Source: Oscillospiraceae bacterium (GTDB lineage: Bacteria; Bacillota; Clostridia; Oscillospirales; Ruminococcaceae). Taken from it: a DNA stretch of 59,733 bases. Below are positions 1 to 59,733 of the stretch, one piece after another; position 1 is the stretch's first letter, and the number at the start of each line of letters is the position of its first letter. The stretch lies in assembly GCA_017545185.1 (NCBI GenBank), contig JAFWQJ010000087.1, positions 1 through 59,733 of the forward strand, written 5' to 3'. The position numbers and the translations under genes are program-made. The notes beneath the pieces are model-generated. The model ran no database searches. It saw only the letters and a program-made list of their open reading frames with translations, and was not told the origin of the DNA.

Positions 1-1338
1 GCACTCTACAACATCGTTGACCAGATATTCATCGCCAACGCAAGCTATCTCGGCTCGTATGGAAACGCCGCCAATACGGTGGTGTTTCCGCTGACGGTCA
101 TAGCTCTTGCGATCGCTGTGATGATCGGTGACGGCTGCTGTGCCTTTGTGAGTTTGAGTCTCGGCAGGAGCGAACCTGATAAAGCAAAGAAAAGTGTCGG
201 AAACTCTGTTCTTATGACGATCGTGAGCAGCCTGTTACTTTGTGCTGTATACCTGATATTCAGCGACGGCATCATCGCAATGTTCGGCGGTACGGTCAAT
301 GAAGAAACATTCCGCCACTCAAAGGAATACTTCTTCTATATCTCGCTCGGTATCCCGTTCTATATGTTCGGACAGGCTATGAACCCTGTGATCCGTGCGG
401 ACGGCAGCCCGAAATTTGCTATGGTCTCCACGCTTGCAGGTGCTGTGCTGAACATGATACTTGATCCGATATTCATTTTTGCTTTCAGGTGGGGCATGAT
501 GGGCGCAGCGGTCGCAACCGTTATCGGGCAGATCGTGACGGCTGGACTTGCGGTGTGGTATCTCTGCCATATGAAACTCGTAAAGCCTGCAAAGACTGAT
601 TTCAAGCCTGAAAGCATCATTATCCGCAAAACGCTGACACTCGGTCTGACCAGCTTTCTCTCACAGATCTCCCTTGTAGCGGCTATGGCAGCGATCAATA
701 ATATGATACGAAAATACGGTGCAATTGATGCTGTTTTCGAGCAGGAGCAGTATGCGCAGATACCTATAGCGGTGGTCGGCATCGTCATGAAATTCTTTCA
801 GATCGTGATTTCGATCGTAGTCGGAATGGCGGCAGGCTGTATCCCGATAGTCGGCTTCAATATGGGCGCAGGGCTGAAAAGCCGTGTGCGTGAGCTGTTC
901 ACAAAACTCCTGATCGCAGAAGCATCTGTCGGTGCTGTCGCCCTTATTTTCGTGGAGTTTTTCCCGAAACAGCTTATCGGTATATTCGGTGCAGCGAACG
1001 AGAGTAGTTATTATACCGATTTTGCGGTACATGCATTCCGCATTTATCTCTGCATGATGATATTCGCCTGTGTGAACAAGGCTTGCTTTATCTTCCTGCA
1101 AGCTATGGGCAAGGCTGTGGAATCTACTGCTCTTTCTATGATCAGGGAGATCGTGTTCGGTGTAGGCTTTGCGGTAATGCTGCCCCTGTTCTTTGGTCTG
1201 GATGGCGTGCTGTATTCCATGCCTGTGTCGGATGTTATGACCTTTGCGGTCGCTTTGTTCCTGATTATCCGGACATATAAACAGTTGGCAGAAAATGAAG
1301 ATACACAGCGCATCAGGGTACTTGCTTCCACGCAATAA
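1..1338 (+). CDS. MATE family efflux transporter (5' truncated by window edge)
   Basis: The reading frame is open from base 1, so the N-terminus lies outside the window; 445 residues are visible. The protein is a chain of hydrophobic helices, opening with the MATE-type stretch LYNIVDQIFIANA and with charged loops such as GMAAGCIPIVGFNMGAG in the middle. MATE proteins export drugs or metabolites in exchange for Na+ or H+ across the cytoplasmic membrane. The C-terminus (ENEDTQRIRV) is hydrophilic, as expected for a cytosolic tail. The substrate cannot be told. No terminator follows directly; a hairpin lies about 130 bases on, after a short gene remnant. Confidence 0.88.
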   Translation, partial: ALYNIVDQIFIANASYLGSYGNAANTVVFPLTVIALAIAVMIGDGCCAFVSLSLGRSEPDKAKKSVGNSVLMTIVSSLLLCAVYLIFSDGIIAMFGGTVNEETFRHSKEYFFYISLGIPFYMFGQAMNPVIRADGSPKFAMVSTLAGAVLNMILDPIFIFAFRWGMMGAAVATVIGQIVTAGLAVWYLCHMKLVKPAKTDFKPESIIIRKTLTLGLTSFLSQISLVAAMAAINNMIRKYGAIDAVFEQEQYAQIPIAVVGIVMKFFQIVISIVVGMAAGCIPIVGFNMGAGLKSRVRELFTKLLIAEASVGAVALIFVEFFPKQLIGIFGAANESSYYTDFAVHAFRIYLCMMIFACVNKACFIFLQAMGKAVESTALSMIREIVFGVGFAVMLPLFFGLDGVLYSMPVSDVMTFAVALFLIIRTYKQLAENEDTQRIRVLASTQ

Positions 1339-1339
1339 G

Positions 1340-1456
1340 CAACATATCATCCCCCCTCATCTGGGGCTGGAGGATGCTGCTGCGAAGCTTCACCGAATGG
1401 AGGAACTTCAGAACGCCCGTCAGGAAATGAACAGAACAAAGGATGAAGCAGTATGA
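1340..1456 (+). pseudogene. Possible 3' remnant of a lost gene
   Basis: Between the MATE stop and the 1471 hairpin one frame reads as a charged helical protein tail (LEDAAAKLHRMEELQNARQE) ending at TGA 1454-1456, with no start or ribosome binding site. It looks like the C-terminal stub of a gene whose body has been replaced by the MATE gene, but the parent family is not recognised. It could be chance. Confidence 0.3.
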
Positions 1457-1470
1457 TATGCTTCCGGCTG

Positions 1471-1499
1471 CGGCTCACTTCGGTGAGCCGTTTTTTTTT
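1471..1499 (+). terminator. Rho-independent terminator, repeated type (copy 1)
   Basis: The 8-bp stem CGGCTCAC/GTGAGCCG with loop TTCG is followed by nine T. The same 20-base hairpin recurs at 5461 and 6021, each time 20 to 30 bases before a near-identical promoter. Confidence 0.9.
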
Positions 1500-1511
1500 G
1501 TCCTTTTTGAC

Positions 1512-1540
1512 TTGATGAATTGGTAGGATTATGGTATAAT
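1512..1540 (+). promoter_or_regulatory. Sigma-A promoter, repeated cassette promoter (copy 1)
   Basis: TTGATG (1512-1517), a 17-base spacer and TATAAT (1535-1540) form the promoter. It drives the acetyltransferase gene. Spacer and flanks are nearly identical to the promoters at 4372, 5502 and 6063. Confidence 0.88.
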
Positions 1541-1579
1541 GGTATGGTACGAAAATAAGCATCTGAGAGGTGAAGCGAA

Positions 1580-2035
1580 ATGATTGAAACAGAGAGATTA
1601 AAAATATATGCCGCATCTCAGGATATCATGGAACAGTTCATTGAAGCGCAGACTGTGGATGTCCTGAAAGCCGCATATACAGAAATGCTGAACGGCTGTC
1701 TGGCGCATCCGGATCAATGGGATTGGTATGCGATCTGGATGATCGAGCTGAAAGACGGCACACATATCGGGGAACTCTGCTTCAAGGGGCTTTCTGCGGA
1801 CGGCATCGCAGAGATCGGATACGGTATCTCCGAAGCATACCAGAACAACGGCTATGCGACCGAAGCAGTCAAAGCGGTATTGGAATGGGCATTTTCGCAT
1901 CCGGAGGTCATTGCCATAGAAGCGGAAACAGAATCTGAAAACGCTGCTTCAATCAGAGTGCTTGAGAAATGTGGATTTGCGCTGAACGGAATCATCGGCG
2001 AAGAAGGACCGAGATGGGCAGTTTCCAAGTGCTGA
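1580..2035 (+). CDS. GNAT family N-acetyltransferase (RimJ/RimL-like)
   Basis: This 151-residue protein carries the GNAT acetyl-CoA fold. The stretch from GYGISEAYQNNGYATEAVKA corresponds to the pyrophosphate-binding motif A, and SENAASIRVLEKCGF is the usual C-terminal GNAT motif. Such enzymes move acetyl groups from acetyl-CoA to amines, often N-terminal or antibiotic amino groups; the substrate here is unknown. The ATG at 1580 follows AGAGGTG and lies 40 bases after the -10 box. The gene is a one-gene transcription unit between a repeated promoter and a bidirectional terminator at 2053. Confidence 0.88.
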   Translation: MIETERLKIYAASQDIMEQFIEAQTVDVLKAAYTEMLNGCLAHPDQWDWYAIWMIELKDGTHIGELCFKGLSADGIAEIGYGISEAYQNNGYATEAVKAVLEWAFSHPEVIAIEAETESENAASIRVLEKCGFALNGIIGEEGPRWAVSKC

Positions 2036-2052
2036 ATTTGAATATGAAAATG

Positions 2053-2103
2053 ATCCCCCTTATCATTGGAATGCAAGTGTTCCTTTGATAAGGAGGATTT
2101 TTT
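2053..2103. terminator. Bidirectional terminator between convergent genes
   Basis: A 13-bp arm (2053-2065) pairs with 2086-2098 with one mismatch, plus an inner GGAA/TTCC pair, followed by T on the plus strand. It separates the convergent acetyltransferase and EamA genes. Confidence 0.8.
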
Positions 2104-2104
2104 G

Positions 2105-3004
2105 TCATTCTGACTCTATCATAGAATCATTTGTTGAAAGAGTATCAGATACAACAAATACCGTTCCGAGTACCATGATGCCGAAAGCAATCATGTAAGT
2201 GATTGTCAGGGATTCACACAGAAATATAAATGACAGCATTGCCCCTATAAATGGAGCAATCGCGTAAAATGCACTTGTTTTTGCAGCACCAAGTGTTTTT
2301 TGCGCCCTGATATATGTGAAGATGCTGAGTCCGTATGCCACGAATCCAAGTATGACCGCAGGCAGGATATATTTTATTTCGGGCAGATTCTCACCGATGA
2401 TGACCGCAACGATAAGCGAACCTGTTCCCGACCCGAAACCCTTTATCGTTACGATCTGATAGTTGCTTTTATCCGAAATGCTCCTTGTGCAGTTATTTTC
2501 CAGTCCCCAGCAGGCAGTTGCTCCGAGAACAAGCAGAGAACCGACAGAGAATGTAAAACTGTCCTCACCACCAAAAGAAAGAATGATGCTCGACAGCGTG
2601 ATAAGACCGATTGCCACCCACAGCTTTCTGCTGACCTTCTCCTTGAAGATAAACAGGGCTATGAGCGTTGTCGCCGCGATCTCAAAGTTTCCGAGCAGTG
2701 AAGCATTTGCGGAAGTACCGAGTTTCACACCGAGCATAAGAAGTATTGGTGCTATGATGTCAAGCAGAACCATTCCGACCGTGTATGGAAGATCTTTCTT
2801 TTCAAGCCGTTCCGTCTGGGCTTCGTGTTTATGGTGAAACAGGTACATGATGCCGACACCTGCCCCTGCACCGAGATAAAGCAAAGCCGCCATAAAGGTA
2901 GGAGTGATCTTGTCGAGCAGAAGCTTTGAGCATGGAACATTCAAAGCATAGAACACCGCCGCCGCTATTGCATAGCAGACTGCTGCTGCTTTTTCATTCT
3001 TCAT
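2105..3004 (-). CDS. EamA/DMT superfamily transporter
   Basis: This 299-residue protein has about ten hydrophobic segments arranged as two EamA halves, beginning MKNEKAAAVCYAIAAAVFYA. It has the family's usual length. Drug/metabolite transporters export amino acids, metabolites or toxic compounds through the cytoplasmic membrane. Its ATG overlaps the stop of the upstream methyltransferase (ATGA, 3001-3004), so the two are translationally coupled. The pair lies divergent from a TetR-type regulator, a usual arrangement for a repressor-controlled efflux operon. The substrate is not predictable. Confidence 0.88.
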   Translation of the reverse strand: MKNEKAAAVCYAIAAAVFYALNVPCSKLLLDKITPTFMAALLYLGAGAGVGIMYLFHHKHEAQTERLEKKDLPYTVGMVLLDIIAPILLMLGVKLGTSANASLLGNFEIAATTLIALFIFKEKVSRKLWVAIGLITLSSIILSFGGEDSFTFSVGSLLVLGATACWGLENNCTRSISDKSNYQIVTIKGFGSGTGSLIVAVIIGENLPEIKYILPAVILGFVAYGLSIFTYIRAQKTLGAAKTSAFYAIAPFIGAMLSFIFLCESLTITYMIAFGIMVLGTVFVVSDTLSTNDSMIESE

Positions 3005-3594
3005 ATCCGTTCAAGGCAGATGATCTGAGCATAAGCGTCAGACTTGTCAAATGCTCTTTTGAAGCCGTATTCTGAAAAGTTGGCGTTCATTTCGTCGGCG
3101 GTGTATATCCTGCCATTGATCTTGTGTATATCGAGAGCGGTATTCAGCACTTTACGTATGGGAAGCGGCAGCTTCGGATCGGCAATATACAGTCTGCCGC
3201 CTTTTTTGAGAAGCCTTGCACATTCTTTAGAAAAGCCGTCTTTGTCTGGAAAATGATGATATGCCATACACGCCACGATCACATCAAAACTGCTGTCCTC
3301 AAAGGGCGTATTGTCGCAGGAGCAGTTTATAATCTGCATATCGGGGCATTTCTTTCTTGCCTGTTCAAGCATCTTTTCCTCAACATCTATACCATAACCG
3401 CTGATACTGCATCTCTGCGAAAGGCGGTGAAGTATCGTTCCAGTTCCGCAGCCCATTTCAAGAATTGTCATTCCGTCCGTCAGCTGCACATTCTCGTTCA
3501 CAAGGGTATAGAACTTTTCCGAGAGCTTTCCCTCGTAGCTGTCATCATATTTCTCTGCTTTTTTGTCGAATTTGAAATCTTTTTTCTCGTTCAT
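3001..3594 (-). CDS. Class I SAM-dependent methyltransferase
   Basis: The 197-residue protein has the Rossmann SAM-binding motif I ILEMGCGTGTI (about residues 44-54), an acidic GIDVEEKML after strand 2, and FDVIVACMAYHHF at motif IV. This fits the Methyltransf_11/25 families, which methylate small molecules. The start follows AGGAGGA. It is the first gene of a two-gene operon with the EamA exporter and divergent from a TetR regulator, so it may modify the compound that the exporter removes or that the regulator senses; that link is inference. Confidence 0.85.
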   Translation of the reverse strand: MNEKKDFKFDKKAEKYDDSYEGKLSEKFYTLVNENVQLTDGMTILEMGCGTGTILHRLSQRCSISGYGIDVEEKMLEQARKKCPDMQIINCSCDNTPFEDSSFDVIVACMAYHHFPDKDGFSKECARLLKKGGRLYIADPKLPLPIRKVLNTALDIHKINGRIYTADEMNANFSEYGFKRAFDKSDAYAQIICLERI

Positions 3595-3654
3595 GGTATG
3601 TCCTCCTTGACAAACAGCTTGCTTTATGATAATATTTATTCAATACCGAACACC

Positions 3655-3731
3655 TTGTTCTGTAATAATACTAACACATTTTACCCGATAATTCAATAAC
3701 CGATTATCCGAAAAAGTACGTTACTGAACAA
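3655..3731. promoter_or_regulatory. Divergent control region with inverted repeat (candidate TetR operator)
   Basis: The 168-base gap between the methyltransferase and tetR holds TTGTTCTGTAAT (3655-3666) and its near-perfect inverse GTTACTGAACAA (3720-3731). On the minus strand, TTGTTC and GATAAT separated by 17 bases could be a promoter for the efflux operon. An imperfect CCGATAAT/ATTATCCG repeat lies between. Binding by the adjacent TetR protein is inference. Confidence 0.4.
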
Positions 3732-3762
3732 AAAGCCGATTTTGTACGGAAAGGAGCATATC

Positions 3763-4305
3763 ATGGACAGAAGGCAGCGCAGAACGAGAAGCCTGATATT
3801 TACGGCGTTCTCTGCTTTGCTTGAAAGGAAATCTTATACAGCTATGACCGTTCAGGACATCATAGATGAAGCAGACATTGGGAGAAGCACCTTTTACGCT
3901 CATTTTGAGACAAAGGACGAGCTTCTCAAAGCGTTATGCAACGATATATTCGATCATGTTTTCTCCGCAGAGATCATGTCCGAGGAAAAGCACGATTTCT
4001 CGCACCACAGCTCATTCCGTGACAGGATAACGCATATCCTCTATCATCTGCAGGAAAAACAGCAGAGCATCAGAGGATTATTCAACGGAGAGTGCGGTGA
4101 GATATTTCTGCGCTATCTGAAAGAATATCTCTGTCAGGTATTTAACGAGCATATCACAATCAAAGATGATGTGCCTCATGATTATGCTCTTGACCTCGCT
4201 GTCAGCAGTTTTGCTGAGACGGTCAGATGGTGGCTGAAAGGTCACAGCGACTATACTCCGGAGCAGATGACTGCGTATTTCTTTCGCTGCATCAGTATCC
4301 TATAA
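3763..4305 (+). CDS. TetR/AcrR family transcriptional regulator
   Basis: This 180-residue protein has an N-terminal helix-turn-helix of the TetR type (AMTVQDIIDEADIGRSTFYA) followed by HFETKDELL, then an all-helical ligand domain. The ATG at 3763 is chosen because AAGGAG sits at 3751-3756; an in-frame ATG at 3742 has no ribosome binding site. Such repressors respond to small hydrophobic ligands. Its divergent neighbours (methyltransferase and EamA exporter) are the obvious targets. Confidence 0.9.
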   Translation: MDRRQRRTRSLIFTAFSALLERKSYTAMTVQDIIDEADIGRSTFYAHFETKDELLKALCNDIFDHVFSAEIMSEEKHDFSHHSSFRDRITHILYHLQEKQQSIRGLFNGECGEIFLRYLKEYLCQVFNEHITIKDDVPHDYALDLAVSSFAETVRWWLKGHSDYTPEQMTAYFFRCISIL

Positions 4306-4371
4306 ACAAAAACCATTGCGTACCAGTAAAAGCAGTGATCATTTCATCTTTGCCTTTTTCAGCAATCTATC

Positions 4372-4400
4372 TTGATGAATTGGTAGAATTATGGTATAAT
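4372..4400 (+). promoter_or_regulatory. Sigma-A promoter, repeated cassette promoter (copy 2)
   Basis: TTGATG (4372-4377), 17 bases, TATAAT (4395-4400). From 4371 to about 4416 the sequence is almost identical to 1511-1556, but the terminator hairpin normally found upstream is missing. It drives the genes at 4441 and 4887. Confidence 0.88.
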
Positions 4401-4440
4401 GGTATGGTACGAAAATCTGAATGAACGGAGCAACGATACA

Positions 4441-4872
4441 GTGAAAAAAATATATGCATGGGAACCGTGGTTCTTTATCGTGTTTGGTCTGTTTCATCTT
4501 CACAGAGTCTGGGCATTGCTTGACAGAGAATCTTATGCAGCGTTTTGGATGGGGATCTTGAACAGCAAAGGTGCAGCATATTTCCTGATCATGGGAGTGC
4601 TTGCGGCACTATGTGTCACTGGGATCATAGCCTTTTTCAAAAACCGGAACCACAATTATTGGTGGAGATGGGTATACATTTTCGGCGGGGGCTATGTCCT
4701 GTTCGATTTGTGTGCCATCGCAACGGGACTGAATCTATGGAGCCGCTTGCTGCAAATGATGTTTGACACCGTCTCACCGTACTGGAATGCAGTCTGGTCA
4801 TTCTTTATTGTTCTTGGTGGATTGTCTTTCTCATTAGGCGTAATTATGTTATATGAGAGGAAGCAGAAATGA
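4441..4872 (+). CDS. Small integral membrane protein, function unknown
   Basis: This 143-residue protein has four hydrophobic segments and a short basic tail. The GTG at 4441 is chosen because the -10 box of the promoter ends at 4400 and CGGAG lies at 4426-4430; an upstream ATG at 4399 would overlap the promoter. No family is recognised. Its last base pairs (ATGA) overlap a possible start of the DJ-1 gene, so the two form an operon. Confidence 0.7.
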   Translation: MKKIYAWEPWFFIVFGLFHLHRVWALLDRESYAAFWMGILNSKGAAYFLIMGVLAALCVTGIIAFFKNRNHNYWWRWVYIFGGGYVLFDLCAIATGLNLWSRLLQMMFDTVSPYWNAVWSFFIVLGGLSFSLGVIMLYERKQK

Positions 4873-4886
4873 GAGGTGCTGCAGAT

Positions 4887-5447
4887 ATGAATGTATTACT
4901 GTTTCTCGCAAATGGCTTTGAAACAATGGAAGCAAGTGTGTTTGTCGATATTATGGGCTGGGCAGGTATTAAAGTTACAACCTGCGCTATGCGTAAAAAC
5001 ATTACAAGCACATTCGGAGTATCGGTCAATGCGGATATTTTGATAAGTGATGTTTGCATTGACGATTATGATGCACTGGCTATTCCCGGTGGATTTGAAG
5101 AATACGGATTCTATGAAGACGCTTTTTCTGAGCAGGCAGTAAGGCTCATCAAGGAATTCAATGACCGTGGCAAACTGATCGCTACAATCTGCGTTGCAGC
5201 ACTTGCACTCGGAAACAGTGGCATATTGAACGGCAAAAGGGCTACTACTTATCATCTGAACAACGGTCACAGACAGAAACAACTCGCAGAATATGGTGCG
5301 ATCGTTGTGAATGAGCCGGTAGTAAGAACGGAGAATATCATCACCTCATACTGTCCGCAGACCGGACCGGCGGTGGCATTCCTACTGCTGGAAGAACTGG
5401 TGGGGGCAGAACAAATGCAGAAAACAAAGACTGCTATGGGATTCTGA
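4887..5447 (+). CDS. DJ-1/PfpI family protein
   Basis: The protein (186 residues) begins MNVLLFLANGFE with the conserved Glu of the family (GFE) and has the nucleophile-elbow segment LIATICVAALALG, where Cys is the likely reactive residue, preceded by LAIPGGFEEYGF. DJ-1/PfpI proteins include glyoxalases, chaperones and thiol stress proteins. The elbow reads ICVA instead of the classical ICxGP. The ATG at 4887 has AGAGGTG eight bases upstream; an alternative ATG at 4869 overlaps the stop of the preceding membrane protein. It ends before the repeated terminator at 5461. Confidence 0.85.
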   Translation: MNVLLFLANGFETMEASVFVDIMGWAGIKVTTCAMRKNITSTFGVSVNADILISDVCIDDYDALAIPGGFEEYGFYEDAFSEQAVRLIKEFNDRGKLIATICVAALALGNSGILNGKRATTYHLNNGHRQKQLAEYGAIVVNEPVVRTENIITSYCPQTGPAVAFLLLEELVGAEQMQKTKTAMGF

Positions 5448-5460
5448 ATGTTTTCCTATT

Positions 5461-5487
5461 CGGCTCACTTCGGTGAGCCGCTATTTT
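5461..5487 (+). terminator. Rho-independent terminator, repeated type (copy 2)
   Basis: The hairpin CGGCTCAC-TTCG-GTGAGCCG is identical to those at 1471 and 6021 and is followed by CTATTTTTT. It ends the DJ-1 transcript. Confidence 0.9.
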
Positions 5488-5501
5488 TTGTCCGTTTTGA
5501 C

Positions 5502-5530
5502 TTGAGAAAAAAGAAGGATTATGGTATAAT
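5502..5530 (+). promoter_or_regulatory. Sigma-A promoter, repeated cassette promoter (copy 3)
   Basis: TTGAGA (5502-5507), a 17-base spacer ending in AAGGATTATGG, and TATAAT (5525-5530). The left half of the spacer differs from the other copies. Confidence 0.88.
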
Positions 5531-5567
5531 AATCCTGTTAGCATAAAAGAGAAACGGAGGGGAATGT

Positions 5568-6008
5568 ATGCTCTTTCTGTTGTCAAATCTATGGCTACTT
5601 TATCTGATATCGCTGGTGCTGATGTTTGTCGTGATACTCATCGTAGATCACGGCGGTATTGACGCGCTGATTGCCGCTGCTGTGCTGGAACTGATTCCGA
5701 TTCTCGGTCTTTGGTGTACCCGCAGCGGATATATGGTTCCGGCAGTTGTGATTGCTGTTTTGTGCTGCATCGCAGGACTGGCGGGTGCTTTGGTTCTGCT
5801 GTTGGCAATATTCACGCTTGAGCTGAAAATGATTGCTGGCGGAATCATCACAGTTGTGTCAATTATCCTTTTCGTTTCAGACTGTATGAAAGCATTTCCG
5901 GCGCAGAATATGCAGATTTTTACGATTGCTGCCTGCATAAGCGGTATGCTGGGTGTAATTTTAGTTTTGTGGTATTTAATGGAATTAGGAAAAGGTATGA
6001 GTGGATAA
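5568..6008 (+). CDS. Hypothetical membrane protein
   Basis: This 146-residue protein is almost wholly hydrophobic, with about five predicted membrane helices and no recognisable motif. The ATG at 5568 follows GGAGGGG with good spacing. It is a single-gene unit between a repeated promoter (5502) and the repeated terminator (6021). No function can be given. Confidence 0.7.
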   Translation: MLFLLSNLWLLYLISLVLMFVVILIVDHGGIDALIAAAVLELIPILGLWCTRSGYMVPAVVIAVLCCIAGLAGALVLLLAIFTLELKMIAGGIITVVSIILFVSDCMKAFPAQNMQIFTIAACISGMLGVILVLWYLMELGKGMSG

Positions 6009-6020
6009 TTGCTTCCGTAG

Positions 6021-6050
6021 CGGCTCACTTCGGTGAGCCGCTATTTTTTT
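6021..6050 (+). terminator. Rho-independent terminator, repeated type (copy 3)
   Basis: Same 20-base hairpin as at 1471 and 5461, followed by CTATTTTTTT. Confidence 0.9.
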
Positions 6051-6062
6051 GCCCGTTTTGAC

Positions 6063-6091
6063 TTGATGAATTGGAAGGATTATGGTATAAT
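6063..6091 (+). promoter_or_regulatory. Sigma-A promoter, repeated cassette promoter (copy 4)
   Basis: TTGATG (6063-6068), 17 bases, TATAAT (6086-6091). Nearly identical to copy 1 across spacer and flanks; drives the hydrolase gene. Confidence 0.88.
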
Positions 6092-6147
6092 GGAATGGAA
6101 CGATCAGAATTGATGATGACAGATTGAGAAATATGGGGAGGAATCAA

Positions 6148-7128
6148 ATGGCTTGGCGTGTTTTAACAAAGGAAGGGCAGAAAAGAAGAAAGCGTTCTAA
6201 TATAATCGTAAGTATTGTTTTGATCGCTTTGCTTTTGGCTGGCTTTTTGCTCTTTCACCCGCTGACGGTAACGCATAATCTAAACATGCTGACAGAAAAG
6301 GGATACTATAATCCTGTATCTGTCGGAGATTATTCGCTGAATCTGCTGAAATTCGGCAATGAGAACGGCAATCATAAGATTGTTGCACTGGCAGGATTCG
6401 GCGTTGGTGACAGCTCCGTATCCATGCGGAAAATGACTGCTGAACTGGAAAACGATAATCAGGTCATTTTCCTTGACCGTGCAGGCTATGGCGCAAGCGA
6501 TGATACAAAAGCGGATATGCATGTAGGTACAATCGTCGAAGATTACCGGACTGCACTGAGAAATGCCAATGTGGAAGCGCCGTATACCTTAATGGCGCAT
6601 TCCTTAGCAGGCGTTTACGCTTCTTATTGGGTAAGTCAATATCCTGATGAGATCGACAGCGTGATTCTTTTAGACACCACATGGTTATTAGATGAAAATG
6701 CCGAAGATAATGTTACTTCTATGGTGATTTCACAGTATTTGCAGTTTTTGGCGGCGAAAACCGGGTTAGTTGATCTGCTCATGCCGTCCTCCGTTGACGG
6801 AACAAAAGAGGAAAAGAAAACCGCAAAAGCCCTCACTTCTATGACAATGGATTCCTGCGCACTCATCTCCGAAGTGAAACTTGAACCGAATAATATTAAA
6901 GATACGCTTGATGTTCTTTCGCCGAATGATATTCCGAAATTATACATACAATGCGGAAAGGAACTGCCGGATGAAGCAAGAAAAAATCTGGAACGCTATA
7001 CAGACAGGCTCGGAAACTGTCAGATTGCATTACTCGACTCCGGTCATCTGATGTACTTGGAAAAGCCTGATGAAACCGGTAAAATCATCCGGAACTTTAT
7101 AGATGAAAAAACTACCCCAATTCCTTAG
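6148..7128 (+). CDS. Membrane-anchored alpha/beta hydrolase
   Basis: This 326-residue protein has one N-terminal membrane helix (after a basic KRRKR stretch), then an alpha/beta hydrolase fold: FLDRAGYGASDD, a nucleophile elbow AHSLAG with the catalytic Ser, and a C-terminal DSGHLMYLEKPDE that supplies the His. The elbow starts with Ala where Gly is usual. The ATG at 6148 is chosen because GGGGAGGA lies at 6135-6142; upstream TTG/ATG codons overlap that site. It probably acts as an esterase or lipase outside the membrane. It is the last gene of the repeated-promoter region. Confidence 0.85.
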   Translation: MAWRVLTKEGQKRRKRSNIIVSIVLIALLLAGFLLFHPLTVTHNLNMLTEKGYYNPVSVGDYSLNLLKFGNENGNHKIVALAGFGVGDSSVSMRKMTAELENDNQVIFLDRAGYGASDDTKADMHVGTIVEDYRTALRNANVEAPYTLMAHSLAGVYASYWVSQYPDEIDSVILLDTTWLLDENAEDNVTSMVISQYLQFLAAKTGLVDLLMPSSVDGTKEEKKTAKALTSMTMDSCALISEVKLEPNNIKDTLDVLSPNDIPKLYIQCGKELPDEARKNLERYTDRLGNCQIALLDSGHLMYLEKPDETGKIIRNFIDEKTTPIP

Positions 7129-7188
7129 TAGTAACACACCCTGTGTTTACTACCATTTCTACTACTAACGATGTCCTTAGAATGCTAA

Positions 7189-7289
7189 GATTTGCCGCAA
7201 TTTGCCGAGTTAGCCCCGAATTTTGACAGAATCACTACACCCGTTCGTCAAAGTATACAAAGGCAAATCGCGGCAAAACACGGCAAATC
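7189..7289. repeat. Inverted-repeat cluster at the edge of the accessory block
   Basis: GATTTGCCG (7189-7197) and TTTGCCG (7201-7207) are matched on the other side by GGCAAATC (7262), CGGCAAAA (7271) and CGGCAAATC (7281-7289). No gene lies here. The cluster sits exactly where A+T-richer accessory DNA gives way to G+C-richer DNA, so it may mark an old integration end. Confidence 0.45.
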
Positions 7290-7305
7290 ACGGAGGTTTC
7301 AGGCT

Positions 7306-7782
7306 ATGATAAAGGTTATGTTTGTTTGCCACGGCAACATCTGCCGAAGCCCGATGGCTGAGATGATCCTGAAAGACATGGTCAGTAAGCGCGGCATTGC
7401 CGACCGCTTTGTGATCGCGTCCAGCGCGACGAGCACGGAGGAGATCTGGGGCGATACGGGCAGTCCGGTTTATCCGCCGGCGCGGGCGATGCTGAAGAAA
7501 AAGGGCATCCCCTGTGAGGATCATCATGCGGTGCAGATCCGGAAAAGCGATTACGCCGCCTACGATTACATCATCGCGATGGAGCAGTTCAATCTGCGGA
7601 ACATGCGCAGTGTCATCGGCAGCGACCCCGACCAGAAGGTCTACCGGATGCTGGATTTCACGGGTACGCCCCGCGATGTCTCCGATCCGTGGTTCAGCGG
7701 CGATTTTGAAAGCACCTACAACGATATTTCACGCGGATGCGCCGCGTTTCTGGATTATCTGGAGGGGAGGGGACTGCTGTGA
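7306..7782 (+). CDS. Low-molecular-weight protein tyrosine phosphatase
   Basis: The protein starts MIKVMFVCHGNICRSPMAE, containing the P-loop C-x5-R-S of LMW-PTPs (nucleophile Cys8, Arg14), and has the general-acid loop DPWFSG near residue 126. At 158 residues it has normal length. These cytosolic enzymes remove phosphate from protein tyrosine or, in Gram-positives, also arginine. The start at 7306 is supported by GGAGG at 7292-7296; upstream in-frame sequence belongs to the inverted-repeat region. Its stop overlaps the GTG of the deformylase gene (GTGA), so the two are coupled. Confidence 0.93.
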   Translation: MIKVMFVCHGNICRSPMAEMILKDMVSKRGIADRFVIASSATSTEEIWGDTGSPVYPPARAMLKKKGIPCEDHHAVQIRKSDYAAYDYIIAMEQFNLRNMRSVIGSDPDQKVYRMLDFTGTPRDVSDPWFSGDFESTYNDISRGCAAFLDYLEGRGLL

Positions 7783-8195
7783 TCCGACCGGTCTGCCGCG
7801 ACACGGTACTGCTTTCAAAGCCCGCGGAGAAGGCGACGAACGCCGATCTGCAGACGGCGCGCGACCTCTCCGAAACGCTGCTTGCGAATGCGCAGCGCTG
7901 CGTCGGCATGGCTGCGAATATGATCGGCGTGCCGAAAAGTATCATTGCGATTTTGCCGCCCGGCACGAAGATGCCGCTTGTGATGCTGAATCCGCAGATC
8001 ATCGCAAAAAGCGGGGAGTACGACGCAGAGGAAGGCTGCCTGTCTCTGCCGGGGGAGCGTCCCGCCAAACGGTACCGGGTGATCACGGTCAAATGGCAGG
8101 ACATGTCGATGCGGCCGCAGAAGCGGAAATTCGAGGGCTATACCGCGCAGATCATCCAGCATGAGATCGACCACTGTCAGGGAATCCTGATCTGA
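7779..8195 (+). CDS. def: Peptide deformylase
   Basis: This 138-residue protein has the three deformylase motifs in order: CVGMAANMIGV (motif I, with Asn where the classic GxGxAAxQ has Gln), EEGCLSLPGE (motif II, metal-binding Cys) and QHEIDHCQGILI (motif III, HExDH, two metal-binding His). It would remove the N-formyl group of nascent proteins. The GTG start overlaps the phosphatase stop by four bases, with GGAGGGGAGG upstream. The motif I change is common in small clostridial deformylases; whether this is the main or a second deformylase cannot be told. Confidence 0.9.
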   Translation: MIRPVCRDTVLLSKPAEKATNADLQTARDLSETLLANAQRCVGMAANMIGVPKSIIAILPPGTKMPLVMLNPQIIAKSGEYDAEEGCLSLPGERPAKRYRVITVKWQDMSMRPQKRKFEGYTAQIIQHEIDHCQGILI

Positions 8196-8254
8196 GGGGA
8201 AGCTGTGATGCGCTTCACGGCCGGCGCATCAGCAGAAAGGAAGCGAATCATTCC

Positions 8255-9130
8255 ATGAAACGAATCATCTGTATGCTGGCTGCTGCGGCTTTGCTCTGCG
8301 GACTGACGGGCTGTGCGCTGAAGAAACCGGACAGCGCCGCCGGCCTGACGGCGGATGCGCTGATCGAGCAGATCATCACATACCGCGGCTGCTACGGCGC
8401 GCAGGCGGATGATAAGGTGAACAGTCTGCTTGCGGAGCTGAAAAAGAAAGACAGCCGCCAGGGGAAGCTCTGGAAGGATATTATGGACTACTGGGATTAT
8501 GCCAACACGGAGATGACTGTCAATACAGACAGGCTGCCGGACGGTCTGCCCGATGACGATACCCTTGCGGTCATTGTGCTGGGTTTTGAACTGAATCCGG
8601 ACGGCTCCATGCAGGACGAGCTGATCAGCAGACTGCAGGTCGCGCTGACCTGCGCTGAGCAGTACCCGAACGCATACGTGGTCTGCACCGGCGGCGGCAC
8701 GGCAGCGAATAACCCCGCTGTCACCGAGGGCGGTCTGATGGGGGCATGGATGCTGGAGCACGGGCTTGACCGGGACAGGCTCATTATCGAGAACAAGTCC
8801 CGCACGACAGCAGAAAATGCAAGCAACTCCTATGATATCCTGCTGCGGGATTATTCGCAGGTCAGTTCCGTTGCACTGGTCAGCAGCAGCTATCATATCG
8901 CATGGGGGTCGCTGCTGTTTGAGGCGTCCTTCCTGCGGGCGGCCTCTGAAAAGCACACGCCGGAGATCCATGTGATCTCCAACAGCGCCTGCGAAATTGA
9001 AAACCGTAATTATCTGCAGAAGGATATACTCCGCTGGGAGACCGGCGGGATGCTGCAGCTGATCGGAAACAATGCGCTTGCGGCGCAGTATTATCTGGAT
9101 GATCCGAATCTGGAAAAGCCGCCGCTGTGA
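8255..9130 (+). CDS. YdcF/DUF218 family lipoprotein
   Basis: The 291-residue protein starts with a lipoprotein signal (lipobox LTGC, Cys20). The DUF218 core follows, with AVIVLGFELNPDG, a glycine-rich VCTGGGTAANNPAVTEG, GAWMLEHGLDRDRLIIE and the SRTTAENA motif. DUF218 proteins bind nucleotide-like or lipid-linked ligands, and some act in vancomycin resistance and cell-wall recycling. Here the domain would sit outside the membrane. AAAGGAAG precedes the ATG. A strong terminator follows at 9145. Confidence 0.85.
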   Translation: MKRIICMLAAAALLCGLTGCALKKPDSAAGLTADALIEQIITYRGCYGAQADDKVNSLLAELKKKDSRQGKLWKDIMDYWDYANTEMTVNTDRLPDGLPDDDTLAVIVLGFELNPDGSMQDELISRLQVALTCAEQYPNAYVVCTGGGTAANNPAVTEGGLMGAWMLEHGLDRDRLIIENKSRTTAENASNSYDILLRDYSQVSSVALVSSSYHIAWGSLLFEASFLRAASEKHTPEIHVISNSACEIENRNYLQKDILRWETGGMLQLIGNNALAAQYYLDDPNLEKPPL

Positions 9131-9144
9131 GGCCGCTATATAGA

Positions 9145-9177
9145 AAGGGCACGGACTGTCATGTCTGTGCCCTTTTG
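9145..9177 (+). terminator. Terminator after the YdcF lipoprotein gene
   Basis: AAAGGGCAC pairs with GTGCCCTTT, with an inner GAC/GTC pair, then TTTTG. Confidence 0.8.
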
Positions 9178-9228
9178 ATCCGGTTTTCGGGGATGCCTGC
9201 GGCGTGTACCGCGATGATTCGGCGTGCT

Positions 9229-9585
9229 TCAGCACAAGACCCTGATCGTGGTCTTATATGCATGGCCTGACCAGCTGTAATAGGTGGAAACAAGTCTGCA
9301 GTGCGTTGCATACTGCTTTTTGTATCCGCAGTCGGAGCACGCGTCATATTCGATCTGCATCTGCGTGCTGACCGTGACCTTCGTCAGAAAACTGCGTTCC
9401 TCGCGGTTTTCAACTTCTTTCCAGTCGCCGAAGGATCTGTAATGCCTGCAGTGGTGACTGCACGATGCATGGGCGGTCACGGGTTCGGCGTACAGCGGAA
9501 ACTGCGGCACGCTGAACACAGTCACAAATGCAAATGCTGCTGCAAGGATGCCTTTTGCAAGACGCTTTTTCATCGTTGTTTTCAT
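9229..9585 (-). CDS. Small secreted Cys/His-rich protein, paralogue A
   Basis: This 118-residue protein has a Sec signal peptide (basic MKTTMKKRLAKG, a hydrophobic core, processing near AHA-S) and a short mature part with the spaced pattern CSHHCRHY, CSDCGYKK and ATHC, ending in a Cys. The gene at 9630 encodes a clear paralogue with the same order of motifs. The start at 9585 has AAAGGA upstream; a longer frame to 9636 lacks one. The family is not recognised. The CxxC/CxHHC pattern suggests disulfides or bound metal outside the cell. Confidence 0.75.
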   Translation of the reverse strand: MKTTMKKRLAKGILAAAFAFVTVFSVPQFPLYAEPVTAHASCSHHCRHYRSFGDWKEVENREERSFLTKVTVSTQMQIEYDACSDCGYKKQYATHCRLVSTYYSWSGHAYKTTIRVLC

Positions 9586-9629
9586 TGCTTCAAATCCTTT
9601 CTGTGATCGGTTCGGATATCCGGAACGGC

Positions 9630-9998
9630 TCAGCATACGACTTCGATATATCTATAGTAATTGTATGCATTGGTTCCGCGAATCGGCGTGGCTATGACAT
9701 TTACCCGTCTGCAGTGCGTTGCGTAATACTTCTTGTATCCGCAGTTGGAGCAGGTATCATATTCTGTCTGAAGCTCTGTTCTGATAATGATCGGTGTCAG
9801 AACGTCGATCATGATCCGTTCGTCGACCTGTTCCCAGCTGCTGAAGGAGCTGTAATGCCTGCAGTGGTGATTGCACGATGCATGGGCGGTCAGGCTGCCG
9901 CCGGCTTTTCCGTACTGCAGTGTGCCGAGAAGGGTCACAAATGCAAATGCCGCTGCGAGGGTGCCTTTTGCAAGTTGCTTTTTGATCGTTGTTCTCAT
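9630..9998 (-). CDS. Small secreted Cys/His-rich protein, paralogue B
   Basis: This 122-residue protein has a signal peptide (MRTTIKKQLAKGTLAAAFAF, processing near THA-S) and the mature motifs CNHHCRHYSSF, CSNCGYKKYYATHCRR and a terminal VVC shared with the downstream paralogue. The two genes stand in tandem on the minus strand, 44 bases apart, as an evident duplication. A consensus promoter lies at 10067-10095. Function is unknown. Confidence 0.78.
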   Translation of the reverse strand: MRTTIKKQLAKGTLAAAFAFVTLLGTLQYGKAGGSLTAHASCNHHCRHYSSFSSWEQVDERIMIDVLTPIIIRTELQTEYDTCSNCGYKKYYATHCRRVNVIATPIRGTNAYNYYRYIEVVC

Positions 9999-10066
9999 TG
10001 CTTCAAATCCTTTCTGCGTTTTGATATCATATTGGCCTTTGGTTATATCTTGCGATAACCGATTTT

Positions 10067-10095
10067 ATTATAAAATATAAAACGGAATTTGTCAA
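10067..10095 (-). promoter_or_regulatory. Promoter for the paired secreted proteins
   Basis: On the minus strand TTGACA (10095-10090), 17 bases, TATAAT (10072-10067). A perfect consensus promoter. Confidence 0.88.
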
Positions 10096-10115
10096 GCGGC
10101 AAAATCCTGAATGCA

Positions 10116-10148
10116 AAACGGGTGCCGACTGTCTGTCAGCACCCGTTT
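10116..10148 (-). terminator. Terminator of the barnase-barstar operon (candidate)
   Basis: AAACGGGTGC (10116-10125) pairs with GCACCCGTTT (10139-10148). On the minus strand the stem ends in TTTTG, fitting an end for transcripts coming leftward from barstar. Confidence 0.6.
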
Positions 10149-10177
10149 ATCATGTTCAGTTATACCTGCGGCGCACT

Positions 10178-10480
10178 TCAGCGTTGGGAGAAGCAGCCTT
10201 TCAGAAGCCGCGAACAGCGGCGTGCAGTTCAGATTGTTGGGAGCGTTTCGCTCACCGTCCCCGGAGGGAAACGGCTGTCGGCCCTGCCGACCCGGAGGGA
10301 AACGGCTGTCGGCCCTGCCGACCCGGAGGGAAACGGCTGTCGGCCCTGCCGACCCGGAGGGGAACGGCTGTCGGCCCTGCCGACCCGGAGGGAAACGGCT
10401 GTCGGCTCTGCCGACCCGGAGGGAAACGGCTGTCGGCTCTGCCGACCCGGAGGGAAACGCCGGCGGGGGCTCCCCGCTAC
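10178..10480 (+). repeat. Interspersed repeat, copy 1, with an expanded tandem array
   Basis: From 10178 the sequence matches the repeats at 55252 (same strand) and 56422 (inverted): a leader with TTGGGAGAAGCAGCC and CAGAAGCCGC, then CCCGGAGGGAAA. In this copy the CCGGAGGG part is expanded into the 31-bp array described separately. It ends at the stop codon of barstar. No gene lies here. Confidence 0.8.
10262..10459 (+). repeat. 31-bp tandem repeat, six full copies and a partial
   Basis: Units begin CGGAGGGAAACGG at 10262, 10293, 10324, 10355, 10386 and 10417; a seventh, partial unit starts at 10448. Copies differ at one or two bases. Each unit holds GTCGG and CCGAC and so can form a small hairpin. 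The units abut without spacers. Confidence 0.92.
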
Positions 10481-10746
10481 TTCATGTTGACGGTCAGGCG
10501 GGCGGGGTTTTCGCGTTCGGCGTGGGCGATCGCGGAAATCGCCGCTCTGCCGTAGGGACCGAGATTGTCGATCAGGCTCTGCGTATGCAGCAGATTGAGC
10601 GTCGTCTTCTGCGGCAGCGAGGTCAGGCAGTCATACAGCGCATCCAGATTTTTGCCGTAGAATCCCGGCAGATGCAGCTGCGAGGAAAAGATGCGGTGCA
10701 GATCCGCATTTTCGCGGATTTCGGAACAGTCGATCGTCACAGTCAT
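10477..10746 (-). CDS. Barstar-family ribonuclease inhibitor
   Basis: This 89-residue protein matches barstar in length and in LHLPGFYGKNLDALYDCL, which holds the two acidic residues (both Asp of DALYD) that block the barnase active site. It is expected to stay in the cytosol and neutralise the ribonuclease encoded just upstream. Its ATG lies four bases after the barnase stop, so expression is coupled. The start at 10746 is preferred over a longer frame that would overlap barnase. The stop codon touches an interspersed repeat. Confidence 0.9.
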   Translation of the reverse strand: MTVTIDCSEIRENADLHRIFSSQLHLPGFYGKNLDALYDCLTSLPQKTTLNLLHTQSLIDNLGPYGRAAISAIAHAERENPARLTVNMK

Positions 10747-10750
10747 GGCA

Positions 10751-11488
10751 TTATTCCTCCCCGTACAGCAATTCAAATGTTTCGTAATGGTCGCCGGTAT
10801 AGTAGATCAGTCCGTCATTCGAGAACACGATGCGCTTGGCGCCGCGGGACTTTTTGCCGAGCGTGTCAATGTCGCATTCGGTGTATTCCCGTCCCTTTTT
10901 CTCCGGCAGCTTGCCTTCAAAATTGCCGAAGTGTGAGCCGCCGATGCAGCAGCCGGGGGCATAGGGCTCCAGCGAGCCGCCCTCCCAGCCGAGTGCCTGC
11001 GCTTCCTTTTTCGTGATGAAATTGGAGGGCAGCTCCCCGTAGGTGTAGATGTACAGCGCAACATCGTCCTTGGTCGTGTATACGCCGTCTTTGTCGATCG
11101 TGACGTCAACCGTCAGCGGCTCTGTCTCCGCGAGCGTTTCGGTCTCAGTGATATAATCCGTTGTGACAGCCGTTGTTGTCCTGTTTTTATTTTTGTTCTT
11201 TTTCTTTTTTGCCGTCGTGATGCTGCCGCCGGATCCTTCGTCTGCCGATGTGATCTCCGACGGTTCTGTGACCGTCGTTTCGGCAGCGGTCGTCAGGACG
11301 GACAGCTCCTCTGCGGAACGGGTCGCGGGATGACCGGTTTCTTCAATAATCTGCAGGCTGTATTCCGGTTCCTGTTCCTGAACGGTGATCTGTCCCGGCT
11401 TTGATCTGCTGCGGGCTCCGGCAATGACGATCACGCCGATGATGAGCAGTACCGCGGCCGCGGCTGCAGCTGCAAGCTTTTTGTTCAT
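10751..11488 (-). CDS. Membrane-tethered barnase-type ribonuclease
   Basis: The last ~110 of 245 residues are a barnase domain: LPSNFITKKEAQALGW, GREYTECDI (general base Glu), AKRIVFSNDG (Arg) and GDHYETF (catalytic His). The N-terminus has a single hydrophobic segment after MNKK without a clear cleavage site, followed by ~90 residues rich in Thr, Glu and Lys. The enzyme is therefore probably held on the cell surface by a flexible stalk or released by proteolysis, with barstar protecting the producer inside. AAAGGAGGG precedes the ATG at 11488. Confidence 0.9.
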   Translation of the reverse strand: MNKKLAAAAAAAVLLIIGVIVIAGARSRSKPGQITVQEQEPEYSLQIIEETGHPATRSAEELSVLTTAAETTVTEPSEITSADEGSGGSITTAKKKKNKNKNRTTTAVTTDYITETETLAETEPLTVDVTIDKDGVYTTKDDVALYIYTYGELPSNFITKKEAQALGWEGGSLEPYAPGCCIGGSHFGNFEGKLPEKKGREYTECDIDTLGKKSRGAKRIVFSNDGLIYYTGDHYETFELLYGEE

Positions 11489-11510
11489 GCGGCATCCCTC
11501 CTTTGGCAAT

Positions 11511-11539
11511 ATTATAACATAAATGACGGAAAATTTCAA
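11511..11539 (-). promoter_or_regulatory. Promoter of the barnase-barstar operon
   Basis: Minus strand TTGAAA (11539-11534), 17 bases, TATAAT (11516-11511), 23 bases before the barnase ATG. Confidence 0.85.
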
Positions 11540-11660
11540 TGGGAGGATCGCGGAAATTTTGCCGATTTCGCCGGATAGAAGCAAAAAACGGAGGCACGGA
11601 CCGTCCGCCGGCGGTTTTTTCGCTGAAGAACAAACAAACTAGACGGGCGCATATACAGAA

Positions 11661-11687
11661 AAAGACCCGTCACAGAGACGGGTCTTT
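11661..11687 (-). terminator. Terminator of the 11697-12446 lipoprotein gene
   Basis: AAAGACCCGTC pairs with GACGGGTCTTT around a five-base loop; on the minus strand TTTTT follows. Confidence 0.88.
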
Positions 11688-11696
11688 CTGAATGCA

Positions 11697-12446
11697 TTAT
11701 TCTGCGTCGCCGATGCCGGAGACCGTGAAATCGACCTCGACCTTCTGCCACTTCTCAAAGCTTGCGGGATCGACGATCTTGGAGGAATACTCTCCGAATT
11801 CACCGGTCAGCTGACCGCCGGCATTGTGTGCGTCCTCCGGGAAGCGGCTGACGAAATCGTTGTAGACGTTCGCGCGCATTTCGACGTTGTCATCCGAGGA
11901 GGTATAGTTCTTTGCGGAGAGCACGATCGGGCTGCCGTCCACGCGGATCTCCTTGATCTCGATGCTCATGTTCGGGAACAGCTTGGTGCCGTCCTCTACC
12001 TTGACCGCAGCGAAGCCGAGGCCGCTGCACTGATAGCTGCCGTTCGGATCGCCGGTGATCGTTTTCTGGGTGCCGCGGGAGCCCGCGTTCACGCTGACGG
12101 TATAATCGCCGTTGCCGCTGATGTGCGCGGTCTGTGCGCCCCAGCAGAGCAGATCCTCATTCTTTTTCTCGCTGTTGCCGAAGAACTGTGCATACCACGC
12201 AGAATCCGTGATCATCAGGAATGCATCGCCGGATTCCGCAGCAGCCGGCTCCTCGATCTCCGCGGATGCAGCGTCTGCATTGTTTTCGCCGCCAGCGCTG
12301 CCGGAATCTGCCTGCGCAGAGGCGTCAGACGGGGACGAGCCGTCGCCGGCGAAGCCGCCGTTTTTCTTTGTCTTGTCGCCGCAGGCCGTGCAGGCGGTCA
12401 CCGCGAGTGCGGCAGCGAACAGTGCGGCAAGGAGCTTCTTGTACAT
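11697..12446 (-). CDS. Lipoprotein of unknown function
   Basis: This 249-residue protein has a lipoprotein signal (MYKKLLAALFAAALAVTAC) and a low-complexity Ala/Ser/Glu/Asp linker to about residue 72. A compact ~170-residue domain follows that begins DAFLMITDSAWYAQFFG and ends in a beta-rich FEKWQKVEVDFTVSGIG. The domain looks like a beta-sandwich, possibly carbohydrate-binding, but no family is recognised. It is a monocistronic unit with promoter 12538-12566 and terminator 11661. Confidence 0.75.
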   Translation of the reverse strand: MYKKLLAALFAAALAVTACTACGDKTKKNGGFAGDGSSPSDASAQADSGSAGGENNADAASAEIEEPAAAESGDAFLMITDSAWYAQFFGNSEKKNEDLLCWGAQTAHISGNGDYTVSVNAGSRGTQKTITGDPNGSYQCSGLGFAAVKVEDGTKLFPNMSIEIKEIRVDGSPIVLSAKNYTSSDDNVEMRANVYNDFVSRFPEDAHNAGGQLTGEFGEYSSKIVDPASFEKWQKVEVDFTVSGIGDAE

Positions 12447-12537
12447 ACTGATACCTCTTTCTTCATTCGGTTCGTTTTATTTCCGTAGAAAATGCCGTTT
12501 TTTTCAGGCAAAATCCGCTTTGTAAATACATACATTT

Positions 12538-12566
12538 ATCATACATCGTTTTCGATAAAATCGCAA
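12538..12566 (-). promoter_or_regulatory. Promoter of the lipoprotein gene
   Basis: Minus strand TTGCGA (12566-12561), 17 bases, TATGAT (12543-12538). Nothing is recognised between 12567 and 12749. Confidence 0.7.
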
Positions 12567-12749
12567 GTGGAAAAAAGACGAATGTTTCCAGCATATTTCC
12601 GCTGATTCCGAGCATTTTGCACAACAAGCCGGCTCTGCGGCGGGATCCGGCGAAAAATAAGGCCTTTTTGATGCAAAAAGTATGCGCCGGCAGCCGTTCC
12701 GGACTTTACAGAAAGGATAGTGATAGATGCGTTCCGGCTTTGGTTATTT

Positions 12750-12767
12750 CATATAGTATACTATATG
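12750..12767. promoter_or_regulatory. Perfect 18-bp palindrome, candidate LacI-family operator
   Basis: CATATAGTATACTATATG is its own reverse complement and lies 17 bases upstream of the -35 box of the lacI-type gene, followed by a T run. The core GTATACTAT recurs at 12839-12847, downstream of the -10 box, so two sites may bracket the promoter. Autoregulation is inference. Confidence 0.55.
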
Positions 12768-12784
12768 TTTTTTTTCGACAGGTA

Positions 12785-12813
12785 TTTACAAATCAAAAGA
12801 AATGTGATATAAT
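12785..12813 (+). promoter_or_regulatory. Promoter of the LacI-type regulator
   Basis: TTTACA (12785-12790), 17 bases, TATAAT (12808-12813). Confidence 0.82.
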
Positions 12814-12845
12814 AAAGAAAAAATAGTCTGTATGAGATGTATACT

Positions 12846-12881
12846 ATTTATATACTTTGTATGATTTATATACTTTGTATG
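12846..12881 (+). repeat. Exact tandem duplication of 18 bp in the lacI leader
   Basis: ATTTATATACTTTGTATG occurs twice back to back (12846-12863 and 12864-12881), in the transcribed leader between the promoter and the ribosome binding site. Confidence 0.9.
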
Positions 12882-12916
12882 ATATGCTTCGGAAGCGGAA
12901 CGGGAGGTCGGCACAG

Positions 12917-13948
12917 ATGAAAAACGGAGTCCGGATGTCCGATATCGCGAAGGAGCTCGGCGTCAGTGTCGTGACGGTTTCCAATGCGCTCAATGACCGC
13001 GGCGGCGTCAGCGACGAAATGAAAAAACGCATCCGTGACCGCGCATCGGAGCTCGGCTACCGTCCCTCCGCACCGCGGACGCCCAGAAAGGCTGCGACGG
13101 AAACACGGATCCAGGGCGGCAACATCGGCATCCTGACCAGCGAGCGCTTTGCCGGCGTGCGCGGCACGTTCTACTGGTTCCTGACCGCAGGTGTCTCCAA
13201 GGAGCTGACGCGCTGCAATCTGTATTCCATTTACGAAAGCGTTTCCGCTGCCGATGAGCGCGACAGGATCCTGCCGCGGGTCGTTTCAGACCGGCAAGTG
13301 CGCGGACTGATCATCGTCGGGCAGCTGGCCTCGGATTATCTCGATGCACTGGCAGCGATGCATATCCCGATGCTGTTTCTCGATTTCTATGACAAGCACA
13401 GCGAGATCGACGCTGTGGTCTCCGATAATTTTTATGACAGCTACCTGATCACGGATCAGCTTGTGGAGCGCGGTCACCGCGATATCGGCTTCATCGGCTC
13501 CGTCACCGCGACCAGCAGCATCCATGACCGGTTCCTCGGCTATATCAAATGCCTGATGGAGCACGGCCTGACCTACCGGAAGGAATGGACGCTTCCGGAC
13601 CGTCTGCCGGACGGCAGAAGCCTCAATGAATTTGCATTTCCCGAAAAGCTGCCGACTGCTTTCGTCTGCAACTGCGATGAGACGGCGTTCCGCGTGATCG
13701 GGGATCTGCAGCGGAAGGGGCTCAGGGTGCCGGAGGATATCTCCGTCACGGGATACGATAATTATACGGTCTCGGACATGTGCGTGCCCGCGATCACGAC
13801 CGTTGAGGTCGATCTGACGGAAATGGCGCACATCGCCGTCGCCCAGCTTCTGGCACGGCTCGAGGATCCGCAGAAGCCTGCCGCAAGGCATGTGATCCCG
13901 GGACGGATCATCCTGAAGCAGTCCATGACGGCACCGCCTGAAATTTAG
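12917..13948 (+). CDS. LacI family transcriptional regulator
   Basis: This 343-residue protein opens with the LacI helix-turn-helix (MSDIAKELGVSVVTVSNALN) and hinge region to about residue 55. A periplasmic-binding-protein-like sensor domain follows (VVSDNFYDSYLITDQL, GHRDIGFIGS, VTGYDNYTVSDMCVP, ITTVEVDLTEMAHIA). Such proteins usually sense sugars or nucleosides. The ATG at 12917 has GGGAGGT upstream; an ATG at 12857 lies inside the duplicated leader. Targets are not evident, but the gene stands before the pilus and cellulase loci, and LacI regulators often control polysaccharide use. Confidence 0.92.
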   Translation: MKNGVRMSDIAKELGVSVVTVSNALNDRGGVSDEMKKRIRDRASELGYRPSAPRTPRKAATETRIQGGNIGILTSERFAGVRGTFYWFLTAGVSKELTRCNLYSIYESVSAADERDRILPRVVSDRQVRGLIIVGQLASDYLDALAAMHIPMLFLDFYDKHSEIDAVVSDNFYDSYLITDQLVERGHRDIGFIGSVTATSSIHDRFLGYIKCLMEHGLTYRKEWTLPDRLPDGRSLNEFAFPEKLPTAFVCNCDETAFRVIGDLQRKGLRVPEDISVTGYDNYTVSDMCVPAITTVEVDLTEMAHIAVAQLLARLEDPQKPAARHVIPGRIILKQSMTAPPEI

Positions 13949-13992
13949 GCGAAATGCCTAAAGAAAACCACGAAATTTTGGACGATAAACAG

Positions 13993-14021
13993 TTGCAATC
14001 GTTAAACTTCTGTGGTATAAT
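13993..14021 (+). promoter_or_regulatory. Promoter of the type IV pilus operon
   Basis: TTGCAA (13993-13998), 17 bases, TATAAT (14016-14021). It gives a ~190-nt leader before pilC (14028-14218) with possible stems such as GTGCCGGG/CCCCGGTGC. I could not match the leader to a known c-di-GMP riboswitch. Confidence 0.8.
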
Positions 14022-14218
14022 ATCCCTATGGATCTATGTGTGGCTATTGCTATGCCCATTTGCAGATCGGTGCGGCGGAGAAATCCGCAGTACCTGCTGT
14101 TCAAAACAGTGACTTCTGTTCTGGGTGCACGGGTTGCACACGGATAAAATACAAGGATGTGCCGGGTCGCTCCCCGGTGCTCCGAAACACACAATCTAGG
14201 CTTGCAGGAGGTGGTTTT

Positions 14219-15412
14219 ATGCCAATGAGTTTTGCTTATACGGCGAAAGACGCGGCCGGCAACATCCGAAAGGGTGTCATGACTGCGGAGGATGAGCAGG
14301 AATTTCTGGCAAAAATCCGAGAAAAGGGAATGTACGTCACCGATTACAAGGAACGTCAGACCAATACGAAAACCCTCAAAAGGTTTCGTACCAAGGATCT
14401 GGCATTCTGTACCCGTCAGATGGCAGCAATGCTGACTTCCGGTCTGACGCTGGTCAAGGCGCTGGATATTCTCTGTAAAGAGCAGGAGAGCGAGGCTGCT
14501 CGTAATGTTTGGCGCGATGTGTATGAAAACGTGCAGAAGGGTGAATCCTTCTCGGATGCACTGGAAGTACACGGCAGCGTGTTCCCTACCCTGATGACTT
14601 CTATGGTCGGCGCCGGTGAGGCTTCCGGTCAGCTGGATGTCATTATGCAGCGTCTCAGTGACTACTATGCAAACCAGAACAAGATCTCCAATACGATCAA
14701 GAGCGCAATGGTTTACCCGATCATCCTTGCGGTTCTGACCATTGCGGTTGTCATCGGCGTTTTCGTGTTCATCATGCCTGCGTTCGAGCAGCTGTATGAG
14801 GATCCGACCCAGATGCCTGCTCTTTCCAGAGCGATGATGAATATCGGTAAGTTTTTGGTCAATCACTGGCTGATCATGATCCTTGCAACAGCAGCGATCA
14901 TCTTCGTCATTGTGTATGCAATGAAGCTCCCGGACGTCCGGATGAAATGGGACAGGTTTTTGATCAAGGGACCTGCTTTCGGCAAGCTGGTTGTGAAGAT
15001 CTACACAGCCCGCTTTGCCCAGACAATGGCTTCCCTTTATTCTTCGGGTCTGCCGATGGTCGAATGCCTGAAGCGTTCCGCGGACACCCTGAACAACACC
15101 TACATCTCAATGAAGTTCCGCGATATCATTGACGAGGTCAAGAGCGGTGAAACGCTCAGCTCCTCGGTGCAGAGAGCCGATATCTTCGACTCGATGTTCT
15201 GCTCCATCATCTTCGTCGGTGAGGAAGCCGGTGCACTGGATGAGATCCTTCAAAAGACGGCTGAGTTCTACGACGAAGAAGCGGATTCCGCAGTCAAGCG
15301 TCTGTGTGCGATGCTCGAGCCTGCAATGCTCATCGTCATGGGTATTGTCATCGGTCTCGTTGCCGGCGCATTCTTCCCGGCTCTGTACGATTCCATCGGA
15401 CACATCGGCTGA
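14219..15412 (+). CDS. pilC: Type IV pilus inner-membrane platform protein PilC
   Basis: This 397-residue protein is a GspF/PilC family member with the N-terminal FAYTAKDAAGNIRKG and two GspF domains: RQMAAMLTSGLTLVKALDIL in the first and TARFAQTMASLYSSGLPMVECL in the second. Membrane helices lie near residues 165-190, 220-245 and 370-395. PilC forms the membrane platform on which PilB and PilT act. The ATG at 14219 has AGGAGGTGG at 14206-14214, and it is the first gene of the pilus operon. Confidence 0.93.
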   Translation: MPMSFAYTAKDAAGNIRKGVMTAEDEQEFLAKIREKGMYVTDYKERQTNTKTLKRFRTKDLAFCTRQMAAMLTSGLTLVKALDILCKEQESEAARNVWRDVYENVQKGESFSDALEVHGSVFPTLMTSMVGAGEASGQLDVIMQRLSDYYANQNKISNTIKSAMVYPIILAVLTIAVVIGVFVFIMPAFEQLYEDPTQMPALSRAMMNIGKFLVNHWLIMILATAAIIFVIVYAMKLPDVRMKWDRFLIKGPAFGKLVVKIYTARFAQTMASLYSSGLPMVECLKRSADTLNNTYISMKFRDIIDEVKSGETLSSSVQRADIFDSMFCSIIFVGEEAGALDEILQKTAEFYDEEADSAVKRLCAMLEPAMLIVMGIVIGLVAGAFFPALYDSIGHIG

Positions 15413-15496
15413 TCCGCAGAAAACAAGTCTGCGGCAGCCGCCGCAGCATAACAACGATACCGCGAAAACAAATAATCAGAGAGGTGGAAATACCAA

Positions 15497-17179
15497 ATGC
15501 TTTCTTTTGACATTACTGATCGTATTATCAGGATCATCAAGGGCACCGAGAGCGGCGGCAAGATCCGTATCAGCTCCGCAACGACCCTGAACCTGGAACC
15601 CGATATCATCGTGAACGGTCATGTTCGCGACGTCGCCCGCCTTGCTACGATGATCAATCAGGCCATCCGTGAAAAGAAGATGCCTGACAAGGAAGCAATC
15701 GTCAGCATTTCGTCCAACATGACGATCTTCAAGGAACTGCACATTCAGAAGGCTGAAAAGCAGCAGGACTTCATGAAGATGGTCCGTGCGGAAATGGCTG
15801 CAGCACTCGGCATCGACGAGTCCTATTCCGTTTCCTACATCATCGTCGGCGACTCCGACCAGACCGACGGCGCCGTCAAGGTGCTCGCAACGGCTTGTCC
15901 GTATGAAGTCGTTGACTGCTACAAGCGTGTGTTCAACATGCTGCAGATCAATCTGCGCAGCGTCATGATCGGCTGCAACTGCATCACCAAGGTCCTGCTG
16001 GCAGACAGCAAGATCAAGTCCAAGATGCCGCTGCTCGCTGTCCAGATCGACAACAACTTCATTTCCCTGAACCTCTATGAGAACGGCCAGCTTTCGTTCT
16101 CCCGTTTCGCTTCGATCTCTGCCGAGGACTACGATGATTCCGAGGATTACGTGTTCGAGGCAGTCAACGAAAACATTTTCCGTATGCTGCAGTTCCAGAA
16201 ATCCAAGACCGGCAGCGATCCGATTGAAAATGTTGTCTTCTACGGCGATACCCATGAGTATGTCCGTCTCACCAACGAGCTCGAGAAAATGGGCATTCGC
16301 ACCAGCATCATCAATGTGCCGCCGCAGATCCACGGCTACGAGAACCTCGAGTTCTCCTCCTATGCCAATGCGATCGGCGCAATGTACAAGCGCAACAAGG
16401 AGCATGAGCGCATCAACCTGCTCGAAACGGATACGATCAACAACAACAAGATCAAGTCCGACAGCTCCTACTTCCTGATCCTCGGCCTCTGTGCCCTGAT
16501 CGCTGCAGGCTCCTGCTTCGGTACATGGTTCTACCTGACCATGAAGAACAGAAGCTACGAAAAGCAGATCGCACTGATCCAGGAGAAGCAGGCATCCAAG
16601 TATGCGGCGTTCCTGGATGAGCAGCAGTCCATGCTGATCGAGAAGCAGGCGATCGTCAAGACCTATGTGAACGGCGCAAGAGATGCACTGAATGCATACA
16701 CCTCCAAGGCAAAGCCGGTTCGCAAGCACTATGACGAGCTGAAGGAAACGATCGATAAGGTCGTCGGTGAGGGCCTCGGGGTCGATCCGACGGACGAGAA
16801 GGCAATGGCAAAGGTGCTCGAGTACCGGAAGTTCGACTTCACGGACGGCGACTTCAATGTTGTCTTTGCTCATGATAAGGAAAAGGATACTCCGATGCCG
16901 ACGATCCCTTCGAAGGTGATTCGCGCACTGAGAGATCTTGACGATGTGATGGATGTCCAGTATACTGGCTACACGGTTGAGGGCAAGGAATCTGCTAAGG
17001 CGCAGGGCCAGCAGCAGCAGCAGCTGGACGATGACGGCAATCCGATCGCACCGCAGGGCGGCAACGATAAGGATGCTGCAACTGAGGTCGTCAAGATGGA
17101 ACTGCATATCTACGTGAAGGGCGACAAGGTCGACCTGAGCGTATACGAGCAGAGCGAAACTGCAGAGGAGGCACAGTAA
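15497..17179 (+). CDS. PilM-PilN fusion protein
   Basis: Residues 1-300 of 560 look like PilM, the actin-like cytosolic pilus protein (MLSFDITDRIIRIIKG start). At 306-310 the PilN entry signature INLLE appears, followed by a membrane helix (about 325-347), a coiled coil and an outside domain, ending in a Gln-rich stretch and a LHIYVKGD strand. In most bacteria PilM and PilN are separate and bind each other; here they are one chain. The C-terminus overlaps pilO by one base. Confidence 0.85.
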   Translation: MLSFDITDRIIRIIKGTESGGKIRISSATTLNLEPDIIVNGHVRDVARLATMINQAIREKKMPDKEAIVSISSNMTIFKELHIQKAEKQQDFMKMVRAEMAAALGIDESYSVSYIIVGDSDQTDGAVKVLATACPYEVVDCYKRVFNMLQINLRSVMIGCNCITKVLLADSKIKSKMPLLAVQIDNNFISLNLYENGQLSFSRFASISAEDYDDSEDYVFEAVNENIFRMLQFQKSKTGSDPIENVVFYGDTHEYVRLTNELEKMGIRTSIINVPPQIHGYENLEFSSYANAIGAMYKRNKEHERINLLETDTINNNKIKSDSSYFLILGLCALIAAGSCFGTWFYLTMKNRSYEKQIALIQEKQASKYAAFLDEQQSMLIEKQAIVKTYVNGARDALNAYTSKAKPVRKHYDELKETIDKVVGEGLGVDPTDEKAMAKVLEYRKFDFTDGDFNVVFAHDKEKDTPMPTIPSKVIRALRDLDDVMDVQYTGYTVEGKESAKAQGQQQQQLDDDGNPIAPQGGNDKDAATEVVKMELHIYVKGDKVDLSVYEQSETAEEAQ

Positions 17180-18066
17180 TGAAATTAAGCTATCGTGAAC
17201 GAATCGTTTTGATTGTTGCAATTGTAATCGTGATCTTCGGTATCGGTATCTTTGTGTTTATCAAGCCGAAGTACGAGAAGATGAAGAAGAACAAGGAAAC
17301 GCTTGATACTGTCTCGGAACAGTGGAAGCAGAAGCTCGAATCCTTCAAGCTGATCCCGGTCAGACAGGAATCTATCAACAACAACTACCAGACGGGTCTG
17401 ACGCTTTCCAAGGACTTCACCGACAAGAAGATGACCTCCGTTGAAATGGATGAGTTCCTGCAGGATTTCCTGAACGGCGAACAGTTTGTTAAGAACAGAG
17501 CATCCGCAAAGAATGAGATGCGCGTGACCAACGAGACCGCAAACAGCATCGCATTCTATTACTACAAGCCGAATGTTGTGACCTATCCGCTGTATGAGGC
17601 GGCAGACCTGGACGGCTCTCTTGCTGAGGCGGCAGAGAAGAAGCTCCATGATGCGAATCTGTTTGCATCGCGGAAGGCACAGACCATCAGCACCGGCGAG
17701 GAATCCTTCACGATCAAGATCAAGCGCGAGGAGCTGATGACTTTCCTGGACGCGCTCGCACAGCACGCCAAGGATAAGAAGGACGCAATGCAGATCACTT
17801 CTGTTACGCTTGAGGATTGCAACTTCAATGCTGACCTTGAGGGCGGTACGGGCGCTCAGCAGGGCCAGGACGGTGAAGAAGGCGATCAGGCACCGGCACA
17901 GCAAAATGGTCAGGCAAACGCAGACGGTAAAGAAAAGGACTTCACGGAAGCAACAATCAGATATATCGCTTATTATATTCAGGAGCCGCAAAAGCCGGAT
18001 GTCGGCCCTGCATATGACGAAACGATCTGGAACGGCACCGAGTGGAGAACAAAGGTTGCTGAATAA
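17179..18066 (+). CDS. pilO: PilO-like pilus alignment protein
   Basis: This 295-residue protein has a short cytosolic head, one membrane helix (residues 9-29, LIVAIVIVIFGIGIFVFI), a coiled coil (EKMKKNKETLDTVSEQ) and a ferredoxin-like outside part, the PilO layout. A Gln/Gly/Asp-rich stretch lies near residue 230. The call rests mainly on layout and on its place directly after pilM-pilN (TAATG overlap), since PilO sequences vary strongly. Confidence 0.78.
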   Translation: MKLSYRERIVLIVAIVIVIFGIGIFVFIKPKYEKMKKNKETLDTVSEQWKQKLESFKLIPVRQESINNNYQTGLTLSKDFTDKKMTSVEMDEFLQDFLNGEQFVKNRASAKNEMRVTNETANSIAFYYYKPNVVTYPLYEAADLDGSLAEAAEKKLHDANLFASRKAQTISTGEESFTIKIKREELMTFLDALAQHAKDKKDAMQITSVTLEDCNFNADLEGGTGAQQGQDGEEGDQAPAQQNGQANADGKEKDFTEATIRYIAYYIQEPQKPDVGPAYDETIWNGTEWRTKVAE

Positions 18067-18083
18067 CCCGGATCCGTCGCGGC

Positions 18084-18113
18084 AGCCTTCTTAGGGGGAA
18101 CTTTAAGAAGGCT
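18084..18113 (+). other. Intra-operon hairpin between pilO and the pilX-like gene
   Basis: AGCCTTCTT pairs with AAGAAGGCT around a 12-base loop, without a T run. It may set mRNA processing or stability rather than stop transcription. Confidence 0.45.
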
Positions 18114-18141
18114 ATCCGCAATTGAGAAAGGTGGTTTCATT

Positions 18142-20997
18142 ATGAAACGAAAAATGGGGAAAGGAAAGGTCAAGGGTACAGTCCTGTTCACGGTTGTCAC
18201 GGTCATGCTCGTGATGGTTGTACTGCTGATGACAACATTGACACTGACGACATCAGCCAAGCGCAGATCCTACTATACGTACTTTGAGTCGCAGGCGCAG
18301 TATGCTGCGAACGCGGCCATTGATGCGGTGACGTTCAGCGCTTACAATGACGACGACTTCCACACCTGGGTAACGACTGACCTTGATCAGATTCATGATG
18401 TCGGTGAGATCCGCGTAAACTTTGACGGTTCTGATATCCAGTTTACGCAGAACACCAACAACACCGTTAGATGCGAGATTGAGAAAATCAATCCGGAAGT
18501 GGTCTGGGACGATGCAACACAGGCACTGCATCCGCGTGACATGTGGCGCATCACCGCGACCGCAAGCGTCGGCAACGGCAGAAACATCTCGACGGCTTCT
18601 GTCAGCCAGTATCTCTATGAGAATTTCCAGGCTCCGGTCCAGTCTCTGCCGGTCTCGGCTCTGAACACCGGTAACTACACGGTGAGAAGAATTGTGACCA
18701 CACAGCAGCAGCAGCAGACCCAGCCGACTCCGACCTACAGCTCCCCTGCGATGCTGTCCTTCGGAAATACCGGTTTCGTCAACAACAACATGACCCTCGG
18801 CCCGTGCTACAGCAACCTTGCAACACTGCCGCTCGGCATGTTCAGAAGAAACGGTAACCAGACCTACTATGAGTCCATTGATTCGCAGGATAAGTATTTC
18901 AAGGGCGAGTACAACGAGTCCAGAGCCGGTAAGGACGATTACAATCTGTATATCACGAACGACAAAATGATGTCCGTCGGTAATGTCATCTTCGTCAACA
19001 ACGTGTATATGCGCGTCAAGATGATGTGCGAGTTCCAGGATGCCAGAGAGGGCGCCGTGATCTACGGCGACCTGAACGGCGACAACCAGGGCATGCACTT
19101 CATCTCCAATGTCAAGAACGTATCCACAGGCGACTTCACCGAGAAGTCCAACTATGTCTACGTTGACGGCATCGTCAGAATCACGACCGATGCAGGTCAG
19201 GTCATCGTCGGCGAGGCACCGAGCACAGCAGGTGCACAGTCCTATCCGATCAACCTCTACTGCGGCGGTATCCAGACGGGCGTGAACGGCGGCCGTAAGA
19301 TCAGCGTGAGCGGCGACGTCTACATGTACAATCCGGATGTGGAGTCTACATGGTGCCACGGCGACGGCGTGACTCCCCTGACAAAGTTTACCGATGCGCA
19401 GGTGAACAAGGTTGCCAATGTTTCCGACTATCCGGGCGGATGCGGCGGCAACATCATCTGCAATAACAAGAGCCTGAGTCTCGGCGGCGGCAACGGTACA
19501 TTTGATGTTCCCGGCGATATCGTTATGACGCAGGCGGGCAGCCACCTGTACCTCGCAGACAATGTGAGAGTTGCAGGAAATGTCATTACACCGGGCGAGG
19601 TTCATCTGACGGGCAATGCTTCGATCGCAGGCCAGACGATCAGCGGCGACGCTGCATGGGGAACCATAAACCCAGGTTACTACAATGCTGCTTATCAGGC
19701 AAGTCAGAACCACGGTCAGTATGACCTCTCCCTGATGCCGTATATCAGCCGTCTCGATGAACTGTTCCAGACCTACTACCGCTGGGATCTCTACGAGTCG
19801 ACTGCAGCAGCAGCAAGCGCACACATTTCGACCGATCCGTACATCAAGGAAAGCATTGCGGCCGGCCATACCGATGCAAGCGGCCACGGCTGGAGCGTCA
19901 AGGAATTCAAGATGCAGGACGGTTCTTCCCTGTATGTTCCGTTCACGACCTGCGCAAGCACCTACTGGATGATTCCGACCCATACCTATGTCAAGCCGGC
20001 CGATGCGATCGGAAACATCGTTGCAAACGGAACACAGAACAACTATCTGAGCTACGCGGGCTTTACCGGCGGCACCGCACTGACGGAGTATGCCGGTTCG
20101 ACTTCGAATATCCTTGCAGTTGCGCATGACGCCAGCGGTGTCATGACGGCTACGACGGATAATGATATGCAGCTGAACGGCTACTATGTTGTCAACTCGA
20201 GCTGCGAGATCGACACACACACCTACAACAAGATCTTCGTGGATCCTTCTGCACTGCAGAGCAATCAGGAACTCAAGATCGTGCTGAAGGGTGACTGCGG
20301 CGGCTCAGGCCAGATGTGCGACATTGTGGTCAACAACACGGCGGCTTACAGCAACAACGGCTACGGCAGCCCGGCTGCTTATGCAAGTAACAACCGCTTT
20401 GCAGGCAGAACGCAGGTCCGCTTCTTCCTGAAGGAAGGCTTCGGCCACACCAATGCAAACCTGATGATCCGCACAACCGGTATTATGAAGCAGTGGAAAG
20501 ACAAAAACCTCTGCGTCGTACAGAGACCGACCTATCCGGATGATGCCAACTGGGCAAACCTGACCGGCGGCCTGAAGTATGCTTATGAGCTTGTCCCGAA
20601 CTTCACGATCTACGGTGAATCCGGTGCAACTTATGACTTCGGCGTCAGCAACCAGGTCATGCTGAATGCGGACGTCGCAATGCCGTGCTCCACATGGAAA
20701 TTCGGCACTGTGAACGGTACGGGCGATGAAGCCGGTGCAAAGACAGTTACCTACTACGAAACTGCAAGCAGCTCGCCGTCGACGGGTACCAACTACCTCT
20801 GGGCAGTCGGTTCCTTCATGCTCGACACACTGGATCTGAATGACCGCTCCGCTGTGACGGCCTATATCGGCTCCATGGGTCAGCCCAGCACCACACCGCC
20901 TTCGCAGATCATTGAAGGTGTGGGCGGCGATGACAGTGACGCAAACGGTGAAAACCGCAACCAGAACTTCAATAACAGCCACAGAGGCGCAGCATAA
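18142..20997 (+). CDS. Very large PilX-like minor pilin / candidate pilus tip protein
   Basis: This 951-residue protein starts with a basic stretch and one hydrophobic helix (about residues 12-35) followed by SYYTYFESQAQYAANAAIDA, the layout of PilX-type minor pilins, which lack the Glu5 signature. A Gln-rich linker lies near 190. The rest is a long, Gly/Asn-rich, beta-type ectodomain containing stretches like NVRVAGNVITPGEVHLTGNA that recall bactofilin-type beta-solenoids. Typical PilX proteins have about 200 residues. It may be an adhesin carried at the pilus tip. AAAGGTGG precedes the ATG. Confidence 0.7.
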   Translation: MKRKMGKGKVKGTVLFTVVTVMLVMVVLLMTTLTLTTSAKRRSYYTYFESQAQYAANAAIDAVTFSAYNDDDFHTWVTTDLDQIHDVGEIRVNFDGSDIQFTQNTNNTVRCEIEKINPEVVWDDATQALHPRDMWRITATASVGNGRNISTASVSQYLYENFQAPVQSLPVSALNTGNYTVRRIVTTQQQQQTQPTPTYSSPAMLSFGNTGFVNNNMTLGPCYSNLATLPLGMFRRNGNQTYYESIDSQDKYFKGEYNESRAGKDDYNLYITNDKMMSVGNVIFVNNVYMRVKMMCEFQDAREGAVIYGDLNGDNQGMHFISNVKNVSTGDFTEKSNYVYVDGIVRITTDAGQVIVGEAPSTAGAQSYPINLYCGGIQTGVNGGRKISVSGDVYMYNPDVESTWCHGDGVTPLTKFTDAQVNKVANVSDYPGGCGGNIICNNKSLSLGGGNGTFDVPGDIVMTQAGSHLYLADNVRVAGNVITPGEVHLTGNASIAGQTISGDAAWGTINPGYYNAAYQASQNHGQYDLSLMPYISRLDELFQTYYRWDLYESTAAAASAHISTDPYIKESIAAGHTDASGHGWSVKEFKMQDGSSLYVPFTTCASTYWMIPTHTYVKPADAIGNIVANGTQNNYLSYAGFTGGTALTEYAGSTSNILAVAHDASGVMTATTDNDMQLNGYYVVNSSCEIDTHTYNKIFVDPSALQSNQELKIVLKGDCGGSGQMCDIVVNNTAAYSNNGYGSPAAYASNNRFAGRTQVRFFLKEGFGHTNANLMIRTTGIMKQWKDKNLCVVQRPTYPDDANWANLTGGLKYAYELVPNFTIYGESGATYDFGVSNQVMLNADVAMPCSTWKFGTVNGTGDEAGAKTVTYYETASSSPSTGTNYLWAVGSFMLDTLDLNDRSAVTAYIGSMGQPSTTPPSQIIEGVGGDDSDANGENRNQNFNNSHRGAA

Positions 20998-21014
20998 TGG
21001 AAGGAGGATGCTTT

Positions 21015-22133
21015 ATGAAGAAGAAGCTGAAAGGCATGACCCTCATGGAAGTCATCGTGTCCCTCTTCATTTATGCGCTGCTCGGCTTGCTTCTGATGGA
21101 GATCATGTCGGTTGTCAACACAACGATGCGTTCGACCAATCAGCTGAATGAGCGTCTCTCCTTTGAGGCGAAATTCGCTGATAACCAGATTGTCACACAG
21201 GCAACCCCCGGACGCATGGGCGGTGATGTGCACATTACCTACGGTGCAACAGGGTTCACGCCTGCGACACAGGTCGGCGAGATCGGTGCTGCGAACAACC
21301 GTACGCCCCATTTCAATGAGTGGGTGACACGTTATACCAATCCCAGACTGAACGGAACAGTTGACTTCTCTGAGGATATCAATTTCCGTTTTATTACCTA
21401 TACCAACGCAGCAGTGCAGGCGCAGTTCCCGGGCTATGCGTTCAACATGCATCTGATGGTTGTACCGTTCCTGAACCGCGACGGTCTGACCGATGCACAG
21501 AAGACGCAGGCACAGCAGAACGCATTTGACTTCATGAGCAATATCACCCGCGTGGAGGTCACGGCACTCGACAATGCCTCGCATTCTTATCTGATCGATG
21601 AGAACGCACTGAACCCGGATCCGCTGCAGCAGACTCCGGTTTACTGGGCCACGCCGAGCCGTACCCTTGCGAATACACCCGCTGAAATGTCGCAGATGGT
21701 TGATATGAGACTTCCGGGCGGCGGCGGCTGGAATCCTGCGGGCACGACCCCGCTGATCTTCGCGATCGAGAATCTGACACTCCCGACCGGTGAGACGCGT
21801 ATTCAGGTTTCCAACGACATCAGCAGCCAGGCGGAATCCAACGGCAGAGGCTACAACGTCGTCATCAACTTCATTGATGACAATGAGATCGACAACATCA
21901 CCGATCCTGCCAACCCGCAGCCGCTGGTCAGAATGTCCGTTGTGATCCCGAAGGTTTACATGTATGTCCTGCGCGGAACCACCGAGAGCTACTATTCTCA
22001 TTCGATGGCGATCATTGACCTCAATATCGCAACCTCTACACAAAACTTGACGGCACAGGAAAGAGCACGCGGTATCATCGTATGCAGAAGCAACAGCACG
22101 GGACTCTTCAACCTGGGAGATTACGATCAGTGA
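21015..22133 (+). CDS. Type IV minor pilin carrying a domain shared with dockerin cellulases
   Basis: The 372-residue protein has a prepilin leader (KKKLKG/MTLMEVIVSLF, Glu at +5) for the prepilin peptidase. Residues 138-372 form a domain that starts with FPGYAFNMHLMVVPFL and DGLTDAQKTQAQ and is clearly homologous to the segment between the cellulase and dockerin of the 32697-35369 product, and to the frameshifted 31318-32524 gene. In the best-conserved part about two thirds of residues agree by eye. The ATG at 21015 is supported by AAGGAGG at 21001-21007; an ATG at 20997 overlaps the previous stop. Confidence 0.85.
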   Translation: MKKKLKGMTLMEVIVSLFIYALLGLLLMEIMSVVNTTMRSTNQLNERLSFEAKFADNQIVTQATPGRMGGDVHITYGATGFTPATQVGEIGAANNRTPHFNEWVTRYTNPRLNGTVDFSEDINFRFITYTNAAVQAQFPGYAFNMHLMVVPFLNRDGLTDAQKTQAQQNAFDFMSNITRVEVTALDNASHSYLIDENALNPDPLQQTPVYWATPSRTLANTPAEMSQMVDMRLPGGGGWNPAGTTPLIFAIENLTLPTGETRIQVSNDISSQAESNGRGYNVVINFIDDNEIDNITDPANPQPLVRMSVVIPKVYMYVLRGTTESYYSHSMAIIDLNIATSTQNLTAQERARGIIVCRSNSTGLFNLGDYDQ

Positions 22134-22154
22134 CAAATGCTGATTATTTGGTGT

Positions 22155-22179
22155 CCCGGCAGGGCACGGCTCTGCCGGG
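22155..22179 (+). other. Intra-operon hairpin before the third minor pilin
   Basis: CCCGGCAG pairs with CTGCCGGG; no T run follows. Confidence 0.45.
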
Positions 22180-22205
22180 TGCCAAAGGAGAGGAGTAGAG
22201 AAACC

Positions 22206-23699
22206 ATGAAAATGAAACAGCGGTTAAAGGGCTTCACACTGGTTGAGCTGGTCGTTGTTATGGCACTGTTTTCATTGATCATGTTCAGTGTCCTTCAGCT
22301 ACTGATTCCGGTGTCAAGATTCTTTGTCCGAAGCGGAAACTTTGAGAGCGCCACGGCCTGTATGGATAACATGAAGATCGCGATCGAAGGCAACCTGAAG
22401 TATGCGGACCGCGTCCGCTGCTACGTGGACTATCAGCCTTATGCACAGGATCCGACTCTGATCCATGACAGCAACAGCGAGGCGACAACAGGACCGACTG
22501 CTCATTATACGCCGAGTGCGGACATGTACCGCCATGTGCAGAACTTCTATAATGAGTTCTTCGGCCGCAACAAGTCTCAGACGGATCAGAACGGCAGAGA
22601 ATGTGCGGACACGATCCTGACGACCAATGACGGCGCTGCCTATGCGGACAGCGCTCTGAGAGATTACATCAACTGCCGCGGCACGATCTATGTTATGGTG
22701 TTCGACAACAGTACACCGGCTGACTATTTCGACCGCACCAGCATTGATGACATCAGCTCCAGCAACGGCGTGCTGGTCGACTCTCTGCAGAGATTCAATC
22801 AGCTCCGCAAGAATGCAGGAAAGATCGTCTTGTATGAGTTCCCGTTCAACAACACGAGCGGCGAATTTGAGGCAGCGACGGCTGCGTACACGGTTCATCC
22901 GTGGTACGTCAACCAGAAGCTCTACGGCAATTTTGATTATCAGTTCATCCTGAATGATCAGGATCTCGTGACTGCGGGTGAGAGTTCATTTGACCAGTAT
23001 CTGGATCCGAGCGATACCAACGTCGGTACGACAGGCGCACTGAATCCGGGTGTTGACCCGGCAACGCTGACGGAGTTCCGTCCGGAGGACTGCACGATCT
23101 GGATCCGTTCCTACGAGATCAAGAAGGTCGGCGGCGAAAATCAGATGGATGCCGAAAACATCGGTCTGAACGGTGCTGCTTCCAGACTGATGCGCAATAT
23201 TCTCTTCAAGCGCTATTCTTCCTCTTTCTCGATGAAGAATGTCCTTGAGGCAGAGGGTGCACATGAGAACCTGAACTACGAAGATGCTTCCATGGATTAC
23301 AAGATCTTCCACGATCCGGCTATGGCAGGCTATGTCCAGAACCGTACAACAGGTCAGGAGTACTTCCAGGATATGCTGTACCCGATTCCGCGTTACCTCC
23401 CGCCGTTTATCCGCACAAACGCACTGAACGGCGATTATGCCGCACAGTATGCGAACAGACCTGAGCATCAGGAACCCTGCGAAGGCCCGAACTATGCAAG
23501 TGTTTCGGCGACGGTCAGCACGCCGACGACCGGCTTCCGCAACAACCTTGACGGAACGCTGGATGTTCCGGGCTTCTATTTCATCTTCACACTGCCCGAA
23601 ACGACCACCGGCTTTGCTGTTGACCAGCACGGCAATGTCTCTGAGGACAACGGCTACCTGCAGGCAGTCAACAACGCGTTTGCGAACCCGCCGACGTAA
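22206..23699 (+). CDS. Large type IV minor pilin
   Basis: This 497-residue protein has a classic prepilin signal (QRLKG/FTLVELVVVMALF, Glu at +5) and a large ectodomain without a recognised fold. It is far longer than usual pilins (150-200 residues). The ATG at 22206 follows GGAGAGGAG; a longer frame to 22137 runs through a hairpin and lacks a binding site. It is the last gene of the first pilus operon, closed by the bidirectional terminator at 23726. Confidence 0.85.
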   Translation: MKMKQRLKGFTLVELVVVMALFSLIMFSVLQLLIPVSRFFVRSGNFESATACMDNMKIAIEGNLKYADRVRCYVDYQPYAQDPTLIHDSNSEATTGPTAHYTPSADMYRHVQNFYNEFFGRNKSQTDQNGRECADTILTTNDGAAYADSALRDYINCRGTIYVMVFDNSTPADYFDRTSIDDISSSNGVLVDSLQRFNQLRKNAGKIVLYEFPFNNTSGEFEAATAAYTVHPWYVNQKLYGNFDYQFILNDQDLVTAGESSFDQYLDPSDTNVGTTGALNPGVDPATLTEFRPEDCTIWIRSYEIKKVGGENQMDAENIGLNGAASRLMRNILFKRYSSSFSMKNVLEAEGAHENLNYEDASMDYKIFHDPAMAGYVQNRTTGQEYFQDMLYPIPRYLPPFIRTNALNGDYAAQYANRPEHQEPCEGPNYASVSATVSTPTTGFRNNLDGTLDVPGFYFIFTLPETTTGFAVDQHGNVSEDNGYLQAVNNAFANPPT

Positions 23700-23725
23700 C
23701 AACAATTCCATAGCACAACGAAAAA

Positions 23726-23750
23726 GGGCAGCCGGTGTTGCCGGCTGCCC
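23726..23750. terminator. Bidirectional terminator between minor pilin and prepilin peptidase
   Basis: GGGCAGCCGG pairs with CCGGCTGCCC; T runs lie on the minus-strand side (TTTTTC) and weakly on the plus side. Confidence 0.82.
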
Positions 23751-23765
23751 GTATTTCAGACTGCT

Positions 23766-24668
23766 TCAGCGGAGAACCGAAGTCAGCAGAATGTATGCTG
23801 TTTCCGGATAGAAGCTGGAGCGCATGAACCGCATATACATTAAGGTGAGTTCCTCACCGAACATTGCACCAAGCAGCAGACCGATGCACAGGAACGGCCC
23901 GAACGCCATTTTGGATTCCGCTGTTTTCTTTTTCAGAATGATTCCGACGATTGCACCAAGAATAATGCCGATGAATGCCGCAGGAACAACGGCCTTCCAG
24001 CCGAGATAAACACCTGCACATGCCATCAGGATCGTATCACCAAGCTCAATACCGCGGATCTTTTCACCGGTTTTCTTCTTGATGAAAGCACCGCTGATCT
24101 CACCGATCAGGAAAAACGGCACGCTGACAGCGAAAAGCCCGATGACGCGGTCCACGATCGCGATTCTTGTGACGAAATGAGAGGGAATTGCAAGTGCCGC
24201 GATGATCAGCAGCATCGGAATGTACATATCCATCGTATCCCAGTCAATGAATGCGATGCAGATCAGCAGGGAAGCGAAAATGCACATCAGAAATGCATTC
24301 ACCTTCATGCCGAAGGCTGCAAAGCAGGCGAGATACAGAAATCCGTTGAGCGCTTCCACGATCGGGTACCGCGGCGAGATCTTTTCTCCGCAGCTGTGAC
24401 ATCTGCCCCGCAGGAACAGCCAGCTGAACACAGGGATCAGATCAATGATCCGGATCTTTGCACCGCAGGTCATACAGTGAGAGGAGCGCTTGATCAGCGA
24501 TTCACCGCGCGGCAGACGGATAATGACAACATTCAGAAAGCTGCCGATGCAAATGCCGTACAGAAACACGATCGGTACGGCTATGAGGAAGAACTTGGCG
24601 GGATAGAACTGCCATTCCTTCCACCCCTTTTGTGCTGCGAGTGCAGCAAGCGAACATATTTGGTACAT
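23766..24668 (-). CDS. pilD: Prepilin peptidase (type IV leader peptidase)
   Basis: This 300-residue membrane protein has the N-terminal methylase-like domain with two CxxC pairs (CMTCGAK, CHSCGEK) and YGICIGSFLNVVIIRLPRGES. The A24 aspartyl peptidase part follows, with Asp in FIDWDTM and in GIELGDTIL. The second motif departs from GxGDxK: the Lys is replaced. It would cleave and N-methylate the pilins encoded around it. The start at 24668 follows AAAGGAGGG. It is read opposite to the other pilus genes. Confidence 0.9.
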   Translation of the reverse strand: MYQICSLAALAAQKGWKEWQFYPAKFFLIAVPIVFLYGICIGSFLNVVIIRLPRGESLIKRSSHCMTCGAKIRIIDLIPVFSWLFLRGRCHSCGEKISPRYPIVEALNGFLYLACFAAFGMKVNAFLMCIFASLLICIAFIDWDTMDMYIPMLLIIAALAIPSHFVTRIAIVDRVIGLFAVSVPFFLIGEISGAFIKKKTGEKIRGIELGDTILMACAGVYLGWKAVVPAAFIGIILGAIVGIILKKKTAESKMAFGPFLCIGLLLGAMFGEELTLMYMRFMRSSFYPETAYILLTSVLR

Positions 24669-24699
24669 AACGGTACCCTCCTTTATGGTTTGTACTGTT

Positions 24700-24728
24700 A
24701 TTCTATCACAGATTTGCATATTTTTCAA
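24700..24728 (-). promoter_or_regulatory. Promoter of the prepilin peptidase gene
   Basis: Minus strand TTGAAA (24728-24723), 17 bases, TAGAAT (24705-24700). The -35 box ends only seven bases before the ribosome binding site of pilB on the other strand. Confidence 0.75.
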
Positions 24729-24748
24729 GAGTTTTTTGGAGGTTGAGT

Positions 24749-26410
24749 ATGAGAAACATCCGAATCGGTGACTACCTCGTTGAGGAAGGTCACATCACCC
24801 CGGAACAGCTGCAGCAGGTTCTGCAGAGACAGCGCGAATCGACCGATCAGAAAAAGTTTGGTGAGGTCATCGTCGAAATGGGCTTTATGTCCGACATCAA
24901 GTTCGCGCAGGCACTTTCCGTCAAGCTGCAGGTTCCGTTTGTTGACCTGAACAATGTCGAGATCGACGGTGAAATTGCGCGCAAGGTTCCGCAGGACCTC
25001 GCAGAGCGCAACTGCGTCATTGCGATCAACCAGACCGGACGCCGTCTGACTGTCGCCACGGATGACCCTGTCAACTTCAATATTCTGGAAGACATCAAGG
25101 TCAAGACCGGTTACGATACCATTCCGGTTCTCGCAACCAGAATGGCGATCAAGAAGGCAATCGGCAAGGCCTATCAGATGACCGATCTCGGTGACCTCGG
25201 TGCCGATACGACGCAGGGCGATATCCTGGACGATGAGGAATCCAGAGACCGTGTTGAGAGCGCCCCGATCGTTAAGCTCGCAACACAGATCGTCGAAAAC
25301 GCATTCCGTATGGAAGCAACGGATATTCATATCGAGCCGTTTGACAAGTACACCCAGATCCGTGTCCGTGTCAACGGTGACCTGATGACCCTGATGAACG
25401 TCTCCAGTAATGTCCAGAATCAGCTGGCAACCCGTCTGAAGCTGATCTCCGGCATGAACATCGCTGAAAAGCGTATCCCGCAGGACGGCCGTTTCTCGCA
25501 GACCGTTGACGGCATCCCGCTCGACGTCCGTGTTTCGTCCCTGCCGATGGTGCACGGCGAAAAGATCGTTATCCGAATCCTGTCCACCGGCGCGATCAAG
25601 ACGCGCGGCCTGCATGAGCTCGGTATGTCGGATTACAACTTCCGCCTGTTCGAGAGCATGATCAAGTGCCCGCACGGCGTTATCCTCGTTACCGGCCCGA
25701 CCGGTTCCGGTAAGTCCACCACGCTGTACGCAGCACTGGGCGCGATCGCTAGACCGGAAGTCAACGTCGTTACCGTTGAGGACCCGGTTGAAAAGCAGAT
25801 GGACGGCATCAACCAGTGCCAGATCAATGTCAAGTCCGGTATGACCTTCCCGGCGGCGCTTCGTTCGATTCTCCGTCAGGACCCGGATATCATCATGATC
25901 GGTGAGATGCGTGACGGTGAGACCGCTGAGATCGGTATCCGTGCTGCTATCACCGGCCACCTCGTTCTTTCCACGCTGCATACCAATGACGCAGCTTCCA
26001 CGATCGTCCGTCTGATCGACATGGGCATCCCGGCTTACATGGTCGCTTCCTCGCTGATCGGCGTTGTCGCACAGCGTCTCGTTAAGGTTCTGTGTCCGAA
26101 GTGCAGAAAGCAGAGAATGTCCACGCAGGAAGAGAATGAGTTGATGCATATCGACCATTCTGTCCCGATCTACGATGCAGTCGGCTGCAACGAGTGCGGC
26201 GGCGGCTATCGCGGACGTACTGCAATCCACGAGATCATCCACTGCACAGGCAGTATCTCTACGCTGATCGCGAACGGCGCAAGCACCGAGCAGCTCGAAT
26301 CGACTGCGCGTGCAAACGGCACCAAGCTCCTGCGTGATAACGTCTCCGATCTGGTGCAGCAGGGTGTCACCACCATGGAAGAGCTTATCCGTGTTACCTA
26401 CGCGGTTTAA
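24749..26410 (+). CDS. pilB: Type IV pilus assembly ATPase PilB
   Basis: The 553-residue protein has the GspE/PilB N-domain (IGDYLVEEGHITPEQLQQVL), Walker A GPTGSGKSTTLYAALG, the Asp box, Walker B (DPDIIMIGEMRDGETAEI) with the His box (GHLVLSTLHTND), and a zinc motif (CPKCRKQ ... CNECGGGYRGR). These are the marks of the extension ATPase that powers pilin polymerisation at the PilC platform. The ATG at 24749 follows TTTGGAGG. It is followed 30 bases later by pilT. Confidence 0.95.
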   Translation: MRNIRIGDYLVEEGHITPEQLQQVLQRQRESTDQKKFGEVIVEMGFMSDIKFAQALSVKLQVPFVDLNNVEIDGEIARKVPQDLAERNCVIAINQTGRRLTVATDDPVNFNILEDIKVKTGYDTIPVLATRMAIKKAIGKAYQMTDLGDLGADTTQGDILDDEESRDRVESAPIVKLATQIVENAFRMEATDIHIEPFDKYTQIRVRVNGDLMTLMNVSSNVQNQLATRLKLISGMNIAEKRIPQDGRFSQTVDGIPLDVRVSSLPMVHGEKIVIRILSTGAIKTRGLHELGMSDYNFRLFESMIKCPHGVILVTGPTGSGKSTTLYAALGAIARPEVNVVTVEDPVEKQMDGINQCQINVKSGMTFPAALRSILRQDPDIIMIGEMRDGETAEIGIRAAITGHLVLSTLHTNDAASTIVRLIDMGIPAYMVASSLIGVVAQRLVKVLCPKCRKQRMSTQEENELMHIDHSVPIYDAVGCNECGGGYRGRTAIHEIIHCTGSISTLIANGASTEQLESTARANGTKLLRDNVSDLVQQGVTTMEELIRVTYAV

Positions 26411-26440
26411 TTGCGGAACGGAAGAAAGTGAGGATCTACT

Positions 26441-27550
26441 ATGCCTACAATTGTTGTCAATAAAATTCTGGACGATGTCCGTGCACTCGGCTGTTCTGAC
26501 CTTCATTTTACGGTCGGCATCAACCCGGTCGTGCGTCTGCACGGTCAGCTCCGTAAGATGAGCAGCTACCCCGAAATGACCGATGAAATGATCGCAGAGA
26601 TCGTTGAGCAGATGACCAATGAGCAGCAGCGTCAGAACGTCGTCAAGCGCATTGATACGGACTTCTCGTATACCACGCGCGCAGGCTTCCGTCACCGCTG
26701 CAACATCTTCCACCAGCGCGATCATCTGGCTGTCGCGATCCGTCTGCTCCGCAACGACATCCCGACGCTGGACGACCTGTTCATGCCGCCGATCATGTCC
26801 GAATTTGCAATGCGTCCCCGCGGCCTCGTGCTCATCACCGGCCCGACAGGTTCCGGTAAGTCCACCACGCTGGCCGGTATGATCGACTATGTCAACTGCA
26901 ACAAGAGCGCACACGTTATCACGATTGAGGACCCGATCGAGTATGTACACGAGCACAAGCGCTGCATGGTCAATCAGCGTGAGGTCGGCCTGGATGTCCC
27001 GAACTTCGCAATGGCACTGAGAGCTGCCCTTCGTGAAGACCCGGACGTCATCCTCGTCGGCGAAATGCGTGACTTCGAGACCATTCAGGCTGCGATCACC
27101 GCGGCTGAAACCGGTCACCTTGTTTTCTCCACGCTTCATACCACTTCCGCACCGGATACCATCAACCGTATCATCGACGTTTATCCGGAGCACCAGCAGG
27201 TTCAGATTCGTACCCAGCTCGCAAACGTCCTCGTCGGCGTTGTGTCCCAGACGCTGCTTCCGCTCAAGAACGGCACCGGCCGTATCGCGGCAATGGAAGT
27301 CCTGAACGTCACCGACGCAATCGCTGCGATGATCCGTGAGGGTAAGATCCACCTGATCCTGAGCTCGATCCAGGCAGGTAAGGCACACGGCATGATGTGC
27401 CTCGACCAGGAGCTCGCGCGTCTGGTCAAGAACAACACGGTCAACGAGATCGACGCACTCGAGAAGTGCCAGGACAAGACCGAGTTCTACCGTTACCTGA
27501 CCTCTATGGGCGGCCAGTCCGTCATCACCAGAGAGGGCATTATCGGTTGA
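26441..27550 (+). CDS. pilT: Type IV pilus retraction ATPase PilT
   Basis: The 369-residue protein has the shorter PilT layout without the GspE N-domain or zinc motif. It contains AIRLLRNDIPTLDDL, Walker A GPTGSGKSTTLAGMIDYVN, the Asp box HVITIEDPIEYVH, Walker B EDPDVILVGEMRD and the AETGHLVFSTLHT His box. PilT drives pilus retraction, so these pili should be able to retract for twitching or for pulling substrate to the cell. It is in one operon with pilB and is followed by a strong terminator. Confidence 0.95.
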   Translation: MPTIVVNKILDDVRALGCSDLHFTVGINPVVRLHGQLRKMSSYPEMTDEMIAEIVEQMTNEQQRQNVVKRIDTDFSYTTRAGFRHRCNIFHQRDHLAVAIRLLRNDIPTLDDLFMPPIMSEFAMRPRGLVLITGPTGSGKSTTLAGMIDYVNCNKSAHVITIEDPIEYVHEHKRCMVNQREVGLDVPNFAMALRAALREDPDVILVGEMRDFETIQAAITAAETGHLVFSTLHTTSAPDTINRIIDVYPEHQQVQIRTQLANVLVGVVSQTLLPLKNGTGRIAAMEVLNVTDAIAAMIREGKIHLILSSIQAGKAHGMMCLDQELARLVKNNTVNEIDALEKCQDKTEFYRYLTSMGGQSVITREGIIG

Positions 27551-27559
27551 TTTAACAGA

Positions 27560-27587
27560 ACCCCTCCGATCCGTCGGAGGGGTTTAA
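27560..27587 (+). terminator. Terminator after pilT
   Basis: ACCCCTCCGA pairs with TCGGAGGGGT around TCCG, followed by TT. Nothing coding is seen from here to 27757. Confidence 0.82.
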
Positions 27588-27757
27588 TTGTATAACAAAT
27601 GTACGCATCCTTAATTAAATATAGCCTTCAGCCTTAGCTTTTGAAATAAAAGCCTGATAAGTTTTGTGCAATACGTCAAAAACGACACCAAAAAATCGCC
27701 AAAAAAATTCGCTTTCGTAAAAGTTTGTTCACAATTCAGAAATATTGCGGAAAAGAC

Positions 27758-27786
27758 TTGACATTTCCGTTTGGTTATGTTATACT
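27758..27786 (+). promoter_or_regulatory. Strong promoter of the major pilin gene
   Basis: TTGACA (27758-27763), 17 bases, TATACT (27781-27786). A ~100-nt leader follows with a small stem GCAGA/TCTGC. Confidence 0.85.
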
Positions 27787-27891
27787 AAGACCATGGAAAG
27801 CAGATACACCGTATGACGTCTGCGGGAGGTACTGCAAATCCGATCAAAAAAGCAGGCAACTGCGACAAGTTTCTGAGGAGGTTTATTTATC

Positions 27892-28425
27892 ATGAAAAAG
27901 AAAGGTTTTACCCTGATTGAGCTGATCGTTGTTATCGCTATCATCGGCGTTCTGGCAGCTCTCCTGATCCCGGCTATGATCGGTTACATCAGAAGATCCA
28001 AGATCACTTCTATGAACTCTTCTGCAAAGCAGATCATGACCGCTGCTTCTTCTGCAATGACTGATATCGACGCAGAAGACAGACCCGGCATTGCAATCAC
28101 TGATTTCGCAGGCCAGACCATTAATTTCGTTCCTGCTGCAAATGCAACGACTGCTCCGACTGCTTCCGGCATGACCAATACCAACGCAATGAACAGATGC
28201 CGCGACAAGATGTGGCAGTACTTCGATGGCCTGAACAACCTCGACAATTCTGCTGTTCGTTTCAATGCTAACGGTATTCCGGTTGCAACCGCAGTTGTTG
28301 ACAACGGTTATCCGGGAACCAACCCGATGCAGTTCGCTGTTGAGGATTGGCGCAACAACCTGACTACCGCTCTTCTTCTGCCGTATGCAGAGAATGGCCA
28401 ATTTGCAGCAGCTCCGACGACCTAA
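27892..28425 (+). CDS. pilA: Type IV major pilin (PilA-like)
   Basis: The 177-residue protein has the classic short leader MKKKG and then FTLIELIVVIAIIGVLAALLIPAMIGYI, cleaved by the prepilin peptidase before Phe with Glu at +5. The C-terminal part is polar and Ala/Thr/Asn-rich. A strong own promoter, AGGAGG and the usual pilin length make it the likely major subunit. It is followed by a second pilin in the same direction with a modest hairpin between. Confidence 0.93.
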   Translation: MKKKGFTLIELIVVIAIIGVLAALLIPAMIGYIRRSKITSMNSSAKQIMTAASSAMTDIDAEDRPGIAITDFAGQTINFVPAANATTAPTASGMTNTNAMNRCRDKMWQYFDGLNNLDNSAVRFNANGIPVATAVVDNGYPGTNPMQFAVEDWRNNLTTALLLPYAENGQFAAAPTT

Positions 28426-28476
28426 TTGATAGAGCGTCTGGAACTTAGCTGACTGCTGAGTCAACCGAATAAAAGC

Positions 28477-28502
28477 AGCGCCTCCCTCGGGAGGCGCTCT
28501 TT
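28477..28502 (+). terminator. Hairpin between the two small pilin genes
   Basis: AGCGCCTCCC pairs with GGGAGGCGCT, followed by CTTTG. The weak T run may let some transcripts read through to the second pilin, which has no clear promoter of its own. Confidence 0.65.
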
Positions 28503-28564
28503 GTAGAAGACAATTTGTTAAATGACGTAAATGAGCTTTATGCTTGCGATTTGAGGGATCCGAT

Positions 28565-29107
28565 ATGAAGAAGAAAGGTTTTACGCTGATCGAGCTGGTT
28601 GTTGTGATCGCGATCATCGGTATTCTGGTTGGCCTGCTGGTGCCGGCATTGCTTGGATATATTGCCAAGGGCAAGATCCAGAATGCAAACAGTGCCGCGC
28701 GCGAGGTTCTGAACGGCATGAACATCGCCTACGTGGAGATGATCCAGCAGAATTTTGATGTCAGTTTTCTGGACGGTACCAATTCCGTTTCCGTTTCGGA
28801 CTTTATGACATCCGTCAACCGGAATGTGCACGTTGCTCATACGAATAACGTCGATGATCTGACTTCGATCTTCTATGCGAAGGTGCACAACTATTTCAGC
28901 GATATTGAGCATGTTGACAATGTCAGCTTCGCTGTTGCGGACGGTGCGTGTACAGCTACAGGCGTCATCATCCGCGGTTATCCGGGTTCGCATCCGATTG
29001 CAATCGGATCGGACAATTATCAGGAGGAAATTCGCAACGGTGTGACATGGACTTCTGATCTTGCGCTGACTTACGCGCTTGGCAGAGGTTCCACCCAGAC
29101 GACGTAA
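28565..29107 (+). CDS. Type IV pilin, second copy
   Basis: The 180-residue protein shares the N-terminal leader and helix with the pilin before it (MKKKGFTLIELVVVIAIIGI) but diverges afterwards. It keeps similar landmarks near the end (IIRGYPGSHPI versus VVDNGYPGTNPM), so the two arose by duplication. The ATG at 28565 follows GAGGGA. It could be a minor or alternative subunit made by readthrough. Confidence 0.9.
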   Translation: MKKKGFTLIELVVVIAIIGILVGLLVPALLGYIAKGKIQNANSAAREVLNGMNIAYVEMIQQNFDVSFLDGTNSVSVSDFMTSVNRNVHVAHTNNVDDLTSIFYAKVHNYFSDIEHVDNVSFAVADGACTATGVIIRGYPGSHPIAIGSDNYQEEIRNGVTWTSDLALTYALGRGSTQTT

Positions 29108-29119
29108 AACAGAATTGCT

Positions 29120-29152
29120 GCCCCCTTTCCCATGCAGGAAAAGGGGGCTTTC
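29120..29152 (+). terminator. Terminator after the second pilin
   Basis: GCCCCCTTTCC pairs with GGAAAAGGGGGC around CATGCA, followed by TTTC. Confidence 0.8.
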
Positions 29153-29163
29153 TTATGCAAAAA

Positions 29164-29195
29164 AATCGGAGCACCTGCCTTTCAGCAGATGCTCC
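29164..29195 (-). terminator. Terminator of the first GH5 cellulase gene
   Basis: GGAGCACCTGC (29168-29178) pairs with GCAGATGCTCC (29185-29195); on the minus strand GATTTTTTT follows. Confidence 0.85.
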
Positions 29196-29203
29196 GTTGT
29201 GTT

Positions 29204-31075
29204 TCAGTCCTCCGGGCCGAGATCATCTTTGGTGATCATCTTTGCGATGTACTTGATGATCTTGACGACACAGTCACTTGTGGGCGGTTCGCCCTTTTTG
29301 ATCATTCGGACATTCGCGAGTCCCTGATCCGTGATCTCCGCCGACGAATCGCCAACCAAAAAGCGGCAAAGCAGCACAGCGTCGGAAACATCCACTTTAT
29401 CATCGAGGTTCGCGTCGCCCCATTTTTCCGGCTGGAGTTGCCTGGCACCGGTTGTTTCATCGGCGGGCTGCTCTGTGATTACTTCCGCGGTCGTTTCCGC
29501 AGTTGTGATGACAGCCTCGGTCGTCGTAACAGGTGCAGCGGTCGTGGTGACCGGCGCGGCCGTCGTCGTGACAGGCGGAGCCGTCGTCTCCTTTGGGGTC
29601 GGGGTCACGGTTGAGGACGAATGTCCCTGCTGCCCCTTGGAGCCGCCGTCCAGATTGCTGCTTTCGCCGGATGCGAGATACTGCGAGAGCGACAGGCCGT
29701 TCTTCCCGAGCGGCACCTGATGATCCAGACCGATGTACTTGCCGGAAGCGGTCTGCCAGAGGGCTTCCTCAAACAGCTTGTATTTCGGCTCGTTCCAGTC
29801 GATCGTCGTGCCGGAGCCCTGCATGAACTGGAGGCCGTTCCAAAGTCCGCCGGTATCGCCGGAGTTCGTGTTCAGGCACCAGAACGTGTGATTGATGTGA
29901 TGCTTGATCATGTAATCGCGGAGCAGCGTCATCCATTTCAGGTTGTCACCCTCCATGTGGCCGCCCCATTCGCCGATCAGCTCCGGTGCGATGTCCTCGG
30001 CATTGATGTATGCCCAGGTGTCGTACCAGTAATCGTCGAGCAGCGTCTGCTCGGTGAAGTTCTTGTCGAACCATGTCTGTGCGTAAACGGACGGGCCGTA
30101 GTCGTGCGGGGAGTAGACGATCTGGCTGGTGCCGTGCTTCGGCTTGATCGGATACTCACGCGCGCCGCGGAAGTTTCCGCCCCACCATGCGCCGATATAC
30201 GGCGAATTGTCGCGTCTGTCCGCCATGCCCCAGTAGTCGCCCTCCATGGCGCCGCTCATGGACTGCTCAACGCCTTCAATGAGGATCAGCGCGTTCGGGT
30301 TGACATCGAGGATCGCGTCTGCGCATTTTGTTGCGGCATACGCCCAGTTGTTCTCGTCCGTGGAGCCGTCCCATTTTGCTGCGGCTTCGCCCTCCTGACC
30401 CTTGCCGTGCGGCTCATTCTTGAGGTCGTAGGCGAGCAGGGTATCGTCGTTCTTATACTTGTCCGCCAGCCAGACGAGCGTCTCGATCCACTTTTCCGTA
30501 GTGATGCCGGCCTTGCCGTACCAGAGATTGTAGTTGTGGCCGGAGTTGTCGGTATGCGGGCTGTGGATATCAATAAACGCCTTGATACCGTACTTTTTGC
30601 ACTTCGCCATGATGATGTCGAAGATCTCCATGCTGTTCTTCAGCGTTTTGCCGTCCTCCTCGCAGAAGTCCGGATTGATCGTGAATGCGGGATCGGCATT
30701 CGCGGAAACGCTGTTGACCGGATTCGGTGAGCCCTTCATCCACGAGAGGATCAGCTCGGATGCGATCGGGAAGCGGATGATGTTGATGCCGCGGTCTGCG
30801 ACGCTCTGCAGAACGTCATCGACGTCTGCCGACCAGAGATAATGCACGCAGTTCTCGGAGCAGTTGAAGCCGAACCAGTTTGCGCCGGTCAGCCAGACCT
30901 CGTGGCCGTCCTTGTCGAAGATGCGGCTGCCCTCACAGTGGAGCCAGTCATCGTTCATGTCATCGGCGGCGATTGCTGTGACAGGCTCCTGCACGGTCTT
31001 ACCCGTAAAGCCGAGCGTGCCTGTCGCGGTGATAAGTGCTGCCAGACAAACGGCAGCAAGATGTGAGTGCTTCAT
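29204..31075 (-). CDS. Secreted GH5 cellulase with C-terminal dockerin (A)
   Basis: The 623-residue protein has a signal peptide (processing after about residue 36) and a GH5 TIM barrel: RGINIIRFPI, HSPHTDNSGHNYN, acid/base Glu221 in DLKNEPHG and nucleophile Glu369 in LIGEWGG. A Thr/Pro linker (about 495-550) leads to a dockerin (WGDANLDDKVDVSDAVLLCRF). The second dockerin repeat lacks the usual calcium ligands. It should cleave beta-1,4-glucan and dock to a cohesin. The start at 31075 has AAGGAGG. It is a one-gene unit directly after the pilus genes, convergent to them. Confidence 0.93.
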   Translation of the reverse strand: MKHSHLAAVCLAALITATGTLGFTGKTVQEPVTAIAADDMNDDWLHCEGSRIFDKDGHEVWLTGANWFGFNCSENCVHYLWSADVDDVLQSVADRGINIIRFPIASELILSWMKGSPNPVNSVSANADPAFTINPDFCEEDGKTLKNSMEIFDIIMAKCKKYGIKAFIDIHSPHTDNSGHNYNLWYGKAGITTEKWIETLVWLADKYKNDDTLLAYDLKNEPHGKGQEGEAAAKWDGSTDENNWAYAATKCADAILDVNPNALILIEGVEQSMSGAMEGDYWGMADRRDNSPYIGAWWGGNFRGAREYPIKPKHGTSQIVYSPHDYGPSVYAQTWFDKNFTEQTLLDDYWYDTWAYINAEDIAPELIGEWGGHMEGDNLKWMTLLRDYMIKHHINHTFWCLNTNSGDTGGLWNGLQFMQGSGTTIDWNEPKYKLFEEALWQTASGKYIGLDHQVPLGKNGLSLSQYLASGESSNLDGGSKGQQGHSSSTVTPTPKETTAPPVTTTAAPVTTTAAPVTTTEAVITTAETTAEVITEQPADETTGARQLQPEKWGDANLDDKVDVSDAVLLCRFLVGDSSAEITDQGLANVRMIKKGEPPTSDCVVKIIKYIAKMITKDDLGPED

Positions 31076-31266
31076 GACAGTTTTCCTCCTTTTTTGTTTG
31101 CGGCACTTTGCGGCATACCGCAGGCCCTCTTTCTGCGGCGGCCGTGCCGTCAGTCGCAACCGTGCCGGTCAGTGCACGGTTCCTCATTATAATTTTAGCA
31201 TATTGGCATGAATCAGATGTGGATAAATTGTTGACAAACTGTGAATAACCGCAATTTTCGGACAAA

Positions 31267-31299
31267 AAACCCCTCTCTGCGCAATACAGAGAGGGGTTT
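31267..31299. terminator. Terminator after the frameshifted dockerin gene
   Basis: AAACCCCTCTCTG pairs with CAGAGAGGGGTTT; on the minus strand TTTTTTGTC follows. Confidence 0.88.
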
Positions 31300-31317
31300 G
31301 TTTGCTGCATTATACAG

Positions 31318-32524
31318 TCAGTGATGTACTTCGGAGAAATACGGGTTTCTGTCGTCAGTCTCGTCCTCATACCCGGCGTTCGGGTTTCTGTCTGTATGCG
31401 GGCCAAACGGGTTCCCGACGACTTTGTGCTCCGGCCGCTCCGGTGTGAGATCCTCTGCCTTGATCTTCTTTGCGGTAAACTGAAGAATTTTCGTCACATC
31501 ATCGGTCGTGATGTCCTCACCGTTTGTGACCCGGCTGTTCCGGAGACCCTGACTTGTGATCACGGCCTCTCTGTCACTGACCAGATATCGCGAGAGCAGC
31601 ACAGCATCTGCGATATCGACTGCGCCGTCGGTGTTGACGTCGCCCCATTGGATGCCCGGGTTGAAATCGTCCGCGTTATACTGATAGATGATGCTGCCGA
31701 CAGATTCGTTCTTCAGCTCATCCATGGTGAATATACCTATACTATTGCTGTCGAAGCCGCGCAGCGCCGGCTGCTCCGATGCGGTGAGCCGGTGCAGGTC
31801 GAGCACGAAACTGGCATAACTGTAATACGGATACCAGCCGGCCTCTTTCTTCTGTTTCTCAAACATGACGATGCTCGGGAGCTCCAGCGTGAGCAGCTCA
31901 GCTTCGCTGCTGTCCTCATTATCAGCGATGAATTTCACTTTGACTGTATAGCCGCCGCTGTCTTCGGTCGTGACCGTTTCGCGAACATCTCTTGGCTTAG
32001 CGAGCTGCTCGATCGCGAAGTACATCGGCGTTGTTCCTGCGGGATTCCAGCTGCCCGGAGACTGCATATCCGCAATGTCCTGCATATGCCAGTATGTATC
32101 GGCCAGAATACGGGTGTTGGACGGCCAGTAGACCGGATCCGGGATCTCCGGCAGCGGGTATTTATTCATCGGCATAGTATGAACACCACTGGTCGCCCTC
32201 GTTTTCGTTGATCAGATGCGATTTGCCGGAGGAATCCTTTGCTTCCGCTTCGATCCGCTTCACATGTGACATAAAGTTGAAGGCATCAGTCTGCGCCTGT
32301 GTTTTTTCGGCATCGGTCAGGTTATCGTCCTCCGTGAACGGCACGACCATAAGGTGGACATAGAACGGATAGCCCGGCCATTCCTCAACAATGAGCGGTT
32401 CCTCCAGGAAAACCGTTTCCTCCGGCAGGATGTCCGTCATATCGGTTTCGGCAAAGCTCTGCACAGCCGTGCCTGTCAAGGTCATGATCGCAGCCAGAAC
32501 GGCAGCCGCGAATTTGTGTTTCAT
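31318..32524 (-). pseudogene. Frameshifted secreted dockerin protein with the pilin/cellulase shared domain
   Basis: Part one (32524-32162, 120 codons) has a signal peptide and the start of the shared domain (WPGYPFYVHLMVVPF, DNLTDAEKTQAQ). Part two (32175-31318) continues the same domain in another frame (VYWPSNTRILADT, WNPAGTTPMYFAIE), then a dockerin (WGDVNTDGAVDIADAVLLSR) and a polar tail. The break lies at 32162-32175, in the middle of the domain. There is no catalytic domain, so the intact protein would have been shared domain plus dockerin. A sequencing error, a true pseudogene or a translated frameshift are all possible. Confidence 0.75.
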
Positions 32525-32657
32525 CGTATTCCCCTCCTTTTCATGTCGGCGGCATCTCAGCGGTACGGTTCTTCGATGCCTGCTTTGATTGTAGCAGATT
32601 GCAGTGAATCCGGAATAAACAAAATGTTTCGGAATTGTAAACTTGCGTATTTGCTGA

Positions 32658-32690
32658 AAAACCTCCCTGTTTGACACAGGGAGGTTTTTT
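32658..32690 (-). terminator. Terminator of the second GH5 cellulase gene
   Basis: AACCTCCCTGT (32660-32670) pairs with ACAGGGAGGTT (32676-32686), with T runs on both sides. Confidence 0.88.
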
Positions 32691-32696
32691 GATGAT

Positions 32697-35369
32697 TCAG
32701 TTGATGCTTGCGCCGGACTCGTGAAGAACCGAACTGGTTGTCGGCTGAAAAGGAGCAAGCTCATCCTTGTTGATGATCTTGGCGATGTACCGCAGGATCT
32801 TCGTGATGTCATCGGAGACCACAGAGGCTCCGGTTGTGACGGCACTGTTCTTGAGGCCCTGATCGGTGACCGTTGCAGTGACATCGCTGACCAGATACCG
32901 TGCCAGCAGCACCGCATCCGAAACATCGACCTTGCCGTCGGTGTTGGTGTCGCCCCAGTCCGCGCTCGGAGCCGGGTTCTGAGAGACGGTAACTGTTCTG
33001 TAGACCACGCTGACTTTCGGGCTGTCAGCAGGCTTGCTGATGTCGAAAATGCCGGTATCATTGCTGCCGTAACCGCGCAGGCTCTGATCCCGTACAGCGG
33101 AACTGGCGGAGTCGATGTTGTTCAGGTCAACCAGCACCATGGTGTGACTATAACAGTGCGTTGCACCGTCTTTCTTTTCACACATCACAATGCGCGGGAT
33201 CTCCACGGTGAGTGCTTCTAATTCTTTATTGTTAAATTCCGAGATGAACTTCACTATGATGTTGTAGCCTTGTCCGTTGCTTTCCGCTGCATTATCCTTA
33301 TCATTGGTGACCGTATCGCGCGCCTCGTTTGTCGGTGCGGTCAGGTTTTCGACTGCGAATGTCAGCGGGGCAGTTCCGTTTTTATTCCAGCCGCCCGCAG
33401 CATCCCGCATATCCACAAGTCCCTGCATTTCGGCAGCGGTGCCGGCAAGCACGCGTGTATCCTGCGGATAATAGACGGGGCCGGACTGGCTGACTGCGGT
33501 TTCGTCGATCAGATGCGATTTGCCGGAGGAATCCTTTGCCTCAACTTCGATGCGCTTGATTTTCGCCATGAAATCAGTCGCAGCATTCTGCACCGCCGTT
33601 TTTTGTGCATCGGTCAGGCCGTCATCCTCAAGGAACGGCACCAGCATCAGATTGACGTTGAATGCATAGCCCGGGAAAGAATACTCATTCGGGTTTTCAG
33701 GAACTGTCGTGGTCGGCACGGTCGTAGTCGTGGTCGGAACGGTCGTCGTGACCGGTGCGGCCGTTGTCGTGACGGGCGGCTGCGTGGTCTGCTGGACAGG
33801 CGGGTTATCCACAACGGAATGACCCTGTCCGCCGGGGCCGCCTGCGTCAAGGTTGCTGCCCTCGCCGGAGGAATAGAACTGGGAGAGCGAATAGCCGTTC
33901 TTGCCGAGCGGTGTCTGGTGATCGAGGCCGATGTACTTGCCGCCGGAAGATTTCCAGAGCGCTTTTTCAAACAGCGCGTACTTGGCAGCATCCCACTCCT
34001 TGAACTGCGTATCAAGCAGACCCTCGGTATCGCCCGAATTGGGGTTCAGGCACCAGAAGGTGTGATTGATGTGGTTTTTGATCATGTAATCGCGCAGAAG
34101 CTCCATCCACTTCTTGTTCGCGGTTTCCATTTTGCCGCCCCACTCGCCGATCAGCAGCGGTGCGATATCCTGTTCGTTGATATATGCCCATGTGTCGCGC
34201 CAGTAATCATCGAGCAGTGTCTCCTCGGTAAAGTTCTTGTCAAACCATGTCTGCGCATAAACGGAAGGACCGTAATCATGCGGGGAGTAGACGATCTGAC
34301 CGGAATCCGGAAGAACCGGCAGGTCCTTGACGCCGCGGAGATTGCCGCCCCACCATGCGCCGTACCACTTCGGCTTGTCGCGGCTCGGGTCGGTAATGAA
34401 CTGATCGGCGGTATTCCAGTCATAGCCCTGATCGAACATAGGAGACTGTTCAATGCCTTCGATCAGGATCAGCGCGTGCGGATTGACTGCAAGGATCGAC
34501 TTTGCACATTCCTCTGCGGAATACTTCCAGTTGTTCTTGTCCGTCGAATCATCCCATTTTGCAATCGTATTCGGGCATTCGGTTCCGGAATATCCGCGCT
34601 TGCCGTGCGGTTCGTTTTTCAGGTCATAGGCAAGGATCGTGTCATCATTTGCATATTTCTTCGCCAGCCATGTAATGGAATCCTTCCAGTCATCCCATGT
34701 GATCTGCTTCTTGCTGAAATGACCGATCGCCATATTGCCGGCATCTTCAGCGCCCTCCTGGTAATACCAGAGATTGTAGTTATGACCGGAATTGTGCGCT
34801 GCAGGGCTGTGAACATCAATCAGTGCCTTGATGCCGTACTGCTTGCATTTCTTCATAATGATGTCGAAGATCTCCATGGAGTTCTTCAGCGTTTTGCCGT
34901 CGGATTCAACTAGATCACGGTTGATATCACCGTATGCGCCTGCCTTTGTGACGGTTCCGTCTTCGCCGATTTCATCCTGCGGCGGGTTGTAGGATGCATT
35001 GACCGAGCTGACCGGCAGCGGGTCGCCGTCCATCCACGAAAGCAGCAGCTCCGTGGAGATCGGGAAGCGGATGATGTTGATGCCGTGGCTTGAGACATTG
35101 TCCAGCATATAGTCCAGATCGACGGCATAAAGACCGTGCGGTGCGTTTTCCGTACAGTTCATGCCGAACCAGTTTGCACCGGTCAGCCAGACCTCCTTGC
35201 CGTTCTTGTCAAAGAGACGGCTGCCCTCGGCATGGAGCCAGTCGTCGTTTCCGTCATCCGCGGCGGAAACATTCATCGGGATCTGTACGGTGCTGCCCGC
35301 AAATCCGACAGTTCCCGTTGCGGTGATGACCGCTGCCAGCGCGGCTGACAGCAAAGCTTTGTGTTTCAT
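32697..35369 (-). CDS. Secreted GH5 cellulase with shared pilin-type domain and dockerin (B)
   Basis: The 890-residue protein has, in order: signal peptide; GH5 domain closely similar to cellulase A (acid/base Glu253 in DLKNEPHG, nucleophile in LIGEWGG); Thr/Pro linker near 520-560; a ~225-residue domain from FPGYAFNVNLMLVPFLEDDG (about 564-790) also found in the minor pilin at 21015-22133; and a dockerin (WGDTNTDGKVDVSDAVLLAR). GH5 and dockerin suggest cellulosomal beta-glucan hydrolysis; the middle domain has no known function. The start at 35369 follows GAGAGGGGG. Confidence 0.93.
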   Translation of the reverse strand: MKHKALLSAALAAVITATGTVGFAGSTVQIPMNVSAADDGNDDWLHAEGSRLFDKNGKEVWLTGANWFGMNCTENAPHGLYAVDLDYMLDNVSSHGINIIRFPISTELLLSWMDGDPLPVSSVNASYNPPQDEIGEDGTVTKAGAYGDINRDLVESDGKTLKNSMEIFDIIMKKCKQYGIKALIDVHSPAAHNSGHNYNLWYYQEGAEDAGNMAIGHFSKKQITWDDWKDSITWLAKKYANDDTILAYDLKNEPHGKRGYSGTECPNTIAKWDDSTDKNNWKYSAEECAKSILAVNPHALILIEGIEQSPMFDQGYDWNTADQFITDPSRDKPKWYGAWWGGNLRGVKDLPVLPDSGQIVYSPHDYGPSVYAQTWFDKNFTEETLLDDYWRDTWAYINEQDIAPLLIGEWGGKMETANKKWMELLRDYMIKNHINHTFWCLNPNSGDTEGLLDTQFKEWDAAKYALFEKALWKSSGGKYIGLDHQTPLGKNGYSLSQFYSSGEGSNLDAGGPGGQGHSVVDNPPVQQTTQPPVTTTAAPVTTTVPTTTTTVPTTTVPENPNEYSFPGYAFNVNLMLVPFLEDDGLTDAQKTAVQNAATDFMAKIKRIEVEAKDSSGKSHLIDETAVSQSGPVYYPQDTRVLAGTAAEMQGLVDMRDAAGGWNKNGTAPLTFAVENLTAPTNEARDTVTNDKDNAAESNGQGYNIIVKFISEFNNKELEALTVEIPRIVMCEKKDGATHCYSHTMVLVDLNNIDSASSAVRDQSLRGYGSNDTGIFDISKPADSPKVSVVYRTVTVSQNPAPSADWGDTNTDGKVDVSDAVLLARYLVSDVTATVTDQGLKNSAVTTGASVVSDDITKILRYIAKIINKDELAPFQPTTSSVLHESGASIN

Positions 35370-35423
35370 GATAGAATCCCCCTCTCGAAATTTGAGCATG
35401 TGAAACACGGTGAATATAACAAT

Positions 35424-35456
35424 GCAGCGGAATGCCCCTCGCCTGCATCCCGCTGC
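35424..35456 (-). terminator. Weak terminator after sseB
   Basis: GCAGCGGAATGC pairs with GCATCCCGCTGC with one mismatch; on the minus strand TTGTTATATT follows. It lies between sseB and cellulase B. Confidence 0.5.
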
Positions 35457-35472
35457 ACCGTTTGTACATAGA

Positions 35473-36420
35473 TCAGAAAATGCCGAAGCGCTTTTTCTCG
35501 TAGAACGGCTTTTCAGCAGCAACGAGCTCCTTGGCGCGGATCGACGTGGAAGCAACGCAGTCAAACGGGATGTCGGAATAGTCAGCGCAGTCCTTGGCAA
35601 GTGCCTCGCTGATCGCATCCATATCGGTGTTTTCATCTGCTTCCAGTGCGATCAGGAGGTAACGCTCACCCTTCTCGGTCTCCGGACGGATGTACGCCTT
35701 CTTGACGGTTTTCTGCTTCTTGAGCACGCCCTTGAGCGCGTTCAGCAGATCGTCCGTGACCGGATCGGCCTCCGGCTCGGACTGCTCGTCCGCAGAAGCC
35801 TTTGCAGCCTCCATGTCCGCCATTGCCTGACGGATCAGATCCTGCTGTGCCTCGCGGGAGTTCTCAGCAGCGCCGAGAACATTGGTCGGCTGCGGAACGG
35901 GCTCGGGCATCGGCTGCGGCACGGGCTGACCCGGTGCGGGCTGCGGTGCGGAGAGCACCAGCTCGCCGCCTTTGTCGCCGATCGCGATGATCTGCTGACG
36001 GATCAGGCAGAGCGCGCTGCCGAACGGATTGATGACCACGCCGTTGATCGCCTCATTGGCCTTCATGAAGTGATAGAGGTCATTGAAGGACATGACAGCG
36101 ACCTGGAAGCGCTCGCCGGGCTGACGGTTCTTTTTCAGCTCGACCTCATCGGTGAAGGCGGGCATGAATTTTTCGTTCTTCGGGTTTGTCATGATCTGGA
36201 ACGCGACGCGTGCCTGCTGGGGCTCGCCTTCTTTCGGCTGCTCTGCGGGCTGCTCGACCATAGCAGGCAGGAGATACTTTGCTTCGATTGCTGCCTTCAG
36301 GAAAGCAATTTCGTGTTCACGGAAAACTTCAGGGTTGTCTCTGTTCGCAAGATCCAGCTTAAAGGTGGCCATTGCATCAACGAGAACCGGATTGGTGATC
36401 GGCTGCATAGGTTCTGCCAT
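35473..36420 (-). CDS. SseB family protein
   Basis: This 315-residue protein fits SseB (enhanced serine sensitivity). The N-terminal domain contains FNDLYHFMKANEAINGVVINPFG, a Pro/Gln linker follows (about 160-185), and the C-terminal domain ends with KKAYIRPETEKGERYLLIALEAD and a FDCVAST strand. SseB-like proteins are cytosolic and their role is poorly known. AGGAGGATT precedes the ATG. The promoter is at 36486-36514. Confidence 0.8.
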   Translation of the reverse strand: MAEPMQPITNPVLVDAMATFKLDLANRDNPEVFREHEIAFLKAAIEAKYLLPAMVEQPAEQPKEGEPQQARVAFQIMTNPKNEKFMPAFTDEVELKKNRQPGERFQVAVMSFNDLYHFMKANEAINGVVINPFGSALCLIRQQIIAIGDKGGELVLSAPQPAPGQPVPQPMPEPVPQPTNVLGAAENSREAQQDLIRQAMADMEAAKASADEQSEPEADPVTDDLLNALKGVLKKQKTVKKAYIRPETEKGERYLLIALEADENTDMDAISEALAKDCADYSDIPFDCVASTSIRAKELVAAEKPFYEKKRFGIF

Positions 36421-36485
36421 TGAGAATCCTCCTCATCATAGTCAAAATGTCGTTATATCGCTGCTGCATTTCAGCGTATAAAACC

Positions 36486-36514
36486 ATTCTACCATATTTT
36501 AAGGAAAAAAGCAA
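36486..36514 (-). promoter_or_regulatory. Promoter of sseB
   Basis: Minus strand TTGCTT (36514-36509), 17 bases, TAGAAT (36491-36486). Confidence 0.78.
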
Positions 36515-36552
36515 GCAGGTTTTCAAGATTTCACAGGATTTTCTTATAACAC

Positions 36553-36800
36553 AAAACGGACAGACCGTTTCCGGTCTGTCCGCGTCACAATCAGTCTCCG
36601 CCTTGCCGTCGCCTGAACAATAAAACCCGCTTTTGGCAGGTGGGTATTCGCCTGTGCATCTCACGCTCCCTGGCAACCGCTGTTGTCAGCGGGAGGTCTG
36701 CAATACTTGACACAGAGCAGGATTCCCTGAATATAAGTGTTGGATTATATCAAATCAGGCTTGCTCGCACAAGGCAGAATGCATTGTGTTTGCCTTTGCT
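36553..36800 (-). ncRNA. ssrS: Small structured RNA, probably 6S-like
   Basis: A ~250-nt minus-strand unit without a gene runs from a good promoter (36807-36835) to a terminator with an 11-bp perfect stem (36557-36567/36572-36582, then TTTTG). The RNA can fold as one long rod: TGCCTTG and GCCTGA near the 5' side pair with TCAGGC and CAAGGCG near the 3' side. Inside lies a large unpaired bubble (DNA reads GATATAATCC), and CTGTGT/GCACAG forms the upper arm. A long rod with a central promoter-like bubble is the 6S RNA design. The family call is by shape, not by search. Confidence 0.5.
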
Positions 36801-36806
36801 GTATTT

Positions 36807-36835
36807 AGTATAACATGAAGTTCAAAAAAAATCAA
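36807..36835 (-). promoter_or_regulatory. Promoter of the 6S-like RNA
   Basis: Minus strand TTGATT (36835-36830), 17 bases, TATACT (36812-36807). Confidence 0.75.
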
Positions 36836-36853
36836 TAGGTAAATTTCACTAAA

Positions 36854-36873
36854 ATCCAGCACAAATGTTGGAT
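36854..36873 (-). terminator. Weak terminator after the DUF1292 gene
   Basis: ATCCAGCA pairs with TGTTGGAT (one wobble); on the minus strand TTTTAG follows. Confidence 0.5.
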
Positions 36874-36877
36874 AACT

Positions 36878-37219
36878 TTACTCGTTATCGCTATCGTCCT
36901 CGTCCTCATCATCAGCGTCGAGGCGCTCAATGAACAGGTCGGCGATGCGCTCGTACTCCTCGTCGCTCTCGATCGGCACAAGGATCTCGCTGCCGTCCTC
37001 ATCGGTCTTTGCACAGAGCACGACCAGCTCGACCTCGCCCTCCAGCAGCTCCTCCGGATTCTCGATATGCGGGATCAGTGCAAAGTAGACCTGCCCGTTC
37101 TCCTCCATCATATCGACCATTTCAAACAGCTTCTCATTGCCTTCCTCGTCCACGAGCGTGTAGAGATCGGCGTCGTCCATCCGTTCATCCTGTTCCATTG
37201 GTGTATTTTGATCTTGCAT
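36878..37219 (-). CDS. DUF1292 domain protein
   Basis: The 113-residue acidic protein contains the DUF1292 pattern YTLVDEEGNEKLFEMVDM, then VYFALIPHIE, and LVVLCAKTDEDGSEILVPIES. It ends in an Asp/Glu run. DUF1292 proteins are small cytosolic proteins of Firmicutes with unknown role, often near ruvX and ireB. The ATG at 37219 is chosen because GGAG lies seven bases upstream. Confidence 0.85.
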   Translation of the reverse strand: MQDQNTPMEQDERMDDADLYTLVDEEGNEKLFEMVDMMEENGQVYFALIPHIENPEELLEGEVELVVLCAKTDEDGSEILVPIESDEEYERIADLFIERLDADDEDEDDSDNE

Positions 37220-37281
37220 TCTCATACTCCGTTCCGCCGGATCACATCCGGACTGAAATTTACGGGCAAGCCGCATACTAT

Positions 37282-37310
37282 ATTTTAACCGATTTTGCGG
37301 AAAATGTCAA
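37282..37310 (-). promoter_or_regulatory. Promoter of the DUF1292 gene
   Basis: Minus strand TTGACA (37310-37305), 17 bases, TAAAAT (37287-37282). It is divergent from the promoter of the large RNA at 37389. Confidence 0.85.
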
Positions 37311-37388
37311 GTGTCAATTTGCATGATGATTTTCACGGAACTTCAATATAATTTTCACAATACTTTCAAAAAAAGTTGCTGAAAACTA

Positions 37389-37417
37389 TTGACAAAACCG
37401 GAATATCGTGCTATAAT
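37389..37417 (+). promoter_or_regulatory. Consensus promoter of the large structured RNA
   Basis: TTGACA (37389-37394), exactly 17 bases, TATAAT (37412-37417): a perfect sigma-A promoter. Confidence 0.9.
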
Positions 37418-37423
37418 AAAACC

Positions 37424-38201
37424 ATAAGAACAGCACAGCCGATACCGAGGCGAAGGCAGCGAACAGTTCCGCAGAGGCGGAGGTTCGGGTATGACAGGAC
37501 TTTCGCGAGATGCAGTTACGGAGCGCAGTTCCGGCTGTTCTTATCACACCGAATCATGCGGCGTTTCCGGTTCGCTCATCGTCTGAGCGGATTCCGAAAC
37601 GGCTTCCCTGAGAAGGAGTGCCGAGGATCCGGCCGCAAATTCCGATTCAGAAAGGATGCGTGAGGACCGATGGATATGACGGCAGCAGTCCCGTTCCATG
37701 ACGGTGGCTCGCGTGCGGTGTGTTCTGTGTGACATGAAGCACTCTCTTGCTTCCGGTCATTCGCCGAATCTGTAGCCGGCAATGAACGGATATGCGGGTG
37801 CACTTCCGATACGGAAGCCGACACAGAATGCCGCCTGCCAACGGGCAGGAGCGAAAGCAGCGCGCAGCCGCGATGAAGCAAGCAGGTGGATACCATAGAC
37901 TGTAAGCGGTACAGTCAAGCAGCGGAGACGGGTGTTGAAGAGAAAGGCTCCTGTCGGCGGCCGCTGAGTAGATGATGCATGACCGTCAGGGTTTTCGGGA
38001 AAGATGACTGACCCCGTGCGGCTCGGAAGCAGATGCACGACTGCGGAGGAGTCAGCTTGGGAGCACCGGGGCGCATCGCAGAGAGGATGTGAAGCGGCTC
38101 CCGCACAAATGCCGGTCGGCATTGATATAGTTCCACACTATACCGAAACAACTGAATAACAAATAAGGGGAGGCTTCGGAACCGAAGCCTCCTTTATTTT
38201 T
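37424..38201 (+). ncRNA. Large structured noncoding RNA candidate (~775 nt)
   Basis: No credible gene lies here, yet a perfect promoter and a strong terminator bound it. The predicted first base (37424) begins an 11-bp perfect helix, ATAAGAACAGC with 37534-37544. Further stems are TTCTGTGT (37723) with ACACAGAA (37821), CTTCCG-ATA-CGGAAG (37803), CCTGCC/GGCAGG (37834), GACTGTA-AGCGG-TACAGTC (37898), CCCCGTGC (38012) with a bulged GCACCGGGG (38063), AATGCC/GGCATT (38108) and TATAGT-TCCAC-ACTATA (38126). A GC-GAAA-GC loop lies at 37851. Size and density resemble the ornate large RNAs (ROOL, GOLLD, OLE); I cannot assign it to one. RNase P and tmRNA signatures are absent. Confidence 0.75.
38169..38201 (+). 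terminator. Terminator of the large structured RNA
   Basis: GGAGGCTTCGG pairs with CCGAAGCCTCC, followed by TTTATTTTTT. Confidence 0.9.
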
Positions 38202-38246
38202 TCATAAAATTTTATTGTGATAATGCATAAAAATAGCAGAATGGGC

Positions 38247-38275
38247 TTGCGGTTTTTCTGAAGTCATGGTATAAT
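38247..38275 (+). promoter_or_regulatory. Promoter of the glycogen phosphorylase gene
   Basis: TTGCGG (38247-38252), 17 bases, TATAAT (38270-38275). Confidence 0.78.
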
Positions 38276-38335
38276 AAATTCGTATTATTTGCAACAGGAT
38301 AGGATCAGACAGCATCACTATACAGGAGGATCATT

Positions 38336-40696
38336 ATGAATCGTGCGGAAACGATCCTGAAAGCGGCGGAGGCGGCGCTCGGAATGCCTGCAAAAGAGGC
38401 GGAACCGGCCGCGCTGCACAATGCGCTCGGTGCGGCTGTGCTGCATGAGCTGCTCCCGCGCTGGAACGAATGCCGCAGTGCACATCTCGCAAACCGCCGC
38501 GTCTGCTATTTTTCCATGGAGTTTCTCCTGGGCAGGGCGGTCTATAATAATCTGTACTGTCTCGGCCTGCTGGACGATATGGAAAAGGCAATGGAGCAGG
38601 CAGGGACATCGGTCAGCGTCTTTGAGGAGATCGAGGACGCAGCACTCGGCAACGGCGGACTCGGCAGACTGGCAGCCTGTTTTCTGGACAGCGCCGCGGC
38701 GTGCTCGCTGCCGGTGGACGGCTACGGCATCCGCTATAAATACGGCCTGTTCAAACAGGGCTTTGCCGACGGCCGGCAGACCGAGACCGGCGACGACTGG
38801 CAGCGCTTCGGCGACCCGTGGAGCATCCGGAAGGACTGCGATGCGGTGACGGTCAGCTACCGCGGACAGCGCGTCCGTGCCGTGCCCTATGACATGCCGG
38901 TGATCGGCTTTTCACAGGACGGCAGTCTGCCGCATATCGGCACGCTGCGTCTGTGGCAGGCAGAGCCGGACGAGGCCTTTGATTTCAACACCTTCAACGC
39001 GCAGGATTATCTTGCGGCATCTGCGGAAACAGTCTATGCGGAGGATATTTCCCGCTGCCTGTATCCGAATGACGATACGAGAGCAGGCAAGGCGCTCCGC
39101 CTGAAACAGCAGTATTTCTTCTGTGCGGCGTCGCTGGCCGACTGCCTGAAAAAGCATAAGGCGCAGTTCGGTACGCTGGATTCGCTGCCGGAGCATCTGG
39201 CCGTGCAGCTCAATGATACGCACCCGGTCATCTCCATTCCGGAGCTGATCCGCCTGCTGAAAGCGGAGGGCTATTCCTTCACGGAAGCGCTCGGCATGGC
39301 AAAGCAGATCTTCTCGTATACGAATCACACGATCATGCAGGAGGCACTGGAAAAGTGGGACTGCGATCTCGTGGAGGAGCTTCTCCCGGAGATCTACGCG
39401 GTCATCCTGCAGATCTCGGAGCAGTTCCTCGCGGAGCTTTACGCAAAGGATACCCCGCAGGAGCAGATCAATGCGGTGCGCATCATTCAGAACGGACAGG
39501 TTCGCATGGCAGATCTTGCAATGTACGCCGGACGCTATGTCAACGGTGTTGCGGAGATCCACACGGAGCTGCTGAAAACGACCGTTCTGAAAGAATGGTA
39601 TGCGCTGGCACCGGAGAAATTCCAGAACAAGACCAACGGCATCACGCAGCGGCGCTGGCTGGGCGTCTGCAACCCGCAGCTGACGGAGCTGTTTGCAGAA
39701 CTGAGCGGTTCAAAGGGCTTCCTGACCGATCTGGAGCAGCTGCGCGGGCTTTCCGGCTATGCGGAGGACAGCAGCGTGCTGGAACGCTTCCGGGCGGTCA
39801 AGCAGATCAAAAAAGACGCGCTTGCGCGGTATATCGAAAAAACGGAGGGCGTCCGGATCGACCCCGCATCCTGCTTCGATATCCAGATCAAGCGGCTGCA
39901 TGAATACAAGCGGCAGCTTCTGAATGCATTTTCGATCCTCTGGATCTACTACGGCATCAAGGACGGCACGATCCGTGACCTTCCGCCGGTGACGTTCCTG
40001 TTCGGCGCAAAGGCCGCACCGGGCTACCGCCGCGCCAAGGCGATCATCAAGTATATCAACGAGATCGCAAAGCTGATCGGCAGCGACCCGGATGTGCGGG
40101 ATGTGCTCAAAGTGCATTTCGTCACGAATTATAATGTGTCCTACGCGGAAAAGCTGGTCGCCGCCTGCGATATTTCCGAGCAGATCTCAACAGCGGGCAC
40201 GGAGGCTTCCGGCACCGGCAACATGAAGATGATGCTCAACGGTGCGGTGACGCTCGGCACGCTGGACGGCGCGAACATCGAGATCGTCGCGTCCGCGGGA
40301 ACGGAAAACAATTATATCTTCGGCGCAACGGTCGAAGAACTGGAAAAGCTCTCTGGCTATTGCCCGCGTGCGGTGCTTGCGAAAGATCCGCAGATTGCGC
40401 GCGTCGTGCAGAGCCTGATCGACGGTACAGTATCCGACGGCGGAACAGGAGAGTTCCGGGAGCTCTATTTTGCATTGCTCGACGGCGCAAGCTGGCACCA
40501 GCCGGATCATTATTATCTGCTGCTGGATCTGCCGGATTACGTTGAGACGAAGCTCCGTGCGCTCCGTGATTACGGCAGCGACCCGGCGGGCTTTGCCGCA
40601 AAACAATGGCGCAATGCCTGCGCCGCAGGACCGTTCAGTTCAGACCGCACGATCCGGCAGTATGCAGCGGAATGCTGGCATATCGGGCCGGTGTGA
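38336..40696 (+). CDS. glgP: Glycogen/maltodextrin phosphorylase
   Basis: The 786-residue protein is a GT35 alpha-glucan phosphorylase, which releases glucose-1-phosphate from glycogen in the cytosol. Visible marks are CYFSMEFLLGRAVYNNL, ALGNGGLGRLAACFLDS, LQLNDTHPVISIPELI-type and KFQNKTNGITQRRWL regions, and EASGTGNMKMMLNGA with the Lys that binds pyridoxal phosphate. Length is normal. AGGAGG lies eight bases before the ATG. A DUF805 gene follows after 22 bases and is probably cotranscribed. Glycogen storage suits a bacterium growing on cellodextrins. Confidence 0.95.
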   Translation: MNRAETILKAAEAALGMPAKEAEPAALHNALGAAVLHELLPRWNECRSAHLANRRVCYFSMEFLLGRAVYNNLYCLGLLDDMEKAMEQAGTSVSVFEEIEDAALGNGGLGRLAACFLDSAAACSLPVDGYGIRYKYGLFKQGFADGRQTETGDDWQRFGDPWSIRKDCDAVTVSYRGQRVRAVPYDMPVIGFSQDGSLPHIGTLRLWQAEPDEAFDFNTFNAQDYLAASAETVYAEDISRCLYPNDDTRAGKALRLKQQYFFCAASLADCLKKHKAQFGTLDSLPEHLAVQLNDTHPVISIPELIRLLKAEGYSFTEALGMAKQIFSYTNHTIMQEALEKWDCDLVEELLPEIYAVILQISEQFLAELYAKDTPQEQINAVRIIQNGQVRMADLAMYAGRYVNGVAEIHTELLKTTVLKEWYALAPEKFQNKTNGITQRRWLGVCNPQLTELFAELSGSKGFLTDLEQLRGLSGYAEDSSVLERFRAVKQIKKDALARYIEKTEGVRIDPASCFDIQIKRLHEYKRQLLNAFSILWIYYGIKDGTIRDLPPVTFLFGAKAAPGYRRAKAIIKYINEIAKLIGSDPDVRDVLKVHFVTNYNVSYAEKLVAACDISEQISTAGTEASGTGNMKMMLNGAVTLGTLDGANIEIVASAGTENNYIFGATVEELEKLSGYCPRAVLAKDPQIARVVQSLIDGTVSDGGTGEFRELYFALLDGASWHQPDHYYLLLDLPDYVETKLRALRDYGSDPAGFAAKQWRNACAAGPFSSDRTIRQYAAECWHIGPV

Positions 40697-40718
40697 GGCG
40701 GCAGACAAGGAGACTGTC

Positions 40719-41096
40719 ATGCAAGAAGGCTCTGTGCTCCGGAGCTACGGAGCCATGTTCCGGCAATACGCGGTATTCCGCGGCCGGACTGACCGCGCAG
40801 ATTACTGGCGCGCGATGACCGTGCACAGCACCCTGCTGATCTTACTGGTCATTGCCGCAGCGGTATCTATGGACGAAGGCTTTTTTCACCTGCTTCAGCT
40901 TTACCGGCTTGCGACGATCGTTCCGGCCTATGCGCTTTCGGCGCGGCGCCTGCACGATATCGGCAGAAGCGGCTGGTGGTCGCTGACCGCAGCAAGCGGG
41001 ATCGGTGCCGTCGTCCTTATGATTTGGCTAGCACGGGTGGGGGAACCGGATGAAAACCTGTTCGGCGCAGACCCGCATCCCGTCAGCAGATATTAA
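40719..41096 (+). CDS. DUF805 membrane protein (first of two)
   Basis: This 125-residue protein has the DUF805 pattern: GRTDRADYWRA near the start, three membrane helices, and ALSARRLHDIGRSGWWSL before the last helix. DUF805 proteins (YhaH-like) are small inner membrane proteins of unknown role. The ATG at 40719 follows AAGGAG, 22 bases after glgP. Confidence 0.85.
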   Translation: MQEGSVLRSYGAMFRQYAVFRGRTDRADYWRAMTVHSTLLILLVIAAAVSMDEGFFHLLQLYRLATIVPAYALSARRLHDIGRSGWWSLTAASGIGAVVLMIWLARVGEPDENLFGADPHPVSRY

Positions 41097-41116
41097 AAAA
41101 CTCGGAGGTATTATAA

Positions 41117-41497
41117 ATGGATAAGATCTTGAATTTACCCTTTGTCAATGCCTGGCTGAAGATGCTCGCGAATTTCAGTGATTTCAAGGGCAGAGCAAGC
41201 AAGGCTGATTACTGGTGGGCAGTGCTCGGCAACATCATCGTTTCGGCAGTGCTCGGCTTTATTTGCGGTCTGCTCGGGTCCTTCGGCAGTGTGCTCCTGA
41301 CGCTGATCAGCCTTGTGCTGGCGATCCCGGGACTTGCACTCACCGTGCGCAGACTGCATGACACCGGCAAGTCCGGCTGGTTTGTGCTCATCTCCCTTGT
41401 TCCGCTGGTCGGCGCGATCCTGCTGATCGTCTGGCTGGTCAAGGACGGCGACGAGGACGATAATCAGTACGGTTCCAATCCGAAGTACGTCGGTTGA
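41117..41497 (+). CDS. DUF805 membrane protein (second of two)
   Basis: The 126-residue protein shares the DUF805 layout with its upstream neighbour: FKGRASKADYWWAVL, three or four membrane helices, LTVRRLHDTGKSGWFVLI, and the C-terminal DNQYGSNPK tail typical of the family. The tandem pair arose by duplication and probably belongs to the glgP operon. A terminator follows. Confidence 0.9.
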   Translation: MDKILNLPFVNAWLKMLANFSDFKGRASKADYWWAVLGNIIVSAVLGFICGLLGSFGSVLLTLISLVLAIPGLALTVRRLHDTGKSGWFVLISLVPLVGAILLIVWLVKDGDEDDNQYGSNPKYVG

Positions 41498-41502
41498 TAA
41501 CA

Positions 41503-41546
41503 AAACGGCAGATCCTGTACTGCGGCGGGGTCTGCCGTTTATTTTT
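41503..41546 (+). terminator. Terminator after the DUF805 pair
   Basis: AAACGGCAGA (41503-41512) pairs with TCTGCCGTTT (41531-41540), followed by ATTTTT. Confidence 0.85.
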
Positions 41547-41556
41547 GTCCGGGTGC

Positions 41557-41585
41557 TTGACAAATCAGTATAATTGTGGTATAAT
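41557..41585 (+). promoter_or_regulatory. Promoter of tRNA-Pro
   Basis: TTGACA (41557-41562), 17 bases, TATAAT (41580-41585), twelve bases before the tRNA. Confidence 0.88.
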
Positions 41586-41596
41586 ATTACCGTTGT

Positions 41597-41672
41597 CTGG
41601 GTGTGGCGCAGTTGGTAGCGCGCTACCTTGGGGTGGTAGAGGCCGCCCGTTCAAGTCGGGTCACTCAGACCA
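41597..41672 (+). tRNA. tRNA-Pro (anticodon GGG)
   Basis: The 76-nt cloverleaf is complete: acceptor CTGGGTG with CACTCAG, D stem GCGC/GCGC, anticodon stem CTACC/GGTAG with loop TTGGGGT (anticodon GGG), T loop TTCAAGT, and an encoded ACCA end. It stands alone with its own promoter and terminator. Confidence 0.95.
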
Positions 41673-41696
41673 GCGGGCAGTGCCCGCCGCCGTTAT

Positions 41697-41736
41697 AACT
41701 CCCATGCAGGTTCTGCGTGGGAGTTTTGGCTTTTTT
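41697..41736 (+). terminator. Terminator of tRNA-Pro
   Basis: AACTCCCATGCAG pairs with CTGCGTGGGAGTT (one wobble) around GTT, followed by TTGGC and six T. Confidence 0.85.
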
Positions 41737-42103
41737 CTCCCATGCAGTGTCTGCGGAGGTTCTCATGCTCCTGCGCGGGCGATTTTTGCTTCTTCTATTT
41801 ATAACTGTATCAGCACCTGTGCAGGCCGGCACGGGTGCTTTTTTGCTGCCGGAAATGGTCAGATTATCTTGAAACCGGCGATTCTATGTGCTTTTTGCAG
41901 AAAATCAAAATGAATGTGCGGAACAGCGATAAGCGTCCATACTTTTGAAAAAATATTTTCAGAGCAGATACGTGCATTTTATATTGTGATAGACTGGTTC
42001 CCACAACATCGTGACCATGTATGAAAAAATGAGGAATCTGGAGGAATCCGGAGAAAACAGCAGAAATTTCGTCTGCGTAAATTTGACGGCATTTTCTCGG
42101 GCT
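41737..42103. other. Gene-free stretch with a short dispersed repeat
   Basis: No gene is seen. At 42030-42073 a 42-base sequence beginning TGAGGAATCTGGAGG is about 80 percent identical by eye to 50471-50516; both lie 30 to 50 bases before a plus-strand promoter. Confidence 0.5.
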
Positions 42104-42132
42104 TTGAGAAATTCCGGAAAAAGTGGTATGAT
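42104..42132 (+). promoter_or_regulatory. Promoter reading into the GACA repeat field
   Basis: TTGAGA (42104-42109), 17 bases, TATGAT (42127-42132). No closer promoter is seen for the lipoprotein gene at 43133, so the repeat field may be its ~990-nt leader. Confidence 0.6.
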
Positions 42133-42189
42133 AACATCGTCGGGGGGAGAACGGAGGCCGCAGGGCACCGGATCCCCCGCGGGATTGGG

Positions 42190-43060
42190 GTATTGTTTGA
42201 CAGCAAAATTGACACCAAGCCCGACAGCTGGTACCGACATCTCTGTACAGACATCACGCACAGACAACCGGTTCTGACATCACGCTCTGACAGCTTTGTA
42301 CTGACACCCGGCACTGACATCTGACGGACATCACGAACTGACAGCAATGGAACGACATCATGCACGGACAGCCTGTTCCGGACACATCACACTGACAACC
42401 GGTTACCGCAGAATGACAGCATGTTTTCAGCAAAGAACACCGGCAGACCCGTACCGCTGCCGGGACTGACAACGCAGCACCGACATCATGCGGCAGCACC
42501 ACAGCATCAGCATCATGCAGAGACAGCAGCGCTTTGACGACACCGTGCACCGACCACACACACACTGACATCAGGTATTGACACCAAGCACTGACACCAA
42601 GCACTGACACCGGGTATTGACACCAAGCACTGACACCGGGTATTGACACCAAGCACTGACACCAAGTATTGACGCCAAGCATTGACACCAAGCACTGACA
42701 CCGGGTATTGACACCAAGCACTGACACCAAGTATTGACGCCAAGTATTGACACCAAGCACTGACACCGAGTATTGACACCAAGCATTGACACCGGGTATT
42801 GACACCAAGTATTGACACTGAGCACCGACACCCTGTATTGCACCCCTAAGCAATGACAGCACTGCACAGACACCGTGCCTGACACCGAAGCAGCGACACA
42901 ATATCATGAACTTCTTTGTATGACATCCTGTGTATGACAATGTATCTGACAGCACAGGCACGGTACAGGCTGTGTATGCCTGCAGCCCACATGCAGCTGC
43001 ATGCCTGATGTGCCCGGCAATGACACCCGGCTCTGACAGAATGAAGCGCTCCGCCTGACA
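42190..43060. repeat. 13-bp-periodic GACA repeat field
   Basis: Between 42566 and 42838 twenty-one units of exactly 13 bp abut, mostly TGACACCAAGCAC or TGACACCGGGTAT in partly alternating order. On both sides GACA recurs with steps mainly of 13 or 14 bases, with growing decay, from about 42190 to 43060. Because 13 is not a multiple of three, the minus strand stays open in all frames and yields false repetitive reading frames. No ribosome binding site or gene is visible. Confidence 0.92.
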
Positions 43061-43132
43061 GAATCTGCGGAGCAAAATACTGAAATCCCTGCGCGTGATG
43101 ATTACCGCAGACCGGAAGGAAAGGAACAGACG

Positions 43133-43948
43133 ATGATGAAGAAAAGAATGACAGCAGCATTTCTGGCGGCACTGATGAGCATTTCGCTCTGTGCGTGCGG
43201 AGATGATGATCCGGCCGCGGAGATCAGCAGCGTGATCGACAAGACAGCAGAGGAGGTCACCGCTGAAGCAGAGGAGAACCTCCCGGAGGAGACAGAAGCT
43301 CCCGAAACAGAAAATAAAGAGGCCGAAAGCGAGGACGCCGACAGCGAAGAAACCGACAGCGAAGAAGCCGAAAGCGGCGCGCCTGCGGATCCGGATGAGC
43401 TGGCCGAGGTGCAGAAGGTCGTGGACACCTACTTCAAAGCGCTGAAGGAAAAGGACTACGATACCCTTCTGGAGGTCACCGACGTCGAGCTGATCTACTA
43501 TCTCAGCGAGGGCAAGGCCGGTACCCGCGAGAATTACATCGACTGTCTGCGGGAACGGGTCGTCACCGGCGATACTGCCGCAGATAATCTGGAGGTCACC
43601 GCCCCGAAGCTTTCGGACGAATACATCGGGCAGTATACGGAATTTTTTGAGATGATGGACGAAATGTCCGAGGGCGAGACCGCCTTCACGGACACGTTCA
43701 AGATCGACCGTGCGTATGCAGTCCGGATGAAGGCGTCCGGCTCCGCAGAAGCAAGCGCCGCCTCGGATGAGACCGACAGCATCAATTTTGACATCAACGT
43801 CAGCGGAGACTACAACATTGACATTGATATGCCGGTCATTCATGTCAACGGTGAATGGAAGTGCGATCCGGCAGTCCACATGGCAGCGTCGCTGATCAGG
43901 GCATTCAGCAGCATGGCGGACAGCCTCTCCGAATCCGAAGCCGAGTAA
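43133..43948 (+). CDS. Lipoprotein with acidic stalk, unknown function
   Basis: The 271-residue protein has a lipoprotein signal with lipobox LCAC, a highly acidic Glu/Asp/Ser/Thr stalk to about residue 85, and then a domain beginning EVQKVVDTYFKALKEKDYDTLLEV. That pattern is common in NTF2-like or DUF4878-type lipoproteins and ends in VNGEWKCDPAVHMA. A second insert rich in Ser/Ala/Glu lies near 205. It probably faces the outside of the membrane. GGAAAGGA precedes the ATG. Confidence 0.75.
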   Translation: MMKKRMTAAFLAALMSISLCACGDDDPAAEISSVIDKTAEEVTAEAEENLPEETEAPETENKEAESEDADSEETDSEEAESGAPADPDELAEVQKVVDTYFKALKEKDYDTLLEVTDVELIYYLSEGKAGTRENYIDCLRERVVTGDTAADNLEVTAPKLSDEYIGQYTEFFEMMDEMSEGETAFTDTFKIDRAYAVRMKASGSAEASAASDETDSINFDINVSGDYNIDIDMPVIHVNGEWKCDPAVHMAASLIRAFSSMADSLSESEAE

Positions 43949-43981
43949 CGCTGAAAAGGCCGATATTACATAGAAAACGAT

Positions 43982-44018
43982 AACGGGTGCACCCTTTGCG
44001 GTACACCCGTTTTGTTTG
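43982..44018 (+). terminator. Terminator after the acidic lipoprotein gene
   Basis: AACGGGTG pairs with CACCCGTT, followed by TTGTTT. Confidence 0.8.
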
Positions 44019-44050
44019 CAGGATAACGTGTTTCCGGCGAATCAGAAACC

Positions 44051-45190
44051 TCATTCCCCGTTATAGAGCTTCCCGAGCTGCCCGGAATGCGCGGCGCGGA
44101 AATCCGCGAAGGTGCCTGCATCCAGATTGTCCCGGATCTGCGTCATCAGATTGTTGTAGAACCAGAGGTTATGCTGCACGGCCAGCCGTCCCGCGAGCTG
44201 CTCGCCGGCCTTGAACAGGTGCCGGATATAGGCGCGGGAGAAATTTTTGCAGGTCGGGCACTGGCAGCCGACCTCGATCGGTCGGGGGTCGGTCGCGAAG
44301 CACTGGTTCGTCAGGTGCATGATGCCGCGCATCGTAAAGACGGTCGCGTGCCGTGCATTGCGCGAGGGCATCACGCAGTCGAACAGGTCAATGCCGCGTG
44401 CCACGCCCTCGACGATGTTCTGCGGCGTGCCGACGCCCATGAGGTAGCGGATCTTGTGCTTCGGCATACGCGGCTCGACATGCTCGATGATATCGTACAT
44501 GACCTCGGTCGGCTCACCGACGGCCAGTCCGCCGATCGCATAGCCGTCAAGATCAAGTGCTGCGATCTCGTCCATGTGGCGTTCGCGGAGGTCAGCAAAG
44601 GTGCAGCCCTGATTGATGCCGAACAGCAGCTGTTGCGGATTGATCGTGCCCTCCATGCGGTTGAGGCGGTTCAGCTCCTCTCTGCAGCGCTTGAGCCAGC
44701 GCGTCGTGCGGTCGCAGCTCTGGGCGGCATAGCGGTACGGCGCGGGGTTCTCGACGCACTCGTCAAATGCCATGGCAATGGTCGAGCCGAGATTCGACTG
44801 GATGCGCATACTTTCCTCCGGCCCCATGAAGATGCGCCTGCCGTCCACATGGGACTGGAAGGTCACGCCCTCCTCCTTGATCTTCCGGAGCTTGGCAAGG
44901 GAAAAGACCTGAAACCCGCCGGAATCGGTGAGCGTGGGGCCGCGCCAGCCAGTAAAGCCCTGCAGGCCGCCCATCGTCCGGACGATCCGGTCGCCGGGGC
45001 GGACATGCAGATGATAGGTATTGCAGAGCATGACCTGACAGTTGACCGTTTCCAGATCACGCGCGGAGAGTGCGCCCTTGATCGCGCCGGCCGTTGCGAC
45101 GTTCATGAAGCACGGCGTCTGAAAATCACCGTGCACGGTATGGAACACGCCTCTGCGGGCGGTTTGCTCTGTTTTCAGCAGTTCATACAT
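44051..45190 (-). CDS. tgt: tRNA-guanine transglycosylase
   Basis: The 379-residue protein exchanges guanine at the wobble position of tRNAs with GUN anticodons for the queuosine precursor preQ1. Visible marks are LTDSGGFQVFSL (active-site Asp), FDCVMPSRNARHAT (nucleophile Asp and tRNA contact), GGLAVGEP, and the zinc site CQCPTC followed by His after about 12 residues. Length is normal for the bacterial enzyme. AAGGAGC precedes the ATG; the promoter is at 45223-45251. Confidence 0.95.
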   Translation of the reverse strand: MYELLKTEQTARRGVFHTVHGDFQTPCFMNVATAGAIKGALSARDLETVNCQVMLCNTYHLHVRPGDRIVRTMGGLQGFTGWRGPTLTDSGGFQVFSLAKLRKIKEEGVTFQSHVDGRRIFMGPEESMRIQSNLGSTIAMAFDECVENPAPYRYAAQSCDRTTRWLKRCREELNRLNRMEGTINPQQLLFGINQGCTFADLRERHMDEIAALDLDGYAIGGLAVGEPTEVMYDIIEHVEPRMPKHKIRYLMGVGTPQNIVEGVARGIDLFDCVMPSRNARHATVFTMRGIMHLTNQCFATDPRPIEVGCQCPTCKNFSRAYIRHLFKAGEQLAGRLAVQHNLWFYNNLMTQIRDNLDAGTFADFRAAHSGQLGKLYNGE

Positions 45191-45222
45191 GTTATGATGC
45201 TCCTTTTCGCATATTCCTCTTT

Positions 45223-45251
45223 ATCATATCATAAACGGAAGGAAAATGCAA
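45223..45251 (-). promoter_or_regulatory. Promoter of tgt
   Basis: Minus strand TTGCAT (45251-45246), 17 bases, TATGAT (45228-45223); divergent from the thiT promoter nine bases away. Confidence 0.75.
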
Positions 45252-45259
45252 GTATTCTG

Positions 45260-45288
45260 TTGACAAAACCTTTCCGCTGTGCTATAAT
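45260..45288 (+). promoter_or_regulatory. Promoter of the riboswitch-thiT unit
   Basis: TTGACA (45260-45265), 17 bases, TATAAT (45283-45288): perfect consensus. Confidence 0.88.
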
Positions 45289-45301
45289 AGAGCTGCTGAA
45301 A

Positions 45302-45390
45302 GCAGGGGAGCTTGTGTGGCAGGCTGAGAGGGTGCGGCAACGCACCGACCCGGAACCTGATGCGGATAATGCCGCCGGAGGGAATGCGGG
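45302..45390 (+). promoter_or_regulatory. TPP riboswitch
   Basis: The thi-box aptamer is recognisable: GGGGAGC, GGCTGAGAGGG, a variable stem GGTGCGGCAACGCACC, GACCCGGAACCTGATGCGG, GATAATGCC and GGAGGGAA. It is followed by an intrinsic terminator at 45404, so thiamine pyrophosphate should stop transcription before thiT. Confidence 0.95.
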
Positions 45391-45403
45391 ATCAGTGCGC
45401 CGT

Positions 45404-45429
45404 CCGGTTCTTCGTGAGCCGGTTTTTTT
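45404..45429 (+). terminator. Riboswitch expression-platform terminator
   Basis: CCGGTTC pairs with GAGCCGG (one wobble) around TTCGT, then seven T. Confidence 0.85.
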
Positions 45430-45460
45430 GCGCCTCTGCAAAAAAAAGAAAGGAAGTATC

Positions 45461-46069
45461 ATGATGAAAAATTCGCGTACCAAAATGATCGTGGAGGGTG
45501 CCATGCTGCTGGCGCTCGCAATCGTCCTGAGCCTGATCACCCCGTTCCAGAAGCTCCTGCCGTTCGGCGGCTCGATCACGCTGGTCTCCATGCTGCCGAT
45601 CTGCATCTTCAGCATCAAGTACGGCGTCGGCAAGGGACTGGGTGTGTCGTTCCTGTTTGCGGTGTTCCAGTTCGCACAGGGCACGATCAAGGACGGCCTG
45701 TTCGGCTGGGGACTGACCGCCGGAATGCTGATCGCCTGCATCGTGCTGGACTATTTCCTCGCATATACCGTGATCGGTCTTGCGGGCTTTGCACGGAAGA
45801 AGGGGCTCGCCGGCTGGATCACCGGAACGGTCGTTGCGCTGACGCTGCGCTTTCTCTGCCATTTCCTCAGCGGCGTGTATGTCTTTGCCTCGACCGGCAA
45901 GATCTGGGACAATCTGGATTTCGTCGCGGAGAACAAGTATCTTTACAGCCTGATGTACAACGGCGCCTATATGCTGCCGGAGATCATCCTGACGGTCATC
46001 GTGACGGTGATCCTGTTCAAGATCCCGCAGATCAGAAAGCTTCTGACCGAAGCCGGCGCAGAGGAATAA
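45461..46069 (+). CDS. thiT: Thiamine ECF transporter substrate-binding protein ThiT
   Basis: The 202-residue membrane protein has six helices and the ThiT family pattern: IVEGAMLLALAIVLSLITP near the start, PFGGSITLVSMLPI, GWGLTAGML, and RFLCHFLSGVYVFA with substrate-contacting aromatic residues near the C-terminus. It is the thiamine-binding S component that joins a shared EcfAAT module encoded elsewhere. The TPP riboswitch upstream supports the substrate. AAAGGAAG precedes the ATG at 45461; 45464 is an alternative. Confidence 0.93.
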   Translation: MMKNSRTKMIVEGAMLLALAIVLSLITPFQKLLPFGGSITLVSMLPICIFSIKYGVGKGLGVSFLFAVFQFAQGTIKDGLFGWGLTAGMLIACIVLDYFLAYTVIGLAGFARKKGLAGWITGTVVALTLRFLCHFLSGVYVFASTGKIWDNLDFVAENKYLYSLMYNGAYMLPEIILTVIVTVILFKIPQIRKLLTEAGAEE

Positions 46070-46081
46070 CACAAAAGCAGA

Positions 46082-46120
46082 ATCCCCGGTTCATCGGCAC
46101 GGTGAACCGGGGATTTTTTT
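46082..46120 (+). terminator. Terminator after thiT
   Basis: ATCCCCGGTTCA pairs with TGAACCGGGGAT, followed by TTTTTT. Confidence 0.9.
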
Positions 46121-46170
46121 CGGACTGCGTGTTTCGGCGGTCTTGCGGCGTCTGATAAACGGCGCGGCGG

Positions 46171-46260
46171 TTACCGTCCGGAAACGGAGCAAAGGCAGAC
46201 CGTCATGACGCCGACCGTTCCGCCGACCATACATCCGAGCACAAACCCGAGCAAATGCAT
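46171..46260 (-). CDS. Very small membrane protein, DUF3789-like
   Basis: A 29-residue frame reads MHLLGFVLGCMVGGTVGVMT and then VCLCSVSGR, the look of DUF3789: a single glycine-rich membrane helix followed by Cys residues. GGGAGG lies directly before the ATG, which is close for a start. The function of the family is unknown. It may not be expressed. Confidence 0.5.
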   Translation of the reverse strand: MHLLGFVLGCMVGGTVGVMTVCLCSVSGR

Positions 46261-46481
46261 CCCTCCCTGTATGTTCCTGTATGCAGTATGTGCCGGTTTG
46301 TGCGGTTTATGCAGCGGGGCATCCCCGCGGGCATTTTCTGAAGTCCGCCGGCAGGTCGCTTGCAGCATAAAGTATGCTGTGCGCAGCTGCTTTCTGCTGC
46401 GGAATCAGCTGCAGGCGGGCAGTGTCCGCATCCTTTTTATCTCCGATGCTGCGTCATGCGGAATTTTTCTCGGTTCACCCA
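46261..46481. other. Gene-free stretch with a possible degenerate repeat
   Basis: No gene is seen. AGCGGGGCATCCCCGCGGGC near 46315 resembles the end of the interspersed repeat at 56422 and may be a decayed piece. Confidence 0.35.
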
Positions 46482-46510
46482 TTGAATTTTCAACGAGAAT
46501 ATGCTATAAT
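46482..46510 (+). promoter_or_regulatory. Promoter of the DUF2079 gene
   Basis: TTGAAT (46482-46487), 17 bases, TATAAT (46505-46510), followed by a ~85-nt leader. Confidence 0.82.
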
Positions 46511-46599
46511 GAAAAGGTATTGCAGCCGGAAGGTGAGAGCCGGCACTGCGCGGGCGGATTCTGACTTGCCCGCGAAGAATCCAATGCAGGAGGATTATC

Positions 46600-48756
46600 A
46601 TGTCAAACAAGAAGAAGCAAAAGCAGCAGGCGTCCGGAAAGACCGCGCCGCTGCCGGAGAAGGATATTCTGAAGGAAGCGGAGAAAGCAGCCGCGGAGAC
46701 AGCAGAAGAAGCGGTCTCTGTTCCGGAGGATTCTGCTGCCGAAGCTGCCGCAGAGGATGCAGCGCAGGAAACGGCGGAAGCTGCCGAAGCTGCTGCGGCG
46801 GGCACAGAGGAATCGTCCGGCGCGGCGGAGGATGTCTACACCTTCAAAACGCTGGTGCGCGATGTCCGCGAATGGCTCACAAAATACAGCCTGCCGGATA
46901 TGCTCCTGCCGCGCTGCATTGCGGCCTATTTCCTGACGGCAGGCTTCTGGATCGTTCTGTTCCGGAAGCAGAACGGGACCAGCCCGGTGCTGGACTGGCA
47001 GGCGTTTATCGGCCGGATCTGTGAGGGCAGCCGCCTGATGGTCTCCGCCGGCATCATTGCCGCGATCATGATCGGCATGACCTGCCTGAATTATCTGCTC
47101 CCGAAAAAAGCGAAAATATCAGATCCGTCCATTGCGATCGGCGCGGTGCTGTTCTTTGACGGCGCGATGCTCTGGCGTGCCTACAATGCCTATATGACAG
47201 CGTCCGTCACGTTCATTTCGCTTGTGTTCATCTATTATCTGCTCAGCAAGCTGCCTTCCATGGATTTGTATGAAAAGGTTCCTGCGAAGGTCTGCGGGGC
47301 GGTCGCGCTGGTGCTGACGCTCGGCATGACATGGTTCATCGCGTCGATGACCGTCAAGCGCCACCTGATCTTCGGCACGGCCTCGCATGACTTCGGCCTG
47401 TTCGTGCAGATGTTCTATAATCTTGCAAAGCGGCTCTCCGCGATCACGACCTGTGAGCGTGAGTTCCCGATCTCGCATTTCAAGATCCATGCATCCTATA
47501 TTTACTATCTGTGGGTGCCGTTCTATAAAATGGCGCCGAAGGAATCCACGCTGCTGATCCTGCAGGCGATCTTTGCAATGGGCGGCGCGATCCCGACGTA
47601 TCTGATCGCGAAGAAGCACGGTTTCAAGGGTATTCCGCTGCTCTTTATCACGATCGCATATACGTTCTCCGCAAGCTTTGTGGCACCGTGCTTCTACGAG
47701 GTGCACGAAAACGCCTTCCTGCCGACGCTGCTGATGTGGCTGCTCTGGGCGGTTGACAGCGAAAAGCATGTTCTTTCCGGCATCTTTGCTTTGATGGTCT
47801 GCATCACAAAGGAGGACGCCCCGCTGTATGTGCTCTGCATCGGCCTGTATATGTTCTTCGACCGCAAGGGCGAAAAGATCATGAAGCGCATCGAGGGACT
47901 GATCTATGCGGCGGTCAGCGGCGGCTACATGCTGTTTATCACGAAATGGCTGACCAAGAACGGCGACGGTCAGATGATGACCTCGACCCGTTTCGGCAAT
48001 ATGATGATCAACTATGACGGCGGCCTGACGGAGGTCATCAAGAATGTCCTGCTGGATCCGTCCTACTTCTTCAGTTTGCTCATCAAGGAGGAGACGATGC
48101 GGTTCTTCATGCAGATGATGCTGCCGCTGCTGTTCCTGCCGTTCCTGACCAAAAAGATCCACCGCTTCTGGCTCATGGTGCCGTTCATTGTCATGAACCT
48201 CGCGATCGGCGCGGGTTACGGCTATGCGGCGGACGTCAACTTCCATTACGTGTTCGGCACGGGCGCGCTGCTGCTCTTTATGGTGATCCGCAATACGGAG
48301 GACCTCGGCGAGGGCAGAAAGCAGACCGCCGCAATCCTTGCGGGCTCCGCTGCCGTGATCTTCTTCTTCGGCACGATCTCGCATCAGCTCAACAACCGCG
48401 ACAGCTACCGCAACAACAAGGAGTTCTTTGATGCGGAGCACGAGATCCTGAGCAATATCCCGGAGGACAAGGTCGTCGGCGCGATCGCCTTTATGCTGCC
48501 GCACTGTGCGAACCGCGATTATGTCTATCTGATCGACAACAACGATTTTGAAGCGGGAACGGATATTTTCCTCAACCCGCAGAAATATGACCTGCTTGTT
48601 CTCAGCCCGAACGGCGACATTGCGCAGCGTGCGATTCCGCAGCTGGAAGCACAGGGCTGGACGATCTACGATGAGGTCGGAGGACGTCTTGTGATCTATC
48701 AGAATCCTGCCAGCCCCGTCGCAAAGCCGGATGTCTACGCTGCAAAGGCGGATTGA
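46600..48756 (+). CDS. DUF2079 family multispanning membrane protein
   Basis: The 718-residue protein begins with a Lys-rich start and an Ala/Glu-rich cytosolic stretch to about residue 80. At least ten membrane helices follow, with DUF2079 marks: FGTASHDFGLFVQMFYNLAK, FPISHFKIHASYIYYLWVPF, PCFYEVHENAFLPTLLMWLL and VCITKEDAPLYVLCIGLY. The C-terminal ~120 residues form a soluble domain outside (VVGAIAFMLPHCANRDYVYL). The fold resembles GT-C glycosyltransferases, so a role in decorating the cell envelope from lipid-linked sugars is plausible. A PP2C phosphatase gene follows after 38 bases. Confidence 0.88.
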   Translation: MSNKKKQKQQASGKTAPLPEKDILKEAEKAAAETAEEAVSVPEDSAAEAAAEDAAQETAEAAEAAAAGTEESSGAAEDVYTFKTLVRDVREWLTKYSLPDMLLPRCIAAYFLTAGFWIVLFRKQNGTSPVLDWQAFIGRICEGSRLMVSAGIIAAIMIGMTCLNYLLPKKAKISDPSIAIGAVLFFDGAMLWRAYNAYMTASVTFISLVFIYYLLSKLPSMDLYEKVPAKVCGAVALVLTLGMTWFIASMTVKRHLIFGTASHDFGLFVQMFYNLAKRLSAITTCEREFPISHFKIHASYIYYLWVPFYKMAPKESTLLILQAIFAMGGAIPTYLIAKKHGFKGIPLLFITIAYTFSASFVAPCFYEVHENAFLPTLLMWLLWAVDSEKHVLSGIFALMVCITKEDAPLYVLCIGLYMFFDRKGEKIMKRIEGLIYAAVSGGYMLFITKWLTKNGDGQMMTSTRFGNMMINYDGGLTEVIKNVLLDPSYFFSLLIKEETMRFFMQMMLPLLFLPFLTKKIHRFWLMVPFIVMNLAIGAGYGYAADVNFHYVFGTGALLLFMVIRNTEDLGEGRKQTAAILAGSAAVIFFFGTISHQLNNRDSYRNNKEFFDAEHEILSNIPEDKVVGAIAFMLPHCANRDYVYLIDNNDFEAGTDIFLNPQKYDLLVLSPNGDIAQRAIPQLEAQGWTIYDEVGGRLVIYQNPASPVAKPDVYAAKAD

Positions 48757-48794
48757 ACCGGCACGGAAACCGCAAGCCGGAGTGAGGTGACTGT

Positions 48795-49598
48795 ATGTAT
48801 TATTGCTGTGCGATAACCGAGGTCGGCAACCGGCCGCACAATGAGGACGCATTCCTGCTGGACGGCGCTGTCTGCACGGAGGGCAGCGTCCTGACCGCAC
48901 AGAGCGAGCCGTTTGTCATGGCGGTCTGTGACGGTGTATCCGGTGAGCAGGCAGGTGAGCTTGCATCCCGGACATGCTTAAAGCTGCTGTCCGAGGTCGA
49001 ATACTCCGCGCGCGTGAATCTCAAGCGGAAGATCCTGGAGATTCACACTGCGATCGCAGAGCAGAGCGTGATGCAGAAAAGTACTGCGAATATGCAGACG
49101 ACGCTCTGCGGCATTGCCGTGGACGAGGACGGCGGCCTGCACTGTTTCAATGTCGGAGACTCCCGCGTGTACCGCTACAGAGGCGGCACGCTGGAGCAGA
49201 TCAGCCGCGACCAGACCCTTGTGCAGATGCTCTACGAGGAGGGCACGATCTCCGTGGAGGAGAAAAAAGTCCATGCGCACCGGCATATCGTGATGCCGGT
49301 CATCGGCAATCTGGATGCGGAGCCGAAGCCGGAGGTCATTGTTTATCCGGACGGGATGCGGAACGGCGATATGATGCTGCTGTGCTCGGACGGCCTGAGC
49401 GATTATGTGACCGCCTTTGAAATGGAGGAGGTCCTTGCGAAGCCGAAGCCGCTGATGATGCGTCTGCAGGAGCTTGTTGCGCTCTCGCTGGCGAACGGCG
49501 GCAAGGACAACATCACGATCGCGGCCGCCCTGCATTATCCGGCTGAGGTGCCGATCCCCGGCCTGCATGACGATGCGGAGCCGGAGCCCGAAGCGTAA
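48795..49598 (+). CDS. PP2C-type (PPM) protein phosphatase
   Basis: The 267-residue protein has the PPM motifs in order: EVGNRPHNEDAFL, FVMAVCDGVSG (metal-binding Asp), HCFNVGDSRVYRYR, ISRDQTLVQ, MLLCSDGLSDYV and GGKDNITIAA. It needs two Mn2+ or Mg2+ ions and removes phosphate from Ser/Thr, typically countering a PrkC-like kinase. No kinase gene is adjacent. It faces the IreB gene, whose product is a known kinase/phosphatase target in enterococci. A Pro/Glu-rich tail follows the catalytic domain. Confidence 0.93.
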   Translation: MYYCCAITEVGNRPHNEDAFLLDGAVCTEGSVLTAQSEPFVMAVCDGVSGEQAGELASRTCLKLLSEVEYSARVNLKRKILEIHTAIAEQSVMQKSTANMQTTLCGIAVDEDGGLHCFNVGDSRVYRYRGGTLEQISRDQTLVQMLYEEGTISVEEKKVHAHRHIVMPVIGNLDAEPKPEVIVYPDGMRNGDMMLLCSDGLSDYVTAFEMEEVLAKPKPLMMRLQELVALSLANGGKDNITIAAALHYPAEVPIPGLHDDAEPEPEA

Positions 49599-49623
49599 AA
49601 CCGGTATCGCTGATATAAACGAA

Positions 49624-49654
49624 GATCCCCCTTTTCACGAAGAAAAGGGGGATC
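49624..49654. terminator. Bidirectional terminator between PP2C and ireB genes
   Basis: GATCCCCCTTTT pairs with AAAAGGGGGATC; both strands read a U-rich end. Confidence 0.82.
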
Positions 49655-49675
49655 TCTTGTTGACGGAATATCCGC

Positions 49676-49921
49676 TTATTCGGACAGATAATTGCGGACA
49701 AGAACCTGCATCAGCTCGTCCCGGTCAATGTGCCGGATCAGGCTGCGGGCATTCTTATGTACGGTTATATAAGTCGGATCCTCCGAGAGAATGTAACCGA
49801 CGATCTGGTTGATCGGATTGTAGCCCTTCTCATTCAGCGCGTCATAGACTGTGCGCAGGATCTGCTGCATTTCCTGTTCGCGTTCCGCCGAAAGCGAAAA
49901 CGTGATCGTTTTATCAGACAT
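49676..49921 (-). CDS. ireB: IreB family regulatory phosphoprotein (UPF0297)
   Basis: The 81-residue protein [20 protein letters not shown] continues with [31 protein letters not shown] and [23 protein letters not shown], a full UPF0297/IreB match. IreB is phosphorylated by the Ser/Thr kinase IreK and affects cephalosporin tolerance in Enterococcus. The start at 49921 has AAAGGAG eight bases upstream. Promoter at 49984-50012. Confidence 0.93.
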
Positions 49922-49983
49922 ATTCCATGCTCCTTTCTGCACCGTATTCTATTTCACATACGTTTCCCGCTGAGACACTTTCT

Positions 49984-50012
49984 ATTATACAGCAAACAGC
50001 AGCGAACTGCAA
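49984..50012 (-). promoter_or_regulatory. Promoter of ireB
   Basis: Minus strand TTGCAG (50012-50007), 17 bases, TATAAT (49989-49984). Confidence 0.82.
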
Positions 50013-50086
50013 TAGATTTACAAAAAAATTGGCATCTTGCCTATTATCAGCGTACATTTTTGGCAGTTATGCATATACGGCACAAG

Positions 50087-50121
50087 CGCCCGCACGGCAT
50101 CGGAGAAACGCTGTGCGGGCG
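50087..50121 (-). terminator. Hairpin after the DUF1540 gene
   Basis: CGCCCGCAC pairs with GTGCGGGCG around a 17-base loop; the T run is poor, so termination is uncertain. Confidence 0.45.
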
Positions 50122-50135
50122 GAAATGCGCTGTTT

Positions 50136-50312
50136 TCAGCAGAAATTCTGACGCTTGATAAAGGATGCGCAGTCCACGCATTCCTTCTGCGAGGGATCGC
50201 TCTCGTGGGTGTCAATGTGCACCTGATCCAGCGTGCAGAAATGCTCCGTGCAGAGATTGTGCATACACTGCTCGACGGAACAGCATATACTCGGATTCTT
50301 GCGGTTTTCCAT
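50136..50312 (-). CDS. DUF1540 domain protein
   Basis: The 58-residue protein has the Cys pattern of DUF1540: ICCSVEQCMHNLCTEHFC, a HIDTHESDP turn, and ECVDCASF near the end. Eight Cys are present in all. Proteins of this family occur widely in Clostridia and probably bind a metal; their role is unknown. The start at 50312 follows AAAGGAG. Confidence 0.88.
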   Translation of the reverse strand: MENRKNPSICCSVEQCMHNLCTEHFCTLDQVHIDTHESDPSQKECVDCASFIKRQNFC

Positions 50313-50564
50313 AACGGTGCTCCTTTCCGTGCTGCGGCTTATGCTGCCGCATGACAGTATCATGCGCAAAAAACATGCATGTATGCACCCGATGCATCAT
50401 AATATGAAACGCAAGCAGATACGTTCGTAACACGCAAAAAGAACAAAAAAATCAAACTGCATCGGATTTGTGAGGAATCAGGAGGATTCGGGAGAAATCT
50501 GCCGGAATTTTTCACGAAACCGCGATATTTGCTCCCTTATGCGGAAATTGTCCTTTTTTGCGCC
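50313..50564. other. Gene-free stretch with the second copy of a dispersed repeat
   Basis: No gene is seen. 50471-50516 is the partner of 42030-42073 and lies upstream of the NfeD promoter. Confidence 0.5.
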
Positions 50565-50593
50565 TTGCAAAATATCTGTGAATATGTTATGAT
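50565..50593 (+). promoter_or_regulatory. Promoter of the NfeD-SPFH operon
   Basis: TTGCAA (50565-50570), 17 bases, TATGAT (50588-50593). Confidence 0.78.
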
Positions 50594-50643
50594 GATGACA
50601 AGGAGCGTTCGGCACAAGCTGACGCGGAAAGGAGGATTTCGGT

Positions 50644-51072
50644 ATGACGTATCTCATTTTCTGGGGAGTGATCTTTGTGATTACGCTGATCGCAGAGATC
50701 GCGTCCATGCAGCTCATCAGTATCTGGTTCACAGTCGGCTCGGTGGGCGCCTTCATTGCGGCAATGAAGGGCGTCGGATTCCCGGGGCAGCTCGGCATCT
50801 TCGTGGCGATCTCGCTCGTGCTGCTGCTGGTGACCCGTCCGCTGCTTGCAAGGCTGCGTGTCAATCAGGAGCCGCGGACGAATGCGGACAAGAATATCGG
50901 CGAAACGGCTGTCATCATCGAGGAAGTCGATCCCGCACTCGGCACCGGCCGTGCGAAGATCGGCGGCGTGGACTGGATCGCAGTGTCCGAGACCGGAGAG
51001 ATCCTTCCCGCGGAGGCTGTTGTGATCGTCACGCGCGTGGAAGGCGCAAAGCTTTTCGTGCGCAGGGCGTGA
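50644..51072 (+). CDS. NfeD family membrane protein
   Basis: The 142-residue protein has two or three membrane helices (LIFWGVIFVITLIAEI; GIFVAISLVLLLVT) and a C-terminal OB fold (GETAVIIEEVDPALGTGRAKIGG with VDWIAVSE), the short NfeD form. NfeD proteins partner SPFH proteins in membrane microdomains, and an SPFH gene follows 51 bases later. AAAGGAGG precedes the ATG. Confidence 0.9.
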   Translation: MTYLIFWGVIFVITLIAEIASMQLISIWFTVGSVGAFIAAMKGVGFPGQLGIFVAISLVLLLVTRPLLARLRVNQEPRTNADKNIGETAVIIEEVDPALGTGRAKIGGVDWIAVSETGEILPAEAVVIVTRVEGAKLFVRRA

Positions 51073-51123
51073 TACGCTGAAAATCAACGCATGATCTGAA
51101 AAAAAGAAACGGAGGAAATTACC

Positions 51124-52089
51124 ATGTTTGCAGCAATGATGTTTGAAGGCAGCGCCCCGCTGGTCGTTGCACTTGTCCTGATCGTGATCGCACTGATCGT
51201 CGTGATCGCGAATATCAAGATCGTTCCGCAGGCGAATGTCTACGTCGTGGAGCGTCTCGGCACCTTCTATGCCGAGTGGCATACCGGCCCGCATTTTCTG
51301 GTGCCGTTCATTGACCGCGTGGCAAAGGTCGTGACGGTCAAGGAGCAGGTCGTGGATTTCAAGCCGCAGCCGGTTATCACGAAGGATAATGTTACCATGC
51401 AGATCGACACGGTCGTGTTCTTCGCCGTGACCGATGCCAAGCAGTACACCTACGGTGTTGAGCGCCCGATGGCCGCGATCGAGAACCTCTCCGCGACCAC
51501 GCTGCGTAACATCATCGGTGAAATGGAACTCGACGCAACGCTGACATCCCGTGATGTCATCAACTCGAAGATCACTGCGATCCTTGACCAGGCGACCGAC
51601 CGCTGGGGCATCAAGGTCAACCGCGTGGAGCTGAAGAATATTCTGCCGCCGCGTGAGATCCAGGACGCCATGGAGAAGCAGATGAAGGCAGAGCGTGAGC
51701 GCCGTGAGAAGATCCTTCAGGCAGAGGGTGAAAAGAAATCCGCGATCCTCGTGGCAGAAGGTGAAAAGGAATCGAAGATCCTGCGCGCACAGGCAGACAA
51801 GGAATCCCAGATCCTCGCGGCAGAGGCACAGCAGCAGGCGATGCTGCTCCGCGCTGAGGCGATCCGCAAGCAGAAGATGCTGGAGGCACAGGGCGAGGCA
51901 GAAGCGCTGCGTATGCTGAACGATGCCGCCCCGACCGAGAAGATCATTCAGCTGAAATCGCTGGATGCGTTCTCGAGAGCCGCAGACGGCAAGGCAACGA
52001 AGATCATCATTCCGAGCGAGATCCAGGGTCTCGCGAGCCTGACCGCAGCCCTCAAGGGCATCGCGCAGAACGATACGCCGGAGCAGTAA
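51124..52089 (+). CDS. SPFH/Band 7 family protein (QmcA-like)
   Basis: The 321-residue protein has an N-terminal membrane helix (residues 12-30), the SPFH domain (VVERLGTFYAEWHTGPHFLV, TKDNVTMQIDTVVFFAV, RNIIGEMELDATLTSRD, GIKVNRVELKNILPP), a long Glu/Ala/Lys coiled coil (about 185-265) and a short C-terminal part (KIIIPSEIQGLASL). Stomatin/QmcA proteins organise membrane domains and protease complexes. It forms an operon with the NfeD gene. Confidence 0.93.
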   Translation: MFAAMMFEGSAPLVVALVLIVIALIVVIANIKIVPQANVYVVERLGTFYAEWHTGPHFLVPFIDRVAKVVTVKEQVVDFKPQPVITKDNVTMQIDTVVFFAVTDAKQYTYGVERPMAAIENLSATTLRNIIGEMELDATLTSRDVINSKITAILDQATDRWGIKVNRVELKNILPPREIQDAMEKQMKAERERREKILQAEGEKKSAILVAEGEKESKILRAQADKESQILAAEAQQQAMLLRAEAIRKQKMLEAQGEAEALRMLNDAAPTEKIIQLKSLDAFSRAADGKATKIIIPSEIQGLASLTAALKGIAQNDTPEQ

Positions 52090-52127
52090 GCAGTCTCCGA
52101 CGAAATACAGGAAAACACCTGCGAAAG

Positions 52128-52158
52128 GACGCCGGCAAACCAGCCGGCGTCTTTTTTT
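52128..52158 (+). terminator. Terminator after the SPFH gene
   Basis: GACGCCGGC pairs with GCCGGCGTC around AAACCA, then seven T. Confidence 0.92.
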
Positions 52159-52210
52159 GATTCCGGTCAGGCGGCAGGCGAACTGTTTGCAGAAAAATCA
52201 CAAAAAGCAC

Positions 52211-52239
52211 TTGACAAATACCCTGGCAGGGTATATAAT
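52211..52239 (+). promoter_or_regulatory. Copper-responsive promoter of csoR-copA with operator in the spacer
   Basis: TTGACA (52211-52216), 17 bases, TATAAT (52234-52239). The spacer is filled by ATACCCTGGCAGGGTAT (52218-52234), a CsoR-type pseudopalindrome. A second, ATACCGGCAGGGGGTAT, lies at 52244-52260. Apo-CsoR bound here would block RNA polymerase until Cu(I) releases it. Confidence 0.88.
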
Positions 52240-52289
52240 AGAAATACCGGCAGGGGGTATGCCGGAATCCGTACAGGGAAGTGAAAGAT

Positions 52290-52598
52290 ATGGCAGAGCA
52301 GCGATGTCCGCATTGCAGCGGCAAAAAAACGGAGCGCTCCGAAGCGGAGAAAAAGCAGCTGATGAACCGCCTGAAACGCATTGAAGGACAGGTGCGCGGC
52401 CTGCAGCGGATGCTGGAGGAGGACGCCTACTGCGCCGATATCCTGACGCAGTCCGCGGCCGTGACCGCGGCGCTCAACGCATTCAGCCGCGATCTGCTGG
52501 AACGGCACCTCAATTCCTGCGTCGTGCGGGATATCCGCAGCGGGGATGACGGCGCGGTCACGGAGCTGACGGAGCTGCTTCGCAAGCTGATGAAATAA
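52290..52598 (+). CDS. csoR: CsoR family copper-sensing repressor
   Basis: The 102-residue protein contains the DUF156/CsoR fold (LMNRLKRIEGQVRGLQRMLEED) and the Cu(I) ligands Cys in YCADIL and His/Cys in RHLNSC. An extra N-terminal CPHC motif is unusual and could bind metal too. The ATG at 52290 is preferred over a GTG at 52281 because of the spacing to AGGGAAG. It is followed by copA in the same operon, and CsoR-type operators lie in the promoter. Confidence 0.92.
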   Translation: MAEQRCPHCSGKKTERSEAEKKQLMNRLKRIEGQVRGLQRMLEEDAYCADILTQSAAVTAALNAFSRDLLERHLNSCVVRDIRSGDDGAVTELTELLRKLMK

Positions 52599-52639
52599 CC
52601 GCGTGCAAAACGGACAGACTATTCCACAGGAGGCACGCT

Positions 52640-55165
52640 ATGAACAAAACATATCAGGTCACGGGCATGAGCTGTGCGGCCTGCTCTGCACGCGTGGAAA
52701 AGGCGGTCAGTGCCGTCGGGGGCGTCGAGCAGTGCGCGGTCAGCCTGCTGACAAACTCGATGCAGGTCACCGGCACCGCCGAACCGGAAGCGGTCATTGC
52801 GGCGGTCACGGCGGCAGGCTACGGCGCATCGCTGCAGTCTGCGGAGCGATCCGCAAGTCCCGCTGCCGGATCGCTGCAGGATACCGAAACGCCGAAGCTG
52901 AAACGCCGCCTGCTCGCATCGCTGATCTTTCTGCTGATGCTGATGTACTGCACCATGGGGCATAAGATGCTCGGTCTGCCGCTGCCCGCGTTTCTTGCGG
53001 GAAATCCGGCGGCATGGGGACTGATGCAGCTTCTGCTGACTGTCATCGTCATGGTCATCAACCAGAAATTTTTTATCAGCGGATTCCGCGCCGTGCTGCA
53101 CCGCGCACCGAACATGGATACGCTGGTCGCGCTTGGCGCCTCGGCATCCTTTTTGTGGAGCGTTTACGTGCTGTTTGCGTTATCCGGCGCGCAGCTCCGC
53201 GGGGATGCGGCAGCGGTGCAGCAGCTTTCGGAGCAGTATTATTTTGAATCCGCTGCGATGATCCTGACGCTGATCACAGTCGGCAAAATGCTCGAGGCGC
53301 GCGCCAAAGGCAAGACGACCGACGCGCTGCAAAGCCTGATGCGGCTTGCCCCGCAGACTGCCGTCATTCTGGAAAACGGCACGGAGCGGGAGGTCCCGGT
53401 CAGCGCGGTGCAGCCGGGAACGGTCTTTGCGGTGCATCCCGGTGCGCAGATCCCTGCGGACGGAACCGTCCGGGAGGGGAGCGGCGCGGTCGATGAATCC
53501 GCGCTGACCGGCGAGAGCATCCCCGTTGACAAGGCAGCAGGGGACAGCGTTTCCGCCGGCACGATCAACCGCTCGGGGTATCTGGTCTGTGAGGCGGCGC
53601 GCACCGGCGAGGATACCGCACTTTCGCAGATCATCCGCATGGTCAGCGATGCCGCTGCCGGAAAGGCGCCGATCGCCAAGACTGCCGATAAGGTTGCGGG
53701 AATCTTCGTGCCTGCGGTGATTTCAATCGCGGTACTGACCTTCGTGATCTGGATGCTGCTCGGCAGGCCGGTCGGATTTTCCCTTGCGCGGGCGGTCTCC
53801 GTGCTGGTCATCAGCTGCCCGTGCTCACTGGGACTTGCAACACCTGTTGCGATCATGGCGGGCAGCGGCGTTGGCGCGAAATGCGGCATCCTGTATAAGA
53901 CCGCAGCGGCGCTGGAGGAAACCGGCCGCGTCAGCATCATTGCATTGGATAAGACCGGCACCGTCACGGCAGGGGAGCCGCAGGTCACGGACATTATCCC
54001 CGCGGACGGCATCACAAACACGCAGCTCCTGACGGACGCCGCTGCACTTGAGCAGCATAGCGAGCATCCGCTTGCAAAGGCGGTCATGCAGGCCGCCGCG
54101 GATGCGGGCATCACCGCGCCGGCGGTCACGGCGTTTGCCGCGCTTGCGGGCAGCGGTGTCGAGGCAAAGCTGGACGGCGTCCCGCTGCTTGCCTGTAAGC
54201 AGGAGACTGCCGCGCAGCATACCGTGCTGCCGGACAATATGCTGAAAACGGCGCAGGCGCTTGCAGATCAGGGCAAAACGCCGCTCTTTTTCCTGCGGGA
54301 CGGTGCCCTCACCGGCATGATCGCCGCAGCGGATGTCATCAAGCCGGACAGCGCCGAAGCGATCCGTAAGCTGAAAGCACTCGGCACGGAGATCGTGATG
54401 CTGACCGGCGACAACGAGCGCACCGCTGCCGCGATCGGCAGGCAGGCAGGCGCAGACCGCATCATTGCCAATGTCCTGCCGGAGGGCAAGGAGCAGATCA
54501 TCCGGGAGCTCTCCGAAAAGGGCAAGGTCTGCATGGTCGGGGACGGCATCAACGATGCGCCGGCGCTGACCCGTGCGGATATCGGCATGGCGATCGGCGC
54601 GGGAACGGATGTCGCGATCGACGCGGCGGACGTCGTACTGATGCAAAGCAGCCTGACGGACGCGCTCAATGCGCTGCGCCTGAGCCGCAAAACACTGAAA
54701 AACATCCGGGAAAACCTGTTCTGGGCGTTCATCTATAATATCATCGGCATTCCGCTGGCAGCGGGCGTGCTCGTGCCGTTCGGACTGACGCTCAGCCCGA
54801 TGTTCGGGGCAGCGGCAATGAGCCTTTCGAGCTTCTGCGTCGTGACGAACGCGCTGCGCCTCAATTTCTTCAAGCCGGAAAAAGCAAGGCCGCAGACCGC
54901 GGTCTCTGCCGGAAATACTGTGAAAGGAGCCGTAACGAAAATGGCAAACACAACACTGGAGATCAAGGGCATGATGTGCCCGCACTGTGAGGCACATGTC
55001 CGCAAGGCACTCGGACAAATGGAGGGCGTGACGGTCGTGTCAGTCAGCCATGAGCAGGCCAATGCGGTCGTGCAGACGGAAAAGCCGGTCACCGAGGACG
55101 CATTCCGCGCCGTCATCGCCGATGCAGGCTATGAGCTGATAAAGGTGTCTCCGGCGGATCAGTAA
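52640..55165 (+). CDS. copA: Copper-exporting P1B-type ATPase with N- and C-terminal metal-binding domains
   Basis: The 841-residue protein has an N-terminal HMA domain (GMSCAACSARV) and eight membrane helices including the Cu(I) channel motif CPCSLGLATP. The phosphorylation site is DKTGTVTAGEP, followed by the HP motif (SEHPLAKA) and GDGINDAPAL. A C-terminal HMA domain (GMMCPHCEAHV) also ends the chain. It exports Cu(I). The C-terminal HMA is a CopZ-like chaperone joined by a short linker; in the linker stand AAAGGAG (54923-54929) and an in-frame ATG (54941), which could give a free 74-residue CopZ. Confidence 0.95.
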   Translation: MNKTYQVTGMSCAACSARVEKAVSAVGGVEQCAVSLLTNSMQVTGTAEPEAVIAAVTAAGYGASLQSAERSASPAAGSLQDTETPKLKRRLLASLIFLLMLMYCTMGHKMLGLPLPAFLAGNPAAWGLMQLLLTVIVMVINQKFFISGFRAVLHRAPNMDTLVALGASASFLWSVYVLFALSGAQLRGDAAAVQQLSEQYYFESAAMILTLITVGKMLEARAKGKTTDALQSLMRLAPQTAVILENGTEREVPVSAVQPGTVFAVHPGAQIPADGTVREGSGAVDESALTGESIPVDKAAGDSVSAGTINRSGYLVCEAARTGEDTALSQIIRMVSDAAAGKAPIAKTADKVAGIFVPAVISIAVLTFVIWMLLGRPVGFSLARAVSVLVISCPCSLGLATPVAIMAGSGVGAKCGILYKTAAALEETGRVSIIALDKTGTVTAGEPQVTDIIPADGITNTQLLTDAAALEQHSEHPLAKAVMQAAADAGITAPAVTAFAALAGSGVEAKLDGVPLLACKQETAAQHTVLPDNMLKTAQALADQGKTPLFFLRDGALTGMIAAADVIKPDSAEAIRKLKALGTEIVMLTGDNERTAAAIGRQAGADRIIANVLPEGKEQIIRELSEKGKVCMVGDGINDAPALTRADIGMAIGAGTDVAIDAADVVLMQSSLTDALNALRLSRKTLKNIRENLFWAFIYNIIGIPLAAGVLVPFGLTLSPMFGAAAMSLSSFCVVTNALRLNFFKPEKARPQTAVSAGNTVKGAVTKMANTTLEIKGMMCPHCEAHVRKALGQMEGVTVVSVSHEQANAVVQTEKPVTEDAFRAVIADAGYELIKVSPADQ

Positions 55166-55202
55166 TGGAGGCGCTGCCCCGGACCCCGTTATGTATAACA
55201 TG

Positions 55203-55238
55203 AAAGGACGCTTATACTCAAATCGGCGTCCTTTTTTT
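55203..55238 (+). terminator. Terminator after copA
   Basis: AAAGGACGC pairs with GCGTCCTTT, followed by TTTTT. Confidence 0.85.
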
Positions 55239-55251
55239 TACTCAGGGTAAG

Positions 55252-55365
55252 CTTCAGCATTGGGAGAACCTGCCTTTCAGAAGCCGCAATCAGCGGCGTG
55301 TGCAAAGAATATTGGGAGAGCTTCGCCCGCCGCGCCCGGAGGGAAATGCCGGCGCGGGTTTCGCG
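55252..55365 (+). repeat. Interspersed repeat, copy 2
   Basis: About 115 bp match 10178-10275 and the right end of copy 1: CTTCAGC, TTGGGAGAA, CCTTTCAGAAGCCGC, CAGCGGCGTG, TTGGGAG and CCCGGAGGGAAATGCCGG. It has a single CCGGAGGG unit instead of the tandem array. Confidence 0.82.
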
Positions 55366-55369
55366 CAGC

Positions 55370-55398
55370 TTGCAAAATCAGCAGAAATATGGTATACT
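55370..55398 (+). promoter_or_regulatory. Promoter of the 55465 gene
   Basis: TTGCAA (55370-55375), 17 bases, TATACT (55393-55398), directly after the interspersed repeat. Confidence 0.82.
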
Positions 55399-55464
55399 GA
55401 TAAGCAGATGTGCAGCGACTGTTCCGTACAGTCATCCGTCTGCATGATACAAAGGAGGATCGCC

Positions 55465-56421
55465 ATGAAAGTACGGTTTCATCTGCCGGATTTTGCAAGG
55501 CTCGGCAAATTCAACCTGATGTTTATTACGATGCTGGAAAACAGCCCGGAGTTCTTCCGCGAGGGCGTGGAGATCGCCTCTGTTTACGGCGTATTCCCGC
55601 CGTCGCTCTGGAACGGCGGCAGACTGCAGAGCGGCGCCTGTGACAAGGATTTCGTGCGCGCAGTCGTCAAGGCGTATCAGGCAAAGGGGATCCCGCTGCG
55701 CTTTACGTTCACGAATCCGGTGCTGGAAAAGAAGCATCTTGCCGACCCATTCTGCAATATGGTCATGCATACCGCAGACAACGGCCTCAATGAATGCATC
55801 GTATTTTCGCCGGTTTTAGAGGACTATATCCGCACGAACTACCCGAACTACAAGCTAACCAGCTCGACCTGCAAGCGCATCACGGATGCGGAGCAGCTCT
55901 ATGCGGAGATCGCGAAGGATTATCACATTGTCGTGCTGGATTACGACCTCAACCATGAATTTGACATTCTCGAAAAGATCCCGGACAAGGAAAAGGTCGA
56001 GATCCTCGTCAATCCCTGCTGCAATCCGGAATGTCCGAACCGTTCGCTGCATTATCAGACGATCGGGCATGAGCAGATCGTCGTCGCAAACCATTTCCGC
56101 AAGTATCCGGATGTGCCGTACAATCCGGAGAAGTTCGAGCGGGAGCATCCGGAGAGCGCGCCGGTCTTTGCCTGTAAATGCGAGCAGCGGACGCTGTTTG
56201 ATATCACCGGGCTGAAAAATCACATCACGCCGGAGGAGATCTGGGAAAAGTACGTACCGATGGGCTTTCAGCAGTTCAAGATCGAGGGGCGCACCTTTGA
56301 CCCGTTCAATCTGCTGGAGCATTATATGTATTACATGGTGAAGCCGGAGTGCCGCGATCAGGCGCGCATGGTATTCCTGCGCAATCTGATGCGAAATGAC
56401 GTCATCCGCTTTATGCAGTAA
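55465..56421 (+). CDS. Cys-cluster protein, possibly U32 peptidase-like
   Basis: The 318-residue protein has alternating strand-helix patterns that suggest a TIM barrel (RFTFTNPVLE, KLTSSTCKRIT, HIVVLDYDLNHEF). It also has a Cys cluster ILVNPCCNPECPNRSLHYQT like the CxxxCP...H of U32 family enzymes, some of which bind an Fe-S cluster and hydroxylate RNA or quinones. Two more Cys occur in FACKCEQ. The family call is tentative. The ATG at 55465 follows AAAGGAGG. It stands alone between two copies of the interspersed repeat. Confidence 0.6.
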   Translation: MKVRFHLPDFARLGKFNLMFITMLENSPEFFREGVEIASVYGVFPPSLWNGGRLQSGACDKDFVRAVVKAYQAKGIPLRFTFTNPVLEKKHLADPFCNMVMHTADNGLNECIVFSPVLEDYIRTNYPNYKLTSSTCKRITDAEQLYAEIAKDYHIVVLDYDLNHEFDILEKIPDKEKVEILVNPCCNPECPNRSLHYQTIGHEQIVVANHFRKYPDVPYNPEKFEREHPESAPVFACKCEQRTLFDITGLKNHITPEEIWEKYVPMGFQQFKIEGRTFDPFNLLEHYMYYMVKPECRDQARMVFLRNLMRNDVIRFMQ

Positions 56422-56487
56422 GCGGGGAGCCCCCGCGGGCATTTCCCTCCGGGGGGCGGCTTCTGAAAGGCTGCTTCTCCCAATGAT
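56422..56487 (-). repeat. Interspersed repeat, copy 3 (inverted, short form)
   Basis: Read on the minus strand it gives TTGGGAGAAGCAGCC, TTTCAGAAGCCGCC, CCCGGAGGGAAATGCC and CGGGGGCTCCCCGCT, matching both ends of copy 1 and lacking the middle. It begins right after a stop codon, as copy 1 does. Confidence 0.8.
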
Positions 56488-56578
56488 GACGCACGCCGAA
56501 GGAACAGAGGCATCAAACAAAAAGGACGCCGATTGTTAGAGGAGCGCCGATAAAGAAGTATTTAAGATTTTAAGATGA

Positions 56579-58265
<1,687 letters not shown>

Positions 58266-58270
58266 TTATC

Positions 58271-58299
58271 ATTATAGCGCGCACCGAAAATAAATACAA
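58271..58299 (-). promoter_or_regulatory. Promoter of the recombinase gene
   Basis: Minus strand TTGTAT (58299-58294), 17 bases ending GTGCGCGC, TATAAT (58276-58271). The -10 region is repeated almost exactly before tnpW. Confidence 0.78.
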
Positions 58300-58317
58300 T
58301 GCGCCGATCTTCCAAAG

Positions 58318-58536
58318 TTACACAGCCTGCTTCTCAGGTTCTTGTCCGGATTCACCGAGGAGTTTTTCGCTCTCTCGGATAATCAGCCTTTTCAGGATTT
58401 CCGAAAGACTTTCCTTTGAAGCAGGGTTGAACACGGTGGTCACCGTGTAAAGGGTATGCCCGATCTTGTATTCGGACGTTGCGTTAAAAGTTGAATCTGC
58501 CTTATCTTTCTCTACGGCAGTTGTGTTCTTATTCAT
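58318..58536 (-). CDS. TnpW-like transposon protein
   Basis: The 72-residue protein matches TnpW of Tn4451-type elements: YKIGHTLYTVTTVFNP, then SLSEILKRLIIRESEKLL. Its role is unknown; it regularly accompanies the TnpX recombinase. AAGGAG precedes the ATG. Its own promoter lies at 58670-58699. Confidence 0.85.
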   Translation of the reverse strand: MNKNTTAVEKDKADSTFNATSEYKIGHTLYTVTTVFNPASKESLSEILKRLIIRESEKLLGESGQEPEKQAV

Positions 58537-58669
58537 AGCTTGTACTCCTTAGCTTCTCTTTTTCTATGCTTTTAGAGCGAGGGGTTCGCTTTCTCTCTCT
58601 TACCCTCTATGCAGTCGCAAGGTCGGTATATAATCCTTTCAGCCGACCGAGTATTTTACGACTATATCC

Positions 58670-58699
58670 ATTATAGCGCGCAACGAAGCCGATTGTCCA
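58670..58699 (-). promoter_or_regulatory. Promoter of tnpW
   Basis: Minus strand TGGACA (58699-58694), 18 bases ending TTGCGCGC, TATAAT (58675-58670). The 19-base CATTATAGCGCGCAACGAA (58669) differs by one base from 58270-58288. Confidence 0.7.
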
Positions 58700-58811
58700 G
58701 TTGTATTGCGCACGAACTTTCGGAGATTTTTCAATTTTCCCCAGTGTAATTTGCATTGGAAAAATGAAAAAAGCACCAAGCGTTTGATGAACTTGATGCT
58801 TAGGTATAGCT

Positions 58812-59306
58812 TTATAATGTTCTTTCCAGTTTCAGAAGAGCTGTTTTCTTATCCAGTCCGCCTGCATAACCAGTCAGATTGCCGTCTGCCCCGACTACTC
58901 TGTGACAGGGAATGATTATCGAGATAGGATTATGTCCCACAGCACCGCCGACTGCCTGTGCCGACATACGCTGAATGCTTTTCTGCTCTGCAATCATATG
59001 GGCTATCTCTCCGTAAGTCATAGTCTGACCGTAAGGTATCGTGAGAAGTATCTCATAAACAGCCTTGCGGAACGGTGTTGTGTTCAGGTTGATGGGCGGA
59101 GTGAAATCGGGAATTCTGCCGCTGAAATATTTATCGAGCCAGTTGCAAGTTTGAGTGAATATAGGCAACTCTGATACGATACTTTTTGATATGAGTTTAT
59201 GGGGAAAGTATTTCTGTCTGTCGAACCATAAGCCTGTCAGTGATTCGCCGTTGCTGGCGAGGGTTATTCCGCCGAGCGGAGAAAAGTGATGATATGTGTA
59301 ATTCAT
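58812..59306 (-). CDS. ogt: Methylated-DNA-protein-cysteine methyltransferase
   Basis: The 164-residue protein repairs O6-alkylguanine by taking the alkyl group on its own Cys. The active site is IPCHRVVGADG, preceded by TIPYGQTMTYGEIA and the helix-turn-helix AQAVGGAVGHNPISI. The N-terminal domain is short, as in single-function Ogt proteins. The AraC-type gene at the window edge on the same strand could belong to an Ada-like alkylation response, but that is speculative. Confidence 0.95.
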   Translation of the reverse strand: MNYTYHHFSPLGGITLASNGESLTGLWFDRQKYFPHKLISKSIVSELPIFTQTCNWLDKYFSGRIPDFTPPINLNTTPFRKAVYEILLTIPYGQTMTYGEIAHMIAEQKSIQRMSAQAVGGAVGHNPISIIIPCHRVVGADGNLTGYAGGLDKKTALLKLERTL

Positions 59307-59320
59307 GGTCTATTCTTTCA

Positions 59321-59512
59321 TCAGTGAAAACGTGAAAAATCAGTGCATAAGTATTTTTCAAATTGCTTTTTACAATATTCTTTCCTTATTCCGGTTGCTT
59401 TATCAGTTTTATTTCCGTTAAACCAGATACTGTGCTTTCCCTTATTCTTACCATTCTTATTTGTAACGCATTCATTTAAGAATTCTTCTGATGACATTAT
59501 GTAGACTGCCAT
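59321..59512 (-). CDS. Small hypothetical protein
   Basis: The 63-residue basic protein (MAVYIMSSEEFLNECVTNKN start) is rich in Lys and Asn and has no recognised family. GGGAG lies eight bases before the ATG, and a good promoter stands at 59549-59577, so it is probably real. It is 14 bases upstream of ogt and may be cotranscribed. Confidence 0.6.
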   Translation of the reverse strand: MAVYIMSSEEFLNECVTNKNGKNKGKHSIWFNGNKTDKATGIRKEYCKKQFEKYLCTDFSRFH

Positions 59513-59548
59513 ATCGTATCACTCCCAAGCAAAGCAGATTATAGGTTA

Positions 59549-59577
59549 ATTATACCATATCAGGGCTGAAAGGTCAA
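59549..59577 (-). promoter_or_regulatory. Promoter of the 59512-ogt unit
   Basis: Minus strand TTGACC (59577-59572), 17 bases, TATAAT (59554-59549). Confidence 0.82.
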
Positions 59578-59652
59578 TCGGCAGAAGAAGAAAATGGACT
59601 GTCATCACAACAGCCCTTGACCTCAGCTTTGACTCCATTACTTGGGTTAAAG

Positions 59653-59733
59653 TTAGATGTGTTTTTTCTGAAACTCTTTAGGCGAATACCCTATATACTT
59701 CCTGAACACCTCAGCAAAATAGCTTGAATTGCC
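59653..59733 (-). CDS. AraC family regulator, C-terminal end (cut by window edge)
   Basis: The last 26 codons of a minus-strand gene read SSYFAEVFRKYIGYSPKEFQ and end at TAA 59655-59653. This is the signature of the second helix-turn-helix of AraC/XylS regulators. The rest lies beyond the window. Confidence 0.85.
   Translation of the reverse strand, partial: GNSSYFAEVFRKYIGYSPKEFQKKHI

Follow-up and report, generated by a model that had tools for sequence, protein, structure and literature searches.

Whether type IV pili and cellulosomes hold plant fibre jointly in ruminococci has been a question since pilins were tied to cellulose adhesion (PMC6916266, PMC3672088). R. albus adheres to cellulose by means of its type IV pili (PMC6916266), and a pilin of R. 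flavefaciens is found in the cotton-bound fraction and is 19-fold up on Avicel (PMC3672088). The locus described here raises the question in a concrete form: one domain, hereafter the head, occurs both in a pilus subunit and in dockerin proteins encoded nearby. What is this head, and what would it do in such different proteins? The window, i.e., the whole stretch of DNA analysed, comprises positions 1 to 59,733 of contig JAFWQJ010000087.1 (assembly GCA_017545185.1) from Oscillospiraceae bacterium (Ruminococcaceae).

The pilus locus and its cellulosomal neighbours

The window encodes the following relevant features:

14036..15412, forward strand: PilC/GspF platform protein (Pfam T2SSF, 9.4e-62)
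15497..17179, forward strand: PilM (Pfam PilM_2, 5e-13)
18142..20997, forward strand: PilX/GspK-like membrane protein in the pilus operon, without a Pfam match and labelled by eye from a hydrophobic N-terminal stretch and its position
21015..22133, forward strand: minor pilin with prepilin signal KGMTLMEV that bears the head (head pilin); its N-terminal pilin part spans residues 1-136
22137..23699, forward strand: second large minor pilin (KGFTLVEL), directly after the head pilin (N_methyl, 27.4 bits)
23766..24728, reverse strand: prepilin peptidase (Pfam A24_N_bact, 5.8e-35; Peptidase_A24, 9.4e-9)
24743..26410, forward strand: assembly ATPase of PilB type (Pfam T2SSE, 2e-127; MshEN, 4.7e-18)
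26441..27550, forward strand: second ATPase, PilT type by eye (Pfam T2SSE, 1.7e-46)
28565..29107, forward strand: short pilin, probably the major one (N_methyl, 33.7 bits), convergent with the GH5 genes
29204..31081, reverse strand: second GH5 cellulase, headless, with a dockerin-like C-terminus by eye
31318..32160, reverse strand: C-terminal piece of a frameshifted head-dockerin gene, with the remainder of head copy 3 and a dockerin (Dockerin_1, 23.6 bits, above cut-off)
32162..32524, reverse strand: N-terminal piece of the same gene, with a signal peptide read by eye and the start of head copy 3, ending in TAA
32697..35369, reverse strand: GH5 cellulase, Thr-rich linker, head and dockerin, 890 aa (Pfam Cellulase, 9.5e-44)

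The Pfam matches of the head pilin all lie below their cut-offs, with N_methyl at 16.5 bits (cut-off 21.2) and weak hits to GspI and ComGF. It has the class III signal peptide (KGMTLMEV) and the hydrophobic N-terminal helix of a type IV pilin, and its neighbours encode PilM, T2SSF, two T2SSE ATPases and the prepilin peptidase. Gene order and size suggest that it is a minor pilin.

On the cellulosomal side, the dockerin of the 890-residue GH5 protein scored 19.1 bits for Dockerin_1, under the Pfam cut-off of 22.9. The adjacent head-dockerin gene is broken in the assembly near 32160, where TAA closes the N-terminal piece and the remainder runs on in another frame; a counterpart is absent from the collinear region of the sister genome G002. 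In the second GH5 protein, searches yielded neither a head nor a Pfam dockerin match. Cohesins gave 24 matches in the window's genome, 18 of them above cut-off; with a dockerin in the same protein and cohesins in the genome, the dockerin-type head carriers have the hallmarks of cellulosomal proteins.

The shared head and its carriers

Two intact copies of the head were delimited in the window:

21423..22130, forward strand: head copy 1, residues 137-372 of the pilin, recognised by its sequence match to the other copies
33039..33677, reverse strand: head copy 2, residues 565-777 of the GH5 protein (E 1.4e-55 in a second search)

BLASTP aligned pilin residues 138-367 with GH5 residues 565-777 at 107 identities in 230 columns (47%, E 5e-60), and a match by chance or low complexity is thereby rejected. 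The module match proposed by the first-pass annotation is thus real, and its by-eye estimate of about 33 agreements in the first 49 residues recurs as the same count on the printed alignment. The copy that it saw in the frameshifted protein was also borne out: the N-terminal piece shares 69% identity with the GH5 head across 58 aa, and the C-terminal piece 42% with the GH5 protein across 250 aa, dockerin counted in. Its remark that the domain had no named family agrees with our searches, in which the head had no Pfam or NCBIfam family in either protein, the pilin matched no PDB sequence, and fold identification gave no confident match.

For the GH5 head, the block-mean pLDDT was 79-94 across the initial 190 residues of the modelled construct, and the head is predicted to fold autonomously. 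The pilin model was of low confidence (mean pLDDT 56.4, with residues 51-109 and 112-136 below 50) and placed a helix at residues 10-56; it is possible that the head represents the beta domain of the pilin itself.

Across this genus of fibre-digesting gut bacteria, a homologue of the minor pilin was found in 26 of 30 genomes, and the pilin is the most widespread carrier of the head; 13 of these 26 have a GH5 gene no more than 15 kb away from it. The pilin alignment holds 24 of the 26 sequences (G013 and G020 left out), and 22 of the 24 fall into HMM groups. In HMM-HMM comparisons, the group A pilin head matched the GH5 copy (probability 99.9), the LRR-dockerin copies (99.1) and the group B pilin heads (96.9); no head homology was seen between group A and groups C or D. 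The group D profile matched in six places, all of them pilins.

Five profile searches of the genus revealed 22 non-pilin copies in 9 of the 30 genomes (6, 4 and 12 with profiles A1, A5 and A8, respectively), and 21 of them reside on dockerin-type proteins. A Pfam scan of 14 of these 21 found Dockerin_1 in every one, 9 at or above cut-off and 5 below, and the remaining 7 were assigned by eye. Carrier architectures include GH5-head-dockerin, GH5-dockerin-head, GH11-dockerin-head, LRR-head-dockerin (the repeats being LRR_5) and dockerin-head. Glycoside hydrolases joined to the head, which we assume to be a non-catalytic module, are the window GH5, a GH5 in G019 and a GH11 in G009 (Glyco_hydro_11, E 1.3e-15). 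A further carrier in G009 is a membrane protein whose gene overlaps that of an ECF sigma factor (TIGR02937, E 2.5e-23) by 4 bases. By eye, a membrane span precedes its outer module; its N-terminal region matched no Pfam family up to E 0.5 and no NCBIfam anti-sigma family, and we therefore call it sigma-linked rather than an anti-sigma factor.

This distribution refines the original claim of one module on a pilus subunit and on dockerin enzymes. The homology stands, whereas the confinement to this locus does not: a locus-private module is rejected by the 22 non-pilin copies, here and elsewhere. A module of all secreted proteins is likewise rejected by so few copies, 21 of them on dockerin-type proteins; a common secreted module lacking any pilus link describes the head by half at most, as it recurs on secreted proteins but has the pilin as its commonest carrier. 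Beyond the genus no spread was seen in 396 family genomes (7 of them genus members), where the type A and B profiles, which diverged relatives could escape, matched 3 and 5 genomes, all of the window's genus.

Captures, selection and a candidate frameshift

In the trees, the window's captured heads group with the window's own pilin clade (98/97), while in G009 the GH11 and sigma-linked heads join the pilin head (98/98). Thus, the head was captured in more than one lineage. It looks like the minor pilin's own C-terminal half, apparently exported from pilin to enzymes, a direction suggested by the pilin being the wider-spread carrier. On a possible capture in the window's species after its split from G002 the evidence is divided: the tree places the window GH5 head outside both the G000 and G002 pilins (98/97 and 99/97), whereas, of the sites at which these two pilins differ, it matches G000 at 19 and G002 at 10, and departs from both at 35. 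A single clade of GH5 and LRR copies is disfavoured (AU p 0.0226), and a species-paired capture in group C is at most possible (65/82).

The dN/dS of the head is below 1 in the pairs tested, namely 0.22 for pilin heads and 0.39 for LRR heads of G000/G002, and 0.34 (175 codons) or 0.50 (all 217) for the GH5 heads of G025/G016. The latter are in the -1 frame: in three species, the head lies in that frame past the enzyme, after A_AAA_AAC_TGA, a sequence that makes the site a candidate for programmed frameshifting. Evidence for a stimulatory RNA stem past the slippery site is weak (z -1.65 in G025, -1.27 in G027 and 0.33 in G019, with G016 left out).

A putative binding module and its alternatives

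We favour, with middling confidence, the reading that the head is a CBM-like putative binding module, with plant fibre as its most likely target, common to pilus, cellulosome and sensor. The head would be the exposed, independently folding C-terminal head of the genus's minor type IV pilin, acting extracellularly and binding most likely some plant-fibre component, and the pilus would display it to hold fibre. Copies would have moved repeatedly onto GH5 and GH11 enzymes that carry dockerins, onto non-catalytic dockerin or LRR proteins, and also onto the outer part of the membrane protein encoded with the ECF sigma factor, perhaps because the head grips fibre. Adhesion, digestion and perhaps sensing would thereby address one common target. 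Judged from sequence, the carrier range (GH5, GH11, LRR and the sigma-linked protein) speaks for ligand binding rather than for attachment to the pilus; such carriers are typical of carbohydrate-binding modules.

That attachment, in which heads on dockerin proteins bind the minor-pilin complex or, homotypically, the pilus head and so hang cellulosomal enzymes on the pilus, seems to us unlikely. The proximity of GH5 genes to the pilin in 13 of the 26 genomes that have it, the capture of the carriers' own pilin-type head in two lineages, and enzyme-less head-dockerin proteins that would fit as adaptors all speak for it. However, an [ML]Y pair in the C-terminal hairpin, present in all 12 pilins compared (groups A and B), is kept in just 2 of 15 non-pilin heads (of the 22), both from G009, so that a universal loss is rejected; such a pattern is expected if the hairpin patch has its role in the pilus and the remainder in binding. 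Similarly, four pilins have 12 invariant sites at 314-327, of which the GH5 head retains 2 and that of the frameshifted protein 3, whereas both retain 9 of the 10 such sites at 140-170. Moreover, species with a group A or C pilin bear group B heads on dockerin proteins, and head types are thus not always matched. It is rather improbable that the head is an inert, compact beta-domain serving as spacer or stabiliser, captured through recombination accidents among secreted-protein genes. The GH5 gene is itself a mosaic, the dN/dS of the G025/G016 GH5 heads (0.34-0.50) exceeds that of the enzyme part (0.086), and G002 lacks the copy, but a dN/dS still under 1 and the non-random spread of copies over nine genomes, several loci and varied, mostly dockerin-type partners point the other way. 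We hold it less probable still that the ligand of the head, as for vWA modules, is a protein or a surface glycan, be it of the host, of a neighbour or of the cell itself. The LRR_5 partners would suit such a ligand, as would S. sanguinis, where the modular pilin PilB has host proteins as ligands (PMC8179133) and a minor-pilin complex is described as glycan-binding (PMC9934059); the GH5 and GH11 carriers point to plant fibre instead.

The putative binding module has partial parallels in published work. PilB and PilC of S. sanguinis, PilB having a known role in adhesion, are likewise large minor pilins with an extra region found in non-pilin proteins (PMC8179133, PMC6916266), and the 22 non-pilin copies make the head pilin a modular pilin in this sense. 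In S. sanguinis, however, it was a pilin that acquired a general domain (vWA, lectin), whereas here a head without a Pfam or NCBIfam family, which many species of the genus have on their pilins, apparently moved from pilin to enzymes. CBM37 of R. albus resides on GH5, other enzymes and LRR proteins of one bacterial lineage (PMC4300822); the head, set beside it by description alone, differs in being common to a pilin, about 210 residues long and only putatively binding. RsgI of C. thermocellum is a sigma-paired membrane protein whose outer module type also occurs on cellulosomal proteins (PMC4711584). The G009 protein resembles it in its adjacent sigma gene and in the by-eye membrane span before the outer module, but its sigma factor is ECF-type and its N-terminal region bears no Pfam or NCBIfam anti-sigma match. 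Finally, CbpC/GP25 of R. albus and Pil3 of R. flavefaciens are type IV pilins tied to cellulose adhesion or growth (PMC3672088, PMC6916266); Pil3, at 14 kDa, could not accommodate both a pilin part and the head, and its counterpart in the window is likely the short pilin at 28565-29107.

It is tempting, though doubtful, to go further and suppose that the head founds a new, pilin-born family of binding modules traded among pilus, cellulosome and sigma-factor sensor, one recognition unit for finding, holding, digesting and sensing fibre, with one clade's enzyme gaining its head only by -1 slippage and hence being made with and without the fibre-gripping head at a fixed ratio. Being small and occurring on a minor pilin, on enzymes of families GH5 and GH11 and on a sigma-linked protein, the head offers a target for testing fibre-holding directly. 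If the reading is true, it would add a new cellulosome module and make pilin heads a source of binding modules; if the head grips fibre, it would link how these cells hold fibre with how they digest it.

The segment shared by a minor pilin and dockerin proteins

The first-pass annotation had proposed that a minor pilin, a GH5 protein and a frameshifted dockerin gene hold one segment in common, and sequence alignment bears this out: pilin residues 138-367 and GH5 residues 565-777 are identical in 107 of 230 aligned columns (E 5e-60). The landmarks listed there are all present in the order claimed, and Pfam and NCBIfam name no family in the segment. A PDB sequence search with the pilin gave no hit up to E 10. 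The three carriers are as follows:

21015-22133, plus strand, pilin carrying the shared segment
32697-35369, minus strand, GH5 protein carrying the shared segment
31318-32524, minus strand, dockerin gene with the same segment, broken by a frameshift

Searching the window's own genome (G000) with the segment as it stands on the pilin (the head) returned three strong copies, all within the window, and one weak copy on contig C14. Within window 32697-36420, the GH5 gene appears to be mosaic: it shares 95% identity with the sister genome G002 over its first ~340 bases and upstream of them, whereas its catalytic part is closer to a GH5 from genome G011 (83.5%) than to the G002 one (77.8%).

Modular pilins are already known, but in those a common domain is placed on a pilin (PMC8179133), whereas here the pilin head of a genus is also found on non-pilin proteins. 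No report of a domain shared by pilins and dockerin proteins was found in the literature searched, which covers few subscription papers and includes PMC3672088, PMC4300822 and PMC8726730.

The head and its carriers in the genus

A homologue of the pilin N-terminal part is present in 26 of 30 genus genomes. In the window, the pilin's neighbours are T2SSF, PilM, two T2SSE ATPases and a prepilin peptidase, and a second pilin (KGFTL type) lies within 1.5 kb at 21 of 24 parsed pilin loci. Among 12 genus pilins, 25 of the 28 invariant columns fall in the first 57 residues, and the rest of the protein diverges. By HMM-HMM comparison, the group A head, from the four most similar pilins (G000, G001, G002, G006), matches the C-terminal region in another eight pilins (group B; probability 96.9, E 1.5e-10), the GH5 copy (99.9) and the LRR-dockerin copies (99.1); neither group C (4 pilins) nor group D (6 pilins) was linked to it in this way. 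Since the pilin is widespread and its group A head is tied to group B pilins, the segment is a pilin head of the genus. The same homologues and links led us to reject the segment as a guest found in the window only.

Profile searches found the head outside pilins 22 times in all, in 9 of the 30 genus genomes, some gene labels having been read by eye. Apart from pilins and both non-pilin copies of the window, profile A1 found one LRR - head - dockerin protein each in G000, G001, G002 and G006. With profile A5, a GH5 protein whose dockerin is followed by a group C head was found in G016, G019, G025 and G027; this GH5 lies beside pilus genes in all of these except G025, where it and the pilin are on separate contigs. 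Profiles A6 and A8 added 12 group B heads outside pilins:

Carriers of group B heads outside pilins (profiles A6 and A8)
Dockerin-head proteins: G000 (two), G001 (one), G002 (two), G006 (two)
Unknown - dockerin - head proteins: G016, G019, G027
GH11 - dockerin - head protein: G009
Membrane protein with its gene overlapping an ECF sigma-factor gene: G009

Profile A7 (group D) found pilins and no other carrier. Across 396 family genomes (126 genera), A1 and A8 matched 3 and 5, respectively, none outside the window's genus; all profiles, A5 to A7 included, were grown from heads found in this analysis, and types beyond A-D may escape them. The sigma-factor and membrane protein genes of G009 (L152:4903-6974, contig C18) overlap by 4 bases, and the outer part of the latter protein is a pilin head with 55% identity over 255 columns to that of G009's own pilin. 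Both non-pilin heads of G009 (L142, L140) share a long hairpin insertion of about 50-60 residues, in a region that is short in eight aligned group B pilins. A GH5-dockerin protein of G013 (L090) has a different insert, roughly 90-100 residues long, between linker and dockerin.

History of the copies and a candidate frameshift

A tree of 18 heads groups the GH5 and frameshifted copies with the G000 and G002 pilins (98/97) but leaves them out of the pair formed by those two pilins (99/97), and it sets the LRR copies apart (100/100); a single clade of all three kinds of copy was disfavoured (AU p 0.0226). In the group B tree, one clade unites G009's heads on the pilin, the GH11 enzyme and the sigma-linked protein (98/98), and a second holds all three unknown-dockerin-head proteins (99/98). 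Such separate clades indicate that head capture occurred more than once; we take pilins as the source, on the basis of their wider spread. The sister genome (Ruminococcus sp. Phil11, MSGZ01000008.1) is collinear with this part of the window (83% over 14 kb, 95% over 4.4 kb). Here its GH5 has no head between linker and dockerin, and the head-dockerin gene is absent: either the window lineage gained these copies or G002 lost them.

With GH5 accepted at E up to 1e-60, 13 of 26 genomes have a GH5 gene no more than 15 kb from the pilin (that of G007 being a more divergent GH5, at 50% identity), and two have it farther off on the same contig (24 and 45 kb); in 11, the pilin's contig has no GH5. Shared descent accounts for much of this, so the vicinity is conserved order and not 13 independent events. 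A pilin signal sequence occurs within 1.5 kb in 6 of 30 GH5 loci scanned (L079, L080, L090, L097, L100, L105). The window's second GH5 has such a neighbour as well, although the scan, which took the window's other GH5 as its centre, did not reach it. At window 28565-31081, a short pilin gene is convergent with a GH5 gene.

The dockerin/pilin-head junctions of the group C carriers are these:

L082 (G027), L083 (G025), L085 (G016), reverse strand: slippery heptamer A_AAA_AAC with TGA
L086 (G019): in frame, run of ten A

In the first three, TGA directly 3' of the heptamer ends the GH5-dockerin frame, and the head runs on in the -1 frame, open for 189-228 codons; in G019, the site has ten A and a G, and the head is in frame. 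Such a pattern makes A_AAA_AAC a candidate site of programmed -1 frameshifting or slippage. Between G025 and G016, dN/dS of the -1-frame head is 0.34 (first 175 codons) or 0.50 (the full 217 aligned); the GH5-dockerin part, at 0.086, and the pilin head, at 0.23, lie lower. These values fit a head that is translated via -1 slippage and is less constrained than the enzyme. RNA stems downstream are weak, and the -1-frame heads may instead represent decay or assembly error; the relatives include MAGs, where such error may create or mask frameshifts.

Possible function of the head

The head is carried by a cellulase, by a xylanase (GH11), by LRR proteins and by a membrane protein linked to a sigma factor, all of them carriers typical of carbohydrate-binding modules. 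CBM37 of R. albus likewise occurs on enzymes and on LRR proteins (PMC4300822). The sigma-linked protein of G009 resembles RsgI, some of whose outer modules bind polysaccharides (PMC4711584).

Sites that have the same residue in the pilin heads of G000 and G002 were counted segment by segment. Over residues 137-185, 186-245 and 246-285, the GH5 copy keeps 27/37, 20/32 and 19/29 of them and the frameshifted copy 26/37, 20/32 and 10/24. In the hairpin (311-337), they keep 10/25 and 7/25, respectively, and more distant pilins 14/25 and 15/25. The insert (4/10 GH5, 4/11 frameshifted) and the tail (7/20 and 8/20) are also low. The hairpin's [ML]Y pair is present in 12/12 pilins of groups A and B vs 2/15 non-pilin heads (Fisher 6e-6, not a true probability, the rows being related). 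We infer that the hairpin holds a patch which the pilus requires but which can vary on other carriers; this would favour binding and disfavour docking via the same surface.
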